A stretch of DNA of 64,000 nucleotides from Coriobacteriaceae bacterium. GTDB lineage: Bacteria; Actinomycetota; Coriobacteriia; Coriobacteriales; Coriobacteriaceae. The translations under genes and the position numbers were made by a program. Below are positions 1-64,000 of this stretch, piece after piece (positions within the stretch are counted from its first letter, which is position 1; every line of letters begins with the position of its first letter). The notes below the pieces were generated by a model that saw nothing but the letters and a program-made list of their open reading frames with translations, made no database searches and was not told where the DNA came from. The stretch lies in assembly GCA_902363125.1 (NCBI GenBank), contig CABIZD010000004.1:115475-179474 (forward strand). The letters run 5' to 3'.

Positions 1-122
1 ATATCAGTCAGAAGACCGATGGGCATGAACTCCGACGTGTTGAATACGAACGCGCAACAGGCGAGCCCAATAAGCGGGAGCCACTGCTTGAGTGAGATGC
101 CATCTTGTCTTGCCTGAGTCAT
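1..122 (-). CDS. MFS transporter, N-terminus (partial)
   Basis: The gene begins at an ATG at 122 behind the ribosome site GGAGAGG and runs off the left edge, leaving about 40 residues. The visible part has a short polar N-terminus, then a hydrophobic first membrane helix containing FNTSEFMPIGLL. That motif is typical of helix 1 in the DHA1 family of major facilitator transporters, such as sugar-efflux and drug-efflux proteins (SotB/YdeA-like). It lies downstream of feoB on the same strand, but a hairpin separates them, so it is probably transcribed separately. The substrate cannot be told from this fragment. Confidence 0.75.
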   Translation of the reverse strand, partial: MTQARQDGISLKQWLPLIGLACCAFVFNTSEFMPIGLLTD

Positions 123-170
123 GTAGGAAACCTCTCCGATTGTCTTGGGCGGTGGGCGATTATATAGCAA

Positions 171-204
171 CGGCCCCGCATCCGTCAGTACAGATGCGGG
201 GCCG
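171..204 (-). terminator. Hairpin after feoB
   Basis: A perfect 12-bp GC-rich stem (171-182 with 193-204, 10-nt loop) lies between the feoB stop and the MFS gene start. The T-tract on the minus strand is weak (TTGCTATAT), so termination efficiency is uncertain. Confidence 0.6.
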
Positions 205-245
205 CAATCAACTCAATACACAGAGGTTGCGCCGTCAATAAATAA

Positions 246-2606
246 CTAAGCCAAACCCAGCAATATGCCCGCCGAATGCACGACAAACGCCACGATCCAG
301 GCGACCGTCACCTGAAACGCGAACACAGCAACGGCATAGCGCGTGCCCAGCTCGCTCTTGACGGCGCCGATGGACGCCACGCAGGGCGGGTACAGCAGCG
401 TAAAGACCAGGAACACGTAAGCGGTAAACGGCGAAAACATGGTTGACAGCACCGCGGGCGACGTTGCGCCCAAAAGCACCGTGAGCGTCGAGATGACGCT
501 CTCCTTGGCAATAAGTCCGGTGACGAGCGCCGTCGACGCACGCCAGTCGCCAAAGCCGAGCGGCGCCAGCAGCGGAGCGATAATGCTGCCCAGACCTGCA
601 AGCAGACTCTGCGACTGATCGGCGACCACATTAAAGCGGATATCGAACGTCTGGAGAAACCAAATGACCACCGTAGCGGCAAAGATAATGGTGAAGGCCT
701 TGGTGATGAAGTCCTTGGCCTTATCCCATGCCAGCATCACCGTCGTCTTGACGCTCGGCAGGCGGTAATTGGGAAGCTCCATGATAAACGGCACCGGGTC
801 ACCCTTAAATGCCGTTCGGTTGAGCACCAAAGCCGCGATGCAGCCGACCACGATACCAATCAGATAGAGCGAGACCATGGCGGGAACCGTCGCCTGCGGG
901 AAAAACGCCCCACACAGCAGACCGTAGACCGGCAACTTGGCCGAACAGCTCATGAACGGCGTGAGCATGACCGTCATCTTGCGGTCGTGCTCGGATGGGA
1001 GCGTACGGGTCGACATGATAGCCGGCACGGTGCAGCCAAAACCGACGAGCATGGGCACGAAGCTGCGGCCCGACAGGCCAAAGCGACGCAATACCTTATC
1101 CATGACAAAGGCTACGCGTGCCATGTAGCCGGAGTCTTCCAGAATGGAGAGGAACAAAAAGAGCACGACGATAATCGGCAGGAAGGTCAGCACGCTGCCA
1201 ACGCCCGTAAGCACGCCGTCGACAGCCAGCGAGCGCACCACGTCGTTGGTACCGAACGCCTTGAGGCCCGCATCGGCCGAGGCGATGATGACAGCGATAC
1301 CGTCCTCCATGAGTCCCTGCAACGCCGCGCCGATCACGCCAAACGTCAGCCAAAAGACGAGGCCCATGATCACCAGAAACGCCGGAATGGCCGTATAGCG
1401 ACCCGTCAGAATGCGGTCGATTTTGACAGAGCGCACGTGTTCGCGGCTCTCGTGCGGCTTGACGACGCAGCGCCCGCACACATCGCCGATAAAGCTAAAG
1501 CGCATGTCCGCCAGCGCAGACAGGCGGTCGGTGCCGGCCTCGCCCTCCATCTGGGTGATGATGTGCTCGATAGCGTCGAGCTCGTTGCGATCCAGGTGAA
1601 GCGCCTCGGTCACCAGCTCGTCGCCCTCAACCAGCTTGGTCGCCGCAAAGCGCACCGGGATGTGCGCCGTCACGGCATGGTCCTCGATCAGGTTAGCAAT
1701 GCCGTGGATGCAGCGATGCAGCGCGCCGCCGTCTGGACCATCGGGCGCGCAGAAGTCCAGGCGACCGGGGCGCTCGCGGAACCGCGCCACGTGCAAGGCA
1801 TGATCCACCAACTCGCCGATACCCTCGTTGCGGGCAGCGCTAATGGGAACAACGGGCACGCCCAACAGGCTCTCGAGCAGGTTGACGTCCACGGCGCCGC
1901 CGTTGGCGGTCACCTCGTCCATCATGTTGAGCGCGATGACCATGGGACGGTCGAGCTCCATGAGCTGCAGTGTCAGGTACAGGTTACGCTCGATGTTGGT
2001 AGCGTCAATGATGTCGATGATGGCGTCCGGGCGCTCGTCAAGGATGAACTGACGGCTCACGACCTCTTCGCCCGTGTACGGCGACAGCGAATAAATACCG
2101 GGCAGGTCGGTAACGCTCGCCTCGGGGTGGTTACGGATAGTGCCGTCCTTGCGGTCGACCGTCACGCCGGGAAAGTTACCGACATGCTGGTTGGAGCCCG
2201 TCAGCTGGTTGAATAACGTGGTCTTGCCACAGTTTTGGTTGCCGGCGAGGGCAAAGTGCAGCGGCGCGCCCTCGGGCACGGCCGTCTTTGCCGCACGGGG
2301 CGAATACGTCCCCTCGCCGAGTGCCGGATGCTCCGTCGTGCCGATTGCAGCGTTAGCGCGCGGACCCATATCGGTATCGTGAATGCCCACGAGCTCAATG
2401 CGGGCGGCATCGTCCTTGCGCAGCGTCAGCTCGTAACCGCGCAGGCGAATCTCGAGCGGGTCGCCCATGGGGGCGTACTTCATCATGGTGACTTCGGTGC
2501 CCGGCGTTAGACCCATGTCCAAAATATGCTGTCGGAGTGCCTGATCGTCCGATGCCACCGATGCGACAACGGCGTCCTTTCCGATCTCGAGTGTATCGAG
2601 CTTCAC
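246..2606 (-). CDS. feoB: Ferrous iron transporter, FeoA-FeoB fusion
   Basis: GTP-driven Fe(II) importer of the cytoplasmic membrane. Residues 1-75 form a FeoA-like SH3 domain fused in front of the G protein domain. G motifs are visible: GNQNCGKT at about 122-129 (G1), DLPG at 167-170 (G3) and NMMD at 227-230 (G4). The C-terminal half is polytopic, with the conserved Gate element GCTVPAIMSTR. At 786 aa it is a full-length FeoB with FeoA built in, so no separate feoA is needed. The start is GTG, chosen because AAAGGATG lies at proper spacing. The upstream 25 bp (2630-2654) contain GGTTAACC and GGCTAACC elements that loosely resemble DtxR/IdeR half-sites; iron repression is only a guess. Confidence 0.95.
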   Translation of the reverse strand: MKLDTLEIGKDAVVASVASDDQALRQHILDMGLTPGTEVTMMKYAPMGDPLEIRLRGYELTLRKDDAARIELVGIHDTDMGPRANAAIGTTEHPALGEGTYSPRAAKTAVPEGAPLHFALAGNQNCGKTTLFNQLTGSNQHVGNFPGVTVDRKDGTIRNHPEASVTDLPGIYSLSPYTGEEVVSRQFILDERPDAIIDIIDATNIERNLYLTLQLMELDRPMVIALNMMDEVTANGGAVDVNLLESLLGVPVVPISAARNEGIGELVDHALHVARFRERPGRLDFCAPDGPDGGALHRCIHGIANLIEDHAVTAHIPVRFAATKLVEGDELVTEALHLDRNELDAIEHIITQMEGEAGTDRLSALADMRFSFIGDVCGRCVVKPHESREHVRSVKIDRILTGRYTAIPAFLVIMGLVFWLTFGVIGAALQGLMEDGIAVIIASADAGLKAFGTNDVVRSLAVDGVLTGVGSVLTFLPIIVVLFLFLSILEDSGYMARVAFVMDKVLRRFGLSGRSFVPMLVGFGCTVPAIMSTRTLPSEHDRKMTVMLTPFMSCSAKLPVYGLLCGAFFPQATVPAMVSLYLIGIVVGCIAALVLNRTAFKGDPVPFIMELPNYRLPSVKTTVMLAWDKAKDFITKAFTIIFAATVVIWFLQTFDIRFNVVADQSQSLLAGLGSIIAPLLAPLGFGDWRASTALVTGLIAKESVISTLTVLLGATSPAVLSTMFSPFTAYVFLVFTLLYPPCVASIGAVKSELGTRYAVAVFAFQVTVAWIVAFVVHSAGILLGLA

Positions 2607-2727
2607 GCGCTCATCCTTTCGTTAGACGCGGTTAACCGTTTACCGGGGCTAACCAACTCGTAACGACAAATGATAGCGCTCTGAACTATTTTATAAAGTC
2701 AAATACCGATGTTTACCTGCGCAAACT

Positions 2728-3048
2728 TTATGCGGTGCGCCCCGAAAGCTCTTTGCGCATACCGCTCAGCGAGATCGAAATGGAACCCGACCGCGCGGTA
2801 GCAGTGAGTCGATCACCCTCAACCGACCCCGTGCATGTAAAGGGCGCCTTGCCCATCAAGACGTGGGAGATAGTACCCGAGAGCTCAAAGAAATCGCACT
2901 CAGCGCGGGCACCCGAGAGAGCGATATTGAGACCCCTGACGTTTAGTACTGCCCTGAGCGCGCCGTTCACCCCATGTGAAAACGTCACCTCGCCGCGCTT
3001 GCTCCCCACCGGCGTCTGGGCCAAAACCACATACGTACCCTCAAGCAT
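2728..3048 (-). CDS. Small hypothetical protein, 106 aa
   Basis: I do not recognise a named family. The protein is short, rich in small and beta-forming residues (alternating polar and hydrophobic stretches such as GSISISLSG), and has no signal peptide or membrane segment, so a small cytoplasmic beta-barrel or sandwich is plausible. The start at 3048 (MLEGTYVV) is preferred because AGGAGG sits right in front; a longer reading from 3084 has no good ribosome site. It lies alone between feoB and a hydrolase, both minus. Short 5' distances suggest its own promoter in the AT-richer stretch after 3049. Confidence 0.7.
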   Translation of the reverse strand: MLEGTYVVLAQTPVGSKRGEVTFSHGVNGALRAVLNVRGLNIALSGARAECDFFELSGTISHVLMGKAPFTCTGSVEGDRLTATARSGSISISLSGMRKELSGRTA

Positions 3049-3095
3049 GGCTCCTCCTCTAAGCAGACTTTTTGAAACGGGCAAGTAGTCTACTT

Positions 3096-3995
3096 TTACA
3101 TATGGCGCTCCAGGAAGCGGAAGGCTAGACGAATCCAGGGACGGACTGCCACCTGTTTGTCCTCGTTGTCGACCGCGGTGTTGGCGTTGCCGAGCGAAAG
3201 TCCGTGGCCACCTTGGTCAAAGACGTGCATCTCGCAAGCGACGCCCTCCTCGGCCATGCGCTGCGCAAACGGATAGACCTGTGCGATCGGCGCCGTCTTA
3301 TCATCGGACACACCCCACACAAAGGTCGGGGGCATCTGACGCGAAACATGTGTGGTGGGGCAGATATCGGCCAAATGCTCGTCAGTTGCCTCGCCACCCG
3401 TCACCATCGACAGGTAGTCGTTGAGCAGATCGCGCCCCGTCTTGCCGCCCGTCTTTGGCACGCGCAGGTCGATGCGCGGGTCGCGCGTCTGCATGTCGCG
3501 CACATAGGCAAAGTCGAGCAGCGGATAGCCCAGCACCACGGCATCGGGACGAATGTCGTCCGGACGCGCCCCTGCCAGGCCCGCGAAGGGACCAGCCTTC
3601 CATTGCGTTGCCAGCGAGGCGCAGATCATACCGCCCGCAGAAAAGCCCACGACACACACGCGCTTGGGATCGACATGCCACTCGTCGGCATTCGCACGCA
3701 CCGTGGCGACCATCTTGGCAAGATCTGCCTGCGGGTGCGGAAAACTTACGTCACCCGTGCCGCTCGTCACATAGTTGAGCACAAAGGCCTGGTAACCGTG
3801 ATCCAAAAACGCAAACGCCACGGGATCCTGCTCATGCGGAGCGATATGCGTAAACCCACCTCCGCCGCAGATAATCACGGCAGGGCGGCGGCCATTCGGT
3901 TTATCGGGCAGCGGCTCGGCACCCAAATACGTAAACGTCGCCGGATATTCCTCGGTCGGCTCCTCGCCCCACAGCGCATGGTTCTCAATAATCAT
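3096..3995 (-). CDS. Alpha/beta hydrolase (acetyl-esterase-like)
   Basis: Cytoplasmic serine hydrolase of 299 aa in the Aes/BD-FAE group, which deacylates short-chain or sugar esters. Visible features are the oxyanion-loop stretch IICGGGGFTHIAPHE, the nucleophile elbow GFSAGG, and the C-terminal catalytic His in GGHGLSLG; the acid is probably the Asp in WGVSDDKT. No signal peptide is seen. The start ATG at 3995 has GGAGGGAG in front. An open frame continues upstream to 4844 but only as the shadow of the divergent PTS gene. Transcribed divergently from the EIIA gene, so the two may share the intergenic control region. Confidence 0.9.
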   Translation of the reverse strand: MIIENHALWGEEPTEEYPATFTYLGAEPLPDKPNGRRPAVIICGGGGFTHIAPHEQDPVAFAFLDHGYQAFVLNYVTSGTGDVSFPHPQADLAKMVATVRANADEWHVDPKRVCVVGFSAGGMICASLATQWKAGPFAGLAGARPDDIRPDAVVLGYPLLDFAYVRDMQTRDPRIDLRVPKTGGKTGRDLLNDYLSMVTGGEATDEHLADICPTTHVSRQMPPTFVWGVSDDKTAPIAQVYPFAQRMAEEGVACEMHVFDQGGHGLSLGNANTAVDNEDKQVAVRPWIRLAFRFLERHM

Positions 3996-4121
3996 AGGTG
4001 CTCCCTCCGTGCGATTCGTGCGCACTCGTTTTTCGCACCTTAGCGTACCCCACTTGAGCCCGCGGCGCAGAAACACCCCCGCAATAAGTTGGCCTTCAAC
4101 TGATATATCACAAAATCGCTG

Positions 4122-4150
4122 TTCAGAGGTATCGTTGGACAGCGTAAAAT
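4122..4150 (+). promoter_or_regulatory. Possible promoter of the EIIA gene
   Basis: TTCAGA (4122-4127) and TAAAAT (4145-4150) are 17 bp apart upstream of the EIIA start. The -10 is good, the -35 only moderate. Confidence 0.4.
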
Positions 4151-4181
4151 AGGAGCGCTGACCGTGCTGGGAAACACGTAC

Positions 4182-4191
4182 GAAACGTTTC
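4182..4191. promoter_or_regulatory. GAAACGTTTC palindrome, LacI-type operator candidate
   Basis: A perfect 10-bp palindrome lies 50 bp before the EIIA start codon and about 30 bp past the candidate -10. LacI-family regulators commonly bind such AACGTT-centred palindromes, so carbon-source control is plausible. No LacI gene is in the window. Confidence 0.35.
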
Positions 4192-4241
4192 CGGCAAACC
4201 ACACGCGTGCAACATGCGCGCCTGATACGTTGGAGGCATCT

Positions 4242-4805
4242 ATGGGTCTGCTCGATTCGCTCAAGTCCACGTTCACTTCGTCGGGCGAGGCGTCCGTTCC
4301 GCCCGCAGCAAGCTTCGCCACCCGCGAAGGCGTCATCTACGCTCCTGTCAACGGCGTGCTCGTCAATCTGAGTGAGGTTCCCGATGAGACCATCGCCTCG
4401 GGCATGCTCGGCCAGGGCTACGGCATCGAGCCCATTACCGGCACCATTTACGCCCCCGCTAACGGCCGTATCGGCGCCACCACCGTCACCAACCACTCCA
4501 TCGGCATGATCACCGAGGACGGTCTTCGCGTGTTCATCCATGTTGGCCTGGGCACCGTGGAAATGAACGGCAAGGGTTTTGCCCGCTTTGTCGAGATGGG
4601 CGACACGGTCAAGGCCGGCCAGCCGCTCATCAGCTTCGACCGCGACGCTATCAAGGCCGCCGGTCACGAGGACATCGTGACCGTCATCATCTCTGAGCTC
4701 GACCGCCTCAAGAGCATCGACCACGTCGGCGAGTCTGGCACGCTTATCGGCGGCAATCCGCTCGTCAAGCTTGGCGATCCGCTGCTGGTTGCCAAGACCA
4801 AGTAG
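4242..4805 (+). CDS. PTS glucose-type EIIA protein
   Basis: Soluble phosphocarrier of 187 aa that takes phosphate from HPr and passes it to an EIIB domain. It has the EIIA(Glc) fold signature [11 protein letters not shown] and both conserved histidines: His85 in TNHSIG and the phosphorylated His100 in [13 protein letters not shown]. The ATG at 4242 is preceded by TTGGAGG; an upstream in-frame ATG lacks a ribosome site. It stands alone with its own terminator, so it probably serves EIIBC permeases encoded elsewhere. The EIIBC gene at 25366 lacks an EIIA domain and could be one partner, which is inference. Confidence 0.93.
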
Positions 4806-4842
4806 CCAGGCCCCGCGCCACACAGCCAAAAGGCACCTCGTC

Positions 4843-4881
4843 AAGCGCCCGCGACCATTTGGCCGCGGGCGCTTTTCGTTT
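4843..4881 (+). terminator. Terminator of the EIIA gene
   Basis: Perfect 11-bp stem AAGCGCCCGCG (4843-4853) with 4864-4874, a 10-nt loop, then TTCGTTT. Confidence 0.85.
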
Positions 4882-4931
4882 GAAAAACCATCCCGCCAAT
4901 GCCTTATCTGTATAGCCCAAATGAGCCGAGC

Positions 4932-4940
4932 TGCTAGAAT
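4932..4940 (+). promoter_or_regulatory. asnS promoter, extended -10
   Basis: TGCTAGAAT at 4932-4940 is an extended -10 element 46 bp before the asnS start; no good -35 is seen. Confidence 0.5.
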
Positions 4941-4986
4941 ATCGAACTGTATGGATAACTATCATTCAACCGTTATGGGAGGATAC

Positions 4987-6390
4987 GTGAACCGCACCAA
5001 AATCGCGCAGCTCTATGCCGATGCCGAGTCGCTCGGCGGCCAGACCGTCACCGTCGCCGGCTGGGTCAAGTCCATCCGCGACATGAAGAACTTTGGCTTT
5101 GTCACGCTCAACGACGGCAGCTGCTTCCGCGACCTGCAGGTCGTCATGAACCGCGAGGCACTCGACAACTACGACGAGATCGCCCATCAAAACGTCTCGG
5201 CCGCACTCATTTGCACCGGCACCGTCAAGCTGACCCCCGATGCGCCCCAGCCTTTCGAGCTTTCTGCCACCTCCATTGAGGTCGAGGGCGTCAGCGCCCC
5301 GGATTACCCGCTGCAGAAGAAGCGCGCAACCGTCGAGTTCCTGCGCACCCAGCAGCACCTGCGCCCGCGCACTAACCTGTTCCGCGCCGTGTTCCGCATC
5401 CGCTCTGTCGCGGCTGCCGCCATCCACCGCTTCTTCCAGGAGCAAGGCTTTGTCTACGTCAACACCCCCATCATCACCACGAGTGACTGCGAGGGTGCCG
5501 GCGAGATGTTCCGCGTGACCACGCTCGACCCCAAAAATCCGCCCCTCACCGAGTCCGGCGAGGTCGACTGGAGCCAGGACTTCTTTGGCAAGCATGCAAG
5601 CCTCACCGTGTCCGGCCAGCTCAATGCCGAGAACTTTGCCATGGCCTTTGGTGACGTGTACACCTTTGGCCCCACCTTCCGTGCCGAGAACTCCAACACC
5701 ACGCGCCACGCCGCCGAGTTTTGGATGATCGAGCCCGAGATGGCCTTCGCCGACCTCAACGACTACATGGACAACGCCGAGGCCATGCTCAAGTACGTAC
5801 TTAAGGACGTTATGGCCACCTGCCCCGACGAGCTCAATATGCTCAACAAGTTTGTGGACAAGGGTCTGCTCGAGCGCCTGGACCATGTCGCCAACTCCGA
5901 CTTTGCCCGCGTTACCTACACCGAGGCCGTCGAGATCCTGGAGCAGGCAGTCGCTGCTGGCCACCAGTTTGATTACCCCGTCAGCTGGGGCATCGACCTG
6001 CAGACCGAGCACGAGCGCTTCCTGACCGAGGAGCACTTTAAGCGCCCGACCTTCGTGACCGACTACCCGGCCGAGATCAAGGCCTTCTACATGCGCATGA
6101 ACGAGGACGGCAAGACCGTCGCCGCCGCCGACTGCCTGGTTCCCGGTATCGGCGAGATTATCGGCGGCTCCCAGCGCGAGGAGCGCCTGGATCTGCTCGA
6201 GGCCCGCATCAAGGACCTGGGCATGAATCCCGAGCAGTACAAGTACTACCTTGACCTGCGCCGCTACGGTTCCTGCAAGCACGCCGGCTACGGCTTGGGC
6301 TTCGAGCGCTTGGTCATGTATCTGACCGGCGTGGGCAACATCCGCGACGTCCTGCCGCACCCGCGCACCGTGGGCAACGCCGACTTCTAA
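4987..6390 (+). CDS. asnS: Asparaginyl-tRNA synthetase
   Basis: Class II synthetase that charges tRNA-Asn with asparagine. An N-terminal OB-fold anticodon-binding domain ([15 protein letters not shown]) is followed by the catalytic core with motif 2 ([15 protein letters not shown]) and motif 3 ([13 protein letters not shown]). Starting at the GTG at 4987, behind GGGAGGATAC, gives 467 aa, matching the usual AsnRS length; in-frame upstream ATGs have no ribosome site. It is a single-gene unit between two terminators. Together with asnB near 61.3 kb it shows that asparagine is made as the free amino acid, then charged directly. Confidence 0.97.
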
Positions 6391-6430
6391 TCGCCACAGC
6401 GCCACCAAACGCGTTCCAGCGCATCACGCC

Positions 6431-6465
6431 AGCGCCTCTCGGCAAGCCGAGGGGCGCTTTTTTCA
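6431..6465 (+). terminator. asnS terminator
   Basis: A long GC stem (AGCGCCTCTCGGC with its complement) with a tiny loop is followed by TTTTTT. Confidence 0.9.
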
Positions 6466-6639
6466 ACAGCATCCGTCAAGCTTTTGGCAAGTTTTTGGTC
6501 AGTTGGGCAGGGCTGTTGAAAACTCGACCCGCCGCTTGCCGACGGCTACCGACCGCCCAGGGCGTCCTGCACCCCTGGGAAAGCCCCGCGTCCTAGGCTC
6601 CATACCGTCGCCACCCAAAACGGAAAGGACGTGGGCGCC

Positions 6640-7425
6640 ATGACCGAAACCGCTGTTGAAACTTACGAGACCACGACGAGGGGCGCCGCCTCGATGGCAG
6701 CCTATCGCGCCGTTCGCATCCTGCAACTATTAAGCGAAAACACCGGCGAGGACAAGGCCATGCTTTCCGATGAGTTGATCCGGCGCCTCGCCCATCCCGA
6801 CGACCCCGCCCGCATGCCCATCTCGGCGGCGCGGCGCAGCATCTACACCGCCATCTCCGCACTTCGCCATGCCGGATACGAAATTGAGTACAAGCGCGGC
6901 GTGGGCTATCGACTCTTGACCCGTCCGCTCACCGACGAAGAGATCATCCGGCTCCACGGCATGGTCATGCGCAACCGCTCCACGCCCATCGCCATTCGAA
7001 AGAGCATGGCGCAGCACCTGGTCGCCATGGCGAGTGCCGACGTTCGCGGCTACCTCGATGCACCCGAGCCTGCTCCAAGCGCAGGCGACAAATCCACCAA
7101 GGCCACACGCACGCCCGTCAAGCGCATCGATGCCTGCGAGCTCATCGAGCAGGCCATCGACCACGGAACCACGGTGAGTTTTGATATTTCGAGTGTCACG
7201 GCACGCGGAGAGGTCGAAGTGGCACGGATGACACTCCGGCCCTTTGCCATCAAGCAACGAGACGGCATCTCGTATTTGCTGGGAACGGTCTATGACGCGC
7301 GAGGCGCCGATGACACGTTGCGTACCGTAGAGATCGGCCGAATGAGAAACGTCACCACACGTCTCCTCGACGGCAAGAAGCTCTTCGCCGCCCTGGACGA
7401 GGACGATGCCTCCTCCGCCGCATAA
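6640..7425 (+). CDS. HTH/WYL-type transcriptional regulator
   Basis: Predicted DNA-binding regulator of 261 aa. The N-terminal 100 residues look like a winged helix (AARRSIYTAISALRHAGYEIEYKRGVGYRLL, here split: recognition helix about 68-80, wing about 84-97), as in DeoR/WYL proteins. Residues about 165-245 resemble a WYL ligand-sensing domain (LRPFAIKQRDGISYLLG). A linker rich in Pro, Ala and Lys joins them. ATG at 6640 is chosen over GTG at 6631 because AAAGGA is only one base from the GTG. It lies just before an ABC importer and may control it; that link is positional only. Confidence 0.8.
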   Translation: MTETAVETYETTTRGAASMAAYRAVRILQLLSENTGEDKAMLSDELIRRLAHPDDPARMPISAARRSIYTAISALRHAGYEIEYKRGVGYRLLTRPLTDEEIIRLHGMVMRNRSTPIAIRKSMAQHLVAMASADVRGYLDAPEPAPSAGDKSTKATRTPVKRIDACELIEQAIDHGTTVSFDISSVTARGEVEVARMTLRPFAIKQRDGISYLLGTVYDARGADDTLRTVEIGRMRNVTTRLLDGKKLFAALDEDDASSAA

Positions 7426-7494
7426 GACCCTCCGCCGCCCATTCGACTACCCGTACCGCCCATCCGATTCTGTATTAAAAAACCCGCCAGGCTG

Positions 7495-7550
7495 TTGTAA
7501 AAATGGACATCAGCGCTACTATAGTCCCACTTGCACTTTGTCCCAGTGCA
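7495..7550 (+). promoter_or_regulatory. Promoter and inverted repeat before the ABC importer
   Basis: TTGTAA (7495) and TACTAT/TATAGT (7517-7525) form a possible promoter. Directly after it lies the inverted repeat TGCACT-7nt-AGTGCA (7532-7550), either an operator at the start site or a leader hairpin. Confidence 0.4.
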
Positions 7551-7585
7551 GTGTTTCCAGCCATTTTTATACTGGGGGTAATGAT

Positions 7586-8566
7586 ATGAAGGACATCACC
7601 ATCAGCCGCAGGAGCCTTCTGGTCTCCGCTGGCCTGCTCGCGCTCGCCCCGCTCGCCGGATGCGGCGGCAACTCTGGTTCCGGCTCTGCTGCCGCCGGTT
7701 CCGACTACACCATCGGCGTTCTGCAGCTCACCGAGCACTCCGCACTCGACGCCGCCAACGATGGCTTTGTCAAGGCCATCAAGGAGAGCGGCCTTAAGGT
7801 CAAGATCGACCAGAAGAACGCCCAGAACGACCAGTCCACGTGTAAGTCCATTGCCGACAAGTTTGTGGGCGACAACGTCAGCCTGATTTATGCCATCGCC
7901 ACGCCCGCCGCGCAGGCTGCCGCCGGCGCCACGGCCGATATCCCCATCGTGGGCTGTGCCATCACCGACTACGCCGCCTCCGGCCTGGTCCAGGACAACG
8001 ACAAGCCCGGCACCAACGTCACGGGCGCTTCCGACCTCACCCCGGTCGCCGAGCAGCTCGAGATGATGCAGAAGGTCCTGCCCGACGTTAAAAAGGTCGG
8101 CCTGCTCTACTGCACCGCCGAGTCCAACTCCGACGTCCAGATCAAGGCCGCCAAGAAGGAGCTCGACAAGCTGGGGCTCGAGTACACCGATTACACCGTC
8201 TCGAGCTCCAATGAAATCCAGTCCGTCGTCGAGTCCTCCGTGGGCAAGGTCGACGCGCTCTACTCCCCCACTGACAACACCATCGCCGCGGGCGCTTCGC
8301 AGGTCGGCCAGATCTGCAAGGAGAATAAGCTCCCCTTCGTGACCGGCGAGGAGGGTATGTGCATGGCCGGCGGCCTGTTCACCCTCTCCATCAACTATAA
8401 GGACCTGGGCTACGCCGCGGGCGAGATGGCCGTTAAGATCCTGAAGGGCGAGGCCAAGCCCGAGGATATGCCGATCAAGCACCTCTCGAGCAAGGACCTG
8501 GTCGTCGTCAAGAACGACGAGATGGCCGAGGCCCTAGGCATCGACCTTTCCGCTCTGGACGAGTAG
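7586..8566 (+). CDS. ABC transporter substrate-binding lipoprotein (TrpX-like family)
   Basis: Extracellular solute receptor of 326 aa in the PF04392 family, which includes the TrpX tryptophan receptors. The signal peptide ends in the lipobox LAGC with Cys26 as lipid anchor. The n-region carries ISRRSLLVS, which resembles a Tat twin-arginine signal. The mature part shows the periplasmic-binding layout with two Rossmann-like lobes (TIGVLQLTEH start, later KKVGLLYC). The start at 7586 has GGGGGT in front. It heads a set with a permease and an ATPase, separated from them by a weak hairpin that could make more receptor than transporter. The substrate is not certain. Confidence 0.9.
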   Translation: MKDITISRRSLLVSAGLLALAPLAGCGGNSGSGSAAAGSDYTIGVLQLTEHSALDAANDGFVKAIKESGLKVKIDQKNAQNDQSTCKSIADKFVGDNVSLIYAIATPAAQAAAGATADIPIVGCAITDYAASGLVQDNDKPGTNVTGASDLTPVAEQLEMMQKVLPDVKKVGLLYCTAESNSDVQIKAAKKELDKLGLEYTDYTVSSSNEIQSVVESSVGKVDALYSPTDNTIAAGASQVGQICKENKLPFVTGEEGMCMAGGLFTLSINYKDLGYAAGEMAVKILKGEAKPEDMPIKHLSSKDLVVVKNDEMAEALGIDLSALDE

Positions 8567-8637
8567 CGCCATGCGCGGTAACGCGTCTAGGGCCCGCACG
8601 CGCGCCACAGCCGCGTTATTCAATATCTGAGTCCTTG

Positions 8638-8676
8638 GGGCGAACGCTAAAGACCGGCGTTCGCCCTGCTTGTTTC
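8638..8676 (+). terminator. Partial terminator between receptor and permease
   Basis: Perfect 10-bp stem GGGCGAACGC (8638-8647) with 8657-8666, followed by TGCTTGTTTC. The broken T-run suggests read-through, as expected inside an operon that makes excess binding protein. Confidence 0.6.
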
Positions 8677-8770
8677 GGATGAGACAAAACATCCGTCCGC
8701 AGCTCTTTTATGCATTGGTACCGCTATTATGGAAAATCACGTGTCCACCCTATCCTAGGAGGTATGAAGC

Positions 8771-9694
8771 ATGCTCATTGCATTGCAGGGCGCCGTTTCG
8801 CAGGGCGTCCTCTGGGGCATTATGGTGCTTGGCGTGTTTATCACGTTCCGCCTGCTCGACATCCCCGATATGACCTGCGACGGCAGCTTTGCCCTCGGCG
8901 GCTGTGTCTGCGCCGTACTCATCGTCAACAATAACGTCGACCCCTTGCTCGCCGTGCTGGCCGGCATGTGCGCCGGCGCCATCGCGGGCGCCGTCACGGG
9001 CATCTTGACCACCGTCTTTGAGATTCCCGCAATCCTCGCCGGAATCCTTACGCAGATCAGTCTGTGGTCCATCAACCTGCGCATCATGGGCAAGTCCAAC
9101 ACGCCCATCCTTGCCAAGGGCACTATCTTCTCATCCGTCAGCAACATGACGGGCCTGCCGCAGTCCACTGTTGCCATTATCCTAGGCATCGTGCTGGCCG
9201 TGGCCATCGTCGCCATCCTGTACTGGTTCTTTGGCACCGAGATCGGCTCGGCACTGCGTGCCACCGGCAACAACGAGTACATGATCCGCGCCCTGGGCGT
9301 TAACACCAACACCACCAAAATGATCGCCCTCGTGCTCTCCAACGCCCTCATTGGCCTTTCGGGTGCGCTCATCTGCCAGAGCCAGAAGTATGCCGACATT
9401 GGCATGGGCACCGGCGCCATCGTTATCGGTCTTGCCGCCATCGTCATCGGCGAGGTGCTCGGCCGCCTGCTGCCCGGCGGTCTCACGCAGTTCTCCGTCC
9501 GTCTGGCCTCCGCCGTCTTTGGCTCCGTGGTGTACTTCCTCATCCGCGCCATCGTGCTGCAGCTGGGCATGGACGCCAACGACATGAAACTGCTCTCTGC
9601 TGTGATTGTCGCCGTGGCCCTGTGCGTGCCCGTGGTTTGGGAGCGCTATAAGCTCCGCAGCTCCTACACGAAGGGAGATGAGGCAGATGCTTAA
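8771..9694 (+). CDS. ABC transporter permease (BPD_transp_2 type)
   Basis: Membrane subunit of 307 aa in the PF02653 family with about eight to nine hydrophobic segments. The N-terminal GAVSQGVLWGIMVLGVFITFR and GLAAIVIGEVLG segments are typical of the TrpY-like permeases paired with PF04392 receptors. AGGAGG sits 9 bp before the ATG at 8771; another ATG at 8764 is too close to it. Its 3' end overlaps the ATPase gene by 8 bp, so the two are translationally coupled. The membrane protein forms the pore for the solute bound by the preceding lipoprotein. Confidence 0.9.
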   Translation: MLIALQGAVSQGVLWGIMVLGVFITFRLLDIPDMTCDGSFALGGCVCAVLIVNNNVDPLLAVLAGMCAGAIAGAVTGILTTVFEIPAILAGILTQISLWSINLRIMGKSNTPILAKGTIFSSVSNMTGLPQSTVAIILGIVLAVAIVAILYWFFGTEIGSALRATGNNEYMIRALGVNTNTTKMIALVLSNALIGLSGALICQSQKYADIGMGTGAIVIGLAAIVIGEVLGRLLPGGLTQFSVRLASAVFGSVVYFLIRAIVLQLGMDANDMKLLSAVIVAVALCVPVVWERYKLRSSYTKGDEADA

Positions 9695-10481
9695 GCTCTC
9701 GCACGTCAAGAAGACCTTTAACAAGGGCACCGTCACCGAGAAGCGCGCGCTCACCGGCGTCGACCTCACCCTCAACGATGGCGACTTTGTAACCGTGATT
9801 GGCGGCAACGGCGCCGGCAAGTCCACGCTGCTCAATATGATCGCCGGCGTGTATCCGCTCGATTCTGGTGTTATTGAGCTCGACGGCACCGACATCTCGC
9901 GTCTGAGCGAGTCGCAGCGCGCCAAGTACCTGGGCCGTGTGTTCCAGGACCCCATGCGCGGCACCGCAGCCGACATGCAAATTGCCGAAAACCTGGCCCT
10001 CGCCAAGCGCCGCGGCCAGCGTCGCGGTCTTTCGTGGGGCGTCACCAAGGCCGAGAAGGACGAGTACGTTGAACTGCTCAAGCGCCTGGACCTCGGTCTG
10101 GACACGCGTCTCAACGCCAAGGTCGGCCTGCTCTCGGGCGGCCAGCGCCAGGCACTCACCCTGCTGATGGCCACGCTCACCAAGCCGCGCCTGCTGCTGC
10201 TCGACGAGCACACGGCGGCCCTCGACCCCAAGACGGCCTCTAAGGTGCTCAACCTGACCGAGGAGATTGTCGACGAAAACCATCTGACCACGCTCATGGT
10301 TACGCACAACATGAATGACGCCATCCGTCTGGGCAACCGTCTGATCATGATGCACGAGGGCCATGTGATCTACGACGTGGCCGGCGACGAGAAGAAGTCG
10401 CTCACCGTAGCCGACCTGCTGCAGAAGTTCGAGGAGGTCTCGGGCGGCGAGCTCGCCAACGACCGCATGCTGCTGAGCTAA
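9687..10481 (+). CDS. ABC transporter ATP-binding protein
   Basis: ATPase subunit of 264 aa that powers the importer. Walker A is GGNGAGKST (39-47), the signature is LSGGQ (about 149-153), and Walker B is LLLLDE (about 171-176) followed by the H-loop VTHNM. The ATG at 9687 overlaps the permease end and is preceded by AAGGGAG. A GlyRich ParB-like C-terminal extension is absent, so this is a plain single-domain ATPase. Two hairpin repeats follow the stop codon at once and probably terminate the operon. Confidence 0.93.
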   Translation: MLKLSHVKKTFNKGTVTEKRALTGVDLTLNDGDFVTVIGGNGAGKSTLLNMIAGVYPLDSGVIELDGTDISRLSESQRAKYLGRVFQDPMRGTAADMQIAENLALAKRRGQRRGLSWGVTKAEKDEYVELLKRLDLGLDTRLNAKVGLLSGGQRQALTLLMATLTKPRLLLLDEHTAALDPKTASKVLNLTEEIVDENHLTTLMVTHNMNDAIRLGNRLIMMHEGHVIYDVAGDEKKSLTVADLLQKFEEVSGGELANDRMLLS

Positions 10482-10520
10482 AACCTGCCAATAAGGGACA
10501 GGTTTATTTTGGCAGGTTTT
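10481..10520 (+). repeat. GGGACAGG hairpin repeat, copy 1
   Basis: Starts inside the stop codon of the ATPase gene. Arms AAACCTGCCA and TGGCAGGTTT pair around a centre containing AAGGGACAGGTTTATT. It is nearly identical to the reversed copy at 56875-56914 (about 37 of 40 bases) and acts as a likely terminator. Confidence 0.8.
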
Positions 10521-10535
10521 ATCTGGGCAAACGTC

Positions 10536-10575
10536 AAAACCGCCGCAAAGGGACAGACACCTTTGCGGCGGTTTT
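10536..10575 (+). repeat. GGGACAGG hairpin repeat, copy 2
   Basis: Perfect 15-bp stem AAAACCGCCGCAAAG with 10561-10575 and the 10-nt loop GGACAGACAC; ends in TTTT. The same loop type recurs at 11582, 14315, 16328 and 18037 with different but still complementary arms. Confidence 0.8.
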
Positions 10576-10628
10576 CGCATATTATGTCGATAATCCAGCG
10601 TCAGCAGGAACCACTGGTTGAGAACTAA

Positions 10629-10775
10629 GGAAACTGCCACGAGAAGGCTCCTCCCCCGTCTTGCTTGACCGCCGCACTCCTTGCCGGCGTGCTCGCCGGC
10701 GGCCCAGCTTACGCCACCGCGGCCACCCCATCTCAAGTTATCGGCCCGTCCGATGTGATCGGACGGGCTTCTTAG
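10629..10775 (+). pseudogene. Remnant of a secreted protein (signal peptide only)
   Basis: Between the ABC operon and mscS one frame reads like the front of an exported protein: a hydrophobic core (CLTAALLAGVLAGG) and a signal-peptidase site (AYA), then a stop at 10773. There is no start codon in frame after the stop at 10626, and nothing of the mature protein remains. This is best seen as a decayed 5' gene fragment. The rest of the 334-bp gap holds two hairpin repeats and a terminator. Confidence 0.35.
10744..10772 (+). terminator. Terminator before mscS
   Basis: Perfect 11-bp stem GCCCGTCCGAT (10744-10754) with 10758-10768, 3-nt loop, then TTCTT. Confidence 0.75.
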
Positions 10776-10815
10776 TGGGTATCATGGTTAGACGATCATG
10801 AGGAGGTTTCCCTAC

Positions 10816-11583
10816 ATGGAATTGTTTGAACCGATTCTTCATTTCTTTGAGCAGCGCTGGGTCCACAACATCATCTGGGCCGTCATCTTGGTAATAGTCA
10901 CCGCCATCGCCGCCAAGGTGGCATCCAAGACCCTGCGCCACCTACTCAACCGAGACGACAACCCGCTTCCCGCATCGAGCATCTTCATCAACATCGCGCG
11001 TGCCGTCATCTGGATGATCGGCGGCAGCTTTATCCTCGACAACTGCTTTGGCATTAACGCAAACGCGCTCGTCGCCGCTCTTGGCGTCGGCGGCATCGCC
11101 ATCTCGCTCGGCTTTCAGGACACGCTATCAAACCTTATCGGCGGCATGCAAGTGACCTTTATGGGCATCATCAAGCCCGGCGACAATATCGAGGTCGGCG
11201 GCGTGTCGGGCGTGGTCCAGGACATCACTTGGCGCCACACGACCATCGAGGACGCCTGCGGACAGACCATCATCGTCCCCAACTCCAACATCTCCAAGAA
11301 CACACTCGTGCACCTCATGCCCTTTGGACGCGTTGTCGTTCCCGTCGCGGTGAAGGACACGTCAAAGTGGGACTCGCTCGATGCGCTGGCAGACGAGCTC
11401 GCCTGTGCCACCAAGGTCGCCGTTTCACCCATCTCGGGCTTTGACAAGGAACCCTACGTGCTCTTTAGCGAGATCGGCGACTTTGGCATTAAGGGTAAGA
11501 TCATCTTTATCGTCAGTGACGACAGCACCACCTTTACGGCAGCCGACGCCTGCATCCGCGCCATCGCCCCCATCATCGCCTAA
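10816..11583 (+). CDS. mscS: Small-conductance mechanosensitive channel, MscS family
   Basis: Membrane channel of 255 aa that releases solutes on hypo-osmotic shock. Three hydrophobic helices come first; the pore helix TM3 contains the Gly/Ala-rich ALVAALGVGGIAISLGFQ, followed by the beta domain motif GDNIEVGGVSGVV and IIVPNSNISKN, both diagnostic of the family. The length is close to E. coli MscS. ATG at 10816 is chosen because AGGAGG lies 9 bp ahead; an ATG at 10798 precedes that site. It is a single gene, and a hairpin repeat starts in its stop codon. Confidence 0.95.
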   Translation: MELFEPILHFFEQRWVHNIIWAVILVIVTAIAAKVASKTLRHLLNRDDNPLPASSIFINIARAVIWMIGGSFILDNCFGINANALVAALGVGGIAISLGFQDTLSNLIGGMQVTFMGIIKPGDNIEVGGVSGVVQDITWRHTTIEDACGQTIIVPNSNISKNTLVHLMPFGRVVVPVAVKDTSKWDSLDALADELACATKVAVSPISGFDKEPYVLFSEIGDFGIKGKIIFIVSDDSTTFTAADACIRAIAPIIA

Positions 11584-11621
11584 AACCACCGCAAAGGGGA
11601 CAGGCACCTTTGTGGTGGTTT
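11582..11621 (+). repeat. GGGACAGG hairpin repeat, copy 3
   Basis: Begins within the mscS stop codon. Arms at 11582-11597 and 11607-11621 (AAAACCACC with GGTGGTTT) flank the loop GGACAGGCA. Likely terminator. Confidence 0.8.
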
Positions 11622-11677
11622 CGCATCGTGGTACCATGGTTCATATCGTTGTTTAAACGACTAAGGGAGTAGACACC

Positions 11678-13600
11678 ATGGAAGAGGCCTATCGTCAAGC
11701 GCGCAAGCGCGGCGAACAGGGACGCCGTCGCGCCATCAGCCAAAGCGAGCATCCATATCTTACGGACCTCGACAGCTTGGTCGCCCAGCTTCCCTACGGG
11801 CAGCGCGAGAACATCGGCCTGCGGGACATTCCGCTCGAAATGGTCGTCGGCACGGTTACCAAAGGTCGCCAGTCCGCCTTTTCGTGTAACTTTATGCCGC
11901 TGCTCCCCTGGAATACCGAATTCGCCCGCAAATGGTCCAACCTCTACGATATCCAAATCTCCGAGGGCTACCGCGACCCCATCATCGTCACCGAGTTCAT
12001 GCACCGCTTTTACGTCCAAGAGGGCAACAAGCGTGTCAGCGTCCTCAAATTCCTTGACGCTCCGACGGTTTCGGCCAAGGTGACGCGTCTGTACCCCGGT
12101 AAGTGGGATTCCGTCGAGAGCCGCCTGTACGGTGAGTTTTGCGCCTTTTGGTACGTATGCCCCCTGTACGAGATTGAGTTTTCGCGCGAGGGCAGCTACG
12201 AGATGCTTGCCAAAATGCTCGGCCAAGATCTTGTCGAAAAATGGCCTCAAAAGAAGGTCGACTACCTACGTCACACCTTCCTGCTCTTTAAGCGCGCCTA
12301 TCTTCGCGCGGGCGGCGACCACTTGGACATTACGCCTGCCGATGCCATGCTCGTCTACCTCAACGTCTACAACCAGGACCGTCTGCTGGATACGCCGACG
12401 GATATCGTCGTCAACCGTCTGTGCAAGATTTGGCGCGAGCTTGTCATTGCCGGCAAAAGCGACGAGGACAAAGTCGATCTTGTCGAAGCGCCGCAGCCCA
12501 ACGAGAAAGAGGGCGCACCGACAAAAGCTACCTCGGGCGTGCTCAACTTCTTTATGAGCAAGACCGTCTACTCCACTGCCAATCCCATGCGAATCGCCTT
12601 TATCCACGAGTTTCCCTGTGCCACGTCGAGCTGGGACAGCCTACACGACCAGGGCCGCCGGTATCTTGATGAGCACTTTGGCGGCATCGTGCGCACCGAG
12701 GCGTTCGAGGACTGCCACGATTCGGACGTGTTCTACGCCGCCGTCGAGACAGCCGTAAAGCACGGGGCGAACGTCATCTTCTCGACCTCACACCGGCTCA
12801 TGGAATACACGCTCAGGGCGTCAGTCGAGTATCCCCAGGTGCGGTTCCTTAACTGCTCAATCGGCCTTCCCCACCAAAGCGTCCGCTCGTACTTTGGAAA
12901 GATGTACGAGGCCAAGTTCCTACTGGGCGCCCTTGCCGCCAGCATGGCCGACAACCACCGTATTGGCTACCATGCGTCGGTCTTCGCCTCGGGCGCGCTG
13001 AGCGAAATCAACGCCTTCGCTATCGGTGCCTCGCTGCTCGACCCTCGTGCGCAGATTATCCTCACTTGGGGAGATGTTCCCGCCGGCGGTCTTGCCGAAG
13101 CCATGTGTCGCGAGGGCGTGAGCGTCATGACCGGCGCCGATATGTCCAAGTCTCTCGAGGACCCCACCGCCTACGGGCTTCACCGTCTGGTAAACGGCAA
13201 GGAAGCTACCGGTATTGCTATGCCGGTATGGAACTGGGGCCGTTACTACGAACTCATCGTACGCAGCCTACTGCACGGCACATGGGACGAGACCGCCGAT
13301 GACCAGCAGGTGCGCGCCGTCAACTACTGGTACGGTATGAGCTCCGGCGTCATCGATATTCGCTACGCTCCGGGCCTACCCTATCAGACGCGTAAACTTG
13401 TGCAGCTGCTTCGCAACGGCATTGTCGAGGGCTCCATCAACCCATTTGGCGGCGAGCTCCACAGCCAGGACGGCGTGGTTCAGATTGAGGGCTTCCCTCC
13501 CCTGCCGAGTACGCAGCTTGTCGAGATGAACTGGCTGGCTGACAACGTTATAGGCTCGATTCCGCAGCTCGATAACGAGCCGGAGGTCCGTGCCCTATGA
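11678..13600 (+). CDS. ParB-like/BMP-domain fusion protein
   Basis: A 640-aa protein without signal peptide or lipobox. Residues about 90-145 resemble the ParB/sulfiredoxin fold (DPIIVTEFMHRFYVQEGNKR). After a charged linker near 280, residues about 305-600 match the BMP family (PF02608) of nucleoside-binding receptors, with an ordered set of Rossmann strands (MRIAFIHEF, VIFSTSHR, VRFLNCSIGL, RIGYHAS). BMP proteins normally work outside the cell, so a cytoplasmic version points to ligand sensing rather than transport. Its last codons overlap the phosphoesterase start (ATGA), so the two are made together. Start ATG at 11678 follows GGGAGT. Function unknown. Confidence 0.75.
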   Translation: MEEAYRQARKRGEQGRRRAISQSEHPYLTDLDSLVAQLPYGQRENIGLRDIPLEMVVGTVTKGRQSAFSCNFMPLLPWNTEFARKWSNLYDIQISEGYRDPIIVTEFMHRFYVQEGNKRVSVLKFLDAPTVSAKVTRLYPGKWDSVESRLYGEFCAFWYVCPLYEIEFSREGSYEMLAKMLGQDLVEKWPQKKVDYLRHTFLLFKRAYLRAGGDHLDITPADAMLVYLNVYNQDRLLDTPTDIVVNRLCKIWRELVIAGKSDEDKVDLVEAPQPNEKEGAPTKATSGVLNFFMSKTVYSTANPMRIAFIHEFPCATSSWDSLHDQGRRYLDEHFGGIVRTEAFEDCHDSDVFYAAVETAVKHGANVIFSTSHRLMEYTLRASVEYPQVRFLNCSIGLPHQSVRSYFGKMYEAKFLLGALAASMADNHRIGYHASVFASGALSEINAFAIGASLLDPRAQIILTWGDVPAGGLAEAMCREGVSVMTGADMSKSLEDPTAYGLHRLVNGKEATGIAMPVWNWGRYYELIVRSLLHGTWDETADDQQVRAVNYWYGMSSGVIDIRYAPGLPYQTRKLVQLLRNGIVEGSINPFGGELHSQDGVVQIEGFPPLPSTQLVEMNWLADNVIGSIPQLDNEPEVRAL

Positions 13601-14307
13601 ATATCCTAGCCATTGCCGATGTAGAGGAGCGCTGCCTGTGGGAATGTTTTCGCAAGGAGCGCTTTGAGGACGTTGACCTGATTCTATCCGCAGGCGACCT
13701 GGATCCGGACTATCTTGAGTTTTTGGTCACTGTCATCAACAAACCGCTTGTGTACGTTCGTGGCAACCACGACGACCGCTACGCGCGCCATGCACCGGGC
13801 GGGTGCATTTGTGTTGAGGACAGCGTATATGTGTACCGAGGTATTCGCATTGCGGGTCTGGGCGGTTCCATGCGCTACTGCGACGGCGCGAACATGTATA
13901 CCGAGCGCGAGATGGCAAAACGCATGCGCAAGCTATCGCGAAAAATCGCACTGGTAGACGGATGCGATATTCTACTTACCCATGCACCCGTCGCAGGCAT
14001 GGGCGACCTGGACGACCTGCCGCATCGAGGATTCGAGTGCTTTAATGCGGCTCTTGAGTCTTGGGGTCCCGACTATATGATTCACGGGCATGTGCACCAA
14101 AGCTACGGCCCCAACTTTCAACGCGAGCGCCAACACCCATGCGGAACGAAGATTGTCAACGCCTGCGGCTATACCAAGATCGAAATTGACGAGGCGCGCT
14201 ACCCCACGCGCGGTTGGAAGGCCGCTTGGCTCAACTCGCAAACCATGCGCCGCGAGCTCAAACGCCACGAAGCAATCGAGTCTTCAACCGCCAGAACCCC
14301 CTGGTAA
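13597..14307 (+). CDS. Calcineurin-like metallophosphoesterase
   Basis: Predicted cytoplasmic phosphoesterase of 236 aa. The metal-binding motifs GDLDPDY, GNHDD, THAP and GHVH appear in family order. The first motif is atypical: where DxH is expected it reads ADVEE, so one metal-ligand His is missing or replaced. The ATGA overlap with the BMP-fusion gene means translational coupling and a joint role, possibly a nucleotide or nucleoside response pair. A hairpin repeat follows 8 bp after the stop. Substrate unknown. Confidence 0.85.
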   Translation: MNILAIADVEERCLWECFRKERFEDVDLILSAGDLDPDYLEFLVTVINKPLVYVRGNHDDRYARHAPGGCICVEDSVYVYRGIRIAGLGGSMRYCDGANMYTEREMAKRMRKLSRKIALVDGCDILLTHAPVAGMGDLDDLPHRGFECFNAALESWGPDYMIHGHVHQSYGPNFQRERQHPCGTKIVNACGYTKIEIDEARYPTRGWKAAWLNSQTMRRELKRHEAIESSTARTPW

Positions 14308-14314
14308 CTGCCAA

Positions 14315-14375
14315 CAACCACCACGAAGGGGATAGGCACCTTTATGGTGGTTTTGCTGACTCGTCCGACCTGTCC
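14315..14375 (+). repeat. GGGACAGG hairpin repeat, copy 4, with shared tail
   Basis: Arms CAACCACCACGAAGG and CCTTTATGGTGGTTTTG around GGATAGGCA, followed by the 21-bp tail at 14355-14375 that is identical to 16370-16390. This shows the repeat unit is about 61 bp in these two copies. Confidence 0.8.
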
Positions 14376-14421
14376 ATCACGGTGCTTGTGTAATTAACGA
14401 GAACACTCATTGTTTTGTAAG

Positions 14422-14447
14422 GACGGCGCTCACGTGCCGTCTTTTTT
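14422..14447 (+). terminator. Strong terminator upstream of the sigma-factor gene
   Basis: GACGGC pairs with GCCGTC, followed by TTTTTT. It stands about 115 bp after the previous gene and 90 bp before the next, so it may end the phosphoesterase transcript or attenuate a leader of the sigma operon. Confidence 0.75.
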
Positions 14448-14538
14448 GTCAACTTATGCAGTCTCGACCGTGTTGTATGTAGAGGGACCTCGCGAGACGC
14501 CTTCCCTATATCCACCACGACCAATTGGAGGTGACACT

Positions 14539-15099
14539 ATGCCTGCACGCCGTAACCGCAATAGCACGCTCCGATGCGATGCCGATCAGATCGAGCGGGA
14601 AGCAAAGCGCTTGGTCGACACGTATTCCGACCTCATCCTTCGATTGTGCTATTCGGCCCTTGGATCCGCTGACGACGCTCAAGACATCTGCCAGGACACG
14701 CTGATCAAGATTCTCCAACGCACTCAACCGTTCGACTCGCTCGAACACGAACGTGCTTGGGTGATCCGAGTCGCACTGAACGCATGTCGCGATATCGGCC
14801 GTACGCACGCGAATCACCCGGTTGTCGACCTCGATTCGCTCCCCGATTTCTGCGCACCCGTAACACATACCGAGCAAGAATTCGCGCAACGCGACTGCGC
14901 CATTCTTTCCGCTGTCACGGCCCTGCCTCAAGCACAGCGCATCGCCATCTTTTTGCACTACTACGCAGGCATGAGCATCAGGGAAATCGCAGACGCCGTT
15001 CACGCGACGCCAGCTGCAACCGCCCAGCACCTTAGCCGCGGACGTGCGTCACTTCGGCTTTCCTTGAAAGGAGACCACAATGACTACGAATTCGAATGA
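14539..15099 (+). CDS. ECF-type RNA polymerase sigma factor
   Basis: Sigma-70 family factor of 186 aa with only region 2 (about 25-95; YSALGSADDAQDICQDTLIK) and region 4 (about 130-180; ALPQAQRIAIFLHYYAGMS). It redirects RNA polymerase to a small regulon, probably envelope or antimicrobial stress given its partner. ATG at 14539 follows TTGGAGGTGACACT. The gene overlaps the next one by 20 bp, the standard sigma/anti-sigma arrangement. GC and codon use are a little lower than in neighbouring housekeeping genes. Confidence 0.9.
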   Translation: MPARRNRNSTLRCDADQIEREAKRLVDTYSDLILRLCYSALGSADDAQDICQDTLIKILQRTQPFDSLEHERAWVIRVALNACRDIGRTHANHPVVDLDSLPDFCAPVTHTEQEFAQRDCAILSAVTALPQAQRIAIFLHYYAGMSIREIADAVHATPAATAQHLSRGRASLRLSLKGDHNDYEFE

Positions 15100-16210
15100 C
15101 TATCGCCACGCCCTGGAGCACATTTCGTTTACCGATAATGCGAAGCAGCACATGGCAAACTCGATTGCTCAGTCCGTCGCCTCAAGCGATGCGGCGACCG
15201 CTCAAAGCAACTTTAATGGCACGCGACGCAAGCCGCGCATCGCCCGCCATCCCGTAAGAACAGTCGCTCGCATTGCCGCCGTAACGGCAGTCCTCGCTAT
15301 CGTCATTGGAGGCGCTGGCACGGCTATGGCAACAGGCGTCCTGCCGCTTCCTTCTGACATGCTTTCCGACATCTTTGACGGACCTGCTTCTCAAACCGAG
15401 ATCATCGACCGTATTGGCCGGCCCGTCGGTGCTAACTGCTCCAACAACGGAGTCACCGTGACCGCCGACGCCATCATGGGCGACAAGGATATGGTTACCA
15501 TCGCCTATACGCTTACGTTCGACGATCCCGCTGCCCTGAAAAAGCTTTCCGAGCCGGGCGAGAACGGAACTATCGCCGGAAGTGTCGATGGAAACGTATA
15601 CGTTGATGGTGAGCATGGCGGCCAAGGCCAATCATGGCTCATTGACAAGAACCCCAATGACTCCAGCATTCAATACTTTGCACAGTTCAGCGTTGAATCA
15701 CCCGGCCTTATGGGCAGGACCGTCCGCACGCATATCAACTCTCTCGTTGTGCCACGTGCTGGCAAAGAGCTTCCCGAGTATAAGAAAATACTTACGGGCC
15801 CATGGGATCTTAAGTTCCAGCTGAATTACGAAGATACATCCGTTACGATTCCCGCGCCCAAATCGGTCAACTTTAACGGCACCAAGGCGACGATTCAAGA
15901 GGCCACCGTATCCTGCGTTGGCGTTTCAGTCCGCTACAACATAGATCGTTCCATCGAACACGACAACAACAGCGGCAAGATGTCTCAAAACATGGAGGAG
16001 TCTATGGATGCCGTTGGCAACATACCCCTCATCGTGACGTTCAAAGACGGTCATGTTGAGGACGCAACCAGCCACAGCGGCTATTTCGCAAATAAACTGG
16101 ATAACGGCACCACTGATGTCCACAAGACCTGGCCGTTCTCGCAAGTTTGTGACACAGACAAGATTGCAAGCGTACAAATTGGCGATACGGTCATTCCCAT
16201 GAATTCGTAA
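15080..16210 (+). CDS. Membrane anti-sigma factor, DUF4179-like
   Basis: A 376-aa protein with a short cytoplasmic N-terminal part, one membrane segment at about 60-85 (TVARIAAVTAVLAIVIGGAG), and a large extracytoplasmic domain rich in beta strands (NGVTVTADAIMGDKDMVTIA). This is the layout of DUF4179 proteins, which sit next to ECF sigma factors and hold them at the membrane. It lacks the Zn-binding HxxxCxxC of classic ZAS anti-sigmas. The start codon lies inside the sigma gene behind GGAGACC, so expression is coupled. What releases the sigma factor is unknown. Confidence 0.85.
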   Translation: MTTNSNDYRHALEHISFTDNAKQHMANSIAQSVASSDAATAQSNFNGTRRKPRIARHPVRTVARIAAVTAVLAIVIGGAGTAMATGVLPLPSDMLSDIFDGPASQTEIIDRIGRPVGANCSNNGVTVTADAIMGDKDMVTIAYTLTFDDPAALKKLSEPGENGTIAGSVDGNVYVDGEHGGQGQSWLIDKNPNDSSIQYFAQFSVESPGLMGRTVRTHINSLVVPRAGKELPEYKKILTGPWDLKFQLNYEDTSVTIPAPKSVNFNGTKATIQEATVSCVGVSVRYNIDRSIEHDNNSGKMSQNMEESMDAVGNIPLIVTFKDGHVEDATSHSGYFANKLDNGTTDVHKTWPFSQVCDTDKIASVQIGDTVIPMNS

Positions 16211-16327
16211 CGCTACGCGGCTCGTATATGCACCCGGTTCCGCACTTCGCGTCTAAAGATGCGCTGTCATCGAGCAGCGTGAGCGCAAGGCCGCCCGTAT
16301 GGTCGGCTGGGAACACCTCGTTGCGCT

Positions 16328-16390
16328 AAAAACCACCACGAAGGGGACCGGCACCTTTGTGGTGGTTTTGCTGACTCGTCCGACCTGTCC
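16328..16390 (+). repeat. GGGACAGG hairpin repeat, copy 5, with shared tail
   Basis: Arms AAAACCACCACGAAGG and CCTTTGTGGTGGTTTT with loop GGACCGGCA, then the 21-bp tail (16370-16390) shared with 14355-14375. It directly abuts the 40-bp-period array. Confidence 0.8.
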
Positions 16391-16400
16391 CAACGGTTTG

Positions 16401-16535
16401 TCTCAATCTGTAACAGGTAGGGCCCAAATAATCGGTTAGCTGTTACAGATCGAGACAGACCACGGATGCTCAGCCGAAAATCTCAATCTGTAACAGGCAG
16501 GAACAATTTTGCCCCTTAGATGTTACAGATTGAGA
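16401..16535. repeat. Alternating 15-bp repeats at exact 40-bp period, array A
   Basis: TCTCAATCTGTAACA occurs at 16401 and 16481, and its inverse (TGTTACAGATYGAGA) at 16441 and 16521. All four starts are exactly 40 bp apart, and the three 25-bp spacers differ. The geometry is identical to the array at 27055-27189. Read as RNA it gives two hairpins with 15-bp stems and 25-nt loops. It lies between convergent genes. Confidence 0.9.
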
Positions 16536-16561
16536 TATTTGACAGCTTGAATCGGCATCGC

Positions 16562-17205
16562 CTACAGCGCGGCGACGACCTTGTCGCCCATCGTCGTGGT
16601 GCCGAGGATCTTATCTGCCGGGGTGTTGACATCGGCGATGTCACGGGTGCGCCAGCCCTCGTCGAGCACGCGCGCCACGGCGCTCTCGATCCACGCGGCT
16701 TGCTCGCCCATGTCGAGCGCGTAGGTCAGCAGCATCGCCACCGACAAGATTTGAGCCAGCGGATTGGCCACGCCGAGCCCCGCGATGTCAGGAGCGCTGC
16801 CAGCGCTCGGCCCAAACAGCGATACGCCATCATCCAGCGAGGCAGAGGCAAGCATACCGAGCGATCCGGTAATCTGAGCCGCCTCATCGGACAGGATGTC
16901 GCCGAACATGTTCTCCGTCACCACGACGTCAAAGTCTGCCGGTCGACTGATGAGCTGCATGGCGGCGTTGTCGACGAGCAGGTCCTAAAGCTCCACGTCG
17001 GAGTACTCCTCGTCTTGCACGCGATGCACGATCTCGCGCCACATGCGGCTCGTCTCCAGCACGTTGCGCTTATCAACGCTCGTCACCTTGCCGCGACGTT
17101 TGCGCGCCGCCTCAAATGCCTGGCGCGCAATGCGCTCAATCTCGTACTCGCGATACTCCATCACGTCGACCGCACGCTGACCGGCCGCACCCGCAGCGCC
17201 CGCGC
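16562..17205 (-). pseudogene. leuB: 3-isopropylmalate dehydrogenase, C-terminal remnant
   Basis: Only the second half of LeuB survives: [18 protein letters not shown], then [19 protein letters not shown] and, after an in-frame TAG at 16985-16987, [12 protein letters not shown], the substrate/metal motif [15 protein letters not shown], and the C-terminus. The enzyme would oxidise 3-isopropylmalate in leucine synthesis. The stop codon sits where the intact protein would read DVEL-x-DLLVDN. The N-terminal half is missing because a deletion joins this fragment to leuA near 17195-17217. Non-functional. Confidence 0.9.
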
Positions 17206-17768
17206 AGGTCACGGATGCGGACGCCAAAGTCCCACGGCATGTTGTAGCCCATCGTATCGGGGATGTTCACGACCGTGGCACCGGCCTTTACGGCCGCCTC
17301 GATAATGCGCACCAGAAACTCCTGATCGGAGCGGCCGGCATCCTCGGCATAAAACTCAACATCGTCAACGAACTTGCGAGCATGTTTGACGGCATGGATC
17401 GCTCACTCAATTGCCCTTTCCTCAGTCATATGGAGCTTGTCGCGCAGGTGACTGGTGCTCACACCCAGCCCTGTATGGATACGGGGCCTCTGGGCCGTTT
17501 TGAGCGCCTCTGCAGCCACTTCGATATCCCTGTCGACAGCGCGCGTCAGGCCGCATACCGTGCATCGGTCGCCCGCAATCTTGCCAATCTCCTGTACGGA
17601 GCGAAAGTCACCAGGACTCGAGATGGGAAAGCCCGCCTCGATAACGTCCACGTTCATGCGCACCAGCTGGCGGGCGATGAAGAGCTTTTCCTCGGTATTC
17701 ATGCTGGCGCCCGGCGACTGCTCACCGTCGCACAGGGTGGCGTCAAAGATTGTGATTTTGCGGCTTAT
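17206..17768 (-). pseudogene. leuA: 2-isopropylmalate synthase, N-terminal remnant
   Basis: N-terminal part of LeuA, the first committed enzyme of leucine synthesis. Five lesions are visible. The expected start codon behind CAGGAGGAACAT reads ATA instead of ATG. The catalytic motif that should be TTLRDGEQ reads ATLCDGEQ, losing the essential Arg. A TGA at 17403-17405 interrupts the frame between MTEERAIE and [17 protein letters not shown]. The sequence stops after [12 protein letters not shown]. It is then fused to the middle of leuB, so the LeuA C-terminus and any leuC/leuD between were deleted. The upstream leader and attenuator remain. Confidence 0.93.
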
Positions 17769-17840
17769 ATGTTCCTCCTGATTGACCGTTTTATGACAGA
17801 TGGCTTTCAGGAGAGAGAGAAGGCCTAGAGATAGAAAAAT

Positions 17841-17892
17841 ACCCGTGTCGCTCATCACGCCTGAAAGCGGCAGACGATAGCGCACCCGGGTA
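17841..17892 (-). terminator. Leucine-operon attenuator terminator
   Basis: On the minus strand ACCCGGGTGCGCTATC (17892-17877) pairs, with small bulges, with GATGAGCGACACGGGT (17856-17841) and is followed by ATTTTTCTATC. It lies between the leader peptide and the leuA remnant, the usual place for an attenuator. Confidence 0.75.
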
Positions 17893-17921
17893 CAACAAAT
17901 CGTTATAGCGAGATTACAACC

Positions 17922-17981
17922 CTAGCGCGCTATCCAATCTAGTAGCGCTAGGCCTAGGAGCTGTTGCGTGTTCTTAAACAT
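17922..17981 (-). CDS. Leucine leader peptide, 19 aa
   Basis: A short reading frame, MFKNTQQLLGLALLDWIAR, preceded by GAAGGGAG. It has five Leu in eight codons: CTC CTA, then CTA, then CTA CTA. CTA is a rare leucine codon in GC-rich actinobacteria, so ribosome stalling at low Leu-tRNA would be strong. Together with the hairpin at 17841-17892 this is a classic transcription attenuator for leuA, in the same style as other actinobacterial leu leaders. It now controls only a pseudogene. Possible promoter: TTGTGT-17-TAGTAC just upstream. Confidence 0.75.
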   Translation of the reverse strand: MFKNTQQLLGLALLDWIAR

Positions 17982-18036
17982 GTTGGGCTCCCTTCGGCCT
18001 CGGGTAGTACTACATCGCGCTAAAGTACAACACAAG

Positions 18037-18078
18037 TAAAACCACCACAAGGGTGCCTGTCCCCTTCGTGGTGGTTTC
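18037..18078 (-). repeat. GGGACAGG hairpin repeat, copy 6 (loop inverted)
   Basis: Arms AAAACCACCACAAGG and CCTTCGTGGTGGTTT, with the loop reading GTGCCTGTCC on the plus strand, the reverse of copies 3-5. The right flank still reads GTTGACTC, close to the GCTGACTC after copies 4 and 5, as if only the loop were flipped. Confidence 0.75.
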
Positions 18079-18091
18079 GTTGACTCAAAAG

Positions 18092-18137
18092 CAAGAGACC
18101 CAGTCCTGCACGAGGCAGAACCGGGTTTCTTGAGCAA
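18092..18137 (-). terminator. rplA operon terminator
   Basis: An 18-bp imperfect stem (CAAGAAACCCGGTTCTGC with its partner) and a CTCGT loop, followed on the minus strand by CTTTTG. Confidence 0.85.
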
Positions 18138-18167
18138 TGCTTGCTTTACTCAGGCGGTAACTATAAG

Positions 18168-18875
18168 TTACTCAGCCAGGAAGTCGCGCTGGACAGCGGG
18201 ATCAACCTTGACGCCAGGGCCCATGGTGGAAGACACGGAGATGGACTTGACGTACTTGCCCTTAGCAGAAGAGGGCTTGACGCGCAGGATCTCGGTGTAC
18301 AGGGCAGCGTAGTTCTCGACGAGCTGCTGCTCAGAGAAGGACTTCTTGCCCAGGGGCACGTGGCAGATGCCGTAACGGTCGGCGCGGTACTCAACGCGGC
18401 CAGCCTTAAGCTCAGAGACCATCTTGGCGACGTCCATGGTCACAGTGCCGAGCTTGGGGTTCGGCATGAGGCCACGGGGACCAAGGATCTTACCGATGCG
18501 GCCAACCTTGGCCATCATGTTCGGCGTAGCGATAGCGGCGTCGAAGTTAATCTCGCCCTTCTGAATCTGGGCGACGAGCTCGTCGGAACCGATGATGTCA
18601 GCGCCGGCAGCCTCGGCCTCGCGGGCCTTCTCGCCCTCGGCGAAGACGGCAACACGAACGGTCTTGCCGGTGCCGTGGGGCAGGGAGATGGAACCACGGA
18701 TGTTCTGGTCAGCCTTACGAGTATCGATGCCCAGACGGAAGTGAGCCTCGACGGTCTCGTCGAACTTTGCAGTGTCGAGCTCCTTGATGAGCTTGGCAGC
18801 CTGAAGGGGGGTGTAGAGCGTGGCGCGGTCGATCTTCTCGGCAGCGGCGTTATAGCTCTTACCATGCTTAGCCAT
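18168..18875 (-). CDS. rplA: 50S ribosomal protein L1
   Basis: Large-subunit protein of the L1 stalk, which moves the E-site tRNA; in many bacteria it also represses its own L11-L1 operon. The 235-aa product has the family signature [17 protein letters not shown]. The start is the ATG at 18875, 8 bp from AGGAGG; an ATG two codons earlier is too close to that site. It is the last gene of rpmG-trnaW-secE-nusG-rplK-rplA and is followed by a strong terminator, so rplJ and rplL are not part of this unit. Confidence 0.98.
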
Positions 18876-18992
18876 GTGCATTACCTCCTGTGGTTAAACG
18901 GGCGTGAGCCCTCCCACATCGTATCGTGTGCCCTATTGCACACATTTAACGGGCGCCCCGGTCGGAGCACCCGCCGTTACCATAAGAAATCG

Positions 18993-19421
18993 CTACTCAG
19001 CGATGGTGACGCCCATGGAACGGGCGGTACCGGCGATGATCTTCTTGGCGGCGTCAATGTCGTTGGCATTGAGGTCCGGCATCTTGATCTCGGCGATCTT
19101 GGTGAGCTGCTCCTGGGAGAGCTGACCAACCTTGTCAGCCTGGGGCTTAGCGGAACCAGACTTGAGGTTCAGCTCCTTCTTGATAAGGTGAGCCGCCGGC
19201 GGGGTCTTGGTGATGAAGGAGAAGGACTTGTCCTCGTAGACAGAGATCTCAACGGGGATGATGTCACCCTTCTTGTCCTGCGTCTCGGCGTTAAAGGCCT
19301 GGCAGAACTGCATGATGTTCACGCCAGCAGCGCCCAGGGCGGGGCCGACGGGAGGAGCGGGGTTTGCTGCACCAGCAGGAATCTGGAGCTTAATGACGTT
19401 GGCAACCTTCTTCTCAGCCAT
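18993..19421 (-). CDS. rplK: 50S ribosomal protein L11
   Basis: Protein of the GTPase-associated centre of the large subunit, 142 aa, with [20 protein letters not shown] at the N-terminus (the thiopeptide-binding and methylated region) and the C-terminal rRNA-binding domain ending [15 protein letters not shown] at 19421 follows AAAGGA; one further ATG lies two codons upstream. The 117-bp gap to rplA is mostly leader-like and could hold the L1 autoregulation site, which I cannot confirm by eye. Confidence 0.98.
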
Positions 19422-19541
19422 GGTCATTCCTTTCGAATCACGAGTGTGAAGTACTTGCTATATCGTAAGCACGCACGTGTTAGAAGCACTCCTGAGATGA
19501 GCAGTCACAGAAGAAGCACGCTCGCGCGAACGGACGAAAAC

Positions 19542-20078
19542 TTAAGCGATGACAGCGACCTGGTTAAAGTCGAGCTCGACCGGCGTCTCGCGGCCAAAGA
19601 TCATCAGCGTGACCTTGAGCTTGCCAGCCTCGGTGTTAACCTCGGAGACCTTGCCATCAAAGTCGGTAAGCGGGCCATCGGTGACGCGGACGGACGTACC
19701 GACCTCAATATCAACCGAGGTGCGCTTGGGCGAATCGCCCTTACCGGGACGACGAGTCATCTTGTTGTACTCGTCGCGGGAAAGCGGAGCGGGCTTGCCG
19801 TTGCCGCCTAGGAAACCGGTGACGCCAGGCGTGTTACGAACACACGTCCAAGCATCGTCATCCATCTCCATGCGGACCAGGACATAACCCGGGAAGATCT
19901 TGGAATCCTTGGTCTCACGCTTGCCACCCTCTTTAATCTCGGTGACGCGCTCCATAGGAATCTCGATATCAAAGATACGGTCCTGCATGCCCATAGTCTC
20001 GATGCGATGCTCGAGATCGGACTTAACGCGGTTCTCGTATCCAGAGTAAGTGTGAACGACGTACCAACGCTTAGACAT
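19542..20078 (-). CDS. nusG: Transcription termination/antitermination factor NusG
   Basis: RNA polymerase-binding elongation factor that couples transcription to translation and to Rho. The 178-aa protein has the NGN domain ([15 protein letters not shown] and [11 protein letters not shown]) and a C-terminal KOW domain ([17 protein letters not shown]). Its ribosome site GAGGGGC lies in the last codons of secE, and only 3 bp separate the genes, so they are co-translated. No insertion as in thermophile NusG is seen. Confidence 0.98.
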
Positions 20079-20081
20079 GGT

Positions 20082-20420
20082 TTAGCCCCTCAATCCAGAG
20101 AACAGAGCAAGAGCCTCGCCAAAGCCAGCATCGAGCAGAGCGATGACGACGCCGACGACGATCAGAGAAGCGCAAACAACAACCGAGTAGTTCACGAGCT
20201 CCTTCTTATCGGGCCACGTGACACGCTTCATCTCGGACTTGACCGAAGCGAAATACTTCTTGGTGCGGGCGAAGAAACCAGGCTTCTCGTTCTTCTTGGA
20301 CTTCGCAGCCTTCTCGTTCTTCTTGGCAACGGCCTTCTTGGCCTCAACCTTGGAGTTGGCGGCAGCTTTGTTGGCAGGTGCCGGCTGCTGAGCCTTCTTC
20401 TTGTTCTTCTTGTTGGCCAT
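20082..20420 (-). CDS. secE: Preprotein translocase subunit SecE
   Basis: Small membrane subunit of the Sec translocon, 112 aa. The first 50 residues are a Lys/Ala-rich extension, followed by the conserved amphipathic helix (YFASVKSEMKRVTWPDKKEL) and one membrane helix (VVVCASLIVVGVVIALLDA). The extended, low-complexity N-terminus is common in high-GC Gram-positives. Start behind GGAGGTAACCCAA. It stands between tRNA-Trp and nusG. Confidence 0.97.
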   Translation of the reverse strand: MANKKNKKKAQQPAPANKAAANSKVEAKKAVAKKNEKAAKSKKNEKPGFFARTKKYFASVKSEMKRVTWPDKKELVNYSVVVCASLIVVGVVIALLDAGFGEALALFSGLRG

Positions 20421-20458
20421 TTGGGTTACCTCCGCGCAATGCGCTTATACATGAGTAA

Positions 20459-20488
20459 ACCGTAAGCCCCCAAGTGGGAGCTTACGGA
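20459..20488 (-). terminator. Hairpin between tRNA-Trp and secE
   Basis: CCGTAAGCTCCC pairs with GGGGGCTTACGG, followed on the minus strand by TTTACT. It probably trims or partly terminates the rpmG-tRNA transcript ahead of secE. Confidence 0.65.
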
Positions 20489-20496
20489 ATAATGAC

Positions 20497-20572
20497 TGGC
20501 ACGCCAGGAAGGACTCGAACCCTCAACACTCGGTTTTGGAGACCGATGCTCTACCAATTGAACTACTGGCGT
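20497..20572 (-). tRNA. trnW: tRNA-Trp (anticodon CCA)
   Basis: Cloverleaf with acceptor ACGCCAG/CTGGCGT, anticodon loop CTCCAAA and an encoded 3' CCA. It lies inside the rpmG-secE operon, an arrangement known in several Gram-positives. Confidence 0.97.
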
Positions 20573-20585
20573 ATGTGACTAGAGA

Positions 20586-20735
20586 CTAGCGAGTCTCTTT
20601 GTGCAGCGTGTGGTGACGGCACCAGGGGCAATACTTCTTGATCTCCATACGATCAGGCATGGTCGACTTGTTCTTGGTGGTCGTATAGTTGCGGCGCTTG
20701 CACTCAGTGCACGCAAGAGTAACTAGAGTACGCAT
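20586..20735 (-). CDS. rpmG: 50S ribosomal protein L33
   Basis: A 49-aa protein, [20 protein letters not shown] at its start and then [16 protein letters not shown]. The two CxxC pairs (CTEC and CPWC) mark the zinc-binding C+ form of L33. It is first in the operon rpmG-tRNA-Trp-secE-nusG-rplK-rplA. A clear promoter lies 46 bp upstream. The RBS before its ATG at 20735 is weak (AAAGGTTCAGGATAC). Confidence 0.95.
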
Positions 20736-20780
20736 GTATCCTGAACCTTTCATTTCCGCCCCGTACGGGCACGAGTTGTT

Positions 20781-20810
20781 ACTTTATCAGCTCCACGTAA
20801 GTGCTGTCAA
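20781..20810 (-). promoter_or_regulatory. rpmG operon promoter
   Basis: TTGACA (20810-20805) and TAAAGT (20786-20781) with an 18-bp spacer. The upstream block GAGGTTTTCATTGACAGC matches the tRNA-Tyr operon promoter in 17 of 18 positions. Confidence 0.85.
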
Positions 20811-20949
20811 TGAAAACCTCGAGTCAATTGGTTCTCGGTGGATCCATTCATATTTGGAACACATCAATGAAGCCATCGAGAGCTAATCGACGGTGCATCC
20901 AGGACCATTATCGATCCTCTCGACACCAGCAACGGCTCAATATCCATTG

Positions 20950-20988
20950 CAGAAAAGAACCCGGCACCCATATAAGTGCCGGGTTCTC
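20950..20988 (-). terminator. tuf terminator
   Basis: Perfect 12-bp stem AGAACCCGGCAC with 20956-20967, 8-nt loop, then TTTTCT on the minus strand. Confidence 0.93.
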
Positions 20989-21014
20989 TAAGTCAGCTAT
21001 ATCAAAGAGCTAAT

Positions 21015-22205
21015 TTACTCAATGATCGTGGAGACGATGCCAGAACCGACGGTGTGGCCACCCTCGCGGATAGCGAAGCGCAGGCCCTCCTCCATGGCGA
21101 TCGGGTGGATGAGGTCGCCCTCGATGGTGATGTGGTCACCAGGCATAGCCATCTCGGTGCCCTCGGGGAGCTTGACCGTACCGGTAACGTCGGTGGTACG
21201 GAAGTAGAACTGAGGACGATAACCATCGAAGAATGGGGTGTGACGGCCGCCCTCCTCCTTGGTCAGAACGTAGATCTCGCCGGTGAACTTGGTGTGCGGG
21301 GTAACCGAACCGGGCTTGCAGAGAACCTGGCCGCGCTCGATGTCCTCACGCTTGATGCCGCGGAGCAGCAGACCGACGTTGTCGCCAGCCTCGCAGAAGT
21401 CCATGGACTTACGGAACATCTCGATACCGGTAACGACGGTGTTCTGGGTATCCTTGATGCCGACGATCTCGACGGGCTCGTTGAGCTTGAGCTCACCGCG
21501 CTCGACACGGCCAGTAGCAACGGTACCACGGCCGGAGATGGTCATAACGTCCTCAACGGCCATCAGGAACGGGAGGTCGTTGTTACGAGCAGGCGTCGGG
21601 ATGTACTCGTCGACGGCCTTCATGAGCTCGCGAATGGCGTCCATCCACTTGGCGTCGCCCTCGAGAGCGCCCAGAGCGGAGCCACGGATGACGGGGATGT
21701 CGTCGCCGGGGAAATCGTACTCGGAGAGGAGCTCACGGGTCTCCATCTCGACGAGGTCGATGAGCTCGTCATCGTCGACCATGTCGCACTTGTTCAGGAA
21801 GACGACGATGTAGGGAACGCCGACCTGACGGGCGAGCAGGATGTGCTCGCGGGTCTGAGCCATGGGGCCGTCGGTAGCAGCGATGACCAGGATAGCGCCG
21901 TCCATCTGAGCAGCGCCGGAGATCATGTTCTTGACGTAGTCAGCGTGGCCCGGGCAGTCAACGTGAGCGTAGTGACGGGCAGCGGTCTCGTACTCAACGT
22001 GGGAGACGGAAATCGTAATGCCGCGCTCGCGCTCCTCGGGAGCCTTGTCGATGTTCTCGAACGCAGTGAAGTCAGCCTTGCAGCCCTCGGTCTCGGAGAG
22101 AACCTTGGTGATGGCAGCGGTCAGCGTGGTCTTGCCGTGGTCGACGTGACCAATGGTGCCGATGTTAACATGCGGCTTAGTGCGCTCAAACTTCTCTTTG
22201 GCCAT
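21015..22205 (-). CDS. tuf: Elongation factor Tu
   Basis: GTPase that brings aminoacyl-tRNA to the ribosome, 396 aa. G motifs [14 protein letters not shown] and NKCD are all present, followed by the two beta-barrel domains; it ends [25 protein letters not shown] precedes the ATG. It is not linked to rpsL-rpsG-fusA here but follows a tRNA cluster (Tyr-Thr-Met), like the tufB arrangement in enterobacteria; probably the only copy or the second tuf of the genome, which the window cannot decide. Confidence 0.98.
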
Positions 22206-22301
22206 AAAGCCCTCCTCTTAACAGGTCGTCCCCGGACGGGACTTTGCCTTTATACCATAGTGGCCTCTCAACATACTATTGAGAAGCCACCGTGTTACCT
22301 A

Positions 22302-22378
22302 TGGTAGCGGTGACTGGATTCGAACCAGTGACGCCACGGGTATGAACCGTGTGCTCTAACCAACTGAGCTACACCGCC
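22302..22378 (-). tRNA. trnM: tRNA-Met (anticodon CAT), elongator type
   Basis: Acceptor GGCGGTG/CACCGCT with a G-T first pair, anticodon loop TTCATAC, encoded CCA. The acceptor and anticodon stem lack the CCC/GGG marks of initiator tRNA. Confidence 0.95.
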
Positions 22379-22381
22379 GGA

Positions 22382-22457
22382 TGGAGCCTGCAACCAGACT
22401 TGAACTGGTGACCTCTTCGTTACCAACGAAGTGCTCTACCGACTGAGCTATACAGGC
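22382..22457 (-). tRNA. trnT: tRNA-Thr (anticodon GGT)
   Basis: Acceptor GCCTGTA/TGCAGGC, anticodon loop TTGGTAA, encoded CCA. Three bp from tRNA-Met. Confidence 0.96.
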
Positions 22458-22467
22458 ACTTGACGGG

Positions 22468-22549
22468 TGGGAGCTATAGGATTCGAACCTATGTAGGCAG
22501 AGCCAACGGGTTTACAGCCCGTCCCCATTAACCACTCGGGCAAACTCCC
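22468..22549 (-). tRNA. trnY: tRNA-Tyr (anticodon GTA)
   Basis: Class II tRNA with a long variable arm, anticodon loop CTGTAAA, acceptor GGGAGTT/AGCTCCC. The 3' CCA is not encoded (the genome reads ACCC), unlike the two tRNAs after it. Confidence 0.95.
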
Positions 22550-22611
22550 AATCGTTCAAGTATCCGCAGGTCCTTTGGTCTTTTGGACCGCCGCCCCCGC
22601 GAACGAAGAAG

Positions 22612-22641
22612 ATAATACGATGCCACCTTGGGGGCTGTCAA
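22612..22641 (-). promoter_or_regulatory. Promoter of tRNA-Tyr-Thr-Met-tuf
   Basis: TTGACA (22641-22636) and TATTAT (22617-22612) with an 18-bp spacer, a near-consensus sigma-A promoter about 60 bp before tRNA-Tyr. It shares GAGGTTTTCRTTGACAGC with the rpmG promoter. Confidence 0.88.
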
Positions 22642-22852
22642 CGAAAACCTCTAGATACACGGTGCCGGGCGTATCTATATAGCCGTGACCTGCGGTTTTG
22701 TTGAGTTTGGATATGAAGGACGGTGGTTTTGGATACTGAGGTGACGTTTCCCGAGGTAACACTTTGGTGTAGTGGAGTACACCTTCAGGATCGAACTTCG
22801 ATAACGGCTTATTTGCACCTATATATAGGTCGAGATCGGGCTTCCACGCCAC

Positions 22853-22924
22853 GATCGAGCGTGGATTATCTCCCACTTTTAGCGCGGCTCTAAGGCCAAA
22901 GTGGCAGATTATCCACGTTCATTC
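22853..22924. repeat. TTATCCACG palindrome
   Basis: Inverted repeat with 27-bp arms (22853-22879 and 22898-22924), imperfect, built around GTGGATTATC/GATTATCCAC. The right arm ATTATCCACGTTCATTCTCC recurs at 26959-26978 (18 of 20 bases). The 403-bp gap 22550-22952 otherwise holds only the tRNA operon promoter. Confidence 0.7.
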
Positions 22925-22952
22925 TCCAGGCGAGAGAACTGTAAAGCCGCAA

Positions 22953-23786
22953 CTACTCGGGCCAGGCCAAAGTAGACCCATAGAGCAGCTCCCCCTTGGT
23001 GCAGGGGTAGCGACTCAAGTAACACGACGATAGCAAGTCGAAAAAATAAGTCATGGCGTATTTCGAATAAACGCCGAGTCGGTCAATTCCGTTTCCCGCA
23101 TTACCAAGACGATATACACGGTCAAAAGACCTCGATTTGTCATCGTTGCTAAACGCAGTAATTAGAATCTTCCTGCCCGAACGGCAATCAAGATACTCAC
23201 GCGCCTGTGACGCAAATAGCCCGGAGACCGATACGAGAATTATCAATGACTGCGAAGCGTCTCCCATGTTTTTCAATTCCGCGACGTTAGCCCCAGCAAC
23301 TATGCGAACTATCTTGCCCGCATAAAACATTTCCTGCTGAAATCGTACGAGATTGGCGCTCACATTATTGGTGCACCAGATTTCAACGTTTTTATGGCCA
23401 TCAATTTCGTCGACAAGATGCTTAATAGCGATATCGGACACGCCGCTTTCAACCTCAGCGAACATCTCGATCATGCGAACGTCGAGCTCTGCCCTGTACT
23501 CCTCGTAGCCAAATTCCTCCTCTCGATGGCTTAAGTCGCTTGGAAAGACTGACTGAGTAAATGATTCTTTCAAATCGCTAAGAGACTGGTAGCCCAATCG
23601 ATTGCAGAAACGACGAACAGCGGAACGGGTCACGAATGCATCGCGGGTTATTGCGGCAACATTGATTTCGCTCGAACGCCTAATGTGAGCGATGAGATAT
23701 CGAGCGATGGCGGCATCGTTTGACCCAAACTCGCTGTTGATGATGGAGCTAATGCGATTGAGCACATCGAAGTCATTGATATTCAC
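22953..23786 (-). CDS. MurR/RpiR-family transcriptional regulator
   Basis: Regulator of 277 aa with an N-terminal RpiR helix-turn-helix (about 1-75; FVTRSAVRRFCNRLGYQSL) and a C-terminal SIS domain (about 115-245) that binds phosphosugars. I start at the GTG at 23786 behind GAGGGATCAC; an ATG at 23825 would add 13 residues but lies inside an operator-like palindrome without ribosome site. It is divergent from the phospho-beta-glucosidase and PTS genes, which it presumably controls in response to the incoming sugar phosphate. Lower GC than the housekeeping genes around it. Confidence 0.9.
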   Translation of the reverse strand: MNINDFDVLNRISSIINSEFGSNDAAIARYLIAHIRRSSEINVAAITRDAFVTRSAVRRFCNRLGYQSLSDLKESFTQSVFPSDLSHREEEFGYEEYRAELDVRMIEMFAEVESGVSDIAIKHLVDEIDGHKNVEIWCTNNVSANLVRFQQEMFYAGKIVRIVAGANVAELKNMGDASQSLIILVSVSGLFASQAREYLDCRSGRKILITAFSNDDKSRSFDRVYRLGNAGNGIDRLGVYSKYAMTYFFDLLSSCYLSRYPCTKGELLYGSTLAWPE

Positions 23787-23817
23787 GTGATCCCTCTTTC
23801 CGCTCTCCTCGAAATCA

Positions 23818-23836
23818 TGATTCATTTATTGAATCA
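23818..23836. promoter_or_regulatory. Operator candidate O1, RpiR/PTS divergent region
   Basis: Perfect inverted repeat TGATTCA-5nt-TGAATCA just upstream of the rpiR start. Confidence 0.65.
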
Positions 23837-23858
23837 AACAGCTTTGGTCGTTCTCCTA

Positions 23859-23870
23859 TGATTCAAATCA
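23859..23870. promoter_or_regulatory. Operator candidate O2, RpiR/PTS divergent region
   Basis: Perfect palindrome TGATTCAAATCA sharing TGATTCA with O1, 41 bp from it (about four helical turns), between the divergent genes. Confidence 0.6.
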
Positions 23871-23937
23871 GTTGACGTCATCTTAATCATAATTCCGCCA
23901 CACGTATCCACCGTGTTGAATGATGGAAAGGGGATTC

Positions 23938-25356
23938 ATGGGCAACGTGAACAACATGCCGTTTCTCTGGGGTTCCGCCACGGCGTCTTATCAGTGCGAG
24001 GGTGCCTGGAACGAAGACGGCAAAGGCCTTGGTGAGTGGGATTTCTTTAGCCACACAAGCAATAAGAACATCAACCATGTTGACGGTGATGTATCTTGCG
24101 ACTTCTACCATCGCTATGAAGAAGATATCCGCATGATGAAAGAAGGCGGACAAAACACCTATCGCTTCTCTCTTTCATGGAGTCGAATCATCCCCACCGG
24201 TATCGGCAAAGTGAATGAAGAGGGTATCGATTTTTATAATCGGGTCATTGATTGCTGCCTCGAAAATGGCATAGAGCCCAACGTTACGCTGTTCCATTAC
24301 GATCTGCCATTCACGCTTGCTTGCAAAGGCGGATGGCTGAACAACGACATGGCAGAGTGGTTCTGCAAATACGCCAAGATTTGCTTTGAGCGCTTTGGAG
24401 ACCGCGTCAAAATCTGGGCTACCGTTAACGAGCCGCATTTCTACAGCTACTGCGTAAACATGTTGGGCAACTATCCCCCCAATCGATCGCTCGATGTTCA
24501 GTCGTACATGCAGTTTCAGTACAACCTGATGCGCGCAAGCGCACTCGCAGTCCGAGCATATCGTCAAATGGGCTACGACGGCATCATCGGCGCCGTCCAC
24601 GATGGCGGCGTTGTCGAACTCGACCCGGCAACCGAGCACCCCGATGACGTATTTCGATACGCAGACTTTTTCGCCAATCGCATAATTCTGGCACCAGCGC
24701 TTCAGGGTCAACTGCCGCCAGAAATGGACGAAATCCTTGAAAAACTTGGCGTCTCGCTCTATCGATCCCCAAATGACGTAGAAGAATTCAGCGACGGTAA
24801 AGTCGATTTTATTGGACTCAACGTGTATTGCCGAGAGTATGTAACCGACTGGCACGGTGGAGAGCTTGCCGTTTCGGCGAACAATAAGGGCGGTTCGAGC
24901 AAAAAGGTCGAAGGAAAATGCATTGCGCCCTTGTTTGAAAGCGCCCGCGACAGCAATGTTCCCCGCAATAAATGGGGCCGCGAAATACTCCCAAGTTGCA
25001 TGTATTCAACCATCATGGATGTCCACGAGCGCTATGACGCGCCCCGCATCTTTATTACGGAAAACGGACATGGCGCCTATGAGCAACCAGACGCAGACGG
25101 AATGATCCACGATGATGACCGCATCGAGCTTCTGGGCCAGTTCATCGAGCACATGATGAGGGCTAAGCGCGACGGCGCGCGCGTTGAGGGCTACTACCTC
25201 TGGTCGACGATGGATCTGTATAGCTGGATCAACGGCTACGAAAAACGATACGGACTTGTCCATATCGACTTCGAGAACAATCTGGAGCGCACCCCCAAAA
25301 AGAGCTGGTATTGGTACCGAGACCTTATCTCGAAGTATCAGGAGCAGGAAGGTTAG
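23938..25356 (+). CDS. 6-phospho-beta-glucosidase, GH1
   Basis: Cytoplasmic glycosidase of 472 aa that cleaves phosphorylated beta-glucosides delivered by the PTS. GH1 hallmarks: N-terminal FLWGSATASYQCEGAW, acid/base Glu165 in TVNEPHF and nucleophile Glu375 in ITENGHG. ATG at 23938 follows AAAGGGGATTC. The EIIBC gene starts 9 bp after its stop, so the two form an operon. GC is lower than in the housekeeping genes, which fits acquired sugar-use genes. The exact sugar (cellobiose, salicin, arbutin) cannot be read from the sequence. Confidence 0.94.
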   Translation: MGNVNNMPFLWGSATASYQCEGAWNEDGKGLGEWDFFSHTSNKNINHVDGDVSCDFYHRYEEDIRMMKEGGQNTYRFSLSWSRIIPTGIGKVNEEGIDFYNRVIDCCLENGIEPNVTLFHYDLPFTLACKGGWLNNDMAEWFCKYAKICFERFGDRVKIWATVNEPHFYSYCVNMLGNYPPNRSLDVQSYMQFQYNLMRASALAVRAYRQMGYDGIIGAVHDGGVVELDPATEHPDDVFRYADFFANRIILAPALQGQLPPEMDEILEKLGVSLYRSPNDVEEFSDGKVDFIGLNVYCREYVTDWHGGELAVSANNKGGSSKKVEGKCIAPLFESARDSNVPRNKWGREILPSCMYSTIMDVHERYDAPRIFITENGHGAYEQPDADGMIHDDDRIELLGQFIEHMMRAKRDGARVEGYYLWSTMDLYSWINGYEKRYGLVHIDFENNLERTPKKSWYWYRDLISKYQEQEG

Positions 25357-25365
25357 GAGAAAGAG

Positions 25366-26766
25366 ATGAAATATCAGGCAATGTCCGAAACAGTCCTAAA
25401 GGCTGTTGGCGGCAAAGAGAACATTACATCGGTAACTCATTGTGCGACGCGCCTTCGCATCGACGCACGAGACACCTCGATCATCGATCTCCAGCTCGCC
25501 AAATCGGCCGACCAGGCGCTCGGGGCAGTAGTCAGCGGTGGCCAGCTTCAGGTGATCATCGGCCCCAACGTCACCGAGGCTTACAACGACTTCCTCGACT
25601 TCGCGGGAATCGAAGTCGGCGGTGGCACGGTTGCCGACGATGCCCAAACCGCCAAAGACCTTGCAGAAGGCATTAAAAGCGGTAACACCGCCATGGGCTT
25701 GATTGAGAAATTCGGGAACGTCTCTGCACAGGTATTCATGCCCATCGTCCCGGCGCTCATCGTTGGCGGACTCATTCTTTCGATCAAGAATCTCCTGGTC
25801 AATTATTGTGGATTGAGCACCGATAGCGGAACCGCCCAGGTTCTGCTGGCGATCTTCAGCGCCTCATTTAGCTTCCTGCCCGTTTACCTCGGCTATCAGC
25901 TCGCCGCCGTCATGAAGATGCAGCCTATCATGGGCGCACTGCTGGGCGCAATCATGATTAGCTCGTCTATTAGCGGTGCTGAGGGTCTCGACTTTCTTGG
26001 CATCCCCATCCCGACGAATGACTACTCGAGCACGGTGGTGCCAATCGTACTGGGCGTTGTGTTCATGTACTTTGTTGATCGCGGTCTTCAGAAAATCATC
26101 CCCGACATTACCAAACTGTTCTTGAAGCCGCTGCTCACCATGTTCATCGTCGTGCCTGTTGAGCTGATTATCCTCGGCCCCGCCGGCAGCATGATGGGCT
26201 ACGCGCTGAGTGATGCCGCCACGTGGCTCATGGATAACGTGGCATTTATCGCTACTCCAATCCTTGCAGCCCTTAACCCCTATTTTGTCATGCTCGGTCT
26301 TGATAAGGCCTACATCGCGATCGAAGTTACGAGCTTGGCGCAGCTCGGCTGGGCGCCCATCATCTTTGGCTTCATCTCAAACCTCTGCATTGGCGGCACG
26401 AGTCTCGCCTTGGCAACTGCAATGAAAGGCAACAAGGAGAAGAGAGGTATGGTCACCACGGTTGCCGTCACCGCACTCTGTGGCGTAACTGAGCCCGCAT
26501 TTTATGGCTGCCTCATCGAGCGTCCCCGCCTGCTTGTCGGCACGGCAATCGGCGCCCTCTGCGCGGGACTCCCTGCAGGTATCTTCGTCCTGAAGGAGTA
26601 TGTTGCGGGAGCATGCCCCGGTCTTCTTTCTGCGCTGATCTTTATCGCTCCCGATGGATCCATGGGCAACTTCGTACTGGCGTGCGTTGTCGCCGTCATC
26701 GCCATCGTCGTCTCGTTCATCGCTGCACGCGTGATCATCAAGAAGAATCCCAACTATATTGAGTAG
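25366..26766 (+). CDS. PTS beta-glucoside-type EIIBC permease
   Basis: Membrane sugar permease of 466 aa. The EIIB domain (1-85) has its phospho-accepting Cys26 in SVTHCATRLR; the EIIC domain (about 110-460) has about ten membrane segments and the GITEPA-like motif GVTEPAFYG. The third domain, EIIA, found at the C-terminus of BglP, is absent, so a separate EIIA such as the one at 4242 must phosphorylate it. Start behind AGGAGAAAGAG. It ends the operon, and a terminator follows at 26870. Confidence 0.94.
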   Translation: MKYQAMSETVLKAVGGKENITSVTHCATRLRIDARDTSIIDLQLAKSADQALGAVVSGGQLQVIIGPNVTEAYNDFLDFAGIEVGGGTVADDAQTAKDLAEGIKSGNTAMGLIEKFGNVSAQVFMPIVPALIVGGLILSIKNLLVNYCGLSTDSGTAQVLLAIFSASFSFLPVYLGYQLAAVMKMQPIMGALLGAIMISSSISGAEGLDFLGIPIPTNDYSSTVVPIVLGVVFMYFVDRGLQKIIPDITKLFLKPLLTMFIVVPVELIILGPAGSMMGYALSDAATWLMDNVAFIATPILAALNPYFVMLGLDKAYIAIEVTSLAQLGWAPIIFGFISNLCIGGTSLALATAMKGNKEKRGMVTTVAVTALCGVTEPAFYGCLIERPRLLVGTAIGALCAGLPAGIFVLKEYVAGACPGLLSALIFIAPDGSMGNFVLACVVAVIAIVVSFIAARVIIKKNPNYIE

Positions 26767-26869
26767 ATGCCCGCTGCTTGCATTGGGGACATCCTCGGCA
26801 GACCATTAGCAAGAACCCAAGAAGTCCCTTAGGAGCTCGATTAATCCATTCGGATTCCTCAGGCACAAA

Positions 26870-26906
26870 CGACCCCGATTCCACAATGAAATCGGGGTCG
26901 TCGTTT
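26870..26906 (+). terminator. Terminator of the bgl-PTS operon
   Basis: Perfect 11-bp stem CGACCCCGATT with AATCGGGGTCG, 9-nt loop, then TCGTTTCT. Confidence 0.85.
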
Positions 26907-26958
26907 CTAAAGCCTTCGATAGACAATCGGTGTTTACCTTAGCTCCCTATCCAAGTTA

Positions 26959-27028
26959 ATTATCCACGCTCGTTCTCCGGTCGGAAGATTTTCTTCGCTC
27001 GCGTGTCCAGAAATCCACGCTCGAGCAG
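26959..27028. repeat. TTATCCACGCTC repeat, partial copies
   Basis: ATTATCCACGCTCGTTCTCC (26959-26978) matches the right arm of the palindrome at 22853-22924, and AAATCCACGCTCGAGC near 27011 is a second partial copy. This lies in the 533-bp gap after the PTS operon, which has no gene. Confidence 0.55.
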
Positions 27029-27054
27029 AACATCCAGGTCCGCACCCGCCCTTG

Positions 27055-27189
27055 TCTCGATCTGTAACAGCAAGAGGCCTATTCCGCTTCTACATGTTAC
27101 AGATCAAGATATTCCTAAAACACCCTAAGTTTCATCTCAATCTGTAACAGTTAGATGCCAAATATCGGTCTTGGTGTTACAGATTTAGA
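27055..27189. repeat. Alternating 15-bp repeats at exact 40-bp period, array B
   Basis: TCTCGATCTGTAACA at 27055 and TCTCAATCTGTAACA at 27135 alternate with inverted copies at 27095 and 27175 (TGTTACAGATCAAGA and TGTTACAGATTTAGA). All steps are exactly 40 bp and the total is 135 bp, as in array A. Spacers differ from array A. It again lies between convergent transcription units. Confidence 0.9.
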
Positions 27190-27253
27190 CAAACTGGAGG
27201 ACGAGACAAACCAAAAACGGGATGGGCGCTAACCTGATGGCGCGCCACCTAAA

Positions 27254-27289
27254 TAGAAACGGGCTCTGTCCCATATAGAGACAGAGCCC
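27254..27289 (-). terminator. tRNA-Thr(TGT) terminator
   Basis: GGGCTCTGT (27261-27269) pairs with ACAGAGCCC (27281-27289); minus-strand tail GTTTCTATTT. Confidence 0.85.
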
Positions 27290-27299
27290 GAAACTCTCA

Positions 27300-27374
27300 T
27301 GGAGCCAGTGACAGGAATCGAACCTGCAACCCACTGATTACAAATCAGTTGCGCTACCGTTGCGCCACACTGGC
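27300..27374 (-). tRNA. trnT: tRNA-Thr (anticodon TGT)
   Basis: Acceptor GCCAGTG/CACTGGC, anticodon loop TTTGTAA, encoded CCA. A stand-alone gene with its own terminator; the second threonine tRNA in the window. Confidence 0.96.
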
Positions 27375-27527
27375 ACACTTGGCGCTTTCGCGCGAAGCCT
27401 GTTAAGAATAATGGAATTGCGGACGGGGCGCAACAGGCCGCACGGCGTTATATAAATATGCAAAATCCAGCAACAGCGCGTACCAGGCCCGTTCATTTCT
27501 GTCAGTGCGCCCTCAATCTTAAAACCA

Positions 27528-27587
27528 TTCGCCAGAACGAATAGTTTTAATTACAATTGGCTATATAAAACTATTCGTTCTGGCGAA
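27528..27587. promoter_or_regulatory. Perfect 21-bp inverted repeat around the HTH-HipA promoter
   Basis: Arms at 27528-27548 and 27567-27587 are exact complements of 21 bp, separated by 18 AT-rich bp that contain a TATATAAA -10-like sequence. The right arm ends 10 bp before the ATG at 27598. It can be an operator pair flanking the promoter, or a very stable 5' hairpin in the mRNA. Confidence 0.85.
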
Positions 27588-27597
27588 GGGTTTCGCG

Positions 27598-28938
27598 ATG
27601 TTGACTACCAAGGAAGCAGCCGAGCTGCTCGGCATCAGCCCGCGCAGGGTGCAGGAGCTCATTAAGAACGGCGCGCTGACCGCCCGCAAGGCTTCTGGCG
27701 TGTGGCTCATCGACAAAGACAGCGTAGACGCGCGACTCCGCTCCGCAACCAAAAGAGGGGGACGACCTCGTCGTGGGCATGGGAAAAGCGAAGTCGCATT
27801 TACCCTCATGAACCGCACGCACGAAGTAGCCCAACTGGTCTACAGCACATCGCGAAAAGACTTCACCCACATCGGCGCCGACGTCGATTACGCCCACGCC
27901 CCTATTGGAGTATTTGGCCCTAATAGCCCCATATCGCTCGACTCCTTCCGCATCTGGTGGCGCGGCCGCGGTATCCCGCTCGCACGCATTGGACTAGCCT
28001 CCCTGCTTGCAGAAGCCGCAGTCGATGTTCCCGATGAACTCGTCCAGCGAAATCTTGGCCTCTCCTTATCCGACCAGTATTGGATTAGGCCCCAAGACTC
28101 CGGTCTCGCCTGGGAGGATATCAACTTCTTCAATAACGCCTTTGATGACGTCTCGCTGTCCATTGCGCCCTTTGCCCCAGAGGGAAAAGCGGCTGCCGCA
28201 AAGCCCGATAACACCTCGGACGGCAATCTTCAAAAGTACTGGACATGCGAGGATGACCGTCGAATCCTCCACAAGGCAGGTGCACATCTAAACCAGGAAC
28301 CTTATAACGAGCTGGTGGCGACTGCACTTCACCGTCGCATCCTAAACGCTTGCGATTATGTGCCTTACTCGCTCGAGGGCACGGGCACTTCCGCCCTGAG
28401 CATATGCGATGTCTTCTTAACTGATGAAGAAGAGTATGTCCCTGCGTTCTATGTAAACCAGCATGCAAATGCAGACGAGCGACTAACCGATTACGAACGG
28501 TATGTAGCAAACTGCGAGGAGCTTGGAGCGACGGATATAAAAGACGCCCTTGACCGCATGATCGTATGCGATGACATCATTGCCAACTATGATCGCCATT
28601 GGCGCAACTTTGGCCTTGTGCGAAACGTAAACACGCTAGCCTGCAGACCTGCCCCTATCTTCGATTCGGGCTCATCACTCTGGTGCAACATATCACTAGA
28701 GGAGCTTAGGGCGGGAGAGCACAGTTTTACCAGCGCACAATTTCATTCAAGCCCCGCCAAACAAATGTTGCTCGTCGAGGACATGGGCTGGTTTGACGGC
28801 GACAAACTCGAGGGTTTCGTTGACGAGGCAATCGAAATCCTATCCAAAAACGACGCTCTTACAGCGAGACTGCCTTATCTAAAAGAGGCGCTAACATGGC
28901 GCCTCGAAAGAATGATCGACATCGCTGAATGGAGTTAG
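27598..28938 (+). CDS. HTH-HipA-like kinase, single-gene fusion
   Basis: A 446-aa protein. Residues 1-50 are an excisionase/MerR-type helix-turn-helix (KEAAELLGISPRRVQELIKN). The C-terminal half has HipA-kinase catalytic marks: DDIIANYDRHWRNFG at about 325-339 (Asp and Asn of the active site) followed by PIFDSGSSLW, the metal-binding Asp motif. HipA toxins phosphorylate GltX or other targets; here the DNA-binding part, usually the separate HipB antitoxin, is in the same chain. The middle (about 60-300) I do not recognise. A perfect 21-bp inverted repeat sits at its promoter, suggesting autoregulation. Codon use and GC differ from the neighbours, as in acquired genes. Confidence 0.75.
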   Translation: MLTTKEAAELLGISPRRVQELIKNGALTARKASGVWLIDKDSVDARLRSATKRGGRPRRGHGKSEVAFTLMNRTHEVAQLVYSTSRKDFTHIGADVDYAHAPIGVFGPNSPISLDSFRIWWRGRGIPLARIGLASLLAEAAVDVPDELVQRNLGLSLSDQYWIRPQDSGLAWEDINFFNNAFDDVSLSIAPFAPEGKAAAAKPDNTSDGNLQKYWTCEDDRRILHKAGAHLNQEPYNELVATALHRRILNACDYVPYSLEGTGTSALSICDVFLTDEEEYVPAFYVNQHANADERLTDYERYVANCEELGATDIKDALDRMIVCDDIIANYDRHWRNFGLVRNVNTLACRPAPIFDSGSSLWCNISLEELRAGEHSFTSAQFHSSPAKQMLLVEDMGWFDGDKLEGFVDEAIEILSKNDALTARLPYLKEALTWRLERMIDIAEWS

Positions 28939-28965
28939 CGAGACAGCATCGCCCCGCCAACTCCC

Positions 28966-29643
28966 CTACCTCCCGCGCAGAGCTTTGAGCTTGGCCAGGG
29001 CCTCGGGGCTTAGACGGCTGCCCAGGGTCATCTTGATCTGCGGGGCCTCCTCGGCCTCGTGCACGTCGTTGTCGATCTGTTTGATCTCGTCCACCAGCAT
29101 ACGGCTCGAGATGCGCGTGACGCCCTTGCCCATGACGACGGCCTGGATCGTGCCGTCGCTCGATACCACGGAGCACGCGCGGCCTTCCTCGCGCGCCTCG
29201 ATGCAGAGCTTTTGCACCACGGTATCGGCAGAAACGCCCGTCGGCGAAAACTCGATGCGCACGCCGCGGGCCGGCAGGTTGGGGCGCTCGTTGGAGATAT
29301 TGCCCGCGCCGTCGAACACGATCACGGCCTCGTAGCGGCCCTGGGCAAAGGCGGCGACGTCGTTGATGAGGGCGGTGCGTGCCATATCGTGAACGTCGCT
29401 GGAATACGGATCGTCTGAATGGTCGTACACGAGCTTTTCGTAGCGCGGCGTGCAGTGGATCACGTTGTAGCCGTCGACCACCAGCAGCTCGGGCTTATTG
29501 GAGTGCACCGTCGAGACCGGGTCGGCGATGGCCTGCGCAAACGCATTGCCGCCCACGCCGTAGGTCGCGGCCGAAACAATCGGCTTGGCCGAGCCCTCGC
29601 CAAAGCGCTTGGCCTTGGACTTGGCACGGTTCTTTTTGGACAT
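28966..29643 (-). CDS. NYN-domain ribonuclease-like protein (YacP/Rae1 family)
   Basis: A 225-aa protein with a basic N-terminal tail (SKKNRAKSKAKRFGEG) followed by the NYN/PIN-fold domain LLVVDGYNVIHCTPR, DVHDMARTALINDVAAF and VVSSDGTIQ, acidic residues of which form the nuclease site. In Bacillus the ortholog (YacP, Rae1) cleaves mRNA on the ribosome and lies beside rlmB exactly as here. It follows rlmB by 3 bp, so the two are co-translated at the end of the disA-ispD-ispF-cysS-rlmB-yacP run. Confidence 0.9.
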   Translation of the reverse strand: MSKKNRAKSKAKRFGEGSAKPIVSAATYGVGGNAFAQAIADPVSTVHSNKPELLVVDGYNVIHCTPRYEKLVYDHSDDPYSSDVHDMARTALINDVAAFAQGRYEAVIVFDGAGNISNERPNLPARGVRIEFSPTGVSADTVVQKLCIEAREEGRACSVVSSDGTIQAVVMGKGVTRISSRMLVDEIKQIDNDVHEAEEAPQIKMTLGSRLSPEALAKLKALRGR

Positions 29644-29646
29644 GCG

Positions 29647-30561
29647 CTACTCCTCCCCCATGAGCTCGCCGACGTTGCGGCGCAGCCACTCAAAGCACAG
29701 CGCCGTGGTCGCCTGGGCAACATTGAGGCTCTCGGTCATGCCGCGCTGGGGAAGCTTGGTCATAAAGTCGCATTTCTCGAGCACCAGGCGCGAGATGCCG
29801 TCGCCCTCGGAGCCCATGACGAGCGCCACGCGGCCCTCGAAGGGAGCATCCCAGCAGCTGCCCTCGGCGTGCTCGGAGGCGCCGCCCACCCAAAAACCAG
29901 CGGCCTTGAGGTCATCGAGTGCACGGGCAATATTGGGAACCTGCGCGATAGGCAGATGCATGACAGCACCGGCCGAGGTCTTGTAGCTGCCCACGGTCAC
30001 GCCGGCGGCACGCTTGTTGGCGATGACGACGCCGGCCGCGCCCACGACCTCGGCGGAGCGCACAATGGCGCCAAAGTTGCCGTCGTCGGTCACATGGTCG
30101 AGCACGACGACAAGCGCCGGACCGTCGCCTGCGCGGTCGAGAATATCGGCGACATCAGCATAGGGGAAGTTGCCAACCTCGAGTGCGATGCCCTGATGAG
30201 CGCCATGGCTCGACAGTGCGTCGAGCTGCGCACGCGGCACATACTTAATGCGGACGCCCGCGGCATTGAGGTCGTCGACCAGGCGCGACAAGGCGGCATC
30301 GCGCTCTCCACCCTCGACAATGAGCGCGCACTTGATGGGAAAACCAGTGCGTAGCGCCTCGGCGGCAGCACGACGACCTTCGATAAACTCGCCCTTGGGA
30401 GCCTGGACAGCGTCGCGGTTGCGATCGCGCTGCGGACGTGCGGCCTGGGCGCGATCGCGCTGGCCCTTGGGAGCGGCAGCGCGGTCATTGCGGCGAATCG
30501 GACGCGAGCCAGAAGCAGCCTGCTTGCCGCCACGAGGCGCACGCTTGCGATTGTCGGCCAT
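29647..30561 (-). CDS. rlmB: 23S rRNA (guanosine-2'-O-)-methyltransferase RlmB
   Basis: SpoU-family methyltransferase of 304 aa that modifies a guanosine in the peptidyl transferase region. After a basic, low-complexity N-terminus of about 65 residues come the substrate-binding part and the knotted SAM domain with motifs LDHVTDDGNFGAIVRSAE, VMGSEGDGIS and SLNVAQATTALCFE. ATG at 30561 follows AGGAGG; an upstream in-frame ATG at 30582 has no ribosome site. Confidence 0.93.
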   Translation of the reverse strand: MADNRKRAPRGGKQAASGSRPIRRNDRAAAPKGQRDRAQAARPQRDRNRDAVQAPKGEFIEGRRAAAEALRTGFPIKCALIVEGGERDAALSRLVDDLNAAGVRIKYVPRAQLDALSSHGAHQGIALEVGNFPYADVADILDRAGDGPALVVVLDHVTDDGNFGAIVRSAEVVGAAGVVIANKRAAGVTVGSYKTSAGAVMHLPIAQVPNIARALDDLKAAGFWVGGASEHAEGSCWDAPFEGRVALVMGSEGDGISRLVLEKCDFMTKLPQRGMTESLNVAQATTALCFEWLRRNVGELMGEE

Positions 30562-30594
30562 AAAGCGACCTCCTAAATACAACTATCAAACGAA

Positions 30595-30636
30595 ACAAAA
30601 TAAACGACCGCCCATGAATATTAATTCGGGCGGTCG
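30595..30636 (-). terminator. Terminator after cysS
   Basis: GACCGCCC (30606-30613) pairs with GGGCGGTC (30628-30635), followed on the minus strand by GTTTATTTTGTTT. It would separate cysS from rlmB-yacP, which then needs its own promoter or read-through. Confidence 0.7.
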
Positions 30637-30642
30637 GTACGG

Positions 30643-30740
30643 GTTTTCCAAGTGCCCGAGATTGCCGTGAAAGAGGAGCGACGCGTACTTGAGTACGCGA
30701 GCGACGGTTTGAACGGCAAGGTCGGGTGCTTGGGAAACCC
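30643..30740. repeat. Large nested palindrome after cysS
   Basis: Outer arms 30645-30668 and 30713-30737 pair over about 24 bp with few mismatches (AAGTGCCCGAG.. with ..TCGGGTGCTT). Inside is a second perfect hairpin CGCGTACTTGAGTACGCG (30682-30699). It begins 7 bp after the cysS stop and is followed by the terminator, giving a folded 3' UTR or a mobile palindrome. Confidence 0.75.
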
Positions 30741-30747
30741 GCGGGGA

Positions 30748-32214
30748 TTAGAGAGATTTGATACGAGTGCCGGCGGCGGTATCTTCAATCGTCAGGCCCA
30801 GGTCCTTGAGCTGGTCGCGGATGGCGTCGGCCAGATCCCAGTTCTTGGCGGCGCGGGCCTCGGCGCGGGCCTCGAGAATCTTGGCAGCGGCCTCGTCCAC
30901 GTCGTCACCCGTGTAGGCAACCAAACCGGCGGCAACGCCCAGCAGGCCCAGCGGCAACTCGACCTTGGGCTCGGGGAGCTCAACGCCAAGCGTATCGAGC
31001 AGCTCGGCCAGCGTGTCGGCGGCGGCAAGCGCGGCGGCCTTGTCGGCAGCGTCGCCCGCCTGCTCCAGGTACTGGTTGCACTCGGTCACAAAGCCAAAGA
31101 CGGCACCCATGGCACCAGCGGTGTTAAAGTCGTCGTCCATGCACTCCTTAAAGGTGGCACGAGTCTCGGCGGCCTTGGCGGCAAACGCCTCGGCGGCAGC
31201 CGCATCGGCATCGGCCGTCGCATGGTTCGCGGCCCAGCGCAGGTTCTCGACCGTACCGGCGATACGCGTGAGCGAGTTCTCGGCACCCTCCAGGCGCTCC
31301 CAAGAAAAGTCGAGCGGCGAGCGATAGCTCGTCTGCAGCATCAGCAGGCGCAGGGCGGCAGCGGAGTGCTGCTCGAGGACCTCGGCCAGCGTAAAGAAGT
31401 TGCCGAGCGACTTGGACATCTTCTCGCCGTCTACCAGCAGCATGCCCGTGTGCATCCAGGTGTTGGAGAAGCCCTGGTGCCAGGCGCAGGTGGCCTGGGC
31501 GCACTCGTTCTCGTGATGCGGGAAAGCAAGATCGGAGCCACCGCCGTGGATATCGATCGGGGTACCCAGGTAGCGATGCACCATGGCGGCGCACTCGGTG
31601 TGCCAACCGGGACGGCCCTCGCCCCAGGGGCTCGGCCAGCTGGGCTCGCCGGGCTTGGCGGCCTTCCACAGGGCAAAGTCGAGCGGGTCGATCTTGTCCT
31701 CGTTCTCCTCGATGCGCGCACCAACCATAAGGTCGTCGATGTTGCGGCCCGAGACCTGACCATAGTTGGGATCGCTGCGCACGGCAAAGTACACATCGCC
31801 GTTATCGGCTGCGTAAGCGTGGCCCTGCTCGATAAGCGTCTTGATCATGGCGATCATGGGGCCGATCTCCTTGGTGGCGCGGGGGCGCACATCGGGATCG
31901 AGCACGTTGGCGGCGCGCATGACGCCGATGAACTTGTCGGAGAACTCCGTCGCGACCTCGGCAGCCGTACGGCCCTGCTCGTTGGCGCGCTTGATGATCT
32001 TGTCGTCGACATCGGTGAGGTTCTGGGCGAACGTGACCTCGTAGCCGCTCGCGATGAGCCAGCGTCGAATCACATCGAAGCTGATGAACGTGCGGGCATT
32101 GCCGATGTGGATGTTGTCGTAGACCGTGGGGCCGCACACGTACATGCGAACCTTGCCGGACTCGATGGGCTGGAACTCTTCCTTTTTATGGGTAGCGCTG
32201 TTGTAGATACGCAT
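30748..32214 (-). CDS. cysS: Cysteinyl-tRNA synthetase
   Basis: Class I synthetase of 488 aa. Zn ligands are seen in YVCGPTVYD and WHTECAAM, the HIGH-type motif is HIGNART, and the KMSKS loop is GEKMSKSLGN. The C-terminal 100 residues are Ala-rich and contain the anticodon-stem domain (NWDLADAIRDQLKDLG). The ATG is 3 bp after the ispF stop behind AAGGAG, so it is translated with ispF. Synteny ispD-ispF-(gltX-cysE)-cysS-rlmB is the Bacillus order with gltX and cysE missing. Confidence 0.97.
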   Translation of the reverse strand: MRIYNSATHKKEEFQPIESGKVRMYVCGPTVYDNIHIGNARTFISFDVIRRWLIASGYEVTFAQNLTDVDDKIIKRANEQGRTAAEVATEFSDKFIGVMRAANVLDPDVRPRATKEIGPMIAMIKTLIEQGHAYAADNGDVYFAVRSDPNYGQVSGRNIDDLMVGARIEENEDKIDPLDFALWKAAKPGEPSWPSPWGEGRPGWHTECAAMVHRYLGTPIDIHGGGSDLAFPHHENECAQATCAWHQGFSNTWMHTGMLLVDGEKMSKSLGNFFTLAEVLEQHSAAALRLLMLQTSYRSPLDFSWERLEGAENSLTRIAGTVENLRWAANHATADADAAAAEAFAAKAAETRATFKECMDDDFNTAGAMGAVFGFVTECNQYLEQAGDAADKAAALAAADTLAELLDTLGVELPEPKVELPLGLLGVAAGLVAYTGDDVDEAAAKILEARAEARAAKNWDLADAIRDQLKDLGLTIEDTAAGTRIKSL

Positions 32215-32217
32215 TCG

Positions 32218-32712
32218 TTACTCCTTAACGGTTTTCTGTAGCAGGCAGACGGCCCAGGCGCCGATTCCCTCGCCCTGGCCTTCCCAACCGAGCTTTTCGG
32301 TCGTAGTGGCGGCGACGCCTACATTTTCGACGTCAACGCCCAGGGCATGGGCAAGGTTGGCGCGCATGGCATCGCGGTGCGGGGTGATCTTGGGTTGCTG
32401 ACAGGCAATGGTGCAATCGGCATCGACAAACTCAAAGCCCAGCTCGCGCGCATAGTCCATCACGCGAGCGAGCAGCACCATCGAATCAGCACCCTCGTAG
32501 GCAGGATCGGTGTCGGGGAATAGCTTGCCGATGTCTCCCCCGCGGCAGGCGCCCAGAATGGCGTCGGCCAAGGCGTGCGCGAGCACATCGGCATCCGAGT
32601 GGCCCAGCAGGCCGCGCTCGTAGGGAATGTCGACCCCGCCGATGATACATCGACGCCCCTCCACCAAACGGTGGACGTCGTAGCCGTGGCCAATGCGCAG
32701 GTTACTGAACAT
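32218..32712 (-). CDS. ispF: 2-C-methyl-D-erythritol 2,4-cyclodiphosphate synthase
   Basis: Fifth enzyme of the non-mevalonate isoprenoid pathway, 164 aa, acting right after IspE. The N-terminal zinc motif GHGYDVHRL, then GHSDADVLAHALADAILGA and the C-terminal TTEKLGWEGQGEGIGAWA are all as in the family. The start at 32712 lies inside the ispD end, with GGAGAGG ahead, so the genes overlap by 11 bp. With ispD here and ispE at 54.3 kb, three steps of the pathway are in the window. Confidence 0.96.
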   Translation of the reverse strand: MFSNLRIGHGYDVHRLVEGRRCIIGGVDIPYERGLLGHSDADVLAHALADAILGACRGGDIGKLFPDTDPAYEGADSMVLLARVMDYARELGFEFVDADCTIACQQPKITPHRDAMRANLAHALGVDVENVGVAATTTEKLGWEGQGEGIGAWAVCLLQKTVKE

Positions 32713-33430
32713 AGGGAAGGTCCTCTCCCTCGGCCATGCGGCCAAGCAGAATCGCGGTTACGGGACGCAGATCCTCGGGCACCGTCACCTTAAGGTTGTC
32801 GCGCGGGCTCTGGACACAGCGGACGCGCCCGCCCATGCGCTCGACCAGCGATGAGTCGTCGGTACCGATAAAGCCCTCGGCAATCGCCGCGGCATGGGCA
32901 CGCTTCATCGCGTCGACGCTAAAGATCTGCGGCGTCTGCGCGGCCCAATAGAGCTCGCGCGGCGGCGTCTCGACGATATTATCGCCGTCGACGATCTTGA
33001 GCGTGTCGATCGCGGGCTGACCGCACACGACACCGTCGAGCGAGCGGTCACCCATGAGCACGTCGATAGCGTGGTCGATGGCCTCGGTCGTAATGAGCGG
33101 ACGAGCGCCATCGTGGATGGCGACATATTCGAAACCCGCCGGAACCGCATGCACGCCGGCACGGGTGGAATCCTGACGGGTATCGCCGGCATCGGCAAAG
33201 CTGATGGGCGTGTCATAGTCAAACGGGTCGATGGCCAGGCGGCGCATCTCGGCACGGCGCTCGGCAGGACACACCACCACGATATGGCCGACCTTGTCGC
33301 TACGATCAAACGCGCGGATGGACCAGCTCATGAGCGGACGGCCCGCCACGTTAACGAGCTGCTTGCCGCCGGGATTTCCAAAGCGCTGACCGCTGCCGCC
33401 GGCAACGACCACGGCGCATACGGGCGCCAT
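32702..33430 (-). CDS. ispD: 2-C-methyl-D-erythritol 4-phosphate cytidylyltransferase
   Basis: Adds CMP to MEP in isoprenoid synthesis, 242 aa. The nucleotide-binding loop VVVAGGSGQRFGNPGGKQ, the catalytic-site stretch VAIHDGARPLIT and the C-terminal TDDSSLVERMG follow family order. The start codon overlaps the disA stop by one base (TAATG), a typical re-initiation junction. Confidence 0.96.
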   Translation of the reverse strand: MAPVCAVVVAGGSGQRFGNPGGKQLVNVAGRPLMSWSIRAFDRSDKVGHIVVVCPAERRAEMRRLAIDPFDYDTPISFADAGDTRQDSTRAGVHAVPAGFEYVAIHDGARPLITTEAIDHAIDVLMGDRSLDGVVCGQPAIDTLKIVDGDNIVETPPRELYWAAQTPQIFSVDAMKRAHAAAIAEGFIGTDDSSLVERMGGRVRCVQSPRDNLKVTVPEDLRPVTAILLGRMAEGEDLPYVQ

Positions 33431-34497
33431 TATGCGTTCCCCTGTTTGGTGCCCTTCATGCGGTACAGCGAGTCCGCAAGAATGGCAGGGTTGTTGACGC
33501 CAAAGTCGCCCAGGCGCTCCGGATCCTCGCTGATGTCGTCCATGAGCTCCTGCAGCGAGCCGTACTCGTCGACGATCTTCTCGGCCACGCCGTCGCGCAC
33601 GACGGACACGCGCGAAAGCGTGCGCAGGCCCAGCGGTGTCATGACGGAGTCCTCGTCCAGGTCGTCGTAACCCAGAACCGCCGCCACATGCTGCGGGTCG
33701 GACAGGTCCTTGGGCGTCATGCGGCTCAGCTCGGCGCGGATCTTCTCGGCGTTTGCCTCAGAGGAATCGCTTGCGTAGTCGCGGATCATCAAGTCGTATT
33801 CGGTATCCATGCTGGAGCCGGCGAGCTGCTCGAGCTGCATCTGCACGAGCTTGCCCTGGTTGCCCAGCTTGACAATGCAATCCTTAAGCTCGGTCTTTGC
33901 CTGCTGCATGATCTCGAAGCTCGAGAAAATACCGGTAATGTCGGCGAGCGTGACGTAGTCGTCGAGCTCAAGGGCCGTCAGGCGCAGCAAGGAGCGGTCG
34001 AGCGACTGACGGGTGGTCTGAAGCGTGGCGACGAGCTGGTTGACCGAGCTCATGATGGTGGTGACGGGCTGGATCTCGTAACTCTTGCCGTGGACGTACA
34101 CGTTGACGACGGCGCGACGAGCCGAAACCGAGATCACGATGGCGTCGGTGAGCACCGACATGCGAGCGGCGGTGCGGTGACGCATGCCCGTCTCGCTCGT
34201 GGCAAGCGAGGGATCGGGATTGAGGTGGAAGTTGGCGCGCAGGATCTGGGTGAGGTCGCCGTCGATGACGATGGCACCGTCCATCTTGGAGAGCTCGAAC
34301 AGACGGTTCGAGGTGAACGAAATGTTGAGCGGGAAGCCGTCGTTACCGGCAGCGAGCACGTTTTCGGTGTCACCGACGCAGATAAGGGCGCCCAGGTGAC
34401 CGGCGATGATCATGTCGAGGGCGGTGCGGATCGGCTGACCAGGTGCCGTCAGGCGGATGGCCTGTTCCATACGCTTTTGCAGCTCGTTCTTATCCAA
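33430..34497 (-). CDS. disA: DNA-integrity scanning diadenylate cyclase
   Basis: Makes the second messenger c-di-AMP from two ATP while scanning DNA. The 355-aa octamer-forming protein has the DAC domain with DGA (73-75) and RHRTA (106-110), a helical spine and C-terminal HhH DNA-binding motifs (GLRTLSRVSVVRDGVAEKI). Length equals B. subtilis DisA. It heads the run disA-ispD-ispF-cysS. In Bacillus the gene is preceded by clpC-radA; here clpC lies 5.5 kb further on beyond inserted genes and radA is not present. Confidence 0.97.
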   Translation of the reverse strand: MDKNELQKRMEQAIRLTAPGQPIRTALDMIIAGHLGALICVGDTENVLAAGNDGFPLNISFTSNRLFELSKMDGAIVIDGDLTQILRANFHLNPDPSLATSETGMRHRTAARMSVLTDAIVISVSARRAVVNVYVHGKSYEIQPVTTIMSSVNQLVATLQTTRQSLDRSLLRLTALELDDYVTLADITGIFSSFEIMQQAKTELKDCIVKLGNQGKLVQMQLEQLAGSSMDTEYDLMIRDYASDSSEANAEKIRAELSRMTPKDLSDPQHVAAVLGYDDLDEDSVMTPLGLRTLSRVSVVRDGVAEKIVDEYGSLQELMDDISEDPERLGDFGVNNPAILADSLYRMKGTKQGNA

Positions 34498-34654
34498 GGC
34501 ATCGCTCCCATCGTATACGCTCCATAAACGCTAAATAGTTTCTCACGGTTTGTCCCCGCGGCGCTTGCGAAATCCGATGCTTACAGAATGAGCGAACACA
34601 GCTGAGAGCCCAACCCAAATGGGCTGCTTATGTGGTAGCATCGGGGTTCACATG

Positions 34655-34790
34655 AATGAGGGAGTAGTCGCGTGGCCGGGTTCGCCTCCGGTGGCGCGGC
34701 AAGTCAACATACTGGCCGAAACGGTCTGGCTTGCCTTAATGAACGAGACTCGTGGTTGTGCGCGCAGCGCGTACGCCACGGGTCTTTTTT
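34655..34790 (+). ncRNA. yybP-ykoY manganese riboswitch with terminator
   Basis: The leader of mntP contains GGGAGTAG (34660-34667), GTCAACATACTGG (34703-34715) and AACGAGACTCG (34742-34752), the conserved blocks of the yybP-ykoY Mn2+ aptamer. The last block, AGAC, also opens an intrinsic terminator: AGAC-CGTGG pairs with CCACG-GGTCT (34746-34785), followed by TTTTTT. Mn2+ binding would hold the aptamer and free the downstream gene. A second small hairpin, GCGGGCTCGCCCGC, lies just before the ribosome site. Confidence 0.88.
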
Positions 34791-34843
34791 GTTATTCCCC
34801 CAAGAGGTACACGCGGGCTCGCCCGCAGAGAGGGAGCCAGGCT

Positions 34844-35422
34844 ATGGGACTCGCAGAGCTCGTGTTGCTCGCCGTTGGCCTTTCGATGGACGCCTTTGCC
34901 GTTTCCATCTGCAAGGGTCTCGGCATGAAAAAGATCAACCTTAAGGTCGCCGTGGTGCTCGGCCTGTTCTTTGGCGGCTTCCAGGCCGGCATGCCCGTAA
35001 TCGGATGGGCGCTTGGCAGTCAGTTTATGGGCATCATCGGCCCCATCGACCACTGGATCGCCTTTATCCTGCTCGCCTTCATCGGCGGCAAAATGCTGTG
35101 GGAAGCCTTTACCGAGGACGAGGATGAAGGCGACGGCAAGGATGCCGAAAAGATTGACCTGGTCGAGTACCTGCTCCTCGCCATTGCCACCTCAATCGAC
35201 GCCCTAGCCGTGGGCATCTCGTTTGCGGCACTCTCGGTCGACATCGTGCCCGCTGTATCGCTTATAGGCATCACAACGTTTATCTTCTCCGTCGCCGGCG
35301 TGGCGATCGGCCACACCTTTGGCGCGCGCTACGAAAAACCCGCCACCATCGTGGGTGGCGTCGTGCTTATCCTTATCGGCCTCAAGATTCTGCTGGAACA
35401 CTTGGGGTTTTTGGCGCTGTAA
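34844..35422 (+). CDS. mntP: Manganese efflux pump MntP
   Basis: Six-helix exporter of 192 aa that removes excess Mn2+. It is built of two homologous halves, each with the acidic membrane motif: GLSMDAFAVSICKG in the first, ATSIDALAVGISFA in the second. The start at 34844 follows GGGAGCC. The long leader carries a yybP-ykoY riboswitch, the usual partner of mntP. The gene stands alone on the plus strand, inserted between clpC and disA. Confidence 0.96.
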   Translation: MGLAELVLLAVGLSMDAFAVSICKGLGMKKINLKVAVVLGLFFGGFQAGMPVIGWALGSQFMGIIGPIDHWIAFILLAFIGGKMLWEAFTEDEDEGDGKDAEKIDLVEYLLLAIATSIDALAVGISFAALSVDIVPAVSLIGITTFIFSVAGVAIGHTFGARYEKPATIVGGVVLILIGLKILLEHLGFLAL

Positions 35423-35450
35423 AACACCCTTCAAAACTAAACGTCCGGGC

Positions 35451-35484
35451 AAGGCCTCATGCAGAGTTTTGCATGAGGCCTTTT
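35451..35484 (+). terminator. mntP terminator
   Basis: Perfect 13-bp stem AAGGCCTCATGCA with TGCATGAGGCCTT and a 6-nt loop, then TTTT. Its loop side carries TGCAGAGTTTTGCAT, which matches the operator half-sites of the next operon. Confidence 0.92.
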
Positions 35485-35486
35485 CA

Positions 35487-35527
35487 TGCAGACTTTTGCA
35501 TGTCATACTGATATGCAAAAGTCTGCA
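35487..35527. promoter_or_regulatory. hipBA-type operator
   Basis: TGCAGACTTTTGCAT (35487-35501) and its exact inverse (35513-35527) form a 15-bp inverted repeat with an 11-nt centre that holds a possible -10, CATACT. A third, same-sense copy with one mismatch is at 35460-35474, inside the mntP terminator. It ends 15 bp before the GTG start, so a HipB-like repressor would block transcription. Confidence 0.85.
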
Positions 35528-35542
35528 CGTTAGGAGATCGCC

Positions 35543-36013
35543 GTGGATACCCTTCCCATCACCACACCGCGCCAAGCTGGCATCTACGTGCGCCAGGCAC
35601 GCGATGCTCAGGGTCTCACCCGTGCAACCCTCGCTAAAAAAGCCGGTGTTTCGGAGCGCCTGCTCGCATCGCTCGAGCTGGGAGATGCCACGGGTATTCG
35701 GCTCGACAAGCTGCTGGCGGTTTTCGGTGCTCTCGGACTGGCACTAGTTGCTCAAGGGAATATCGACGACACGAAACATGAGCAGCCAACCGACGCCCCG
35801 CATGCCGATTTGCAACCTTGTAGCACCCCCAGGTGCCATCACACTCAACGTCTTCACCATCGCAACCGACGCGGCGCAGCCATTCCAGCTCTTCCAGATA
35901 CCCCCTTTACGGCCGAGCTCTACGACAAGGCCTTCGCCGATTTCGCCATGTCCAATCTCGGAGTCTCGATTGCCGCAAGCGCATCTGCCCAAACCAAGCC
36001 CGAAGGGAGATAG
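35543..36013 (+). CDS. HipB-like HTH antitoxin/repressor
   Basis: A 156-aa protein with a Cro/CI-type helix-turn-helix at about 12-68 (RQARDAQGLTRATLAKKAGVS), as in HipB, which binds the operon operator and neutralises HipA. The start is GTG behind TAGGAGATCGCC. Residues about 80-115 are odd (CHHTQRLHHRNRRG, with much His and Arg), while the +1 frame there reads as a hydrophobic stretch (ITLNVFTIATDAAQPFQLF). A pair of compensating frameshifts is possible. The C-terminal TPFTAELYDKAFADFAMSNL again looks normal. HipA follows after 3 bp. Confidence 0.8.
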   Translation: MDTLPITTPRQAGIYVRQARDAQGLTRATLAKKAGVSERLLASLELGDATGIRLDKLLAVFGALGLALVAQGNIDDTKHEQPTDAPHADLQPCSTPRCHHTQRLHHRNRRGAAIPALPDTPFTAELYDKAFADFAMSNLGVSIAASASAQTKPEGR

Positions 36014-36016
36014 CCA

Positions 36017-37321
36017 ATGGCCAGAAAAACGCTTCGGACTATTATTTGCGGCGTACCCGCAGGAACGCTCATGCAAGATGAGAGCGGTCTAGTCAGTTTT
36101 GCCTACGATCAAGATTATGACGGGCCAGCCCTATCGACCAACATTCCCGTATCAAATCGCACATACGGCCAACAGGTCATGAATCCGTACTTGTTTGGCC
36201 TTCTGCCCGACAGCGAGGACCAACGAAAAGCGATTGCCGCCGAATTCGACGCCAGGCCCAATAATCCCGTTGCGCTGCTCAGCCATATCGGACTCGACTG
36301 TCCGGGCGGAGTGCAGTTTTGCGCCGAAGAAGATATCGACGCCGCCTTGCATCGCACTGGCGAATACCGCCCTATAGACGACCACGAGATTGCCTTGCGC
36401 CTCAAGTCGATCAGGGATGACCGCGAGGCATCGTGGATGGGCCTAGATGAAAGTTGGTCACTTGGAGGCAACCAGGGCAAGTTCGCACTCGCGCTCATAG
36501 ACGGTCGCTGGTGCGAATGCGTAGGTTCCTCGCCCACGACGCATATTTTCAAAAATGGCGTTATCGGATTTAAACTTGAAGCTCTTAATGAGTTTGTCTG
36601 CATGAAAAGCGCCCAGCGCGCGGGTATCGCAACGGCGAACGTTGAGTATCGCTTATTTGAGGACGAACCCGCCCTCATTGTTGAACGCTATGACCGTGTG
36701 AAAGCCAAAGACGGAACAATCATGCGTCTACACCAAGAAGACCTCTGTCAGGCCCTTGGAGTGATGCCCGCTCAAAAGTACACGGCAGACGGTGGCCCGA
36801 CCGCACGCGACATTCAGGAACTCCTCGTCAACACGAGCCATCATCAACTTAACCTGTATCTGTTTACGCAGATACTTTTCTTTAACGCCATCATCGGCGC
36901 ACCGGACGCGCATGCGAAGAACTATTCCCTGCTTCTTGGAAACGGCAGCACAGCTATGATGGCCCGTATGTATGACGTTGCATCGGGGCTGGCATACGAA
37001 CGCATGCGGCGAAAAGCGCGCCTTGCCATGAGCGTTGGCGGCGAAAATCGTGTGGGGCGCATCGGTCCAGGCGCTATCCGCCGATACCACGGTATGGGCG
37101 ACCCCGCGCTGGAGGCGGCGCTCACCGATGCCGGGCTATCCGAGAAGTTTTGCTTTGCGACCATGATGGACCTCGCCTACGAGGTACCCATTTGCATGGA
37201 AGAGGTCATGGACGAATACGCCGACCTGCCCGGCATGGCGGACCTGCGCGAGCATATGCTCGGCCCCGTCTGCGAAAACTGCCAGCGCACCCTCGACCTC
37301 ATCAAGGCGGATATGGGCTAG
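36017..37321 (+). CDS. HipA-like serine/threonine kinase toxin
   Basis: A 434-aa HipA-family protein. HipA phosphorylates glutamyl-tRNA synthetase and so stalls translation, causing dormancy. Visible are the N-terminal HipA subdomain (SNRTYGQQVMNPYLFGLLPD), the ATP-loop region SLGGNQGKFAL (about 149-159), and the catalytic motif GAPDAHAKNYSLL (about 294-306), followed by MYDVASGLAYE, the metal site. The gene starts 3 bp after the antitoxin stop. It lies between mntP and pepD. Whether it is active depends on the state of its antitoxin. Confidence 0.88.
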   Translation: MARKTLRTIICGVPAGTLMQDESGLVSFAYDQDYDGPALSTNIPVSNRTYGQQVMNPYLFGLLPDSEDQRKAIAAEFDARPNNPVALLSHIGLDCPGGVQFCAEEDIDAALHRTGEYRPIDDHEIALRLKSIRDDREASWMGLDESWSLGGNQGKFALALIDGRWCECVGSSPTTHIFKNGVIGFKLEALNEFVCMKSAQRAGIATANVEYRLFEDEPALIVERYDRVKAKDGTIMRLHQEDLCQALGVMPAQKYTADGGPTARDIQELLVNTSHHQLNLYLFTQILFFNAIIGAPDAHAKNYSLLLGNGSTAMMARMYDVASGLAYERMRRKARLAMSVGGENRVGRIGPGAIRRYHGMGDPALEAALTDAGLSEKFCFATMMDLAYEVPICMEEVMDEYADLPGMADLREHMLGPVCENCQRTLDLIKADMG

Positions 37322-37352
37322 GTGTCCGTAATCTCCCATTTCCCAAAAGAAG

Positions 37353-37391
37353 AGAGGAGGCACCCGTCGCAAAAGCTCGGGTGCCCCCTCT
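37353..37391. terminator. Terminator between hipA and pepD (both strands)
   Basis: AGGAGGCACCCG pairs with CGGGTGCCCCCT around an 11-nt loop, between two convergent genes. No strong T-tract on either side. Confidence 0.6.
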
Positions 37392-37447
37392 CATAATGTC
37401 ATTTGCAATCCACCAGCACGTGGCTCGGACTGCTGCTAGCGCAACCT

Positions 37448-38905
37448 TTACGCAGCGAGGCGCTTGAGGACGTCGATGAGCAGCTCGTAGAAGCGCTCGG
37501 CAGAAGCGAGCTCCATGCTCTCGTCCGGGGTGTGGACATCGGAGAGCGTCGGGCCCACGGCGATGGCGTCCAGGCCGTGCAGGGCCTCGGCAAACAGGCC
37601 GCACTCAAGGCCGGCGTGAATGGACTCGATTCGTAGCTCGGAGCCAAAGAGCTCGCGATAGCTCTCGACAAAGATGTCGCGGACCGGCGAATGCTCGGCA
37701 TAGCTCCAGCCGGGATACTCGAACTCAAACTTGGCGTCGAATCCCAGGACATCGGCCAGCATCTGCAGGCGGTCCTTGAACTCGTTCTGCAGCGAGGTGA
37801 TCGAGGAGCGCGGGGACAGCATGATCTTGACTTGGTCGTCAGAGGTGGCAACCACGCCGATGTTGGAGGAAACCTCGACGGAGCCGTCGGTGGCGACATT
37901 GCGGCGGATCACACCGTTGGGGGCAAGACGCAGAGCGCGAATAAGGGCAAGTGCGGACTTTTCGTCCATGGCCTCGACCTCAGTGTTGTCGGCAATCTCA
38001 ACCGTGCAGGTAAAGCCGGGGTCGAAGACCTCGAGCTCGGCAGTAACGTCGGCGATGATGCCCTTTGCGATCTGGGCCGCGGCCTCGGCTGCAGCGTGGT
38101 CGGCGTAGACCAGCTCGGCCTTGCACTCACGGTTGATGGCGTTGTCCTTGGTGCCGCCGTTAAAGCTAACGATGGCGGGCTCGCCGGCAACCATCAGGCG
38201 GTCGATGATGCGGGCCATGATGAGGTTGCCGTTGCCGCGCTCCAGGTTAATATCGCTGCCGGAGTGGCCGCCCAGCAGGCCGGAGATGTCGAGCGTGAGG
38301 GCGCTACCGGTCTTGTGCTCGCGCGCGATCGGGCAGGTGTAGGTAACGACGACACCGCCGGCGCAGCTGACGGTAGCAACGCCCTCTTCCTCGGAGTCAA
38401 GGTTAATCATGGTGCGGGCGCTAATCTGGGACTTGTCGAGCGTCTCGGCGCCGACCAGGCCGGTCTCCTCGTCGGTGGTGAATACGCACTCGAGGGCGGG
38501 GTGAACGATCGAATCGTCATCGAGAACAGTGAGCATCAGAGCGACGGCAATACCGTTGTCGGCGCCCAGAGTGGTGCCGTTAGCGGTGAGGACGCCGTCC
38601 TTGACGACCAGGTCGATACCATCAGTCGTAAAGTCGTGCTCGACGGAGCCCAGCTTGTCGCACACCATGTCGATGTGGCCCTGCAGCATCACGGTCGGGG
38701 CATTCTCGGCGCCGGCAGATGCGGGCTTGCGAATGATGACGTTGTAGACCTCGTCCTGGTACACATCGAGACCGCGCTCCTTGGCAAACGCGACCAGGAA
38801 ATCGCTGATGCCCTTCTCGTTGCCAGACCCACGGGGGATCGCGCTGACCTCCTCAAAGAAATGGAACAGCTGGGCGGGCTCGTAACCGGTAATCTTGTAG
38901 TCCAT
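37448..38905 (-). CDS. pepD: Aminoacyl-histidine dipeptidase (PepD, M20 family)
   Basis: Cytoplasmic zinc dipeptidase of 485 aa, the same length as E. coli PepD, which cleaves Xaa-His and other dipeptides. Metal-site motifs: MLQGHIDMVCDK, TTLGADNGIAVA, TTDEETGLVGAETL and, in the lid domain, GLLGGHSGSDI; the last His motif is IHAGLECG. The ATG at 38905 follows AAGGAGG; frames upstream lack a ribosome site. It is a single gene next to two toxin-antitoxin loci. Confidence 0.94.
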   Translation of the reverse strand: MDYKITGYEPAQLFHFFEEVSAIPRGSGNEKGISDFLVAFAKERGLDVYQDEVYNVIIRKPASAGAENAPTVMLQGHIDMVCDKLGSVEHDFTTDGIDLVVKDGVLTANGTTLGADNGIAVALMLTVLDDDSIVHPALECVFTTDEETGLVGAETLDKSQISARTMINLDSEEEGVATVSCAGGVVVTYTCPIAREHKTGSALTLDISGLLGGHSGSDINLERGNGNLIMARIIDRLMVAGEPAIVSFNGGTKDNAINRECKAELVYADHAAAEAAAQIAKGIIADVTAELEVFDPGFTCTVEIADNTEVEAMDEKSALALIRALRLAPNGVIRRNVATDGSVEVSSNIGVVATSDDQVKIMLSPRSSITSLQNEFKDRLQMLADVLGFDAKFEFEYPGWSYAEHSPVRDIFVESYRELFGSELRIESIHAGLECGLFAEALHGLDAIAVGPTLSDVHTPDESMELASAERFYELLIDVLKRLAA

Positions 38906-39053
38906 GGTGCCTCCTTGGCGCAACTGGTTAGACAGTAAGACATGCGACTTGTATATTCCCAGACTTTGCGTGCATAAACCAGTCGAAAACGCCGAGCGCC
39001 CTCGCATCATCGGCTAACGGCGAGGAAACGCCACTTTATCAAGATAAAGCAGG

Positions 39054-39581
39054 TTAGACGGGCCGTGCCGAAGGGACGTTGGACCCTTCAACCAACTTCA
39101 ACGCCTGTTGAACATTAATGCATACACCATTGGTATGTTTGATGAGATTTTTGTCCTCTGTCACGACGTAATCGGCATCAATGCGATTGGCGACGCCCAG
39201 CATCAGGTCGTCCTCAAAGTCGTTGTGATGATACTTGAACACAAAGGAGTCGAAGACCTCGTCTGCACCGACCGAGGCAATAATCGACTTTTGCCGAATC
39301 AGGCGAACGCACGCCCACGCTGTCTCGTCGGCACCGGCGATGGCTTCGGGAGTGAGAGCCCCCTCACGGCGGGCGTCGGCCTTCATCGTCCTTCCCAGAA
39401 TGTAATAGACGTCTTTGACAGACAGGGAGGACGAGAAGAGGACGATATCCTCCGCTTCCGCCGCGCGAGAAAGGAGCTCGACTATCGGCCTGGTCGCATT
39501 CGTGCGAGCGAGAAAGTAATCTAGCCAGACGTTCGTGTCGATCAACAGCTTGAGCACACGTTTCGTTCCGACGCCGCTCAT
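39054..39581 (-). CDS. PIN-domain toxin (RNase)
   Basis: Predicted ribonuclease of 175 aa with the PIN signature LLIDTNVWLDYFL at the N-terminus and the second acidic cluster in DADYVVTEDKNLIKH. PIN toxins cleave tRNA or rRNA when their antitoxin is lost. Its ATG overlaps the antitoxin stop (ATGA), so the genes are coupled. A helical insertion at about 70-110 makes it longer than VapC (about 130 aa). No terminator follows within 50 bp. Confidence 0.85.
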   Translation of the reverse strand: MSGVGTKRVLKLLIDTNVWLDYFLARTNATRPIVELLSRAAEAEDIVLFSSSLSVKDVYYILGRTMKADARREGALTPEAIAGADETAWACVRLIRQKSIIASVGADEVFDSFVFKYHHNDFEDDLMLGVANRIDADYVVTEDKNLIKHTNGVCINVQQALKLVEGSNVPSARPV

Positions 39582-39946
39582 AATTCGATCCAATCGCTGA
39601 ATCTCTCGCTCATCATTTGATCGTATAACTCGTCGTAATCAAAGGCTTCATCGGGGCTCGGCCTCTGAATCGAGAACCGCTCATAAAAATTCGAAATTAA
39701 CGCAGCCCCTTCCGAGACGCGGGACGAACTCGCCTTCGATCGTATGTCGTCAGGCAGGACTTCGTCATCATTCTTTTTTGCGACGGGCATATGACCGTTC
39801 TCGGTCAAGTACTGCCACAGCTCCCTCACAGCTTGTGACGGCGTCATGCCGATATGCGCCAGCACGGCGTCCCCAGCCTCTTTGAGTTGGCGATCCATGC
39901 GCACATTCATCTGGACCGGCCGTGAGTCGAGTACCGATATTGGCAT
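39578..39946 (-). CDS. RelB/DinJ-type antitoxin
   Basis: A 122-aa protein with an N-terminal ribbon-helix-helix typical of RelB/DinJ (QMNVRMDRQLKEAGDAVLAH and IGMTPSQAVRELW). The C-terminal half is acidic and Ser-rich, as expected for a disordered toxin-binding tail. RelB/DinJ usually partners RelE/YafQ toxins, but here the downstream gene is a PIN RNase. The promoter region carries a TGCTATAC/GTATAGCA inverted repeat. The start at 39946 is weakly supported: AAGGAGCTAGC precedes it. Confidence 0.85.
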   Translation of the reverse strand: MPISVLDSRPVQMNVRMDRQLKEAGDAVLAHIGMTPSQAVRELWQYLTENGHMPVAKKNDDEVLPDDIRSKASSSRVSEGAALISNFYERFSIQRPSPDEAFDYDELYDQMMSERFSDWIEL

Positions 39947-39958
39947 GCTAGCTCCTTC

Positions 39959-39989
39959 TGCTATACATATTTATATTTCGAGTATAGCA
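39959..39989. promoter_or_regulatory. Operator candidate of the RelB/PIN locus
   Basis: Perfect 8-bp inverted repeat TGCTATAC-15nt-GTATAGCA just upstream of the antitoxin; on the minus strand TATACT in it is a good -10. Confidence 0.65.
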
Positions 39990-40001
39990 CCATTTACTCA
40001 T

Positions 40002-40033
40002 AAAAAAGGGGCGCCCCGACAGGAGTGCCCCTT
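40002..40033 (-). terminator. clpC terminator
   Basis: AAGGGGC pairs with GCCCCTT around a GC-rich centre, followed on the minus strand by TTTTTT. Confidence 0.8.
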
Positions 40034-40052
40034 CGCAAAGCTATGTTACGCC

Positions 40053-42695
40053 CTACAGCGCGCCGGAACCGGCTTGCATCATGCCGCCGGGGCCCGAGGT
40101 CACGCCGCCGCTCACGGGCGCGGCGTTGCCGGTGTGCGGTGCCGCCGGGGCGGTATCGCCACCGAGCGTGCCCGCCTGACGCGGTGCCGGGATCTCGCCC
40201 GTGCCGTGGCTAAAGACAAACTTGCCATCGGCCACGTCGCACAGGACGGTATCGCCCTCGCCCCACTCGCCGGCCAGGAGCTCCTCGGACAGCGGGTCCT
40301 CGATGAGCTTTTGAATGGCGCGGCGCAGCGGACGCGCACCGTTGGTGAGGTCGGTGCCCTCGGCCACGATCTTGTCATAGGCCGCATCGGTGAGCTTGAT
40401 GTTCATGCCGTTGGCAATCAAACGCTGACGCAGATCGTCCACCAGCAGGTGCGCAATCTTGGTGAGATTCTCGCCCGAGAGCTTCTGGAACACCACAATA
40501 TCGTCGATACGATTGAGCAGCTCGGGGCGGAACAGGCGCTTGAGCTCGCCCATCGCACGGCCGCGGATCTCGCTCGACGTGAGACCCTGCTCACCGGTGG
40601 TGCCAAAACCGACGCTCGCATCCTGCGCGATCTCGCGGGCGCCCACGTTGGACGTCATGATGATCACGGTATTGCGGAAGTCGACCGTCTTGCCCTGGCT
40701 ATCGGTCAGGCGGCCCTCCTCCAGCACCTGCAACAAAATGTTGAAGATGTCGGGGTGTGCCTTCTCGATCTCGTCGAACAGCACGACCGAGTACGGATGA
40801 CGGCGAACGGCCTTGGTGAGCTGACCGCCCTCGTCGTGGCCCACGTAACCCGGAGGGCTACCGATGAGCTTGGAGACCTCGAACTCGCTGCCGAACTCCG
40901 ACATGTCGAAGCTGATGAGCGCGTCCTTGCTGCCAAAGAGGTACTCGGCGAGCGTCTTGGCGAGCTCGGTCTTGCCTGTGCCGGTGGGACCCAGGAAGAT
41001 AAAGCTGCCGCCGGGACGACGCGGGTCCTTGAGCGGCGAGCGGCTGCGGCGCACGGCCTTGGCGACGGCCTCGACTGCCTCATCCTGGCCGATGATGCGC
41101 GTCTTGAGCACGCTTTCGGTCTGCAGCAGGCGCCGGCTCTCGCTCTCGGTGAGCGAGGAAACCGGCACGCCAGAGGTCACGGACACGATGTCGGCAATCT
41201 GACTCACATCGATGGTGAGCGGGCTGGCGTCGAGCTCAGCGGTCCAGGCAGCCTTGGCCTCGGCGAGCTCAATCTCGGCGGCCTTCTGCTGCTCGGTAAT
41301 CTCGGCGGCCTTGTTCATGTCGTCGCCCTCGGTGGCCTCCTGCGCGGCGGCCTTGAGCTCCTCTATGCGATGCTCGGCCTCGCGCACCGGCTCGGGCGCG
41401 CGATTCGCGGCGATGCGAGCGCGGGCACCGGCCTCGTCGATGAGGTCGATGGCCTTATCGGGCAGGAAGCGATCCTGGATGTAGCGGTTGGAAAGGTTCG
41501 CGGCGGCCTCGATAGCACCCTGCGTATAGCGCACATGGTGATGCTCCTCGTAGCGCGGCTTGAGTGCGGTCAGGATCTTGACCGTGTCCTCGACGCTCGG
41601 CTCCTCGACATCGATGGTCTGGAAGCGACGCTCGAAGGCCGGGTCCTTGGTGAGGTACTTGCGGAATTCCTCGGCCGTGGTGGCACCGATAATCTGAAAG
41701 GCACCGCGCGCGAGCACGGGTTTGAGCATGGAGCTCGCGTCGATGGAGCCCTCGGCAGAACCGGCACCGATGATGGTGTGCATCTCGTCGATAAACAGGA
41801 TGACGTCGTCGGCTTCGGTGGCCTCCTGAATCACGTTCTTGAGGCGCTCCTCAAACTCGCCGCGATACTTGGCGCCCGCCACGAGGCCCGGCAGGTCGAG
41901 CGTCCAGATATTCTGGTTCATGAGGTTCTCGGGCACGTTGCCGGCTGCAATCTGCTGAGCCAGGCCCTCGACGATGGCCGTCTTGCCCACGCCGGGGTCG
42001 CCCAGAATGAGCGGGTTGTTCTTGGTGCGGCGCGAAAGAATTTCCATCATACGCTGGACTTCCTTTTCGCGACCAATTACAGGGTCGAGCTCGCCGTCGC
42101 GCGCCTTCTGCGTGAGGTTGGTCGCGAACTGCTTAAGCGTATCGGTGCCACCCCCCTTTTGCTGAGAGGTATCCGAGCCGCTAAAGAACGGCAGGCCCGC
42201 ACCGGGACGACCAGCACCGGCGCCGGCGAGCGGACGCTTCTTGTCCTGGTCCTTGGCGGTGAGTTTCTCGATAGCCTTTTTGATGGAGGCGGACGACACA
42301 CCCAGGCGCATGAGGATGTCCATGGCCATGCCGTTGCCCTCTTCGACGATACCGATCAGCAAGTGCTCGGTCGACACGTAGGTCTGGTTGTTCTCGCGCG
42401 CCACGCGGAATGAACGCTCCATCACGCTAATGACGAGCGGCGTAAAGGCGAGCTTGGCCGCCTCGGTCTCCTCACTGGGCTCGGGAACCGTGGTCTGGAC
42501 CTCTTTGAGAGTATCCATGATGTCATCATAGGAGATGTCGAGCGAACGCAGCGCCTCGGCGGCAATGCCCTCGTCCTCCTTGGCAAGCGCGAGCAGCAGG
42601 TGCTCGGTGCCCACCTTATTTGAATGAAGATCGAGCGCTTCTTGCTTGGCCATGGACATGACCTTACGCGCACGATCGGTAAAACGGTCTAACAT
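40053..42695 (-). CDS. clpC: ATP-dependent Clp protease ATPase ClpC
   Basis: AAA+ unfoldase of 880 aa that feeds proteins into ClpP. Two N-terminal Clp-N repeats (about 15-145), D1 with Walker A GDPGVGKT (about 231-238) and [12 protein letters not shown], a UVR-containing middle domain (about 415-475), and D2 with GPTGTGKTE (about 568-576) and [12 protein letters not shown]. The last 45 residues are a Gly/Pro/Ala-rich tail. ATG at 42695 follows AGAGGAAC. The ctsR-mcsA-mcsB genes found ahead of clpC in Bacillus are absent, so it stands alone between a TetR gene and the TA locus. Confidence 0.96.
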
Positions 42696-42732
42696 GCTAG
42701 TTCCTCTTAGACGAGCTAGTTTTTTCAAACGC

Positions 42733-42758
42733 AAAGCGCCGCCCCGCGGCAGCGCTTT
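42733..42758 (-). terminator. Hairpin between tetR and clpC
   Basis: AAAGCGCTGCC pairs with GGCGGCGCTTT around GCGGG; the minus-strand tail GCGTTTGAAAAAAC has few T. Either a weak terminator or a leader hairpin of clpC. Confidence 0.45.
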
Positions 42759-42892
42759 GGTCTCTTTACCCATATGGAGTATATGTTAACAGCTGGAGGA
42801 ATATCTATAAACCCGGCTCACATGAATGCAGGTTATGACCGCATCGCGGGACTCACCGCGCGATGCGCGACGGGCGCCCCGCAAGAGAAACC

Positions 42893-43582
42893 CTAGACGT
42901 CTTTCACCACGTCGGGACTCGTCGCACGCGATGCGCGATAGGCATCGGCCTCCTTGGAGACGCGTTCGAGCAGCTCGGATGTATCGACGCCCTCGACTTG
43001 CGCGACCGTTTCAACCGTCTGCATGGCGACCGCCCTCAGGTACGCGCACGCGCTGTCCCCCAGCTGCTCGAGGTCTATCTCCTCGCCGCCCTCCCGGGCA
43101 AAGCCGACCGCCATCACAAAGCCCATGATGCCCGAGACCAGAAAGCCCACCGCAAAGCTCGAATCTGCCTTGAGCTCTTCTCCGTCGGGGTGGACGATCT
43201 CTCTCACGCGGTCGATGATGATCGTATGGATGCCCTGCACGACCTGCTCGGCGGCACCCGCCCTCATGGTGATGACGATGCGCCGCAGTAGGCAGCGGAC
43301 GTCGCGCCGGTCGAACGCCGAAAGGTCGCCCTCGCTCGAAAAATGCCAGAGGGCATCGGTGATAAGCTCGTTATCCTGCAGCAGCTGGGTCATGGCGATG
43401 GCGACGAGTTCATCGAAATCGTGAAAATAGTAGTAAAACGTTCCGCGATTGCACTGGGCGGCGCGGGTCACCTCGCCAACCGACAGCTCGAAGATGCTGT
43501 TGTTCTCGATGAGCTCCCAAAACGCCTCGATGATACGGGTGCGCGCATCGGGCGCATCGGCGTCCTTACGCGGTCTCGCCAT
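42893..43582 (-). CDS. TetR-family transcriptional regulator
   Basis: A 229-aa repressor. The N-terminal 60 residues show the TetR helix-turn-helix (FELSVGEVTRAAQCNRGTFYYYFHDF), and the rest is a helical ligand-binding domain with a hydrophobic centre (AVGFLVSGIMGFVMAVGF). Its start (ATG at 43582) lies within the 3' end of the giant activase gene (17-bp overlap), so it is part of the same operon. The 21-bp palindrome before that operon is the likely target, giving autorepression released by a small ligand, perhaps an acyl-CoA or acid. Confidence 0.9.
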   Translation of the reverse strand: MARPRKDADAPDARTRIIEAFWELIENNSIFELSVGEVTRAAQCNRGTFYYYFHDFDELVAIAMTQLLQDNELITDALWHFSSEGDLSAFDRRDVRCLLRRIVITMRAGAAEQVVQGIHTIIIDRVREIVHPDGEELKADSSFAVGFLVSGIMGFVMAVGFAREGGEEIDLEQLGDSACAYLRAVAMQTVETVAQVEGVDTSELLERVSKEADAYRASRATSPDVVKDV

Positions 43583-46500
43583 GCGCCTCACCGCACCCCT
43601 GCGCCTTGGCGTTCATGATGAGCATCTGAAGACGGTTCTCCACGTTGGCGAAGCTCACGTCGGGATCGTAGTCGAGCGGCAGGAACTGCGCCGTGGGATA
43701 CTGCTCCTTGAGCGCATGGATGAGCCCGCGCCCCACGACATGGTTGGGCAGACACCCGAACGGCTGCAGGATCACGAAGTTGCGGCAGCCGCGCTTGGCG
43801 TGCTCGAGGATCTCCGCCGGAATCAGCACGCCCTCGCCCGCATCGAACGTATGGTGCAGGATCTTATCGCTCGCGCGCACGAGCTCGGGCATGCGCGTCG
43901 GCGGCTCGTAGAGCGGGCTCGCCGCGCCCAGGCGGTCGCAACGGTCGTGCGCGAGCTCGAACAGGTTGTCCGCCGTGGCGTACCAGGCCTTTTCGGGCAG
44001 CGACAGATCGACGTGGAACTCGCGCGACTGCGCATGCTTGTAGAAATAGGTCTTGCGGATCACGTCGGTCATGCGCGCCTCGATGACCTCGAGCCCGTTG
44101 TCCTCGAGGTAGCGCTCGATCTCGTGGTTGGCGCCGAGATGGAAATTGAGCAGGTACTCGCCCACGATGAGAACGGTCGGATGCGGGTTCGAGCGGTCGT
44201 ACGGAACGGCGTCCATGATCGCAAGCGCGCGTTTGAAGCCCGTCGCCTGGCCTCTCAGCCCGGAGCGCTCCATGCCCTCGATAACCTCATCGAGCGCGCG
44301 GTCGAACGCAGCGTCCGCCGCGCCCTTCTCGAGCTCGTAGGGACGGATGCGCCTAAGCATGGCCTCGAGGGCATCGATCATGGGAAGACCGTAGGCGATC
44401 TGGATGCTCGGGCCAAGGCCGAGCTTGAAGCCCGGATGCGCATTGTGGGCATCGACGTCGTCGTTGGTGAGCACCGGGACATAGTCGTATCCCGCGTCGT
44501 CGAGCGCGCGGCGCAGCAGGGGCATGTAGTGCGTCAAGCGGCAGTCGCCGATATACTTGCCAGTCACCACGGCGACGTCGTGCGGGTCGTACTTACCGCT
44601 CTTGAGTGCCGCGAGCGCCTCGCCGATCACGATTTGCGCGGGGAAGCAGATGTCGTTGTGCACATAGCGTTTGCCCAGGCGGATGGCATCCTCGCGCCCG
44701 ATATCAAGGGCCTCGGCGCGCACGCCCTGATTGCGCATCGCCGCGGTCATGAGCCTGCAGAACGCATGGGAGGTGTTGGGGACCAGCGCGATCTTGTCGT
44801 GCCGGTCGCGCTTGGTGTACTTGACCTTATACGGGTCGTCGAGCGGATGGACCGCGTGCACCCGGGCGCCCTCGGCACGCTCCTCCGCGCGACGACGGTT
44901 GACCGACTCGATAAACGAACGCACGCGAATGCCCATGGGACCGGCGACGTCGCTCTCATCGAGCTTGATCATCATCGGAACCTTGGAGCCCATCTCGCCC
45001 ATCATGCGCGCGATCTCGTCGGTGAGATACGCATCGTGGCCGCAGCCGAAGCTGCCCATCTGCACGAGCTCGAGCTCGGGCGTCGATGCGACGATGACCG
45101 CGCACGACAGCATGCGCGCATGGTAGTTGTTCACGATGTCGATGCGGCTGTTGGAAAGATCGACGTTGCAGACCCCCGGCACCGCATCGGGCGTCAGCAC
45201 GGGGATGCCGCGCTCAGAGAAGAGCTTGGGCAGCCCGTGGTTGACCAGCGGGTCGTTGTGGTACGGGCGCGAAGCGATCACCACCGCGTAGCCGCCGTCC
45301 TCGCGCACGTTCTCGAGCACCTGCCTGCCGCGCAGCTGCAGCTGGTTCTCAAACGTCTGCTGCGCGCGGTCCGCCTGCTCGGTCGCCTTGGCAACCAGGT
45401 CGGCATCGATATCGAAGGTCTCCTTGCACCACGCCTTGAGCTGGCGGTTTCGGTCGCCCTCGTCGTACCAGTGGAACAGCGGCGTATCGAACGGAACGCC
45501 GAAACGCTCCTCCGGGTTATCGGAATTGCGCATCACGTAGGGGTATCCCTTTACGACGGCGCACATCCACTCGCTGGTAGAGGCGGTGTTTTCGGTGGGC
45601 ACCGTCGTGATGATGGGCATGAAGATGCGGTCGACGCCGGCGTCGACGAGATTGCGGATGTGCCCGTGGACGAGCTTGGCCGGGAAGCACACGGTGTCGG
45701 ATGTGACGTGCGCCAGACCGCGCTCGTACATCGCCTTGGTGCTGCGTCCCGAGACGCGCACCTTAAAGCCGAGCGTGCTGAAGAACGTCGACCAGAACGG
45801 CATGGTGTCCCAGAACTCGAGCACACGGGGAATGCCGATCGTGACATCGCGCCCCCCGCTGACGGGAACCGTGGGGTACGACTCGAACAGCAGCTTCTCG
45901 CGGTCGACAAAGAGATTGGGGGCAGCCGCGGTCCGGTCGCGCCCCGTGCCGGGTGCCTGTGCCTCGCAAGCACCCTGCGGACGCAGCTCCTCCGCCGCGG
46001 GAACCTCGCGCACGAGCTCATCCCATGAGATGGCGCCGCCGCGCGGGCAGCGATTGCCCGTGACGTAAAGCGAGCCGTCGCCAAATGCCACGACCGCGCG
46101 CTGGCAGCGGTTGTTGCACCGACGGCAGGTAACGCCGCCGAACTCGCGATGCTCGAAGCGCTCCACGGCATCGAGCCCGATAAACGACGTGCCGGCGTCG
46201 CCCTTGCGGCATTCCTCGCGCGCGAGCAGGGCGATACCGATAGCGCCCATCAGCCCCGGGTGGGGCGCACGCGTGACGGGTTTGCCCAGATACTGCTCGA
46301 ATGCGCGCAGCACCGCGTCGTTTCGGAACGTGCCGCCCTGGACGACGACTTTGTCGCCCAGACGGTTGAGATTTGAAACGCGAATGACCTTGGTGAACAC
46401 GTTCTCGATAATCGAACGGCAGAGACCGGCCATGATGTCGCCCGGACCCTTACCGCGCCGCTGCTCGGAAACGACGCTGCTGTTCATGAACACCGTGCAG

Positions 46501-48005
46501 CGGCTGCCGAGAACGGCGGGGGCTTTGGACGAAAATGCCTCGGTCGCGATATCCTCAACGGCTATTCCGAGGTTTTTGGCAAAACCCTCGAGGAACGAGC
46601 CGCAGCCCGCAGAGCACGCCTCGTTGACGACGATATCGGTCAGCACGCCGTGGTTGAGCCAGATGGCCTTCATATCCTGTCCGCCGATGTCGAGCACGAA
46701 GGTCGCATCGGGAACGCATGCGCACGCGGCGCGGGCGTGCGCGACCGTCTCGACCGTATGGTAGTCGGCGTGGAACGCGCGCGCGAAAAGCTCCTCGCCG
46801 TATCCCGTGGTGCCCACGGCATCGATCGCAAGCGTGACTCCCGCTGTCTCCCAGCGGTTCTTCAAGCTGACAAGACCCTGTTGGGCGACGTCGAGCGGTC
46901 TGCCGTTATTAGACGCGTAGAACGAATCGACAAGCTCACCCGCCTCATCGACCAGGGCGAACTTGGTCGTCGTGCTCCCCGAATCGATACCGAGCGCCAC
47001 ACGCACCGTCTCTCCGGGCGCATACGCATCCGGACCCTTTGCCGGCGTCTCTTTGCCATGGCGTGCCGTAAAATCCGCCTGCTCGGCAGGTGTGGCAAAA
47101 AAGGGCTGGGCAAGACGTCCCTCCCCGCTTGCGGGCGCGACCGTCTCGAGCTTATCCAGCCGGACAAAAGCGTCGGGAAGGTCGATCGGTTGGGACGATG
47201 CGAACATGTCGGTCAGCGACAGGGCGGCACCGCGCGCGACCATGATCTGCGGATCGCGCGGGACGATAACCTGATCGTCCGATAGATTCAGTTGCTCCCG
47301 GAACACGCGGACCAGTGTGGGGTTGTAGGCGAGCGTACCGCCCTCGAAGATTACCGGCGGCTCGATGTCGATACCCTGGGCCAGACCGCCGATCGTTTGG
47401 CGGGCGACCGCGTGAAGCGCCGAAAGCGCCAGGTCGGTGGTAGGAATGCCCTCGTTGAGCAGCGGCTGGATATCGGTCTTTGCGTACACGCCGCAGCGGC
47501 CCGAGACCTCGTGGACGGTCGTTCCCCGGCTTGCGAGCTGCTCGAACTCGCCCGATTCGGTGCCGACCCCCATGAGCTTTGCCATCTCGTCGATAAATGC
47601 ACCGGTACCGCCTGCGCACGAGCCGTTCATGCGCATGTCGGCAACCTCGATGTCTCCCTTATCGTTGGTGCGGAAGAAGATCATCTTGGCGTCTTGGCCG
47701 CCCAGCTCGATGGCGCAGCGCGTCTGCGGATAGAACCTGCTGATCGCGAGCGCGTTGGCGACCACCTCCTGAACGTACGAGGCACCCAGCGCGGTCGCGA
47801 TATCGCGCGCACCCGAGCCGGTCACCGCAACGCGCAGTGACTCATGGGGAAAGCGCTCGGCGAGCTCGCCGAGCATGGCGCGCACGCTCGCTGTCTGACA
47901 CGCCCCGTGGCGGCGATATCCCCACCACGCCTCGGTCATATCCTCGTGCATCGCGTAAACTTTGGTCGTCGTCGACCCTACGTCCAGTCCTACTAGCAAC
48001 GCCAT
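43566..48005 (-). CDS. 2-hydroxyacyl-CoA dehydratase activase-related giant protein
   Basis: A 1479-aa protein with two ASKHA ATPase modules of the BcrAD/HgdC type: GLDVGSTTTKVYAM (about 6-19) and GIDSGSTTTKFALV (about 338-351). Each has the GGQD loop and a Cys motif (NGSCAGGTGAF and NEACSAGCGSF) that would hold a 4Fe-4S cluster. The C-terminal half is a DUF2229 part and an HgdB-like dehydratase part with many Cys (for example TCRRCNNRCQR near 625). Activases drive one electron with ATP into radical dehydratases. In this long form activator and partner are in one chain; its real substrate is unknown. ATG at 48005 follows GACGGAG. Confidence 0.88.
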   Translation of the reverse strand: MALLVGLDVGSTTTKVYAMHEDMTEAWWGYRRHGACQTASVRAMLGELAERFPHESLRVAVTGSGARDIATALGASYVQEVVANALAISRFYPQTRCAIELGGQDAKMIFFRTNDKGDIEVADMRMNGSCAGGTGAFIDEMAKLMGVGTESGEFEQLASRGTTVHEVSGRCGVYAKTDIQPLLNEGIPTTDLALSALHAVARQTIGGLAQGIDIEPPVIFEGGTLAYNPTLVRVFREQLNLSDDQVIVPRDPQIMVARGAALSLTDMFASSQPIDLPDAFVRLDKLETVAPASGEGRLAQPFFATPAEQADFTARHGKETPAKGPDAYAPGETVRVALGIDSGSTTTKFALVDEAGELVDSFYASNNGRPLDVAQQGLVSLKNRWETAGVTLAIDAVGTTGYGEELFARAFHADYHTVETVAHARAACACVPDATFVLDIGGQDMKAIWLNHGVLTDIVVNEACSAGCGSFLEGFAKNLGIAVEDIATEAFSSKAPAVLGSRCTVFMNSSVVSEQRRGKGPGDIMAGLCRSIIENVFTKVIRVSNLNRLGDKVVVQGGTFRNDAVLRAFEQYLGKPVTRAPHPGLMGAIGIALLAREECRKGDAGTSFIGLDAVERFEHREFGGVTCRRCNNRCQRAVVAFGDGSLYVTGNRCPRGGAISWDELVREVPAAEELRPQGACEAQAPGTGRDRTAAAPNLFVDREKLLFESYPTVPVSGGRDVTIGIPRVLEFWDTMPFWSTFFSTLGFKVRVSGRSTKAMYERGLAHVTSDTVCFPAKLVHGHIRNLVDAGVDRIFMPIITTVPTENTASTSEWMCAVVKGYPYVMRNSDNPEERFGVPFDTPLFHWYDEGDRNRQLKAWCKETFDIDADLVAKATEQADRAQQTFENQLQLRGRQVLENVREDGGYAVVIASRPYHNDPLVNHGLPKLFSERGIPVLTPDAVPGVCNVDLSNSRIDIVNNYHARMLSCAVIVASTPELELVQMGSFGCGHDAYLTDEIARMMGEMGSKVPMMIKLDESDVAGPMGIRVRSFIESVNRRRAEERAEGARVHAVHPLDDPYKVKYTKRDRHDKIALVPNTSHAFCRLMTAAMRNQGVRAEALDIGREDAIRLGKRYVHNDICFPAQIVIGEALAALKSGKYDPHDVAVVTGKYIGDCRLTHYMPLLRRALDDAGYDYVPVLTNDDVDAHNAHPGFKLGLGPSIQIAYGLPMIDALEAMLRRIRPYELEKGAADAAFDRALDEVIEGMERSGLRGQATGFKRALAIMDAVPYDRSNPHPTVLIVGEYLLNFHLGANHEIERYLEDNGLEVIEARMTDVIRKTYFYKHAQSREFHVDLSLPEKAWYATADNLFELAHDRCDRLGAASPLYEPPTRMPELVRASDKILHHTFDAGEGVLIPAEILEHAKRGCRNFVILQPFGCLPNHVVGRGLIHALKEQYPTAQFLPLDYDPDVSFANVENRLQMLIMNAKAQGCGEAHGETA

Positions 48006-48054
48006 AATGCTCCGTCTCTCGCATTTTTCCCGCTAGAGATATACCACTCTACGT

Positions 48055-48075
48055 AATACAACAGACTGTTGTATT
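48055..48075. promoter_or_regulatory. TetR-type operator of the activase operon
   Basis: A perfect palindrome: AATACAACAG, one centre base, then CTGTTGTATT, 50 bp before the activase start. It covers the -35 region of a possible promoter whose -10 is TATATC (48043-48038). TetR dimers bind sites of this size. Confidence 0.8.
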
Positions 48076-48087
48076 TAAACTCCGTAT

Positions 48088-48120
48088 AAAAAGCGGCTGC
48101 CGAAACGCTTCAGCAGCCGC
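48088..48120 (-). terminator. Terminator of the DUF2798 gene
   Basis: GCGGCTGC pairs with GCAGCCGC over a 12-nt loop, followed on the minus strand by TTTTTAT. Confidence 0.85.
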
Positions 48121-48286
48121 CGAATGCACCAACAGATTGTTCTGCGCGCTAGCACGTCGGGCAACGGAGCAGCACGGGCCCTCCGGTCATGCGCACCGCT
48201 CACGCCCGCGATGTCGCCGAGAGAGCTATCCACGCTTAGGGCTCCAACCAAGCAAGTCGCCCGCGCTCAGCAGATCCCTAAGCGAG

Positions 48287-48835
48287 CTACTCGCACTCAG
48301 GAGCCATAGCCTGCTCCAAGAGCTCGGCATGCTCCTCCTCGAAAACCGTCCCCACAGGGAAGGCGCGACGGAAGACGAAGCGGGAAATCGGACCGGCTAC
48401 CAAAAGGTTCCACGGCAGCGCCATCACAAAATTATGCGGGATGTTGATCATCCAGATCGCGGGCACGGAATACAGGTTCGCAAGGATGCCGCCGGGCATG
48501 TGCGTCAGACCCTCACAGGCACCGTACAGCGACATGATGATGACCATGGGAACGACCATGCAGGAGCTGACGGCGAGCGTCATGGCAAGTGGCGAGCTCT
48601 TGCCCGGCGTGACCAAGTACTTAAAGGCGAAACCCTTGGCGAGCGGGCTGGCGACGAACCAGTCGCAGCACATGGCAAAAATGTAGGCAACGGGGAAGCC
48701 GAGCCACGCAGTGGCAACGACCTCGCCGTTGATGGCCCCGTGCTGCAGGGCAACGTTGTAGATGCTCATCCAGAGCACCATGCAAAAGCACATGATAAAG
48801 GTGAACAGCAGGCTCTCTCGTTTGTTGATAGGCAT
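48287..48835 (-). CDS. DUF2798 membrane protein
   Basis: Small integral membrane protein of 182 aa with about four hydrophobic helices. The two similar halves (ESLLFTFIMCFCMVLWMSIYN and SSPLAMTLAVSSCMVVPMVI) each match the DUF2798 repeat, which often occurs once in a smaller protein. Function not known. The start at 48835 is chosen because AAAGGA lies ahead and the protein then begins with MPINKRES. A 20-residue longer frame is open but lacks a ribosome site. It is separated from thrE by hairpin repeats and has its own terminator. Confidence 0.8.
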   Translation of the reverse strand: MPINKRESLLFTFIMCFCMVLWMSIYNVALQHGAINGEVVATAWLGFPVAYIFAMCCDWFVASPLAKGFAFKYLVTPGKSSPLAMTLAVSSCMVVPMVIIMSLYGACEGLTHMPGGILANLYSVPAIWMINIPHNFVMALPWNLLVAGPISRFVFRRAFPVGTVFEEEHAELLEQAMAPECE

Positions 48836-48883
48836 GAAGGGCAGATTCCTTTCTGTGTTACGCCGCGGCACCACGCAACAAAA

Positions 48884-48930
48884 ACGGGCGGGCAAGATGG
48901 AGCTGTTGGGACTTCATCTCGCCCGCCCGT
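48884..48930 (-). terminator. Long hairpin upstream of the DUF2798 gene
   Basis: ACGGGCGGGCAAGATG pairs with CATCTCGCCCGCCCGT (one mismatch), 15-nt loop, minus-strand tail TTTTTGTTG. It probably ends transcription arriving from thrE. Confidence 0.75.
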
Positions 48931-49044
48931 GTTACGCGCGTCTGCGACTACTTATGTGGTGGAACTACCCTAACACGAACGGCGCGCGCTTCGTAAGCGT
49001 TGAGTTTGTGGAGATGCAGGGCACCGATAATCCCCCGACCCCAT

Positions 49045-49112
49045 AAGTTGCGGTGGAATACGGACTGTTTTGACCCTTTAAGCAGCAATTCAGTCCCTAT
49101 TTCACCGCAACT
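49045..49112. repeat. 22-bp inverted repeat downstream of thrE
   Basis: Arms 49045-49066 and 49091-49112 match in 20 of 22 positions (AGTTGCGGTG.. with ..CACCGCAACT), with a 24-nt loop. No gene lies in the 313-bp gap 48836-49148, which holds three hairpins. Confidence 0.8.
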
Positions 49113-49115
49113 CAT

Positions 49116-49148
49116 TTGGTGCAAAGTAACCTGTCCCCCTTGTACCAA
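49116..49148. repeat. GGGACAGG-type hairpin after thrE
   Basis: TTGGTGCAA pairs with TTGTACCAA (one mismatch) around AGTAACCTGTCCCCC, the inverse of GGGGGACAGGTTA. It ends at the thrE stop codon. Confidence 0.65.
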
Positions 49149-50717
49149 TTAGCTGGTGTGGCGCCAGCGAGGGTCGGTGAGCGTACGCGCCACACCCAGT
49201 CCAACGGGCAGAAACGCTACGATGAGCACTGCGCGCACAAACCAGCCGAGCATATTGACCGTGTCGAAGGTGCACATGTAATACATCGAGCGATACAGAT
49301 ACAAGCCCGGCACCATAATGACAATCGAAGGCACCGTGAGGGCGATGCGCGGGTAGGTGAGCTTGACTTCGGCCAAGCTTGCCAGCAGACCCGATACCAG
49401 CGCGCCGATAAACGCTGCTGCCTCGGGAGGCATTCCCGTGCTGAGGCCCAGGAAGGGAATCATCGTCGGCGCATCGACAAGGGTCAGACGCAGGGTATTG
49501 GACACGGCGCCGATCAACCCAGCTGCCGCGGCCATCTTTACCGGGCTGTTGAACATCACCGAGAAGCCGAATACGCCAACGAAGCTCATCACCACGCGCA
49601 GGAGCGTAAGGGCAAGCGGCGAAAGGCCCAGTGGGGCAAAGTCGTCCGGCGCCAGGCCAACACACTCGGCAACCATCCAACCTACGAGGGTCGCCATCAC
49701 AATAATCGATACGGCATATGAAAGGCGCTCGATACCGCTTCGCATGTCGAGCTTAGCGATGTCGAGGCCTGCCGTAATGAGTGGAAAGCCGGGAATCACA
49801 AAGAGCATGGCGCCGATATAGCCTTCTTGGTGCGACATTGCCCCCGGTATGACCTGGCCAAGGCCGAGCAATGCCAGCAGATACGAAACGCAAGCGAGCG
49901 CAACGCCGGTCGTCAGCGCGCTGAACTGACCAAGGCCTTGCTTGAGAATATGGGAGCGGGCAAAGTTGCCGACACCCGCGCCCACGAACGCGCATGCCAT
50001 CTCAATAGGACCGCCACCAAGTAAAAAGACAAAGGCGCCACAGGCGCAGGCCGCCGCAAGGCCCTGTTGCCAAGGCGCGTAATCAGGTTTTGAACTCTCA
50101 ACGGTCTTGAGCATCTCGTGATACTCGTGCACCGTGAAGCGACGACCATAGGTCTCGATTTCCTTGAGGAAACTCTCCATCATCCAAATGCGATGGGTAT
50201 TGACGCCCGTTGTGGGCAAGCTGACGACCTCATTAAAGCAGTGGCCATCTTCGATGCAGGTGCACTCAAACGATAGGAGACTTAAGTCAACGTGGATGGT
50301 GACACCGAGTACGGCGGCAACACGATTCATGGTATCGCGCACGCGCCAGGCACCCGTTCCGCTTGCCAGCATAAGCATGCCGGTGCGGCAGATGATGGAT
50401 GATTTATCGGTGAGCGGCGCATCGACGGCAAGCTCATCGCCTGCCGTCACGATCTGGTGCCAGTCAGTTTTCATATGGAGCGCGCCGGCACGAACGCCGT
50501 GGTGCATGGGGGCTCTCGAAAGCAGCGAGTTAAGGCGCGAAGACTGTGGGGGCTCCGTTGATTCGTCCTCAACCTCATCAGTCTCTTCATCGACCAGATC
50601 AAAGGAATCAAGCGGCGCTGGCTCGCGACGGTCGATCAGCTCCTCGTCCTCATCATCAAAGTAATTGAACTGATCGAGCATGTGCTCTTCGATTGAACGC
50701 TCGCTCGCGTCGTCCAT
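49149..50717 (-). CDS. ThrE-like threonine/serine exporter, fused form
   Basis: Membrane exporter of 522 aa. An acidic N-terminal tail of about 60 residues is followed by the conserved soluble part (GMLMLASGTGAWRVRDTMNR), five helices of the ThrE domain (PF06738; VIPGFPLITAGLDI), and then the second set of helices (PF12821; about 360-510). In many bacteria the two parts are separate proteins; here they are one chain, like Corynebacterium ThrE. GGAAGGGAGCG precedes the ATG. Substrate assumed from family only. Confidence 0.9.
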   Translation of the reverse strand: MDDASERSIEEHMLDQFNYFDDEDEELIDRREPAPLDSFDLVDEETDEVEDESTEPPQSSRLNSLLSRAPMHHGVRAGALHMKTDWHQIVTAGDELAVDAPLTDKSSIICRTGMLMLASGTGAWRVRDTMNRVAAVLGVTIHVDLSLLSFECTCIEDGHCFNEVVSLPTTGVNTHRIWMMESFLKEIETYGRRFTVHEYHEMLKTVESSKPDYAPWQQGLAAACACGAFVFLLGGGPIEMACAFVGAGVGNFARSHILKQGLGQFSALTTGVALACVSYLLALLGLGQVIPGAMSHQEGYIGAMLFVIPGFPLITAGLDIAKLDMRSGIERLSYAVSIIVMATLVGWMVAECVGLAPDDFAPLGLSPLALTLLRVVMSFVGVFGFSVMFNSPVKMAAAAGLIGAVSNTLRLTLVDAPTMIPFLGLSTGMPPEAAAFIGALVSGLLASLAEVKLTYPRIALTVPSIVIMVPGLYLYRSMYYMCTFDTVNMLGWFVRAVLIVAFLPVGLGVARTLTDPRWRHTS

Positions 50718-50837
50718 ATAGACGCTCCCTTCCTACCGACTAACCCCCATCCTAGGCAGCAACGGCTAAAGGAAACATAAAAGAGACGGCTGTCATGCAT
50801 GGAAGGCGCAAACCCCCAATGCGTCGGTAGACCCCCT

Positions 50838-50891
50838 AGTCATTGGGGACGTTCTTAAATGACCAGTCAAACAAGAACGTCCCCAATGACT
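50838..50891. repeat. GGGGACGTTCTT palindrome
   Basis: Perfect 19-bp arms AGTCATTGGGGACGTTCTT (50838-50856) and its complement (50873-50891), 16-nt loop. The first ten bases CATTGGGGAC also occur at 26780. Confidence 0.85.
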
Positions 50892-50956
50892 ACTCCGGCA
50901 ACGCCGATGTTTTGGCAACGCCAGCGAGCGCCGTCCAGGTCGAACAAGTTGGCATG

Positions 50957-50998
50957 AAAAAGGCAAGGCATAGACCTTCTGGTCATGCCTTGCCTTTT
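50957..50998 (-). terminator. Terminator of the greA-lysS unit
   Basis: AAAAGGCAAGGCAT.GACC pairs with GGTCATGCCTTGCCTTTT around TTCT. Tails are T-rich on both strands, so it can act in both directions; downstream of lysS it ends that transcript. Confidence 0.85.
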
Positions 50999-51003
50999 GA
51001 ATG

Positions 51004-51070
51004 ACAAATTGTCGACCTGGGCGGCGCGCAGCGTCAACTGGTTACGCGGGTTGGTAAACCCGCGTAACCA
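51004..51070. repeat. GTTACGCGG module 1
   Basis: A 28-bp leader (ATTGTCGACCTGGGCGGCGC) followed by the perfect hairpin GGTTACGCGGGTT/AACCCGCGTAACC. The leader also occurs inverted at about 50926-50953, on the other side of the terminator. Confidence 0.75.
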
Positions 51071-51091
51071 CCTAGGTCGCGCCCTTGAAGT

Positions 51092-51163
51092 TGAACGTCA
51101 GATTGTCCAAATGCGGCCCGCGCAGCGTCGAGCCGTTACGCGGTTCGTAGAACCGCGTAACTA
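51092..51163. repeat. GTTACGCGG module 2
   Basis: Leader CAGATTGTCCAAATGCGGCC then hairpin GTTACGCGGTTC/GAACCGCGTAAC, ending next to the lysS stop codon. Diverged tandem copy of module 1. Confidence 0.75.
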
Positions 51164-51164
51164 G

Positions 51165-53129
51165 TTAGTACATCTTTGCGCCGGCGGGGATGGAGGCGTC
51201 GAGCTGGATCAGGTTGAGGCGCTCCTCACCATCCTCCTCGTGGATGGCACTGATGAGCATGCCGCAGCTGGGGATGCCCATCATCTTGCGCGGAGGCAGG
51301 TTGGTGATGGCGAGCAAGGTCTTGCCGACCAAGTCCTCGGGCTCGTAATAAGCGTGAATACCGGAGAGGATGGTGCGGTCGGTACCGGTACCGTCGTCGA
51401 GCGTAAAGTTCAGCAGCTTCTTGGACTTCTTGACGGCCTCGCATGCCTTGACCTTCACAGCGCGGAAATCGCTCTTGGAGAAGGTATCAAAGTCGACGAA
51501 CTCCTCAAACAGCGGCTCAACGGCGATCTTGGAGTAATCGAGCGTGGGCTTAAGCGACGTAACGAATGGGCTCGCGGCGTTGCCGGCCTCTGCAGCCTTG
51601 GCGGCAGCGGCACCGGACTGGAAACCCTTCTCGGGCTTCATGTGCGGGAACAGCAGGACGTCGCGGATAGAAGCCTGGTTAGTAAGCAGCATGACCACGC
51701 GGTCGATACCAATGCCAATGCCGCCCGCGGGAGGCATACCGTACTCGAGGGCGCGCACGTAGTCCTCGTCATACTCCATAGCCTCATCGTCGCCGCCGGC
51801 CTTCTCGGCCATCTGGGCAGCAAAGCGCTCAGCCTGGTCGACCGGGTCGTTGAGCTCGGAGAATGCGTTGGCGTACTCGTGGCCGGCGATGACCAGCTCA
51901 AAGCGGTGAGTCAAACGCGGGTCGTCCTCAAAACGCTTAGCGAGCGGGCTGACCTCGATGGGGTAATCGCACACGAAGGTCGGGTTGACGATGGTGTCCT
52001 CGCCCAGCTCATCGTAAATCTCGGCGATGATCTTGCCGGCAGTCCACTCGGGCTTGATCTCCAGGCCCTTCTCGCGCGCGGCGGCAGCAAGCTCCTCGAC
52101 CGGCGTGTCGATGGTGACCTGCTTGCCGAGCACGTCGGAGACGATGTCGGTCATGGGACGGCTGGCCCACTCACCAGAAAGGTCGATGGTCTGGCCCTGG
52201 TACTCGATGACCTCGGGGTTGCCGATGGCCTTGTTGGCAGCCTTGATGACACCTTGGGCGAGTGCCTTCATGCCCTCGAGGTCTGAGAAGGCACGGTAGG
52301 CCTCCATCGTGGTGAACTCGGGGTTGTGGGTAAGGTCCATGCCCTCGTTACGGAAGATGCGGCCGATCTCGAACACGCGCTCAAAACCACCGACGATGCA
52401 GCGCTTGAGATGGAGCTCGGTGGCAATACGCAGGTAGCACTCCTGATCGAGCGCGTTGAAGTGGGTAATGAACGGCTTGGCAGTAGCTCCGCCCTGGATG
52501 GTCTGCAGGATAGGGGTCTCGACCTCCATGTAGCCATCGGACTCCATAAAGCGGCGGAACGTGGAGAGAATCTGCGAACGCTTACGGAAGGTCTCGCGAA
52601 CGTCGTCGTTGGCGATCAGATCGACATAGCGCTGACGATAGCGGGTCTCCTTGTCGGAGAGACCGTGGAACTTCTCGGGCAGCGGGCGAACGGCCTTGGA
52701 CAGCAGCGTCGCGCTCTTGGGGGCAACGGAAAGCTGGCCACGCTTGGTGCGCACGACTACGCCGGCCACGCCCAGGATATCGCCCAGGTCGAGGGCCTTG
52801 AGCGTATTCCAGGCAGCCTCGTCCATGTCGTTGATGCGGCAGAACAGCTGAATCTCGGCAGTCGCATCGCGCACGACGATGAACATGATCTTGCCCTGAC
52901 CGCGCTTGGCGACCACGCGGCCGGCGATCTTCACGACATCCTCGGTGTCCTCGCCATCGGCAAGCTCGGCGTACTTAGCCTCGATATCGGCGACGTAGTC
53001 CTCAAGCTCAGAGTGCTCGGGATACGGGTTCTGGCCCGCCTCGAACAGGGCGGCGCGCTTGGCCAGGCGGGTGGCGCGCTCGTCGTTGAGCGTCGATGCC
53101 TGATCGGCGGCGTTCTGGTTCTCTGCCAT
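51165..53129 (-). CDS. lysS: Lysyl-tRNA synthetase with C-terminal tRNA-binding domain
   Basis: Class II LysRS (residues about 1-505) with the OB-fold (VVKIAGRVVAKRGQGKIMF), motif 2 (RIFRNEGMDLTHNPEFTTME) and motif 3 (GGIGIGIDRVVMLLT). The protein is 654 aa, about 150 longer than usual: residues about 545-654 form an EMAP-II/Trbp-type tRNA-binding domain (SKSDFRAVKVKACEAVKKSK; NLPPRKMMGIPSCGML), as found at the end of MetRS. The domain would raise tRNA affinity. ATG follows GAGGAGC. It lies downstream of greA with a hairpin between. Confidence 0.95.
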   Translation of the reverse strand: MAENQNAADQASTLNDERATRLAKRAALFEAGQNPYPEHSELEDYVADIEAKYAELADGEDTEDVVKIAGRVVAKRGQGKIMFIVVRDATAEIQLFCRINDMDEAAWNTLKALDLGDILGVAGVVVRTKRGQLSVAPKSATLLSKAVRPLPEKFHGLSDKETRYRQRYVDLIANDDVRETFRKRSQILSTFRRFMESDGYMEVETPILQTIQGGATAKPFITHFNALDQECYLRIATELHLKRCIVGGFERVFEIGRIFRNEGMDLTHNPEFTTMEAYRAFSDLEGMKALAQGVIKAANKAIGNPEVIEYQGQTIDLSGEWASRPMTDIVSDVLGKQVTIDTPVEELAAAAREKGLEIKPEWTAGKIIAEIYDELGEDTIVNPTFVCDYPIEVSPLAKRFEDDPRLTHRFELVIAGHEYANAFSELNDPVDQAERFAAQMAEKAGGDDEAMEYDEDYVRALEYGMPPAGGIGIGIDRVVMLLTNQASIRDVLLFPHMKPEKGFQSGAAAAKAAEAGNAASPFVTSLKPTLDYSKIAVEPLFEEFVDFDTFSKSDFRAVKVKACEAVKKSKKLLNFTLDDGTGTDRTILSGIHAYYEPEDLVGKTLLAITNLPPRKMMGIPSCGMLISAIHEEDGEERLNLIQLDASIPAGAKMY

Positions 53130-53148
53130 AAGTTAGCTCCTCAAACTA

Positions 53149-53180
53149 AAACGCTCCCCAGGATTCGGTCCCAGGGAGCG
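53149..53180 (-). terminator. Hairpin between greA and lysS
   Basis: GCTCCCTGGGACCG pairs with TCCTGGGGAGC, then GTTTTAG on the minus strand. Read-through into lysS is likely, as the gap is only 79 bp. Confidence 0.65.
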
Positions 53181-53208
53181 AAAACATACCTTTACGCGGG
53201 ACCGTGGT

Positions 53209-53679
53209 CTAGCGTGCGATCTTGGCGATGGTGTAGACGCGAGTCTTGCCGGAAGGCGTAACGACCTCGACGGAGTCGCCCTCGCCATGACCAATGATGG
53301 CGTGGCCGACCGGAGACTCGTTGGAGATCTTGTGCTCGAGCGAGTTGGTCTCGGTGGTACCGACAAGCGTGACCTCGATGAGCTCACCGTTGGGGTCGAC
53401 CAGGGTAACAGTCGAGCCAATGGAGACGGTCAGGTCGCCCGTGCTGGCAGCGATCTGAGCGTTGGCGAGGATGGCCTGGATCTCGGCGATACGAGCGGCG
53501 TTCTGGGCCTGCTTGTCCTTGGCGGCATCGTACTCGGAGTTCTCCGAAAGGTCGCCGAACGCGCGGGCTTCCTTGATGTCCTCGACGATCTCCTTGGCGT
53601 AATCGCCCTCACGCCAAGCGAGCTCCTCGACGAGCTTCTGGCGGCCCTCAGCGGTCAGTACGATCTGGCTTGCGTCCAT
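53209..53679 (-). CDS. greA: Transcription elongation factor GreA
   Basis: Rescues backtracked RNA polymerase by stimulating transcript cleavage. The 156-aa protein has an N-terminal coiled coil with the acidic tip (ARAFGDLSENSEYDAAKD) and a C-terminal FKBP-like domain (ISNESPVGHAIIGHGEGD). ATG at 53679 follows GGGGAGATATCCG. Upstream of lysS, as in several actinobacteria. Confidence 0.97.
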   Translation of the reverse strand: MDASQIVLTAEGRQKLVEELAWREGDYAKEIVEDIKEARAFGDLSENSEYDAAKDKQAQNAARIAEIQAILANAQIAASTGDLTVSIGSTVTLVDPNGELIEVTLVGTTETNSLEHKISNESPVGHAIIGHGEGDSVEVVTPSGKTRVYTIAKIAR

Positions 53680-53726
53680 ACGGATATCTCCCCAACTCTG
53701 ATCAAACAATCAACTGTCAACAAAAC

Positions 53727-53762
53727 GAAAAAGACCGGCTAGCCTGCGGGCAAGCCGGTCAG
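53727..53762 (-). terminator. tatA terminator
   Basis: GACCGGCT pairs with AGCCGGTC around a 12-nt loop, followed on the minus strand by TTTTTCG. Confidence 0.85.
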
Positions 53763-53785
53763 GTGCTCACCCCAAAGGGATGGGA

Positions 53786-54061
53786 CTACTCTGCGTCCGC
53801 GTCGCTGTCCTCTGCCTGCTTCTTCTTGGCAGCAGCGAGCTTGGCCTCGAGCTCAGCGATCTCCTTGTCCTCCTCGGACTGCTCGACCACGACCTCCTCG
53901 GCCTGCTTGGTCTCGGCCTTATCGTCGCCCTCCATACCCTCGCGGATATTCTTGACGGTAGAGCCGAGGGACTTGCCGAGCTTCGGCAGGTTCTTGGGCC
54001 CGAAGATAATCAGGACAACGACGAGAATAATGATGAGCTCAGGAGCCCTCAGTCCAAACAT
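53786..54061 (-). CDS. tatA: Sec-independent translocase protein TatA
   Basis: Pore-forming subunit of the twin-arginine export system, 91 aa. One N-terminal membrane helix (PELIIILVVVLIIFGPKNLP) is followed by the FGPKNLPKLGKSLG hinge, an amphipathic helix, and a long acidic coiled-coil tail rich in Glu, Lys and Ala. ATG at 54061 follows TGGAGG. tatC is not in the window. The lipoprotein at 7586 has a Tat-like signal and could be a client. Confidence 0.93.
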   Translation of the reverse strand: MFGLRAPELIIILVVVLIIFGPKNLPKLGKSLGSTVKNIREGMEGDDKAETKQAEEVVVEQSEEDKEIAELEAKLAAAKKKQAEDSDADAE

Positions 54062-54133
54062 GTAGACCTCCACAATACAGCGAGACAAGCTCGAATGAGT
54101 ATACCGCGGGTATCGCGGTATCACAACACTAGC

Positions 54134-54163
54134 TAAAAAAAGGGACCGCAAGAAGCGGTCCCT
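54134..54163 (-). terminator. tRNA-Pro terminator
   Basis: GGGACCGC pairs with GCGGTCCC around TTCTT, followed on the minus strand by TTTTTTT. Confidence 0.92.
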
Positions 54164-54173
54164 CCTCATGCTC

Positions 54174-54250
54174 TGGTCGGGTTGACTGGATTTGAACCAG
54201 CGACCCCTGCGTCCCGAACGCAGTGCTCTACCAAACTGAGCCACAACCCG
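54174..54250 (-). tRNA. trnP: tRNA-Pro (anticodon CGG)
   Basis: Acceptor CGGGTTG/CAACCCG, anticodon loop TTCGGGA, encoded CCA. Stand-alone gene with its own strong terminator; TATAGT at 54263-54258 is a possible -10. Confidence 0.96.
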
Positions 54251-54299
54251 TTAGCTCGACTATAGTAACAAAGATTTTCGTCGTGTGCTAGAGAAATTT

Positions 54300-55196
54300 T
54301 TATTTCTTTGGCGCGTCGATTTGAACCGTGTTGGGAATAAGCTCAGTCGCGCAGGCCCACCAGCCATTTTGCTGGGCAGCATCGGCAAGCCTTTCGGCCG
54401 TGGCAGCGGTGTCGCAAATGGCAAACGAGCAGGCACCCGATCCGCACACATCTACAGCAACGGTTCCGTCCTGTTTACGCAGCCAGTCGAGGACCGTTTG
54501 AATCTGCGACTCCATCTGTGCGGAAATGACACCAAGGTTGTTATGGATGAGCGCATATGCCGTCTCAGCATCACCAGCACGCAAGGCAGAAGCTATCGCG
54601 CCGGGCTCGTCCGCAGGCACCGGGGCCTCGTCAAAACGTCGATAGGCTTCAATTGTCGAAACGCTTGCCTCGCGCGGCTTGACCAGCACGACGGGCGTCG
54701 CGGGCAGCGCGGGGTACTCAGTTGCCAGCACGTCTCCCCCGCCTACGTAGAACGCAGGACTCGCGTGCAAAAAGAACGGGACGTCAGCACCAATGCCCCG
54801 CGCAATGTCGTCGAGCGCCGGGTCGGTGCGATCAATGCCCCAGAGCTCTGCCAAGGCGACAATGACCGCGGCCGCATCCGTCGAGGGGCCGCCCAAGCCG
54901 GCGCACAATGGAATGCGCTTCTCAATCGTCACGCAGATGTTTGCCTCGCGACCATAATGCTCGGCCATAGCAACCGCAGCCCGATACGCCGTATTCTTTT
55001 GCATGGGAAAATCTGATGCTGGAACCGTCTGGATGGTCAGCGCCTGCGCCGGCGTGACCGTCACGGTTTCGGAAAGACCGACGGCTGCCATCAGGGAATC
55101 GACCCTGTGGTAGCCGCGGTCATCGCGCTCGGTATGAACCCCCAGGTAGAGGTTGATCTTTGCCGGCGCGGAAAGAGTCAGGGACCAATCGGTCAC
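54300..55196 (-). CDS. ispE: 4-diphosphocytidyl-2-C-methyl-D-erythritol kinase
   Basis: GHMP kinase of 298 aa, fourth-stage enzyme of the non-mevalonate pathway between IspD and IspF. The N-terminal SAPAKINLYLGV, ATP loop PLCAGLGGPSTDAAA and C-terminal VCGSGACSFAI (third GHMP motif) are seen. The ATP loop reads GLGGPSTDAA where GLGGGSSDAA is usual, a mild change. The start codon is GTG at 55196, 2 bp after the preceding stop and coupled to it. The gene follows veg exactly as in Bacillus. Confidence 0.95.
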   Translation of the reverse strand: MTDWSLTLSAPAKINLYLGVHTERDDRGYHRVDSLMAAVGLSETVTVTPAQALTIQTVPASDFPMQKNTAYRAAVAMAEHYGREANICVTIEKRIPLCAGLGGPSTDAAAVIVALAELWGIDRTDPALDDIARGIGADVPFFLHASPAFYVGGGDVLATEYPALPATPVVLVKPREASVSTIEAYRRFDEAPVPADEPGAIASALRAGDAETAYALIHNNLGVISAQMESQIQTVLDWLRKQDGTVAVDVCGSGACSFAICDTAATAERLADAAQQNGWWACATELIPNTVQIDAPKK

Positions 55197-55198
55197 CG

Positions 55199-55495
55199 TT
55201 AATGCTCCTCGAGCTGATTGCCGAGCGGGGTAAAGATATGCTCGCCGCTCTCGGGGTCGAACAGCTCGACCTGGCCGGTGAGGACATCGATGTACTGGTA
55301 GGACTGACGCGACTTGCGGCCGCGGCGCTCGTCAACCTCGACGATAAAGACGGCGGGGTGGACGCTCTTGATGGTGCCCATGCGCTCGACGACGCGGGTG
55401 CGGCCCATGTTGGCCTTAACCTTGACGCGATCGCCCACCATATCGGTCAGCTTCTCGTGGATGTCATCGACGTGATTGACTTCCATCTCTTCCAT
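55199..55495 (-). CDS. veg: Veg family protein (DUF1021)
   Basis: A small protein of 98 aa related to B. subtilis Veg, which affects biofilm genes and spore outgrowth there; its role outside Bacilli is unclear. The middle is the family core: KLTDMVGDRVKVKANMGRTR followed by SVHPAVFIVEVDE, SYQYIDVLTGQVELF. ATG at 55495 follows TGGAGG. The gene is directly ahead of ispE, matching the conserved veg-ispE neighbourhood. A promoter with -10 TATAGT lies at 55568-55563. Confidence 0.88.
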   Translation of the reverse strand: MEEMEVNHVDDIHEKLTDMVGDRVKVKANMGRTRVVERMGTIKSVHPAVFIVEVDERRGRKSRQSYQYIDVLTGQVELFDPESGEHIFTPLGNQLEEH

Positions 55496-55650
55496 GAACA
55501 GGGCCTCCAGAAGGTGCAATTCAAAAAGGGGATAATACCCCTAAGATAGACAAAACTCTAATACTATAGCACCCTGCTGCCGCCATACGCAAGTAGCTAA
55601 AAAAGCCCCGTCTCGAATACGTACCAGACGACAACCTCGCATGACCAGTT

Positions 55651-55678
55651 GTTACGCGGTTTGGTAAAACCGCGTAAC
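55651..55678 (-). repeat. GTTACGCGG hairpin, copy 3
   Basis: Perfect hairpin GTTACGCGGTTTT/AAAACCGCGTAAC placed directly after the dtd stop codon, as module 2 is after lysS. No T-tract. Confidence 0.75.
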
Positions 55679-56125
55679 CTAAAGATTGTCGGTATCGAGG
55701 ACGATGGTGAACGGACCGTCGTTGACCAGGTCGACCTTCATGTCGGCGCCAAAGATACCGTGCGCCACATGCTCAACGTCCTCGTGCACAAGCGTCAGGA
55801 AGTACTCGTAGAGCTCGTTGGCAACATCGGGTGCGCCGGCATCCGTAAACGACGGACGGCGACCGTGGCGGCAGTCGGCGAACAGCGTGAACTGCGACAC
55901 CACGAGCACCTCGCCGTCGACATCGGCAAGTGCCAGATTGGTCTTGCCGTTCTCGTCCTCGTTGATACGCAGCCCGCGGAGCTTGCCCCACAGCTTGTCG
56001 GCCTCGGCACGCGTATCGCCATGGCCCACACCCAGCAGCACCAGGTAGCCGCGTCCAATGCGGCCCACGCACTCGCCGTCGACCGTCACGCCGGCGTTGA
56101 GCACGCGCTGCACCACCGCACGCAT
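55679..56125 (-). CDS. dtd: D-aminoacyl-tRNA deacylase
   Basis: Removes D-amino acids and glycine wrongly attached to tRNA, 148 aa. Both chirality motifs are present: [17 protein letters not shown] and, near the C-terminus, NDGPFTIVL (the Gly-cisPro-equivalent region reads NDGPFT). The ATG is 3 bp after the rdgB stop behind GAGGAG, so the genes are co-translated. A GTTACGCGG hairpin follows its stop codon. Confidence 0.96.
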
Positions 56126-56128
56126 GGC

Positions 56129-56770
56129 CTACTCCTCGCCCGTCAGCTTGGCGGACAGATGCTCGAGCGCGTGGAAACGATGGCTGATGGCGTTCTTCTC
56201 GTCAGCCGTCAGCTCGGCCATGGTCTTGCCCGGCGTGTCGACCGGCAGGAACAGCGGGTCATAGCCAAAACCATGGTCGCCGCGGCCCTCGTGCGCGATA
56301 ACGCCCTCGCAGGCGCCCTCGCCATAGGTAACCAGACCGTCCGTGTCGATGAGCGCGACGACGCTCATAAAGCGCGCAGTGCGGTCCTCGTCGGCCACGC
56401 CCTCCAGATTCACGAGAAGCTTGGCGTTGTTGGCGGCATCGTCGCCGTGCACGCCCGCATAGCGCGCGCTATACACACCGGGCTCACCGTCCAGCGCGTC
56501 GACGACCAAGCCCGAATCGTCGGCGATGGCCATAAGGCCCGTCTCCTCAACCGCGGCTTGGGCTTTGATGATGGCGTTCTCCAAAAACGTCGTGCCGTTT
56601 TCCTCGGGATCCTCAAAATCACCCAGCTGGCCGAGCGCCACAAAGCGCACCTCGGGCATGACCTTGCCCAAAATGGCCTCGATCTCGGTGAGCTTATGGG
56701 CGTTGCCCGTTGCCACGACGATGGTCGCCGCCGGGTCGAGGGTGTCGATGTCAATCTTCTCAAGTGCCAT
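56129..56770 (-). CDS. rdgB: Non-canonical purine NTP pyrophosphatase (RdgB/HAM1)
   Basis: Hydrolyses dITP, XTP and ITP to keep them out of DNA, 213 aa. Family marks: VVATGNAHKLTEIEAIL, TFLENAIIKA, IADDSGLVVDALDGEPGVYSAR (given in part), and GFGYDPLFLPVD. ATG follows AAGGAGG. It is the middle gene of rph-rdgB-dtd, the order also seen for rph-ysnA in Bacillus. Confidence 0.96.
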   Translation of the reverse strand: MALEKIDIDTLDPAATIVVATGNAHKLTEIEAILGKVMPEVRFVALGQLGDFEDPEENGTTFLENAIIKAQAAVEETGLMAIADDSGLVVDALDGEPGVYSARYAGVHGDDAANNAKLLVNLEGVADEDRTARFMSVVALIDTDGLVTYGEGACEGVIAHEGRGDHGFGYDPLFLPVDTPGKTMAELTADEKNAISHRFHALEHLSAKLTGEE

Positions 56771-56874
56771 GACTGGCCTCCTTGTCTCTATAGCAAGCCG
56801 CGTGAGGGGCGTTTGGGCACTTGACCTCTCCCCTCTCAGGCGATTGGACCTTTCAACGCAGCATTTCAGCAGAT

Positions 56875-56914
56875 AAAACCTACCAAAATAAACCTGTCCC
56901 TTTTTGGCAGGTTA
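56875..56914 (-). repeat. GGGACAGG hairpin repeat, copy 7 (inverted copy of 1)
   Basis: Read on the minus strand it matches 10481-10520 at about 37 of 40 bases, although the loci are 46 kb apart. It overlaps the rph stop codon, as copy 1 overlaps the stop codon of its gene. Confidence 0.8.
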
Positions 56915-57637
56915 GGCGATGGCTTGGCGCTGAAGCTCGATGAGCTCGGCGACACCCTTGTCACCCAGGTCAAGCAGGGCGTTGAGGCGTTTGCGGTCGA
57001 AGGGCGCCTGCTCGCCGGTGCCCTGGAGCTCGATCATCTCACCGGTATCGGTGGCGACGAGGTTCATGTCGACCTCGGCATGACTGTCCTCGGAATAATC
57101 GAGGTCAAGCAGCGTATTGCCGTCGACAACGCCCATAGAGATGGCAGCCACCTGGCCGGTAAGCGGGATGCGCTCGATCTTGCCCGCCTCGACCCACATG
57201 GCGAGGGCGTCGTGCAGCGCCACCCAGGCGCCGGTGATGCTCGCTGTACGCGTGCCGCCATCGGCCTGAATCACATCGCAGTCGACGGTGACGGTGTACT
57301 CGCCGAGCGCCTTCATGTTGACGACGGTACGCAGGCTGCGGCCAATGAGGCGCTCGATCTCCATGGAGCGACCCTTGCGGTTGGCGTGCTCGCGCTTGCA
57401 GCGCTTGCCGGTCGACGCCGGCAGCATGGCGTATTCCGCGGTCACCCAGCCGGCCTTAGCTCCCTTTCGCCAGCCCGGCACGCCCTCCTCGATAGTGGCG
57501 GCGCACAGCACGCGCGTGTCACCGAACTCGGCCAAACACGAGCCGTGGGCGTGCTTCATGACGCCACGGGTGAGCTTAACGGGGCGCAACTCGTTGGCGG
57601 CGCGGCCGTTGGCGCGGTTGACCTGCATGTACTCCAT
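56912..57637 (-). CDS. rph: Ribonuclease PH
   Basis: Phosphorolytic 3' exoribonuclease of 241 aa that trims tRNA ends. Family marks: [25 protein letters not shown] (N-terminal part), the phosphate-site Arg in [15 protein letters not shown], and [13 protein letters not shown] follows AAAGGATATTTC. It stands between murI and rdgB on the minus strand, like racE-rph-rdgB in Bacillus. A GGGACAGG hairpin overlaps its stop codon. Confidence 0.97.
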
Positions 57638-57691
57638 AGAAATATCCTTTCGGCAAAATATGTGGCGAAGGCTTTGGCGGCTGCCTTACAT

Positions 57692-58576
57692 CTATTTCAG
57701 CTCATCGATATCGATATGTTCGATGCTCTTGAGCGGCTGACCAAAGATAAAGCTGCCCGCCACCGCAAACTCGGCAATGTTATCGGCCGTCGTGGCAAAA
57801 CGATGCTGCGGCTCGGCGGCGTCGCCCGCCAGCTGCTCGCGGCGCGTGAGGATATCGGTCAGCTCGCGTGTGGTCTCCTCGGCGGAGCTCACGACGCGCA
57901 CCCCAGGCCCCAGCGCATGGCGGATAGGTCCCACCAACAGCGGGAAATGCGTACAGCCGAGCACCACGGTATCGATACCGTGGTCGCGCAGCGGCTCAAC
58001 CGTGGCACCCACCAGCGCACGCACGGCAGGCGTATCGAAGATATCCTCGTTCTCAAGCCACTGTTCCTGCAGATGTGCACCCGAGGCAAGCTCGTGTTCG
58101 ACAACCTCGACAAAGCTCGAGGCAGGACAGCCGTATACATCGACGCCGGCATCTAGATCCTGAATGGCGCGCGTGTAGGCGCCCGAGCGAATGGTGAGGT
58201 TGGTGGCGAGCACGCCCACGCGACGCGAGCGGGTGCTGTTGATTGCTGCACGGGCACCCGGCGCGATCACACCGATGACGGGAACGTCGAGCACCTGCTG
58301 GGCCAGACGCAAGGCCGCAGCGGTCGCCGTGTTGCAGGCGATGACCATAATCTTGACGTCGTGCTTCGAAAGCCAACGACCCGCCTGCAACGCAAACGAG
58401 CGCACCTCATCCTCGGTACGCGTGCCGTAGGGACAGCGCTTGGTGTCGCCAAAGTAGTAGACGGACTCGTGCGGCAGCACCGTCGCGATGGCGCGCGCAA
58501 CCGTCAGACCGCCCAAACCAGAATCGAACACGCCAATCGGGCGCGTGTCGCCTGCCGAATTCTCGATATCGGACAT
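57692..58576 (-). CDS. murI: Glutamate racemase
   Basis: Makes D-glutamate for peptidoglycan, 294 aa. Catalytic cysteines are in VIACNTATAAA and VLGCTHFPLL; the N-terminal IGVFDSGLGGLTVAR is diagnostic. ATG follows GGTGAGGTA. It fits functionally with murE 1 kb further on. Confidence 0.96.
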   Translation of the reverse strand: MSDIENSAGDTRPIGVFDSGLGGLTVARAIATVLPHESVYYFGDTKRCPYGTRTEDEVRSFALQAGRWLSKHDVKIMVIACNTATAAALRLAQQVLDVPVIGVIAPGARAAINSTRSRRVGVLATNLTIRSGAYTRAIQDLDAGVDVYGCPASSFVEVVEHELASGAHLQEQWLENEDIFDTPAVRALVGATVEPLRDHGIDTVVLGCTHFPLLVGPIRHALGPGVRVVSSAEETTRELTDILTRREQLAGDAAEPQHRFATTADNIAEFAVAGSFIFGQPLKSIEHIDIDELK

Positions 58577-58627
58577 TACCTCACCAGTCTCTCTCGAAAA
58601 GACATGTCCAAGTGCGGCGGCGGCGCG

Positions 58628-59539
58628 CTACGAACGCGCCGCGACCAGCAGCTCTGCCGTCGCCGCCCAACCGTCGACAATTTTGCCACGCGTAACGAAA
58701 GCGTTCTCGCAAGCAGCCAGGAACTCGGGCGCGCCGGCGCTCGTCAGGCCATTCTCGACCAGGCAGAACGTGCCCACGTGATCGGCCATGTAGAAGTCGG
58801 ACTCGGAATCGCCGAGCGCGAGCGTCTCCTCGCGCTCGATCCCTAGGTGCTCGCAGAAGCGCGCAATGGCGACGCCTTTGTTGAGGCCCGCGGGGTTGAT
58901 GTTGAATGCGCGACCGTCCTCGACGCGATCGAGCTCGAGCGTCGTCGGCTTGGACAGGTGAGTCAGATGGCCGTTGCAAGCCCAGATCAGACCGCAGCCG
59001 GCCTCGTCCAGGATGGCCTGGACCTCATCGTCGGGCACATCGCCGCGCATACCGACGGTGACCTCACGGTATTTGTAGCCGGTCGACATGTCGTTGTGGT
59101 ACTCGATCTTGTGCGGCCAGCGGGCAAGGATCTTCTCGCACACGCCGGTCTGTTCGATCACCTGGTGCGGAGTAAGGCCGCAGGCGGGGTCGTAAGGCAT
59201 GTCACCGGTCAGATACTCCCAATCGTTGGCTTTGAGGTCGTACATGACCAGGCCGCCCATCTCACCAATGTAGGAGTTGAGGCCGAGCACGCGCGCGTCC
59301 TCGTGGATCATGGTACGGTTGCGGCCCGAGGTGGGAACCACCTGAATACCAGCGCGAGCGAGCGCCACGACGGCCTCGACGAGTTTGGTCGAGGGGTTAC
59401 CGTCGTTGTCGCGCAGCACGCACGAGCCGGGTGCGAGCATCGTGGCATCCAGGTCGGTAAAGACGTACTTGACCTTGGCCAAGCGCTCGCGCATCTCGCC
59501 CGAAAGCTCGGCAACAGTCGGCAGGGTGTTGTGGGACAT
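58628..59539 (-). CDS. HAD-superfamily phosphatase, Cof/IIB type
   Basis: Predicted sugar-phosphate phosphatase of 303 aa. Motif I is VFTDLDATML (catalytic DxD), motif II PTSGRNR, and motif IV ALGDSESDFYMAD, with a IIB cap between. The start at 59539 (MSHNTLPT) has GGAGTAACC ahead; an earlier ATG does not. It sits between murE and murI but nothing ties it to the wall; Cof-type enzymes act on many sugar and cofactor phosphates. Confidence 0.88.
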   Translation of the reverse strand: MSHNTLPTVAELSGEMRERLAKVKYVFTDLDATMLAPGSCVLRDNDGNPSTKLVEAVVALARAGIQVVPTSGRNRTMIHEDARVLGLNSYIGEMGGLVMYDLKANDWEYLTGDMPYDPACGLTPHQVIEQTGVCEKILARWPHKIEYHNDMSTGYKYREVTVGMRGDVPDDEVQAILDEAGCGLIWACNGHLTHLSKPTTLELDRVEDGRAFNINPAGLNKGVAIARFCEHLGIEREETLALGDSESDFYMADHVGTFCLVENGLTSAGAPEFLAACENAFVTRGKIVDGWAATAELLVAARS

Positions 59540-59646
59540 GGTTACTCCGTTTACATAGAAGGGTTTGGACTTGGACGGCATGTTTTGATTGAGGGAACAC
59601 GCTTATGGCGACAGCGCACTCAGAGCGCCGCCGCCATCATGGTTCA

Positions 59647-61209
59647 TTAGTCAAACTGGGTAACATCGATCAGGCGATTGGCCAGCGAAAGGTCGCTCTC
59701 GATGGGCACGAACTCGTCGCCCACGTGCATGAGTTCCTCGTCACCCTTTGCCAGCAGCAAGACAATGGTGGGAGCATCGGGGTTGATGTACTCCTCGCGC
59801 GCCGCCTTGAACGCCGCATGCACAGCGGCTTCGCGATCGAGGATGATCTTGTTCGGCGTATCGTCGGGAACATGCTCGGCAAGCTCGCGACAGACCTTCA
59901 TCGGGTCCTCGTGAGCCGGGTCCTCATTGGCAAAGATCATCAGGTCGGAATATGGTGCGGCCTCGCGCGGAAGCTGCTCGCGGCGCTCCTGCGCCTTGCC
60001 GCCGGCAGCGCCAAACAGCGCAATGACGGGGCTGGCGGGAAACGCGCGCTTCACCGACGAGAAAAGCGAACGGAACGAAAGCTGGTTGTGCGCATAGTCG
60101 ACGACGCAGATCACGCGGCCGTCCTTCGACTCCACGACCTCCATACGGCCCGGCACACGCAGTTTGGAGAGGCCCTTCTTGATAGCATCGATACCGATGC
60201 CGATCTCGCGCGCAGCGGCGATAGCGACCAGCGCGTTCTCCACGTTAAAGTCTCCCGCGATACCCAACAGGACCTTCTCCCCCGCCTCGGACTCGTCGGC
60301 ACACAGGCCATGCAAGTTGAACTCGATGCTAAAGCCGACCATGCGTACGTCGCTCGCCCACAGGCTTGCCTCGGGATGCTCGACGCCAACGGTCACCAAG
60401 CGCTCGGCCGTCGACGCTGCCTCCAGCACACGGTCGACCTCTTCGGTGCCCAGATTCACCACGGCGGTCTTTGCCTGGTCAAAGATCCTGAGTTTGCTCT
60501 CAAAATAATCCTCAAACGTGGGGTGTTCGATCGGCGAGATGTGGTCGCGGCCGATGTTGAGGAAGCACGCCACGTCAAACGGCAGATTCTCGACGCGTTG
60601 GTACTTGAGCGCCTGGCTCGAGACCTCCATGACCATGGACTGGCGACCGGACGTGCGACAGTTGGCGATATGGCGCCAGACCTCGGGAGCCTCGGGCGTG
60701 GTGTTGGTGCTCTCGTAGCACTCGATACCATCGTCGGTACTCACCGAGCCGATCATGCCGCAGGACTCGCCCGCCGCCTTGATGATGGACTGGAGCATAA
60801 AAGCGGCCGTGGTCTTTCCCTTGGTGCCGGTGATGCCCACGATCTTGACGTCGCGGTCGGGACGGTCGTAGACCTCCGGCGGCAACAAGGCCATGGCCGT
60901 GCGAACGCTGTCCACGACCAGCATCGCAGCACCGCTCTCCTGCGCCAGCGGCTCCAGAGACTCGACCAGCGACTCCTCGCACACAAATGCGACGGCACCC
61001 GCATCGAGCGCCATGCGCAAAAACGCGGGCTTAAAGGCAGCACCTTTGCAGAAGAACACGTCACCTGCCGAGACCGCGCGCGAATCAAACGAGCAGCCGG
61101 TCACGGCACGCTCGTCAACCTGCTCCGATGCGCGCAGCTCGCCGCACACATCGAGAAGCTTGGCAAGCGCATCGACCGTGGTCACGATCGCGGAATCCGA
61201 ATGGTGCAT
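59647..61209 (-). CDS. murE: UDP-N-acetylmuramyl-tripeptide synthetase
   Basis: Adds the third amino acid to the peptidoglycan stem, 520 aa. The Mur-ligase ATP loop is GITGTKGKTT, followed by TNTTPEAPEVWRH (substrate loop), HISPIEHPTFEDY and the C-terminal domain. The specificity motif, DNPR in diaminopimelate-adding enzymes, here reads EDPAHEDP (about 427-434), closer to the DNPANDDP type of lysine-adding MurE. So the third residue is probably L-Lys or L-Orn, not meso-DAP. It is a single murE gene with no other mur genes beside it except murI. Confidence 0.93.
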   Translation of the reverse strand: MHHSDSAIVTTVDALAKLLDVCGELRASEQVDERAVTGCSFDSRAVSAGDVFFCKGAAFKPAFLRMALDAGAVAFVCEESLVESLEPLAQESGAAMLVVDSVRTAMALLPPEVYDRPDRDVKIVGITGTKGKTTAAFMLQSIIKAAGESCGMIGSVSTDDGIECYESTNTTPEAPEVWRHIANCRTSGRQSMVMEVSSQALKYQRVENLPFDVACFLNIGRDHISPIEHPTFEDYFESKLRIFDQAKTAVVNLGTEEVDRVLEAASTAERLVTVGVEHPEASLWASDVRMVGFSIEFNLHGLCADESEAGEKVLLGIAGDFNVENALVAIAAAREIGIGIDAIKKGLSKLRVPGRMEVVESKDGRVICVVDYAHNQLSFRSLFSSVKRAFPASPVIALFGAAGGKAQERREQLPREAAPYSDLMIFANEDPAHEDPMKVCRELAEHVPDDTPNKIILDREAAVHAAFKAAREEYINPDAPTIVLLLAKGDEELMHVGDEFVPIESDLSLANRLIDVTQFD

Positions 61210-61269
61210 CTTTCACCTTTCTCAGCCATTTGGCAGGGACGGTTTTTATAGTAACTGAAACGCACCCAC

Positions 61270-61297
61270 GCAAAAACGGCTCCCGGAGGAGCCGTTA
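61270..61297 (-). terminator. asnB terminator
   Basis: AACGGCTCC pairs with GGAGCCGTT around TCCG/CGG, followed on the minus strand by TTTTGCG. Confidence 0.85.
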
Positions 61298-61321
61298 CGC
61301 GCAGGCGTTCGTAAGCCGAGG

Positions 61322-63202
61322 CTAGGCAGCCTGAACAGCGGGCTGGTCCTCGTCGATAAAGAAGCGCTTGTACCACACCAGGAACACGAGCGGCGTATAG
61401 ATCTTGCGCTGGAAATCGCCCTTGCCCGCAAAGTGCAGATCGAGCAGGTGCATGAGCTCGTCGGTATCGAAGAACTCGCTTGCCCACGGCGCGGTGAAGT
61501 ACTCCTTGACATAGTCGTACCACTTTTGCTCGCGCAGCCAGTAGACAATCGGCACCGGGAAGCCCACCTTGGGACGGGTGGCCCACTCATCGGGCAGCGA
61601 CTTGTTGGCAGCGTGGCGGAGTACCTGTTTGTTGCCGTTCTCGTTGATGCGGTAGCGGTCGGGAATGTGCTCGGCGAACTCCATGACTTTGCGGTCCAGG
61701 AAGGGCACGCGCAGCTCCAGTGAGTGTGCCATGCACATCTTGTCGGCCTTGAGCAGAATGTCGCCCGGGAGCCACATGTTCATGTCCAGGTACTGCTTCT
61801 TGACCAGCTCGGGCTGACCCTTCACGCGCGCATAGATGGGAGCGGCAAGTTCGAAGGCGCCATCGCCGGTGTTGTACTCGGGCTTGAGCACGCCGTCGAC
61901 CTCGCGCTCCGGCCATACCAGAGCCTGTCCCAGGAACGACTTCTCGGGGATCTCGGCACCCTTGACCAGGAAGTTATGTCCCTTGAAGTACGGCATATGC
62001 AGCGCCAGGTTACCGAGCGCGCGACGGATGGGCAGCGGAACCATCTTTTTGTACTTACGCACCGGGACCGTATCCTCGTAGTAGGCGTAGCCGCCAAAGA
62101 GTTCGTCGGCGCCTTCGCCCGAAAGCACGACGGTAACGTCCTTGCGGGCCATCTCGGCCAAGAACCACAGCGGCACGGAAGACAGGTTGGACTGCGGCTC
62201 GTCCATGTGATACTGGATGTCCTCGAGCGCACCGAAGAACTCGTCGGCGGTGATCATCTTGCGAACGTTCTCGACGCCGAGCTTATCGGAAAGCTCCTTG
62301 GCGTAGTTGGTCTCGTTGAAGTTCTTGTAGTCAAAGCCCACCGAGAAGGTCTTGTCGGGCATGAGGCAAGCGGCAATATAGCTGGAGTCGACGCCGCCGG
62401 AGAGGAACGACGCGACCTTGACGTCGGCGATGCGATGGGCCTCGACACTCTCGTGCACGACCTCGTCCAGCTCGTCGACGTACTCCTCGAACGGCTTCTC
62501 GACGGCAGAGTAATCGCAATCCCAGTAGCGCTCGATGTTCATCTTGCCGGTCGGGATATCGACGGTAAAGTAGTGCGCCGGCGGCAGCTTGTAGACACCC
62601 TCGAAGAAGGTCTCCTCGGTTGCCGAATACTGCAGCGTCATGTACGGACGCAGGGCCTTTTTGTTGACAGCCTTGTGGAAGTGCGGGTAGTCCAGGAAGC
62701 TCTTGATCTCGGAGCCAAAGAGCACGCCCGGAGCGCCGTCGCCCGCATCGGCCATGGGATAGTAGTAAAGCGGCTTGATGCCAAAGATGTCGCGGGCGCC
62801 AAAAAGCTTGTTCTTCTTTTTGTCCCAGATGACGAAGGCGTACATACCGCGCAGGCGATCGAGGACGGCCTCGCCCCACTCCTCGTAGCCGTGCAGGAGG
62901 CTCTCGGTGTCGGCGCCGCAATGGAACTTGTAGCCCTTGGCTTCGAGCTCGGAACGGAGTTCTTGGAAGTTGTAGATCTCGCCGTTAAAGACGATAACGA
63001 CGCTACCGTCCTCGTTGGCCATAGGTTGGGCGCCAGCCTCGGTCAGGTCGAGGATCGACAGGCGGCGGAAGCCGAGGGCAACGCGGCCGTCGATAAACTG
63101 ACCGCCCATGTCGGGACCGCGATGGACGATGCGGTCCATCATCTTGGTGAGCACCTCGGATTGGTTATCCGTCCCACCGACAAAACCGACAAAACCGCAC
63201 AT
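61322..63202 (-). CDS. asnB: Asparagine synthetase (glutamine-hydrolysing)
   Basis: Converts aspartate to asparagine with ATP and glutamine, 626 aa. Cys2 directly after the start Met is the glutaminase nucleophile (MCGFVGFVGG), followed by the class II amidotransferase domain (RGPDMGGQF, FNGEIYNF) and the synthetase domain with the pyrophosphate loop SFLSGGVDSSY and VLSGEGADELFGGY. RBS AGAGGGGATAG. It supplies asparagine for AsnRS. Confidence 0.97.
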   Translation of the reverse strand: MCGFVGFVGGTDNQSEVLTKMMDRIVHRGPDMGGQFIDGRVALGFRRLSILDLTEAGAQPMANEDGSVVIVFNGEIYNFQELRSELEAKGYKFHCGADTESLLHGYEEWGEAVLDRLRGMYAFVIWDKKKNKLFGARDIFGIKPLYYYPMADAGDGAPGVLFGSEIKSFLDYPHFHKAVNKKALRPYMTLQYSATEETFFEGVYKLPPAHYFTVDIPTGKMNIERYWDCDYSAVEKPFEEYVDELDEVVHESVEAHRIADVKVASFLSGGVDSSYIAACLMPDKTFSVGFDYKNFNETNYAKELSDKLGVENVRKMITADEFFGALEDIQYHMDEPQSNLSSVPLWFLAEMARKDVTVVLSGEGADELFGGYAYYEDTVPVRKYKKMVPLPIRRALGNLALHMPYFKGHNFLVKGAEIPEKSFLGQALVWPEREVDGVLKPEYNTGDGAFELAAPIYARVKGQPELVKKQYLDMNMWLPGDILLKADKMCMAHSLELRVPFLDRKVMEFAEHIPDRYRINENGNKQVLRHAANKSLPDEWATRPKVGFPVPIVYWLREQKWYDYVKEYFTAPWASEFFDTDELMHLLDLHFAGKGDFQRKIYTPLVFLVWYKRFFIDEDQPAVQAA

Positions 63203-63253
63203 ATACTATCCCCTCTGCTGTTGCTGGGCATCAAATCGAATCAGTAGCTTTTG

Positions 63254-63259
63254 AGTATA
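63254..63259 (-). promoter_or_regulatory. asnB promoter -10
   Basis: TATACT on the minus strand, 52 bp before the asnB start; -35 not clear. Confidence 0.5.
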
Positions 63260-63371
63260 CCCGAGGGCGTAAAGAGGGGCGGAATGTTCAGGCAATCTCA
63301 ACTGAATCAGCTCCGCTGTGACACGCGCGAGTTACCTTTAATGGATATGAGGTGAATGAGGCGATTGTTTT

Positions 63372-63379
63372 GCTATACT
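63372..63379 (+). promoter_or_regulatory. tRNA-Val promoter, extended -10
   Basis: TGCTATACT at 63371-63379 lies 11 bp before the tRNA; no -35 of good quality. Confidence 0.55.
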
Positions 63380-63389
63380 CTCTCCGCAC

Positions 63390-63465
63390 GGGCGATTGGC
63401 ACAACGGTTAGCGCAGGTGCTTTACACGCACAAGGCTGGGGGTTCGAATCCCTCATCGCCCACCA
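63390..63465 (+). tRNA. trnV: tRNA-Val (anticodon TAC)
   Basis: Acceptor GGGCGAT/ATCGCCC, anticodon loop TTTACAC, encoded CCA. Its last 18 bases and one downstream base recur at 63636-63654. Confidence 0.95.
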
Positions 63466-63476
63466 CTGATTTGATA

Positions 63477-63506
63477 GGCTCCCAGCAATGGGAGCCTTTC
63501 TTTTTT
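63477..63506 (+). terminator. tRNA-Val terminator
   Basis: GGCTCCCA pairs with TGGGAGCC around GCAA, then TTTCTTTTTT. Confidence 0.92.
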
Positions 63507-63662
63507 GGGCCCAGTGCATGGGATTCGAACCCGACAGGGTGCGGAGCTGAGGAAACGCGCAAGCGTTTTCCAGCGCAGCACGCGAGGAGCGGAGCGACGA
63601 AGCGGGACGCGGGCGGCGCCAGCCGCACGCGGACATCCCTCATCGCCCACCACAGAATTGGA

Positions 63663-63689
63663 AACGGTCCTCACAAGGGGACCGTTTTT
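63663..63689 (+). terminator. Second terminator behind the duplicated tRNA end
   Basis: AACGGTCC pairs with GGACCGTT around TCACAAGG, then TTTG; same place in the duplicated unit as the first terminator but a different sequence. Confidence 0.75.
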
Positions 63690-63944
63690 GCTTGCGCCCG
63701 GTGCATGGGATTCGAACCCGCCAGCACGTCTGTCACAAAGGCCGTGGCCAAATAATGGCAAAAATGAGTACTGCTACTTTGTTTGCAACATATAAAAAGA
63801 TAGTATTTGCTTAAGTTACGCAGCATATGTCCATTATTAGGACTAACAGTTGGATCAAAATCGTGCATTCATCGCCATTTCGAGATCGCGCGCGCGAGCG
63901 TGGTGTAAGAAGGCGCATCGCCTGCTGCCGTCGCCAGCCGAATC

Positions 63945-64000
63945 TTACTCCTTCCTGAGGCCGTAGGTCTCGGTTATCTCCGCGACGATCCGGGCGGCCC
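63945..64000 (-). CDS. C-terminal end of an unknown gene (partial)
   Basis: A minus-strand frame enters from the right edge and ends at a TAA at 63945-63947. Only about 17 residues are visible (AARIVAEITETYGLRKE), too few to name. The stretch 63760-63880 next to it is AT-richer than the rest and shows no gene. Confidence 0.35.
   Translation of the reverse strand, partial: AARIVAEITETYGLRKE

Follow-up and report, generated by a model that had tools for sequence, protein, structure and literature searches.

Among described bacterial repeats, the closest to the arrays reported here are BIMEs, which bind gyrase, IHF or Pol I, and REPINs. Excerpts of PMC2817692 and PMC8266576 present BIMEs as regularly spaced short units of alternating orientation, arranged in tandem in intergenic DNA, and the excerpts of PMC8266576 describe these units as imperfect palindromes with a preceding GTAG. 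According to PMC3116915, REPINs pair two inverted copies of a conserved 16-mer around a spacer that is less conserved; they are dispersed through extragenic space, and compensatory changes are common in them. RAYT genes are stated to be always flanked by two REPs (excerpts of PMC2817692), and the E. coli RAYT protein carries an HuH motif and Y115 (excerpts of PMC8266576).

In the window, by which we mean the whole 64,000-nucleotide stretch of a Coriobacteriaceae bacterium contig analyzed here, a sequence-only reading had described four alternating 15-bp repeats at exact 40-bp steps. All four starts of this array (array A, 16401-16535) were confirmed, at 16401(+), 16441(-), 16481(+) and 16521(-), with 0, 1, 0 and 0 mismatches to TCTCAATCTGTAACA, respectively. 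The repeats had also been called conserved, which holds exactly for three of the four copies, while one copy differs by a single base (A to G at position 5, positions 4 and 5 being the free positions of the motif). The same 135-bp geometry does recur, as was claimed, in array B (27055-27189), where the 15-mers start at 27055, 27095, 27135 and 27175 and show 1, 2, 0 and 1 mismatches to TCTCAATCTGTAACA. Ten matches to the 15-mer with up to three mismatches were found in the window, eight of them in the two arrays, against a mean of 0.82 and a maximum of 3 in 100 shuffles of the window, and a window scan for four alternating exact 10-mers at 20- to 70-bp steps returned solely arrays A and B.

Each array consists of two inverted 15-mer pairs with 25-bp spacers. 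In array A, unit 1 occupies 16401..16455 (arms 16401-16415 on the plus strand and 16441-16455 on the minus strand) and unit 2 occupies 16481..16535 (arms 16481-16495, plus, and 16521-16535, minus); the 25-bp spacer between them (16456..16480) belongs to a class that drifts in length within the family, being mostly 25 or 26 bp. In array B, unit 1 (27055..27109) and unit 2 (27135..27189) are separated by a 25-bp spacer (27110..27134) and are identical in sequence to G001:C1:246928-246982 and G001:C1:247008-247062, G001 being the nearest genome to the window among those compared. Array A, which has orthologous two-unit arrays in G019 (L138) and G005 (L139), lies between a DUF4179 protein gene and a broken leucine gene, with a terminator-like hairpin (16329..16369, plus strand) between the upstream gene and the array. 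Array B lies between a PTS protein gene and a tRNA gene (27303-27374, minus strand); a terminator-like hairpin with a T-run stands between the PTS gene and the array (26869..26908, plus strand), and another, 3' of the tRNA gene, faces the array (27253..27290, minus strand). Two side observations concern these surroundings. The leucine-biosynthesis gene remnant at 16562-17660 (minus strand) contains internal stops and frame changes and by eye resembles isopropylmalate synthase. The hairpin beside array A resembles an abundant dispersed terminator-like repeat of 50-67 bp, CCACCACAAAGG...CCTTTGTGGTGG, seen at window 16329-16369 and at about 4260-4326 of locus L178; it is found at many loci in each of 17 genomes, and among the matches listed many copies are 90-100% identical to the query.

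The possibility that the 15-mer is randomly spaced in other genomes was pursued across G001, where 78 of 83 exact single sites lie inside listed pairs with the 25-bp spacer. Lone sites are thus rare (5 of 83): one has a partner with three mismatches, one lost its partner to an insertion, one adjoins an inserted end, and the last two are separated from an array by 39 and 41 bp. With up to two mismatches allowed, G001 holds 46 inverted pairs, the reversed-pattern control giving 0. A scan of 58 relatives found any pair in 19 genomes; among 35 same-genus genomes, 16 hold 25-64 pairs, three hold exactly one and 16 hold none, and pairs were present in 0 of 23 genomes of other genera. At least 120 matching stretches were returned by a scan of GTDB contigs, and among the 80 matches listed 74 are from Collinsella (many of them C. 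aerofaciens), the other six having other spacings. Three carriers (G059, G060 and G062) were called from array-like DNA matches. In a dnaA tree, the 18 carriers included (of 19) group as a single clade with branch support of 100/100; the tree is one that covers 37 of 39 genomes, leaving out G024 and G027, and in which G002, G014, G030 and G035 are probably represented by the wrong longest stop-free frame. This clade would correspond to the C. aerofaciens group, C. aerofaciens being a common human gut bacterium. There are about 20 arrays per chromosome. With dnaA located, their positions show a gap within the presumed terminus half, which is not significant by a hand estimate for merged loci.

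Outside the clade, one pair each was observed in three non-carrier genomes (loci L285, L287 and L288); the lone pairs of G028 and G030 have a common spacer, and that of G014 has a spacer present in G001 and G015, which suggests that these pairs are relics or products of transfer. No similar arrays built on other words were found in 996,624 bases of non-carriers under a strict criterion of four exact 10-mers, which detected 13 places in array-selected G001 loci and both window arrays. Of 21 viral stretches with matches, only L314 (GC 64%) resembles a true array. Six AT-richer viral contigs (L317, L319, L323, L327, L331 and L333; GC 30-52%) hold several ATCTGTAACA cores in both orientations, 5-6 per stretch examined, which are perhaps regulatory sites.

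The arrays proved as regular as the sequence-only reading had proposed. Among steps of 38-41 bp at nonredundant loci, the inner step (plus to minus) is 40 bp in 347 of 352 cases, and the outer step (minus to plus) is 40 bp in 133, 41 bp in 95, 39 bp in 6 and 38 bp in 1; identical arrays and nested loci were removed from these counts, a few non-Collinsella strays are included, and 19 second sites that overlap a first one at an offset of 8 bp, which arise from spacers beginning GATNNAGA, are omitted together with their 32-bp follow-up steps. An array holds one to eight pairs, spaced 80 or 81 bp. Sequence conservation extends past the 15-mer on both sides: when 318 distinct inner spacers are read inward from either end, they have T at position 3 (82%), A/G at position 4, G at position 5 (81%) and A/T at positions 12-13 (96-98%), and the bases outward of the array are C/T, A/G, A/T and A/T. 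These conserved spacer-edge and outward bases define a half-site of about 24 bp, composed of WWYR (mostly WWTG), TCTNNATCTGTAACA and NNTAG, and a dyad of 55-63 bp in total, in which two half-sites face each other across a 25-bp spacer with an A/T-rich center.

To see which of these properties are maintained, orthologous arrays were compared; by their flanks, the 182 distinct arrays were sorted into 23 groups, a few loci being merged in some of these. In 450 comparisons (unequal lengths allowed, flank identity 70-97%, aligned conserved arm positions), arms differed at 2.08% of positions (n=26192) and spacers at 14.46% (n=25314); since the comparisons share ancestry and the flank groups sometimes merge paralogous loci, these counts are not independent. 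In the 185 pairs of equal length (both flanks alike, identical or more than 25% different pairs dropped), 13 of 15 arm positions differ in 0-2.9%, and positions 4 and 5 differ in 7.4 and 21.8%. Inner spacer positions differ in 11-18%, except position 3 (3.5%) and the central two (6 and 9%), spacers between units in 6-20%, the first four outer flank bases in 2-10%, and bases further out in 6-31%. In 239 pairs, inner spacers had the same net length in 642 of 644 cases, between-unit spacers in 378 of 408 and flank controls in 1841 of 1905, so the distance between pairs is kept no better than flanking DNA. Because the inner length is held and the length between pairs drifts, the inverted pair is the unit. 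The earlier claim of selection on repeat sequence, orientation and spacing is therefore borne out, but the length constraint is confined to the 25-bp inner spacer, so that the 40-bp step as such is not the unit. Across the 450 comparisons, 1037 units were kept and 175 deleted; unit length was unchanged in 879, 68 had an unaligned end, and of the other 90 changes 83 were near multiples of 80 bp, five were of 1-2 bp and two were other. Heavily changed arms, with at least 8 differences (gaps counted), occur in 58 of the 1037 kept units, and if decayed units escape detection or are quickly deleted, the constraint would be inflated.

The arrays are intergenic. With genes predicted by a simple in-house script, 0 of 23 arrays (21 of G001 and two of the window) lie inside a predicted gene, and none of the 23 ortholog groups has a member scored inside one; one of the 23 arrays overlaps a gene start by 16 bp, and overlaps with gene ends reach up to 97 bp in the ortholog groups. 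A terminator-like hairpin precedes the array at 15 of 23 facing gene ends, against a mean of 0.4 and a maximum of 3 for letter-shuffled DNA. Arrays may be enriched in convergent gaps: by majority, the 21 scored ortholog groups of the 23 lie in 8 convergent, 6 tandem and 7 divergent gaps, and 50 other gaps of at least 150 bp comprise 8 convergent, 29 tandem and 13 divergent. The flanking genes encode, among others, a pseudouridine synthase, a DeoR regulator, PTS components, DXP synthase, glycogen phosphorylase, pantothenate kinase, ClpB, a MurT/CobQ-like ligase, a GDSL lipase and transposases, and the arrays were rejected as sites of a regulon since these neighbors lack functional coherence. 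In one G001 locus (L168, 5005-8252), genes for FHA-domain, protein-kinase and DUF6273 proteins stand between two arrays; the matching place in G015 has one two-unit array and none of the three genes.

Of the three proposals made from the letters (a protein-binding array, a two-hairpin small RNA and a palindrome propagated by a RAYT-type enzyme), the first fits best. Building on the observed motif and geometry, the restriction to one clade, the conservation in place of arms and inner spacing, the one-sided changes and avoidance of spacer self-complementarity described below, and the intergenic placement, we somewhat favor the interpretation that the arrays are double-stranded DNA sites for a putative sequence-specific protein of one Collinsella clade. 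If the conservation reflects binding, as we infer, the protein would recognize half-sites of about 24 bp that face each other across a rigid 25-bp spacer, the 55- to 63-bp dyad would probably hold a dimer or tetramer, and one to eight such dyads would follow in succession at 80 or 81 bp. The further suggestion that the sites lie on the same DNA face is not borne out: at the DNA helical pitch of 10.5 bp per turn, 40 bp amounts to about 3.8 turns. As about 20 arrays stand between genes, often beyond the terminators of their neighbors, an architectural or chromosome-organizing role would be likelier than gene-by-gene regulation. A more specific version, which we put forward only tentatively, is a clade-specific chromosome-organizing system of the C. 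aerofaciens group, in which a protein bridges or wraps inverted half-site pairs at the roughly 20 arrays of each chromosome. In its boldest form, the organizing protein would be the carrier-clade RAYT discussed next, a transposase domesticated as an architectural DNA-binding protein, as could be surmised from purifying selection that persists although 14 of 17 sequences have lost the presumed catalytic tyrosine.

The strongest competitor, although we consider it unlikely, is that the arrays are REPIN-like nonautonomous mobile repeats, whose inverted doublets a RAYT-type HUH transposase once multiplied and most of which have since become fixed. It would account for intergenic inverted doublets of a conserved short word that are gained and lost mostly in steps of about 80 bp, and a candidate enzyme exists: 34 of 39 same-genus genomes encode PF01797 proteins, and a single clade of these RAYTs, sharing 71-100% identity with the query, is present in 18 of 19 carriers, the three called from array-like DNA matches among them, and in 0 of 20 non-carriers. 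The one exception, G007, also lacks the flanks of the gene in its assembly. The carriers, however, are themselves a single clade, so the co-occurrence is confounded by common descent. Moreover, 18 fetched RAYT loci, 8 of which hold the carrier-clade RAYT, contain no array site with up to two mismatches within 1.9-6.8 kb on each side. At least 5 of the 8 loci instead have another dispersed hairpin, of 42 bp, just downstream of the carrier-clade RAYT; it has copies elsewhere and is possibly the REP of this RAYT, and it was observed at 5306-5347 of L198 and about 6719-6760 of L196, with the stem GGGACAAA/TTTGTCCC and a CTTAAG tag. Among 17 aligned carrier-clade sequences (from L212-L229, G027 not recovered), with catalytic residues assigned by motif, 8 retain HxH and 3 retain the presumed catalytic Tyr. 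The gene nevertheless remains under purifying selection despite these losses in several lineages: the median pairwise dN/dS, which also counts in favor of the REPIN-like reading, is 0.267 (range 0.089-0.575; 17 sequences, dS >0.05), values between the altered lineages listed are 0.25-0.40, and one close pair (dS 0.037) gives 0.72. A search of solved structures with the RAYT returned nothing meaningful (best E 0.071). Finally, compensatory hairpin changes were not found, and turnover by replication fails to explain arms that are kept in place at orthologous positions. A RAYT-propagated palindrome could be the origin, but the REP/REPIN marks tested here fail, and the case for the RAYT as a partner of the arrays, however attractive its co-occurrence, is weakened by shared descent, gene loci free of sites and a 42-bp repeat of its own.

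Less probable still is that the arrays serve as recombination or attachment sites, at which mobile DNA and gene blocks cross over or insert. Several observations point this way: in G001, one arm is interrupted, with a 4-bp duplication, by an element that encodes a transposase with rve and Mu-type C-terminal domains (IS21-like in our reading), and the end of this element occurs a second time at the edge of an arm. Another arm is split by an element of 4.3 kb that has a subthreshold phage-integrase match (26.5 bits, cutoff 27.1). In addition, several gene blocks found in only one of G001 and G015, some with transposases and some being paralogous sugar-uptake operons, have ends at or near arrays. 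These can be explained otherwise: (i) the integrase element stands beside apparently the same array in G001, G019 and G010, which suggests a single inherited insertion, and its G015 relative has no site in its 4-kb locus, so the integrase was rejected as a partner of the arrays; (ii) repeat homology by itself can account for block exchange; and (iii) insertion sequences are known to target REP elements (PMC1525189, excerpts), which are nevertheless not recombination systems. At L178, 9 of 18 carriers (G001 and 17 others) have the array and the other 9 lack it; this array is therefore dispensable, which counts against the protein-site reading. MITEs have terminal inverted repeats and a target duplication at clean empty sites; the L178 change includes neighboring terminator sequence, and a clean duplication was not seen there.

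That the pairs act as RNA hairpins, whether as a small RNA, an mRNA-stabilizing element or a bidirectional terminator, is very improbable. All four window pairs do fold stably (-20.6 to -35.3 kcal/mol, z -4.6 to -8.7), as is expected of any inverted pair, and transitions, after which a G-U pair can still form on one strand, make up most of the arm changes. On the other hand, across 343 distinct units, 143 changes fell on a single arm and only 4 altered the two arms in the same way, and positions 4-5 of paired arms vary independently (135 same versus 122.8 expected, sd 8.4). Mirrored spacer halves, in 63 thinned units, match less often than re-paired ones (240 versus 299, sd 12.3, z -4.8; 0 of 2000 shuffles as low), and this anti-complementarity was also seen with another thinning of units. 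One-sided arm changes and avoidance of spacer self-complementarity together argue against a conserved RNA hairpin, and the small-RNA proposal is disfavored on both grounds. Rfam matches within 12000-32000 of the window are tRNAs only. As to termination, a terminator-like hairpin already stands ahead of the array at the 15 of 23 facing gene ends mentioned above, and of the 364 array ends scored no more than 72 have at least four T in the next 7 bases; lacking the stem-then-T-run mark, the array as an intrinsic terminator was also disfavored. Least plausible of all are neutral relics of an old repeat expansion, which would fit arrays that decay or vanish (a G015 remnant in L245; the L178 locus) but are already contradicted by the seven-fold difference between arms and spacers and by the inner length constraint, unless detection bias explains all of that constraint.

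To return to DNA sites for a protein, arms that were kept while the inner spacers drifted by about 15% imply a conserved DNA-binding activity. If the sites organize the chromosome, they offer a handle for pull-down and mapping; if the arrays descend from REPINs, they would represent a mobile repeat brought under selection in place. As the number of units changes in steps of about 80 bp, arrays could also serve as strain markers. Among the papers listed on repeats of Collinsella and Coriobacteriia and on REPIN/RAYT, none showed a description of arrays of this kind, so that the family is apparently undescribed so far, and we found no known counterpart of its site architecture.

The family is real, restricted to one clade and BIME-like in layout, but fails the REP/REPIN marks tested. 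CRISPRs are direct repeats in one orientation accompanied by cas genes, whereas the array repeats are 15 bp long and alternate in orientation; as no cas family was found among 40 proteins scanned, mostly array neighbors, the arrays are, as first noted, unlike CRISPR. With BIMEs they share regular spacing, alternating orientation and a tandem intergenic layout, but the 15-mer is not palindromic and has no GTAG tag, and the spacer sequences are not conserved. Compared with REPs, each of which is a palindrome with GTAG or a similar tag in front, the 15-mer likewise lacks self-complementarity, and its edge consensus is NNTAG inside and WWYR outside. Like REPINs, the arrays are inverted doublets of a conserved word of about the size of a 16-mer in extragenic space; unlike them, they show neither compensatory changes nor copies flanking a RAYT gene, single sites are rare (5 of 83 in G001), and copies are conserved in place. 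The parS, matS, SlmA and Noc sites occur as tens of short sequence-specific sites per chromosome, and the arrays likewise provide tens of short sites per chromosome; as these systems are generally described, however, their sites are single short palindromes, whereas those of the arrays are phased inverted pairs 40 bp apart.
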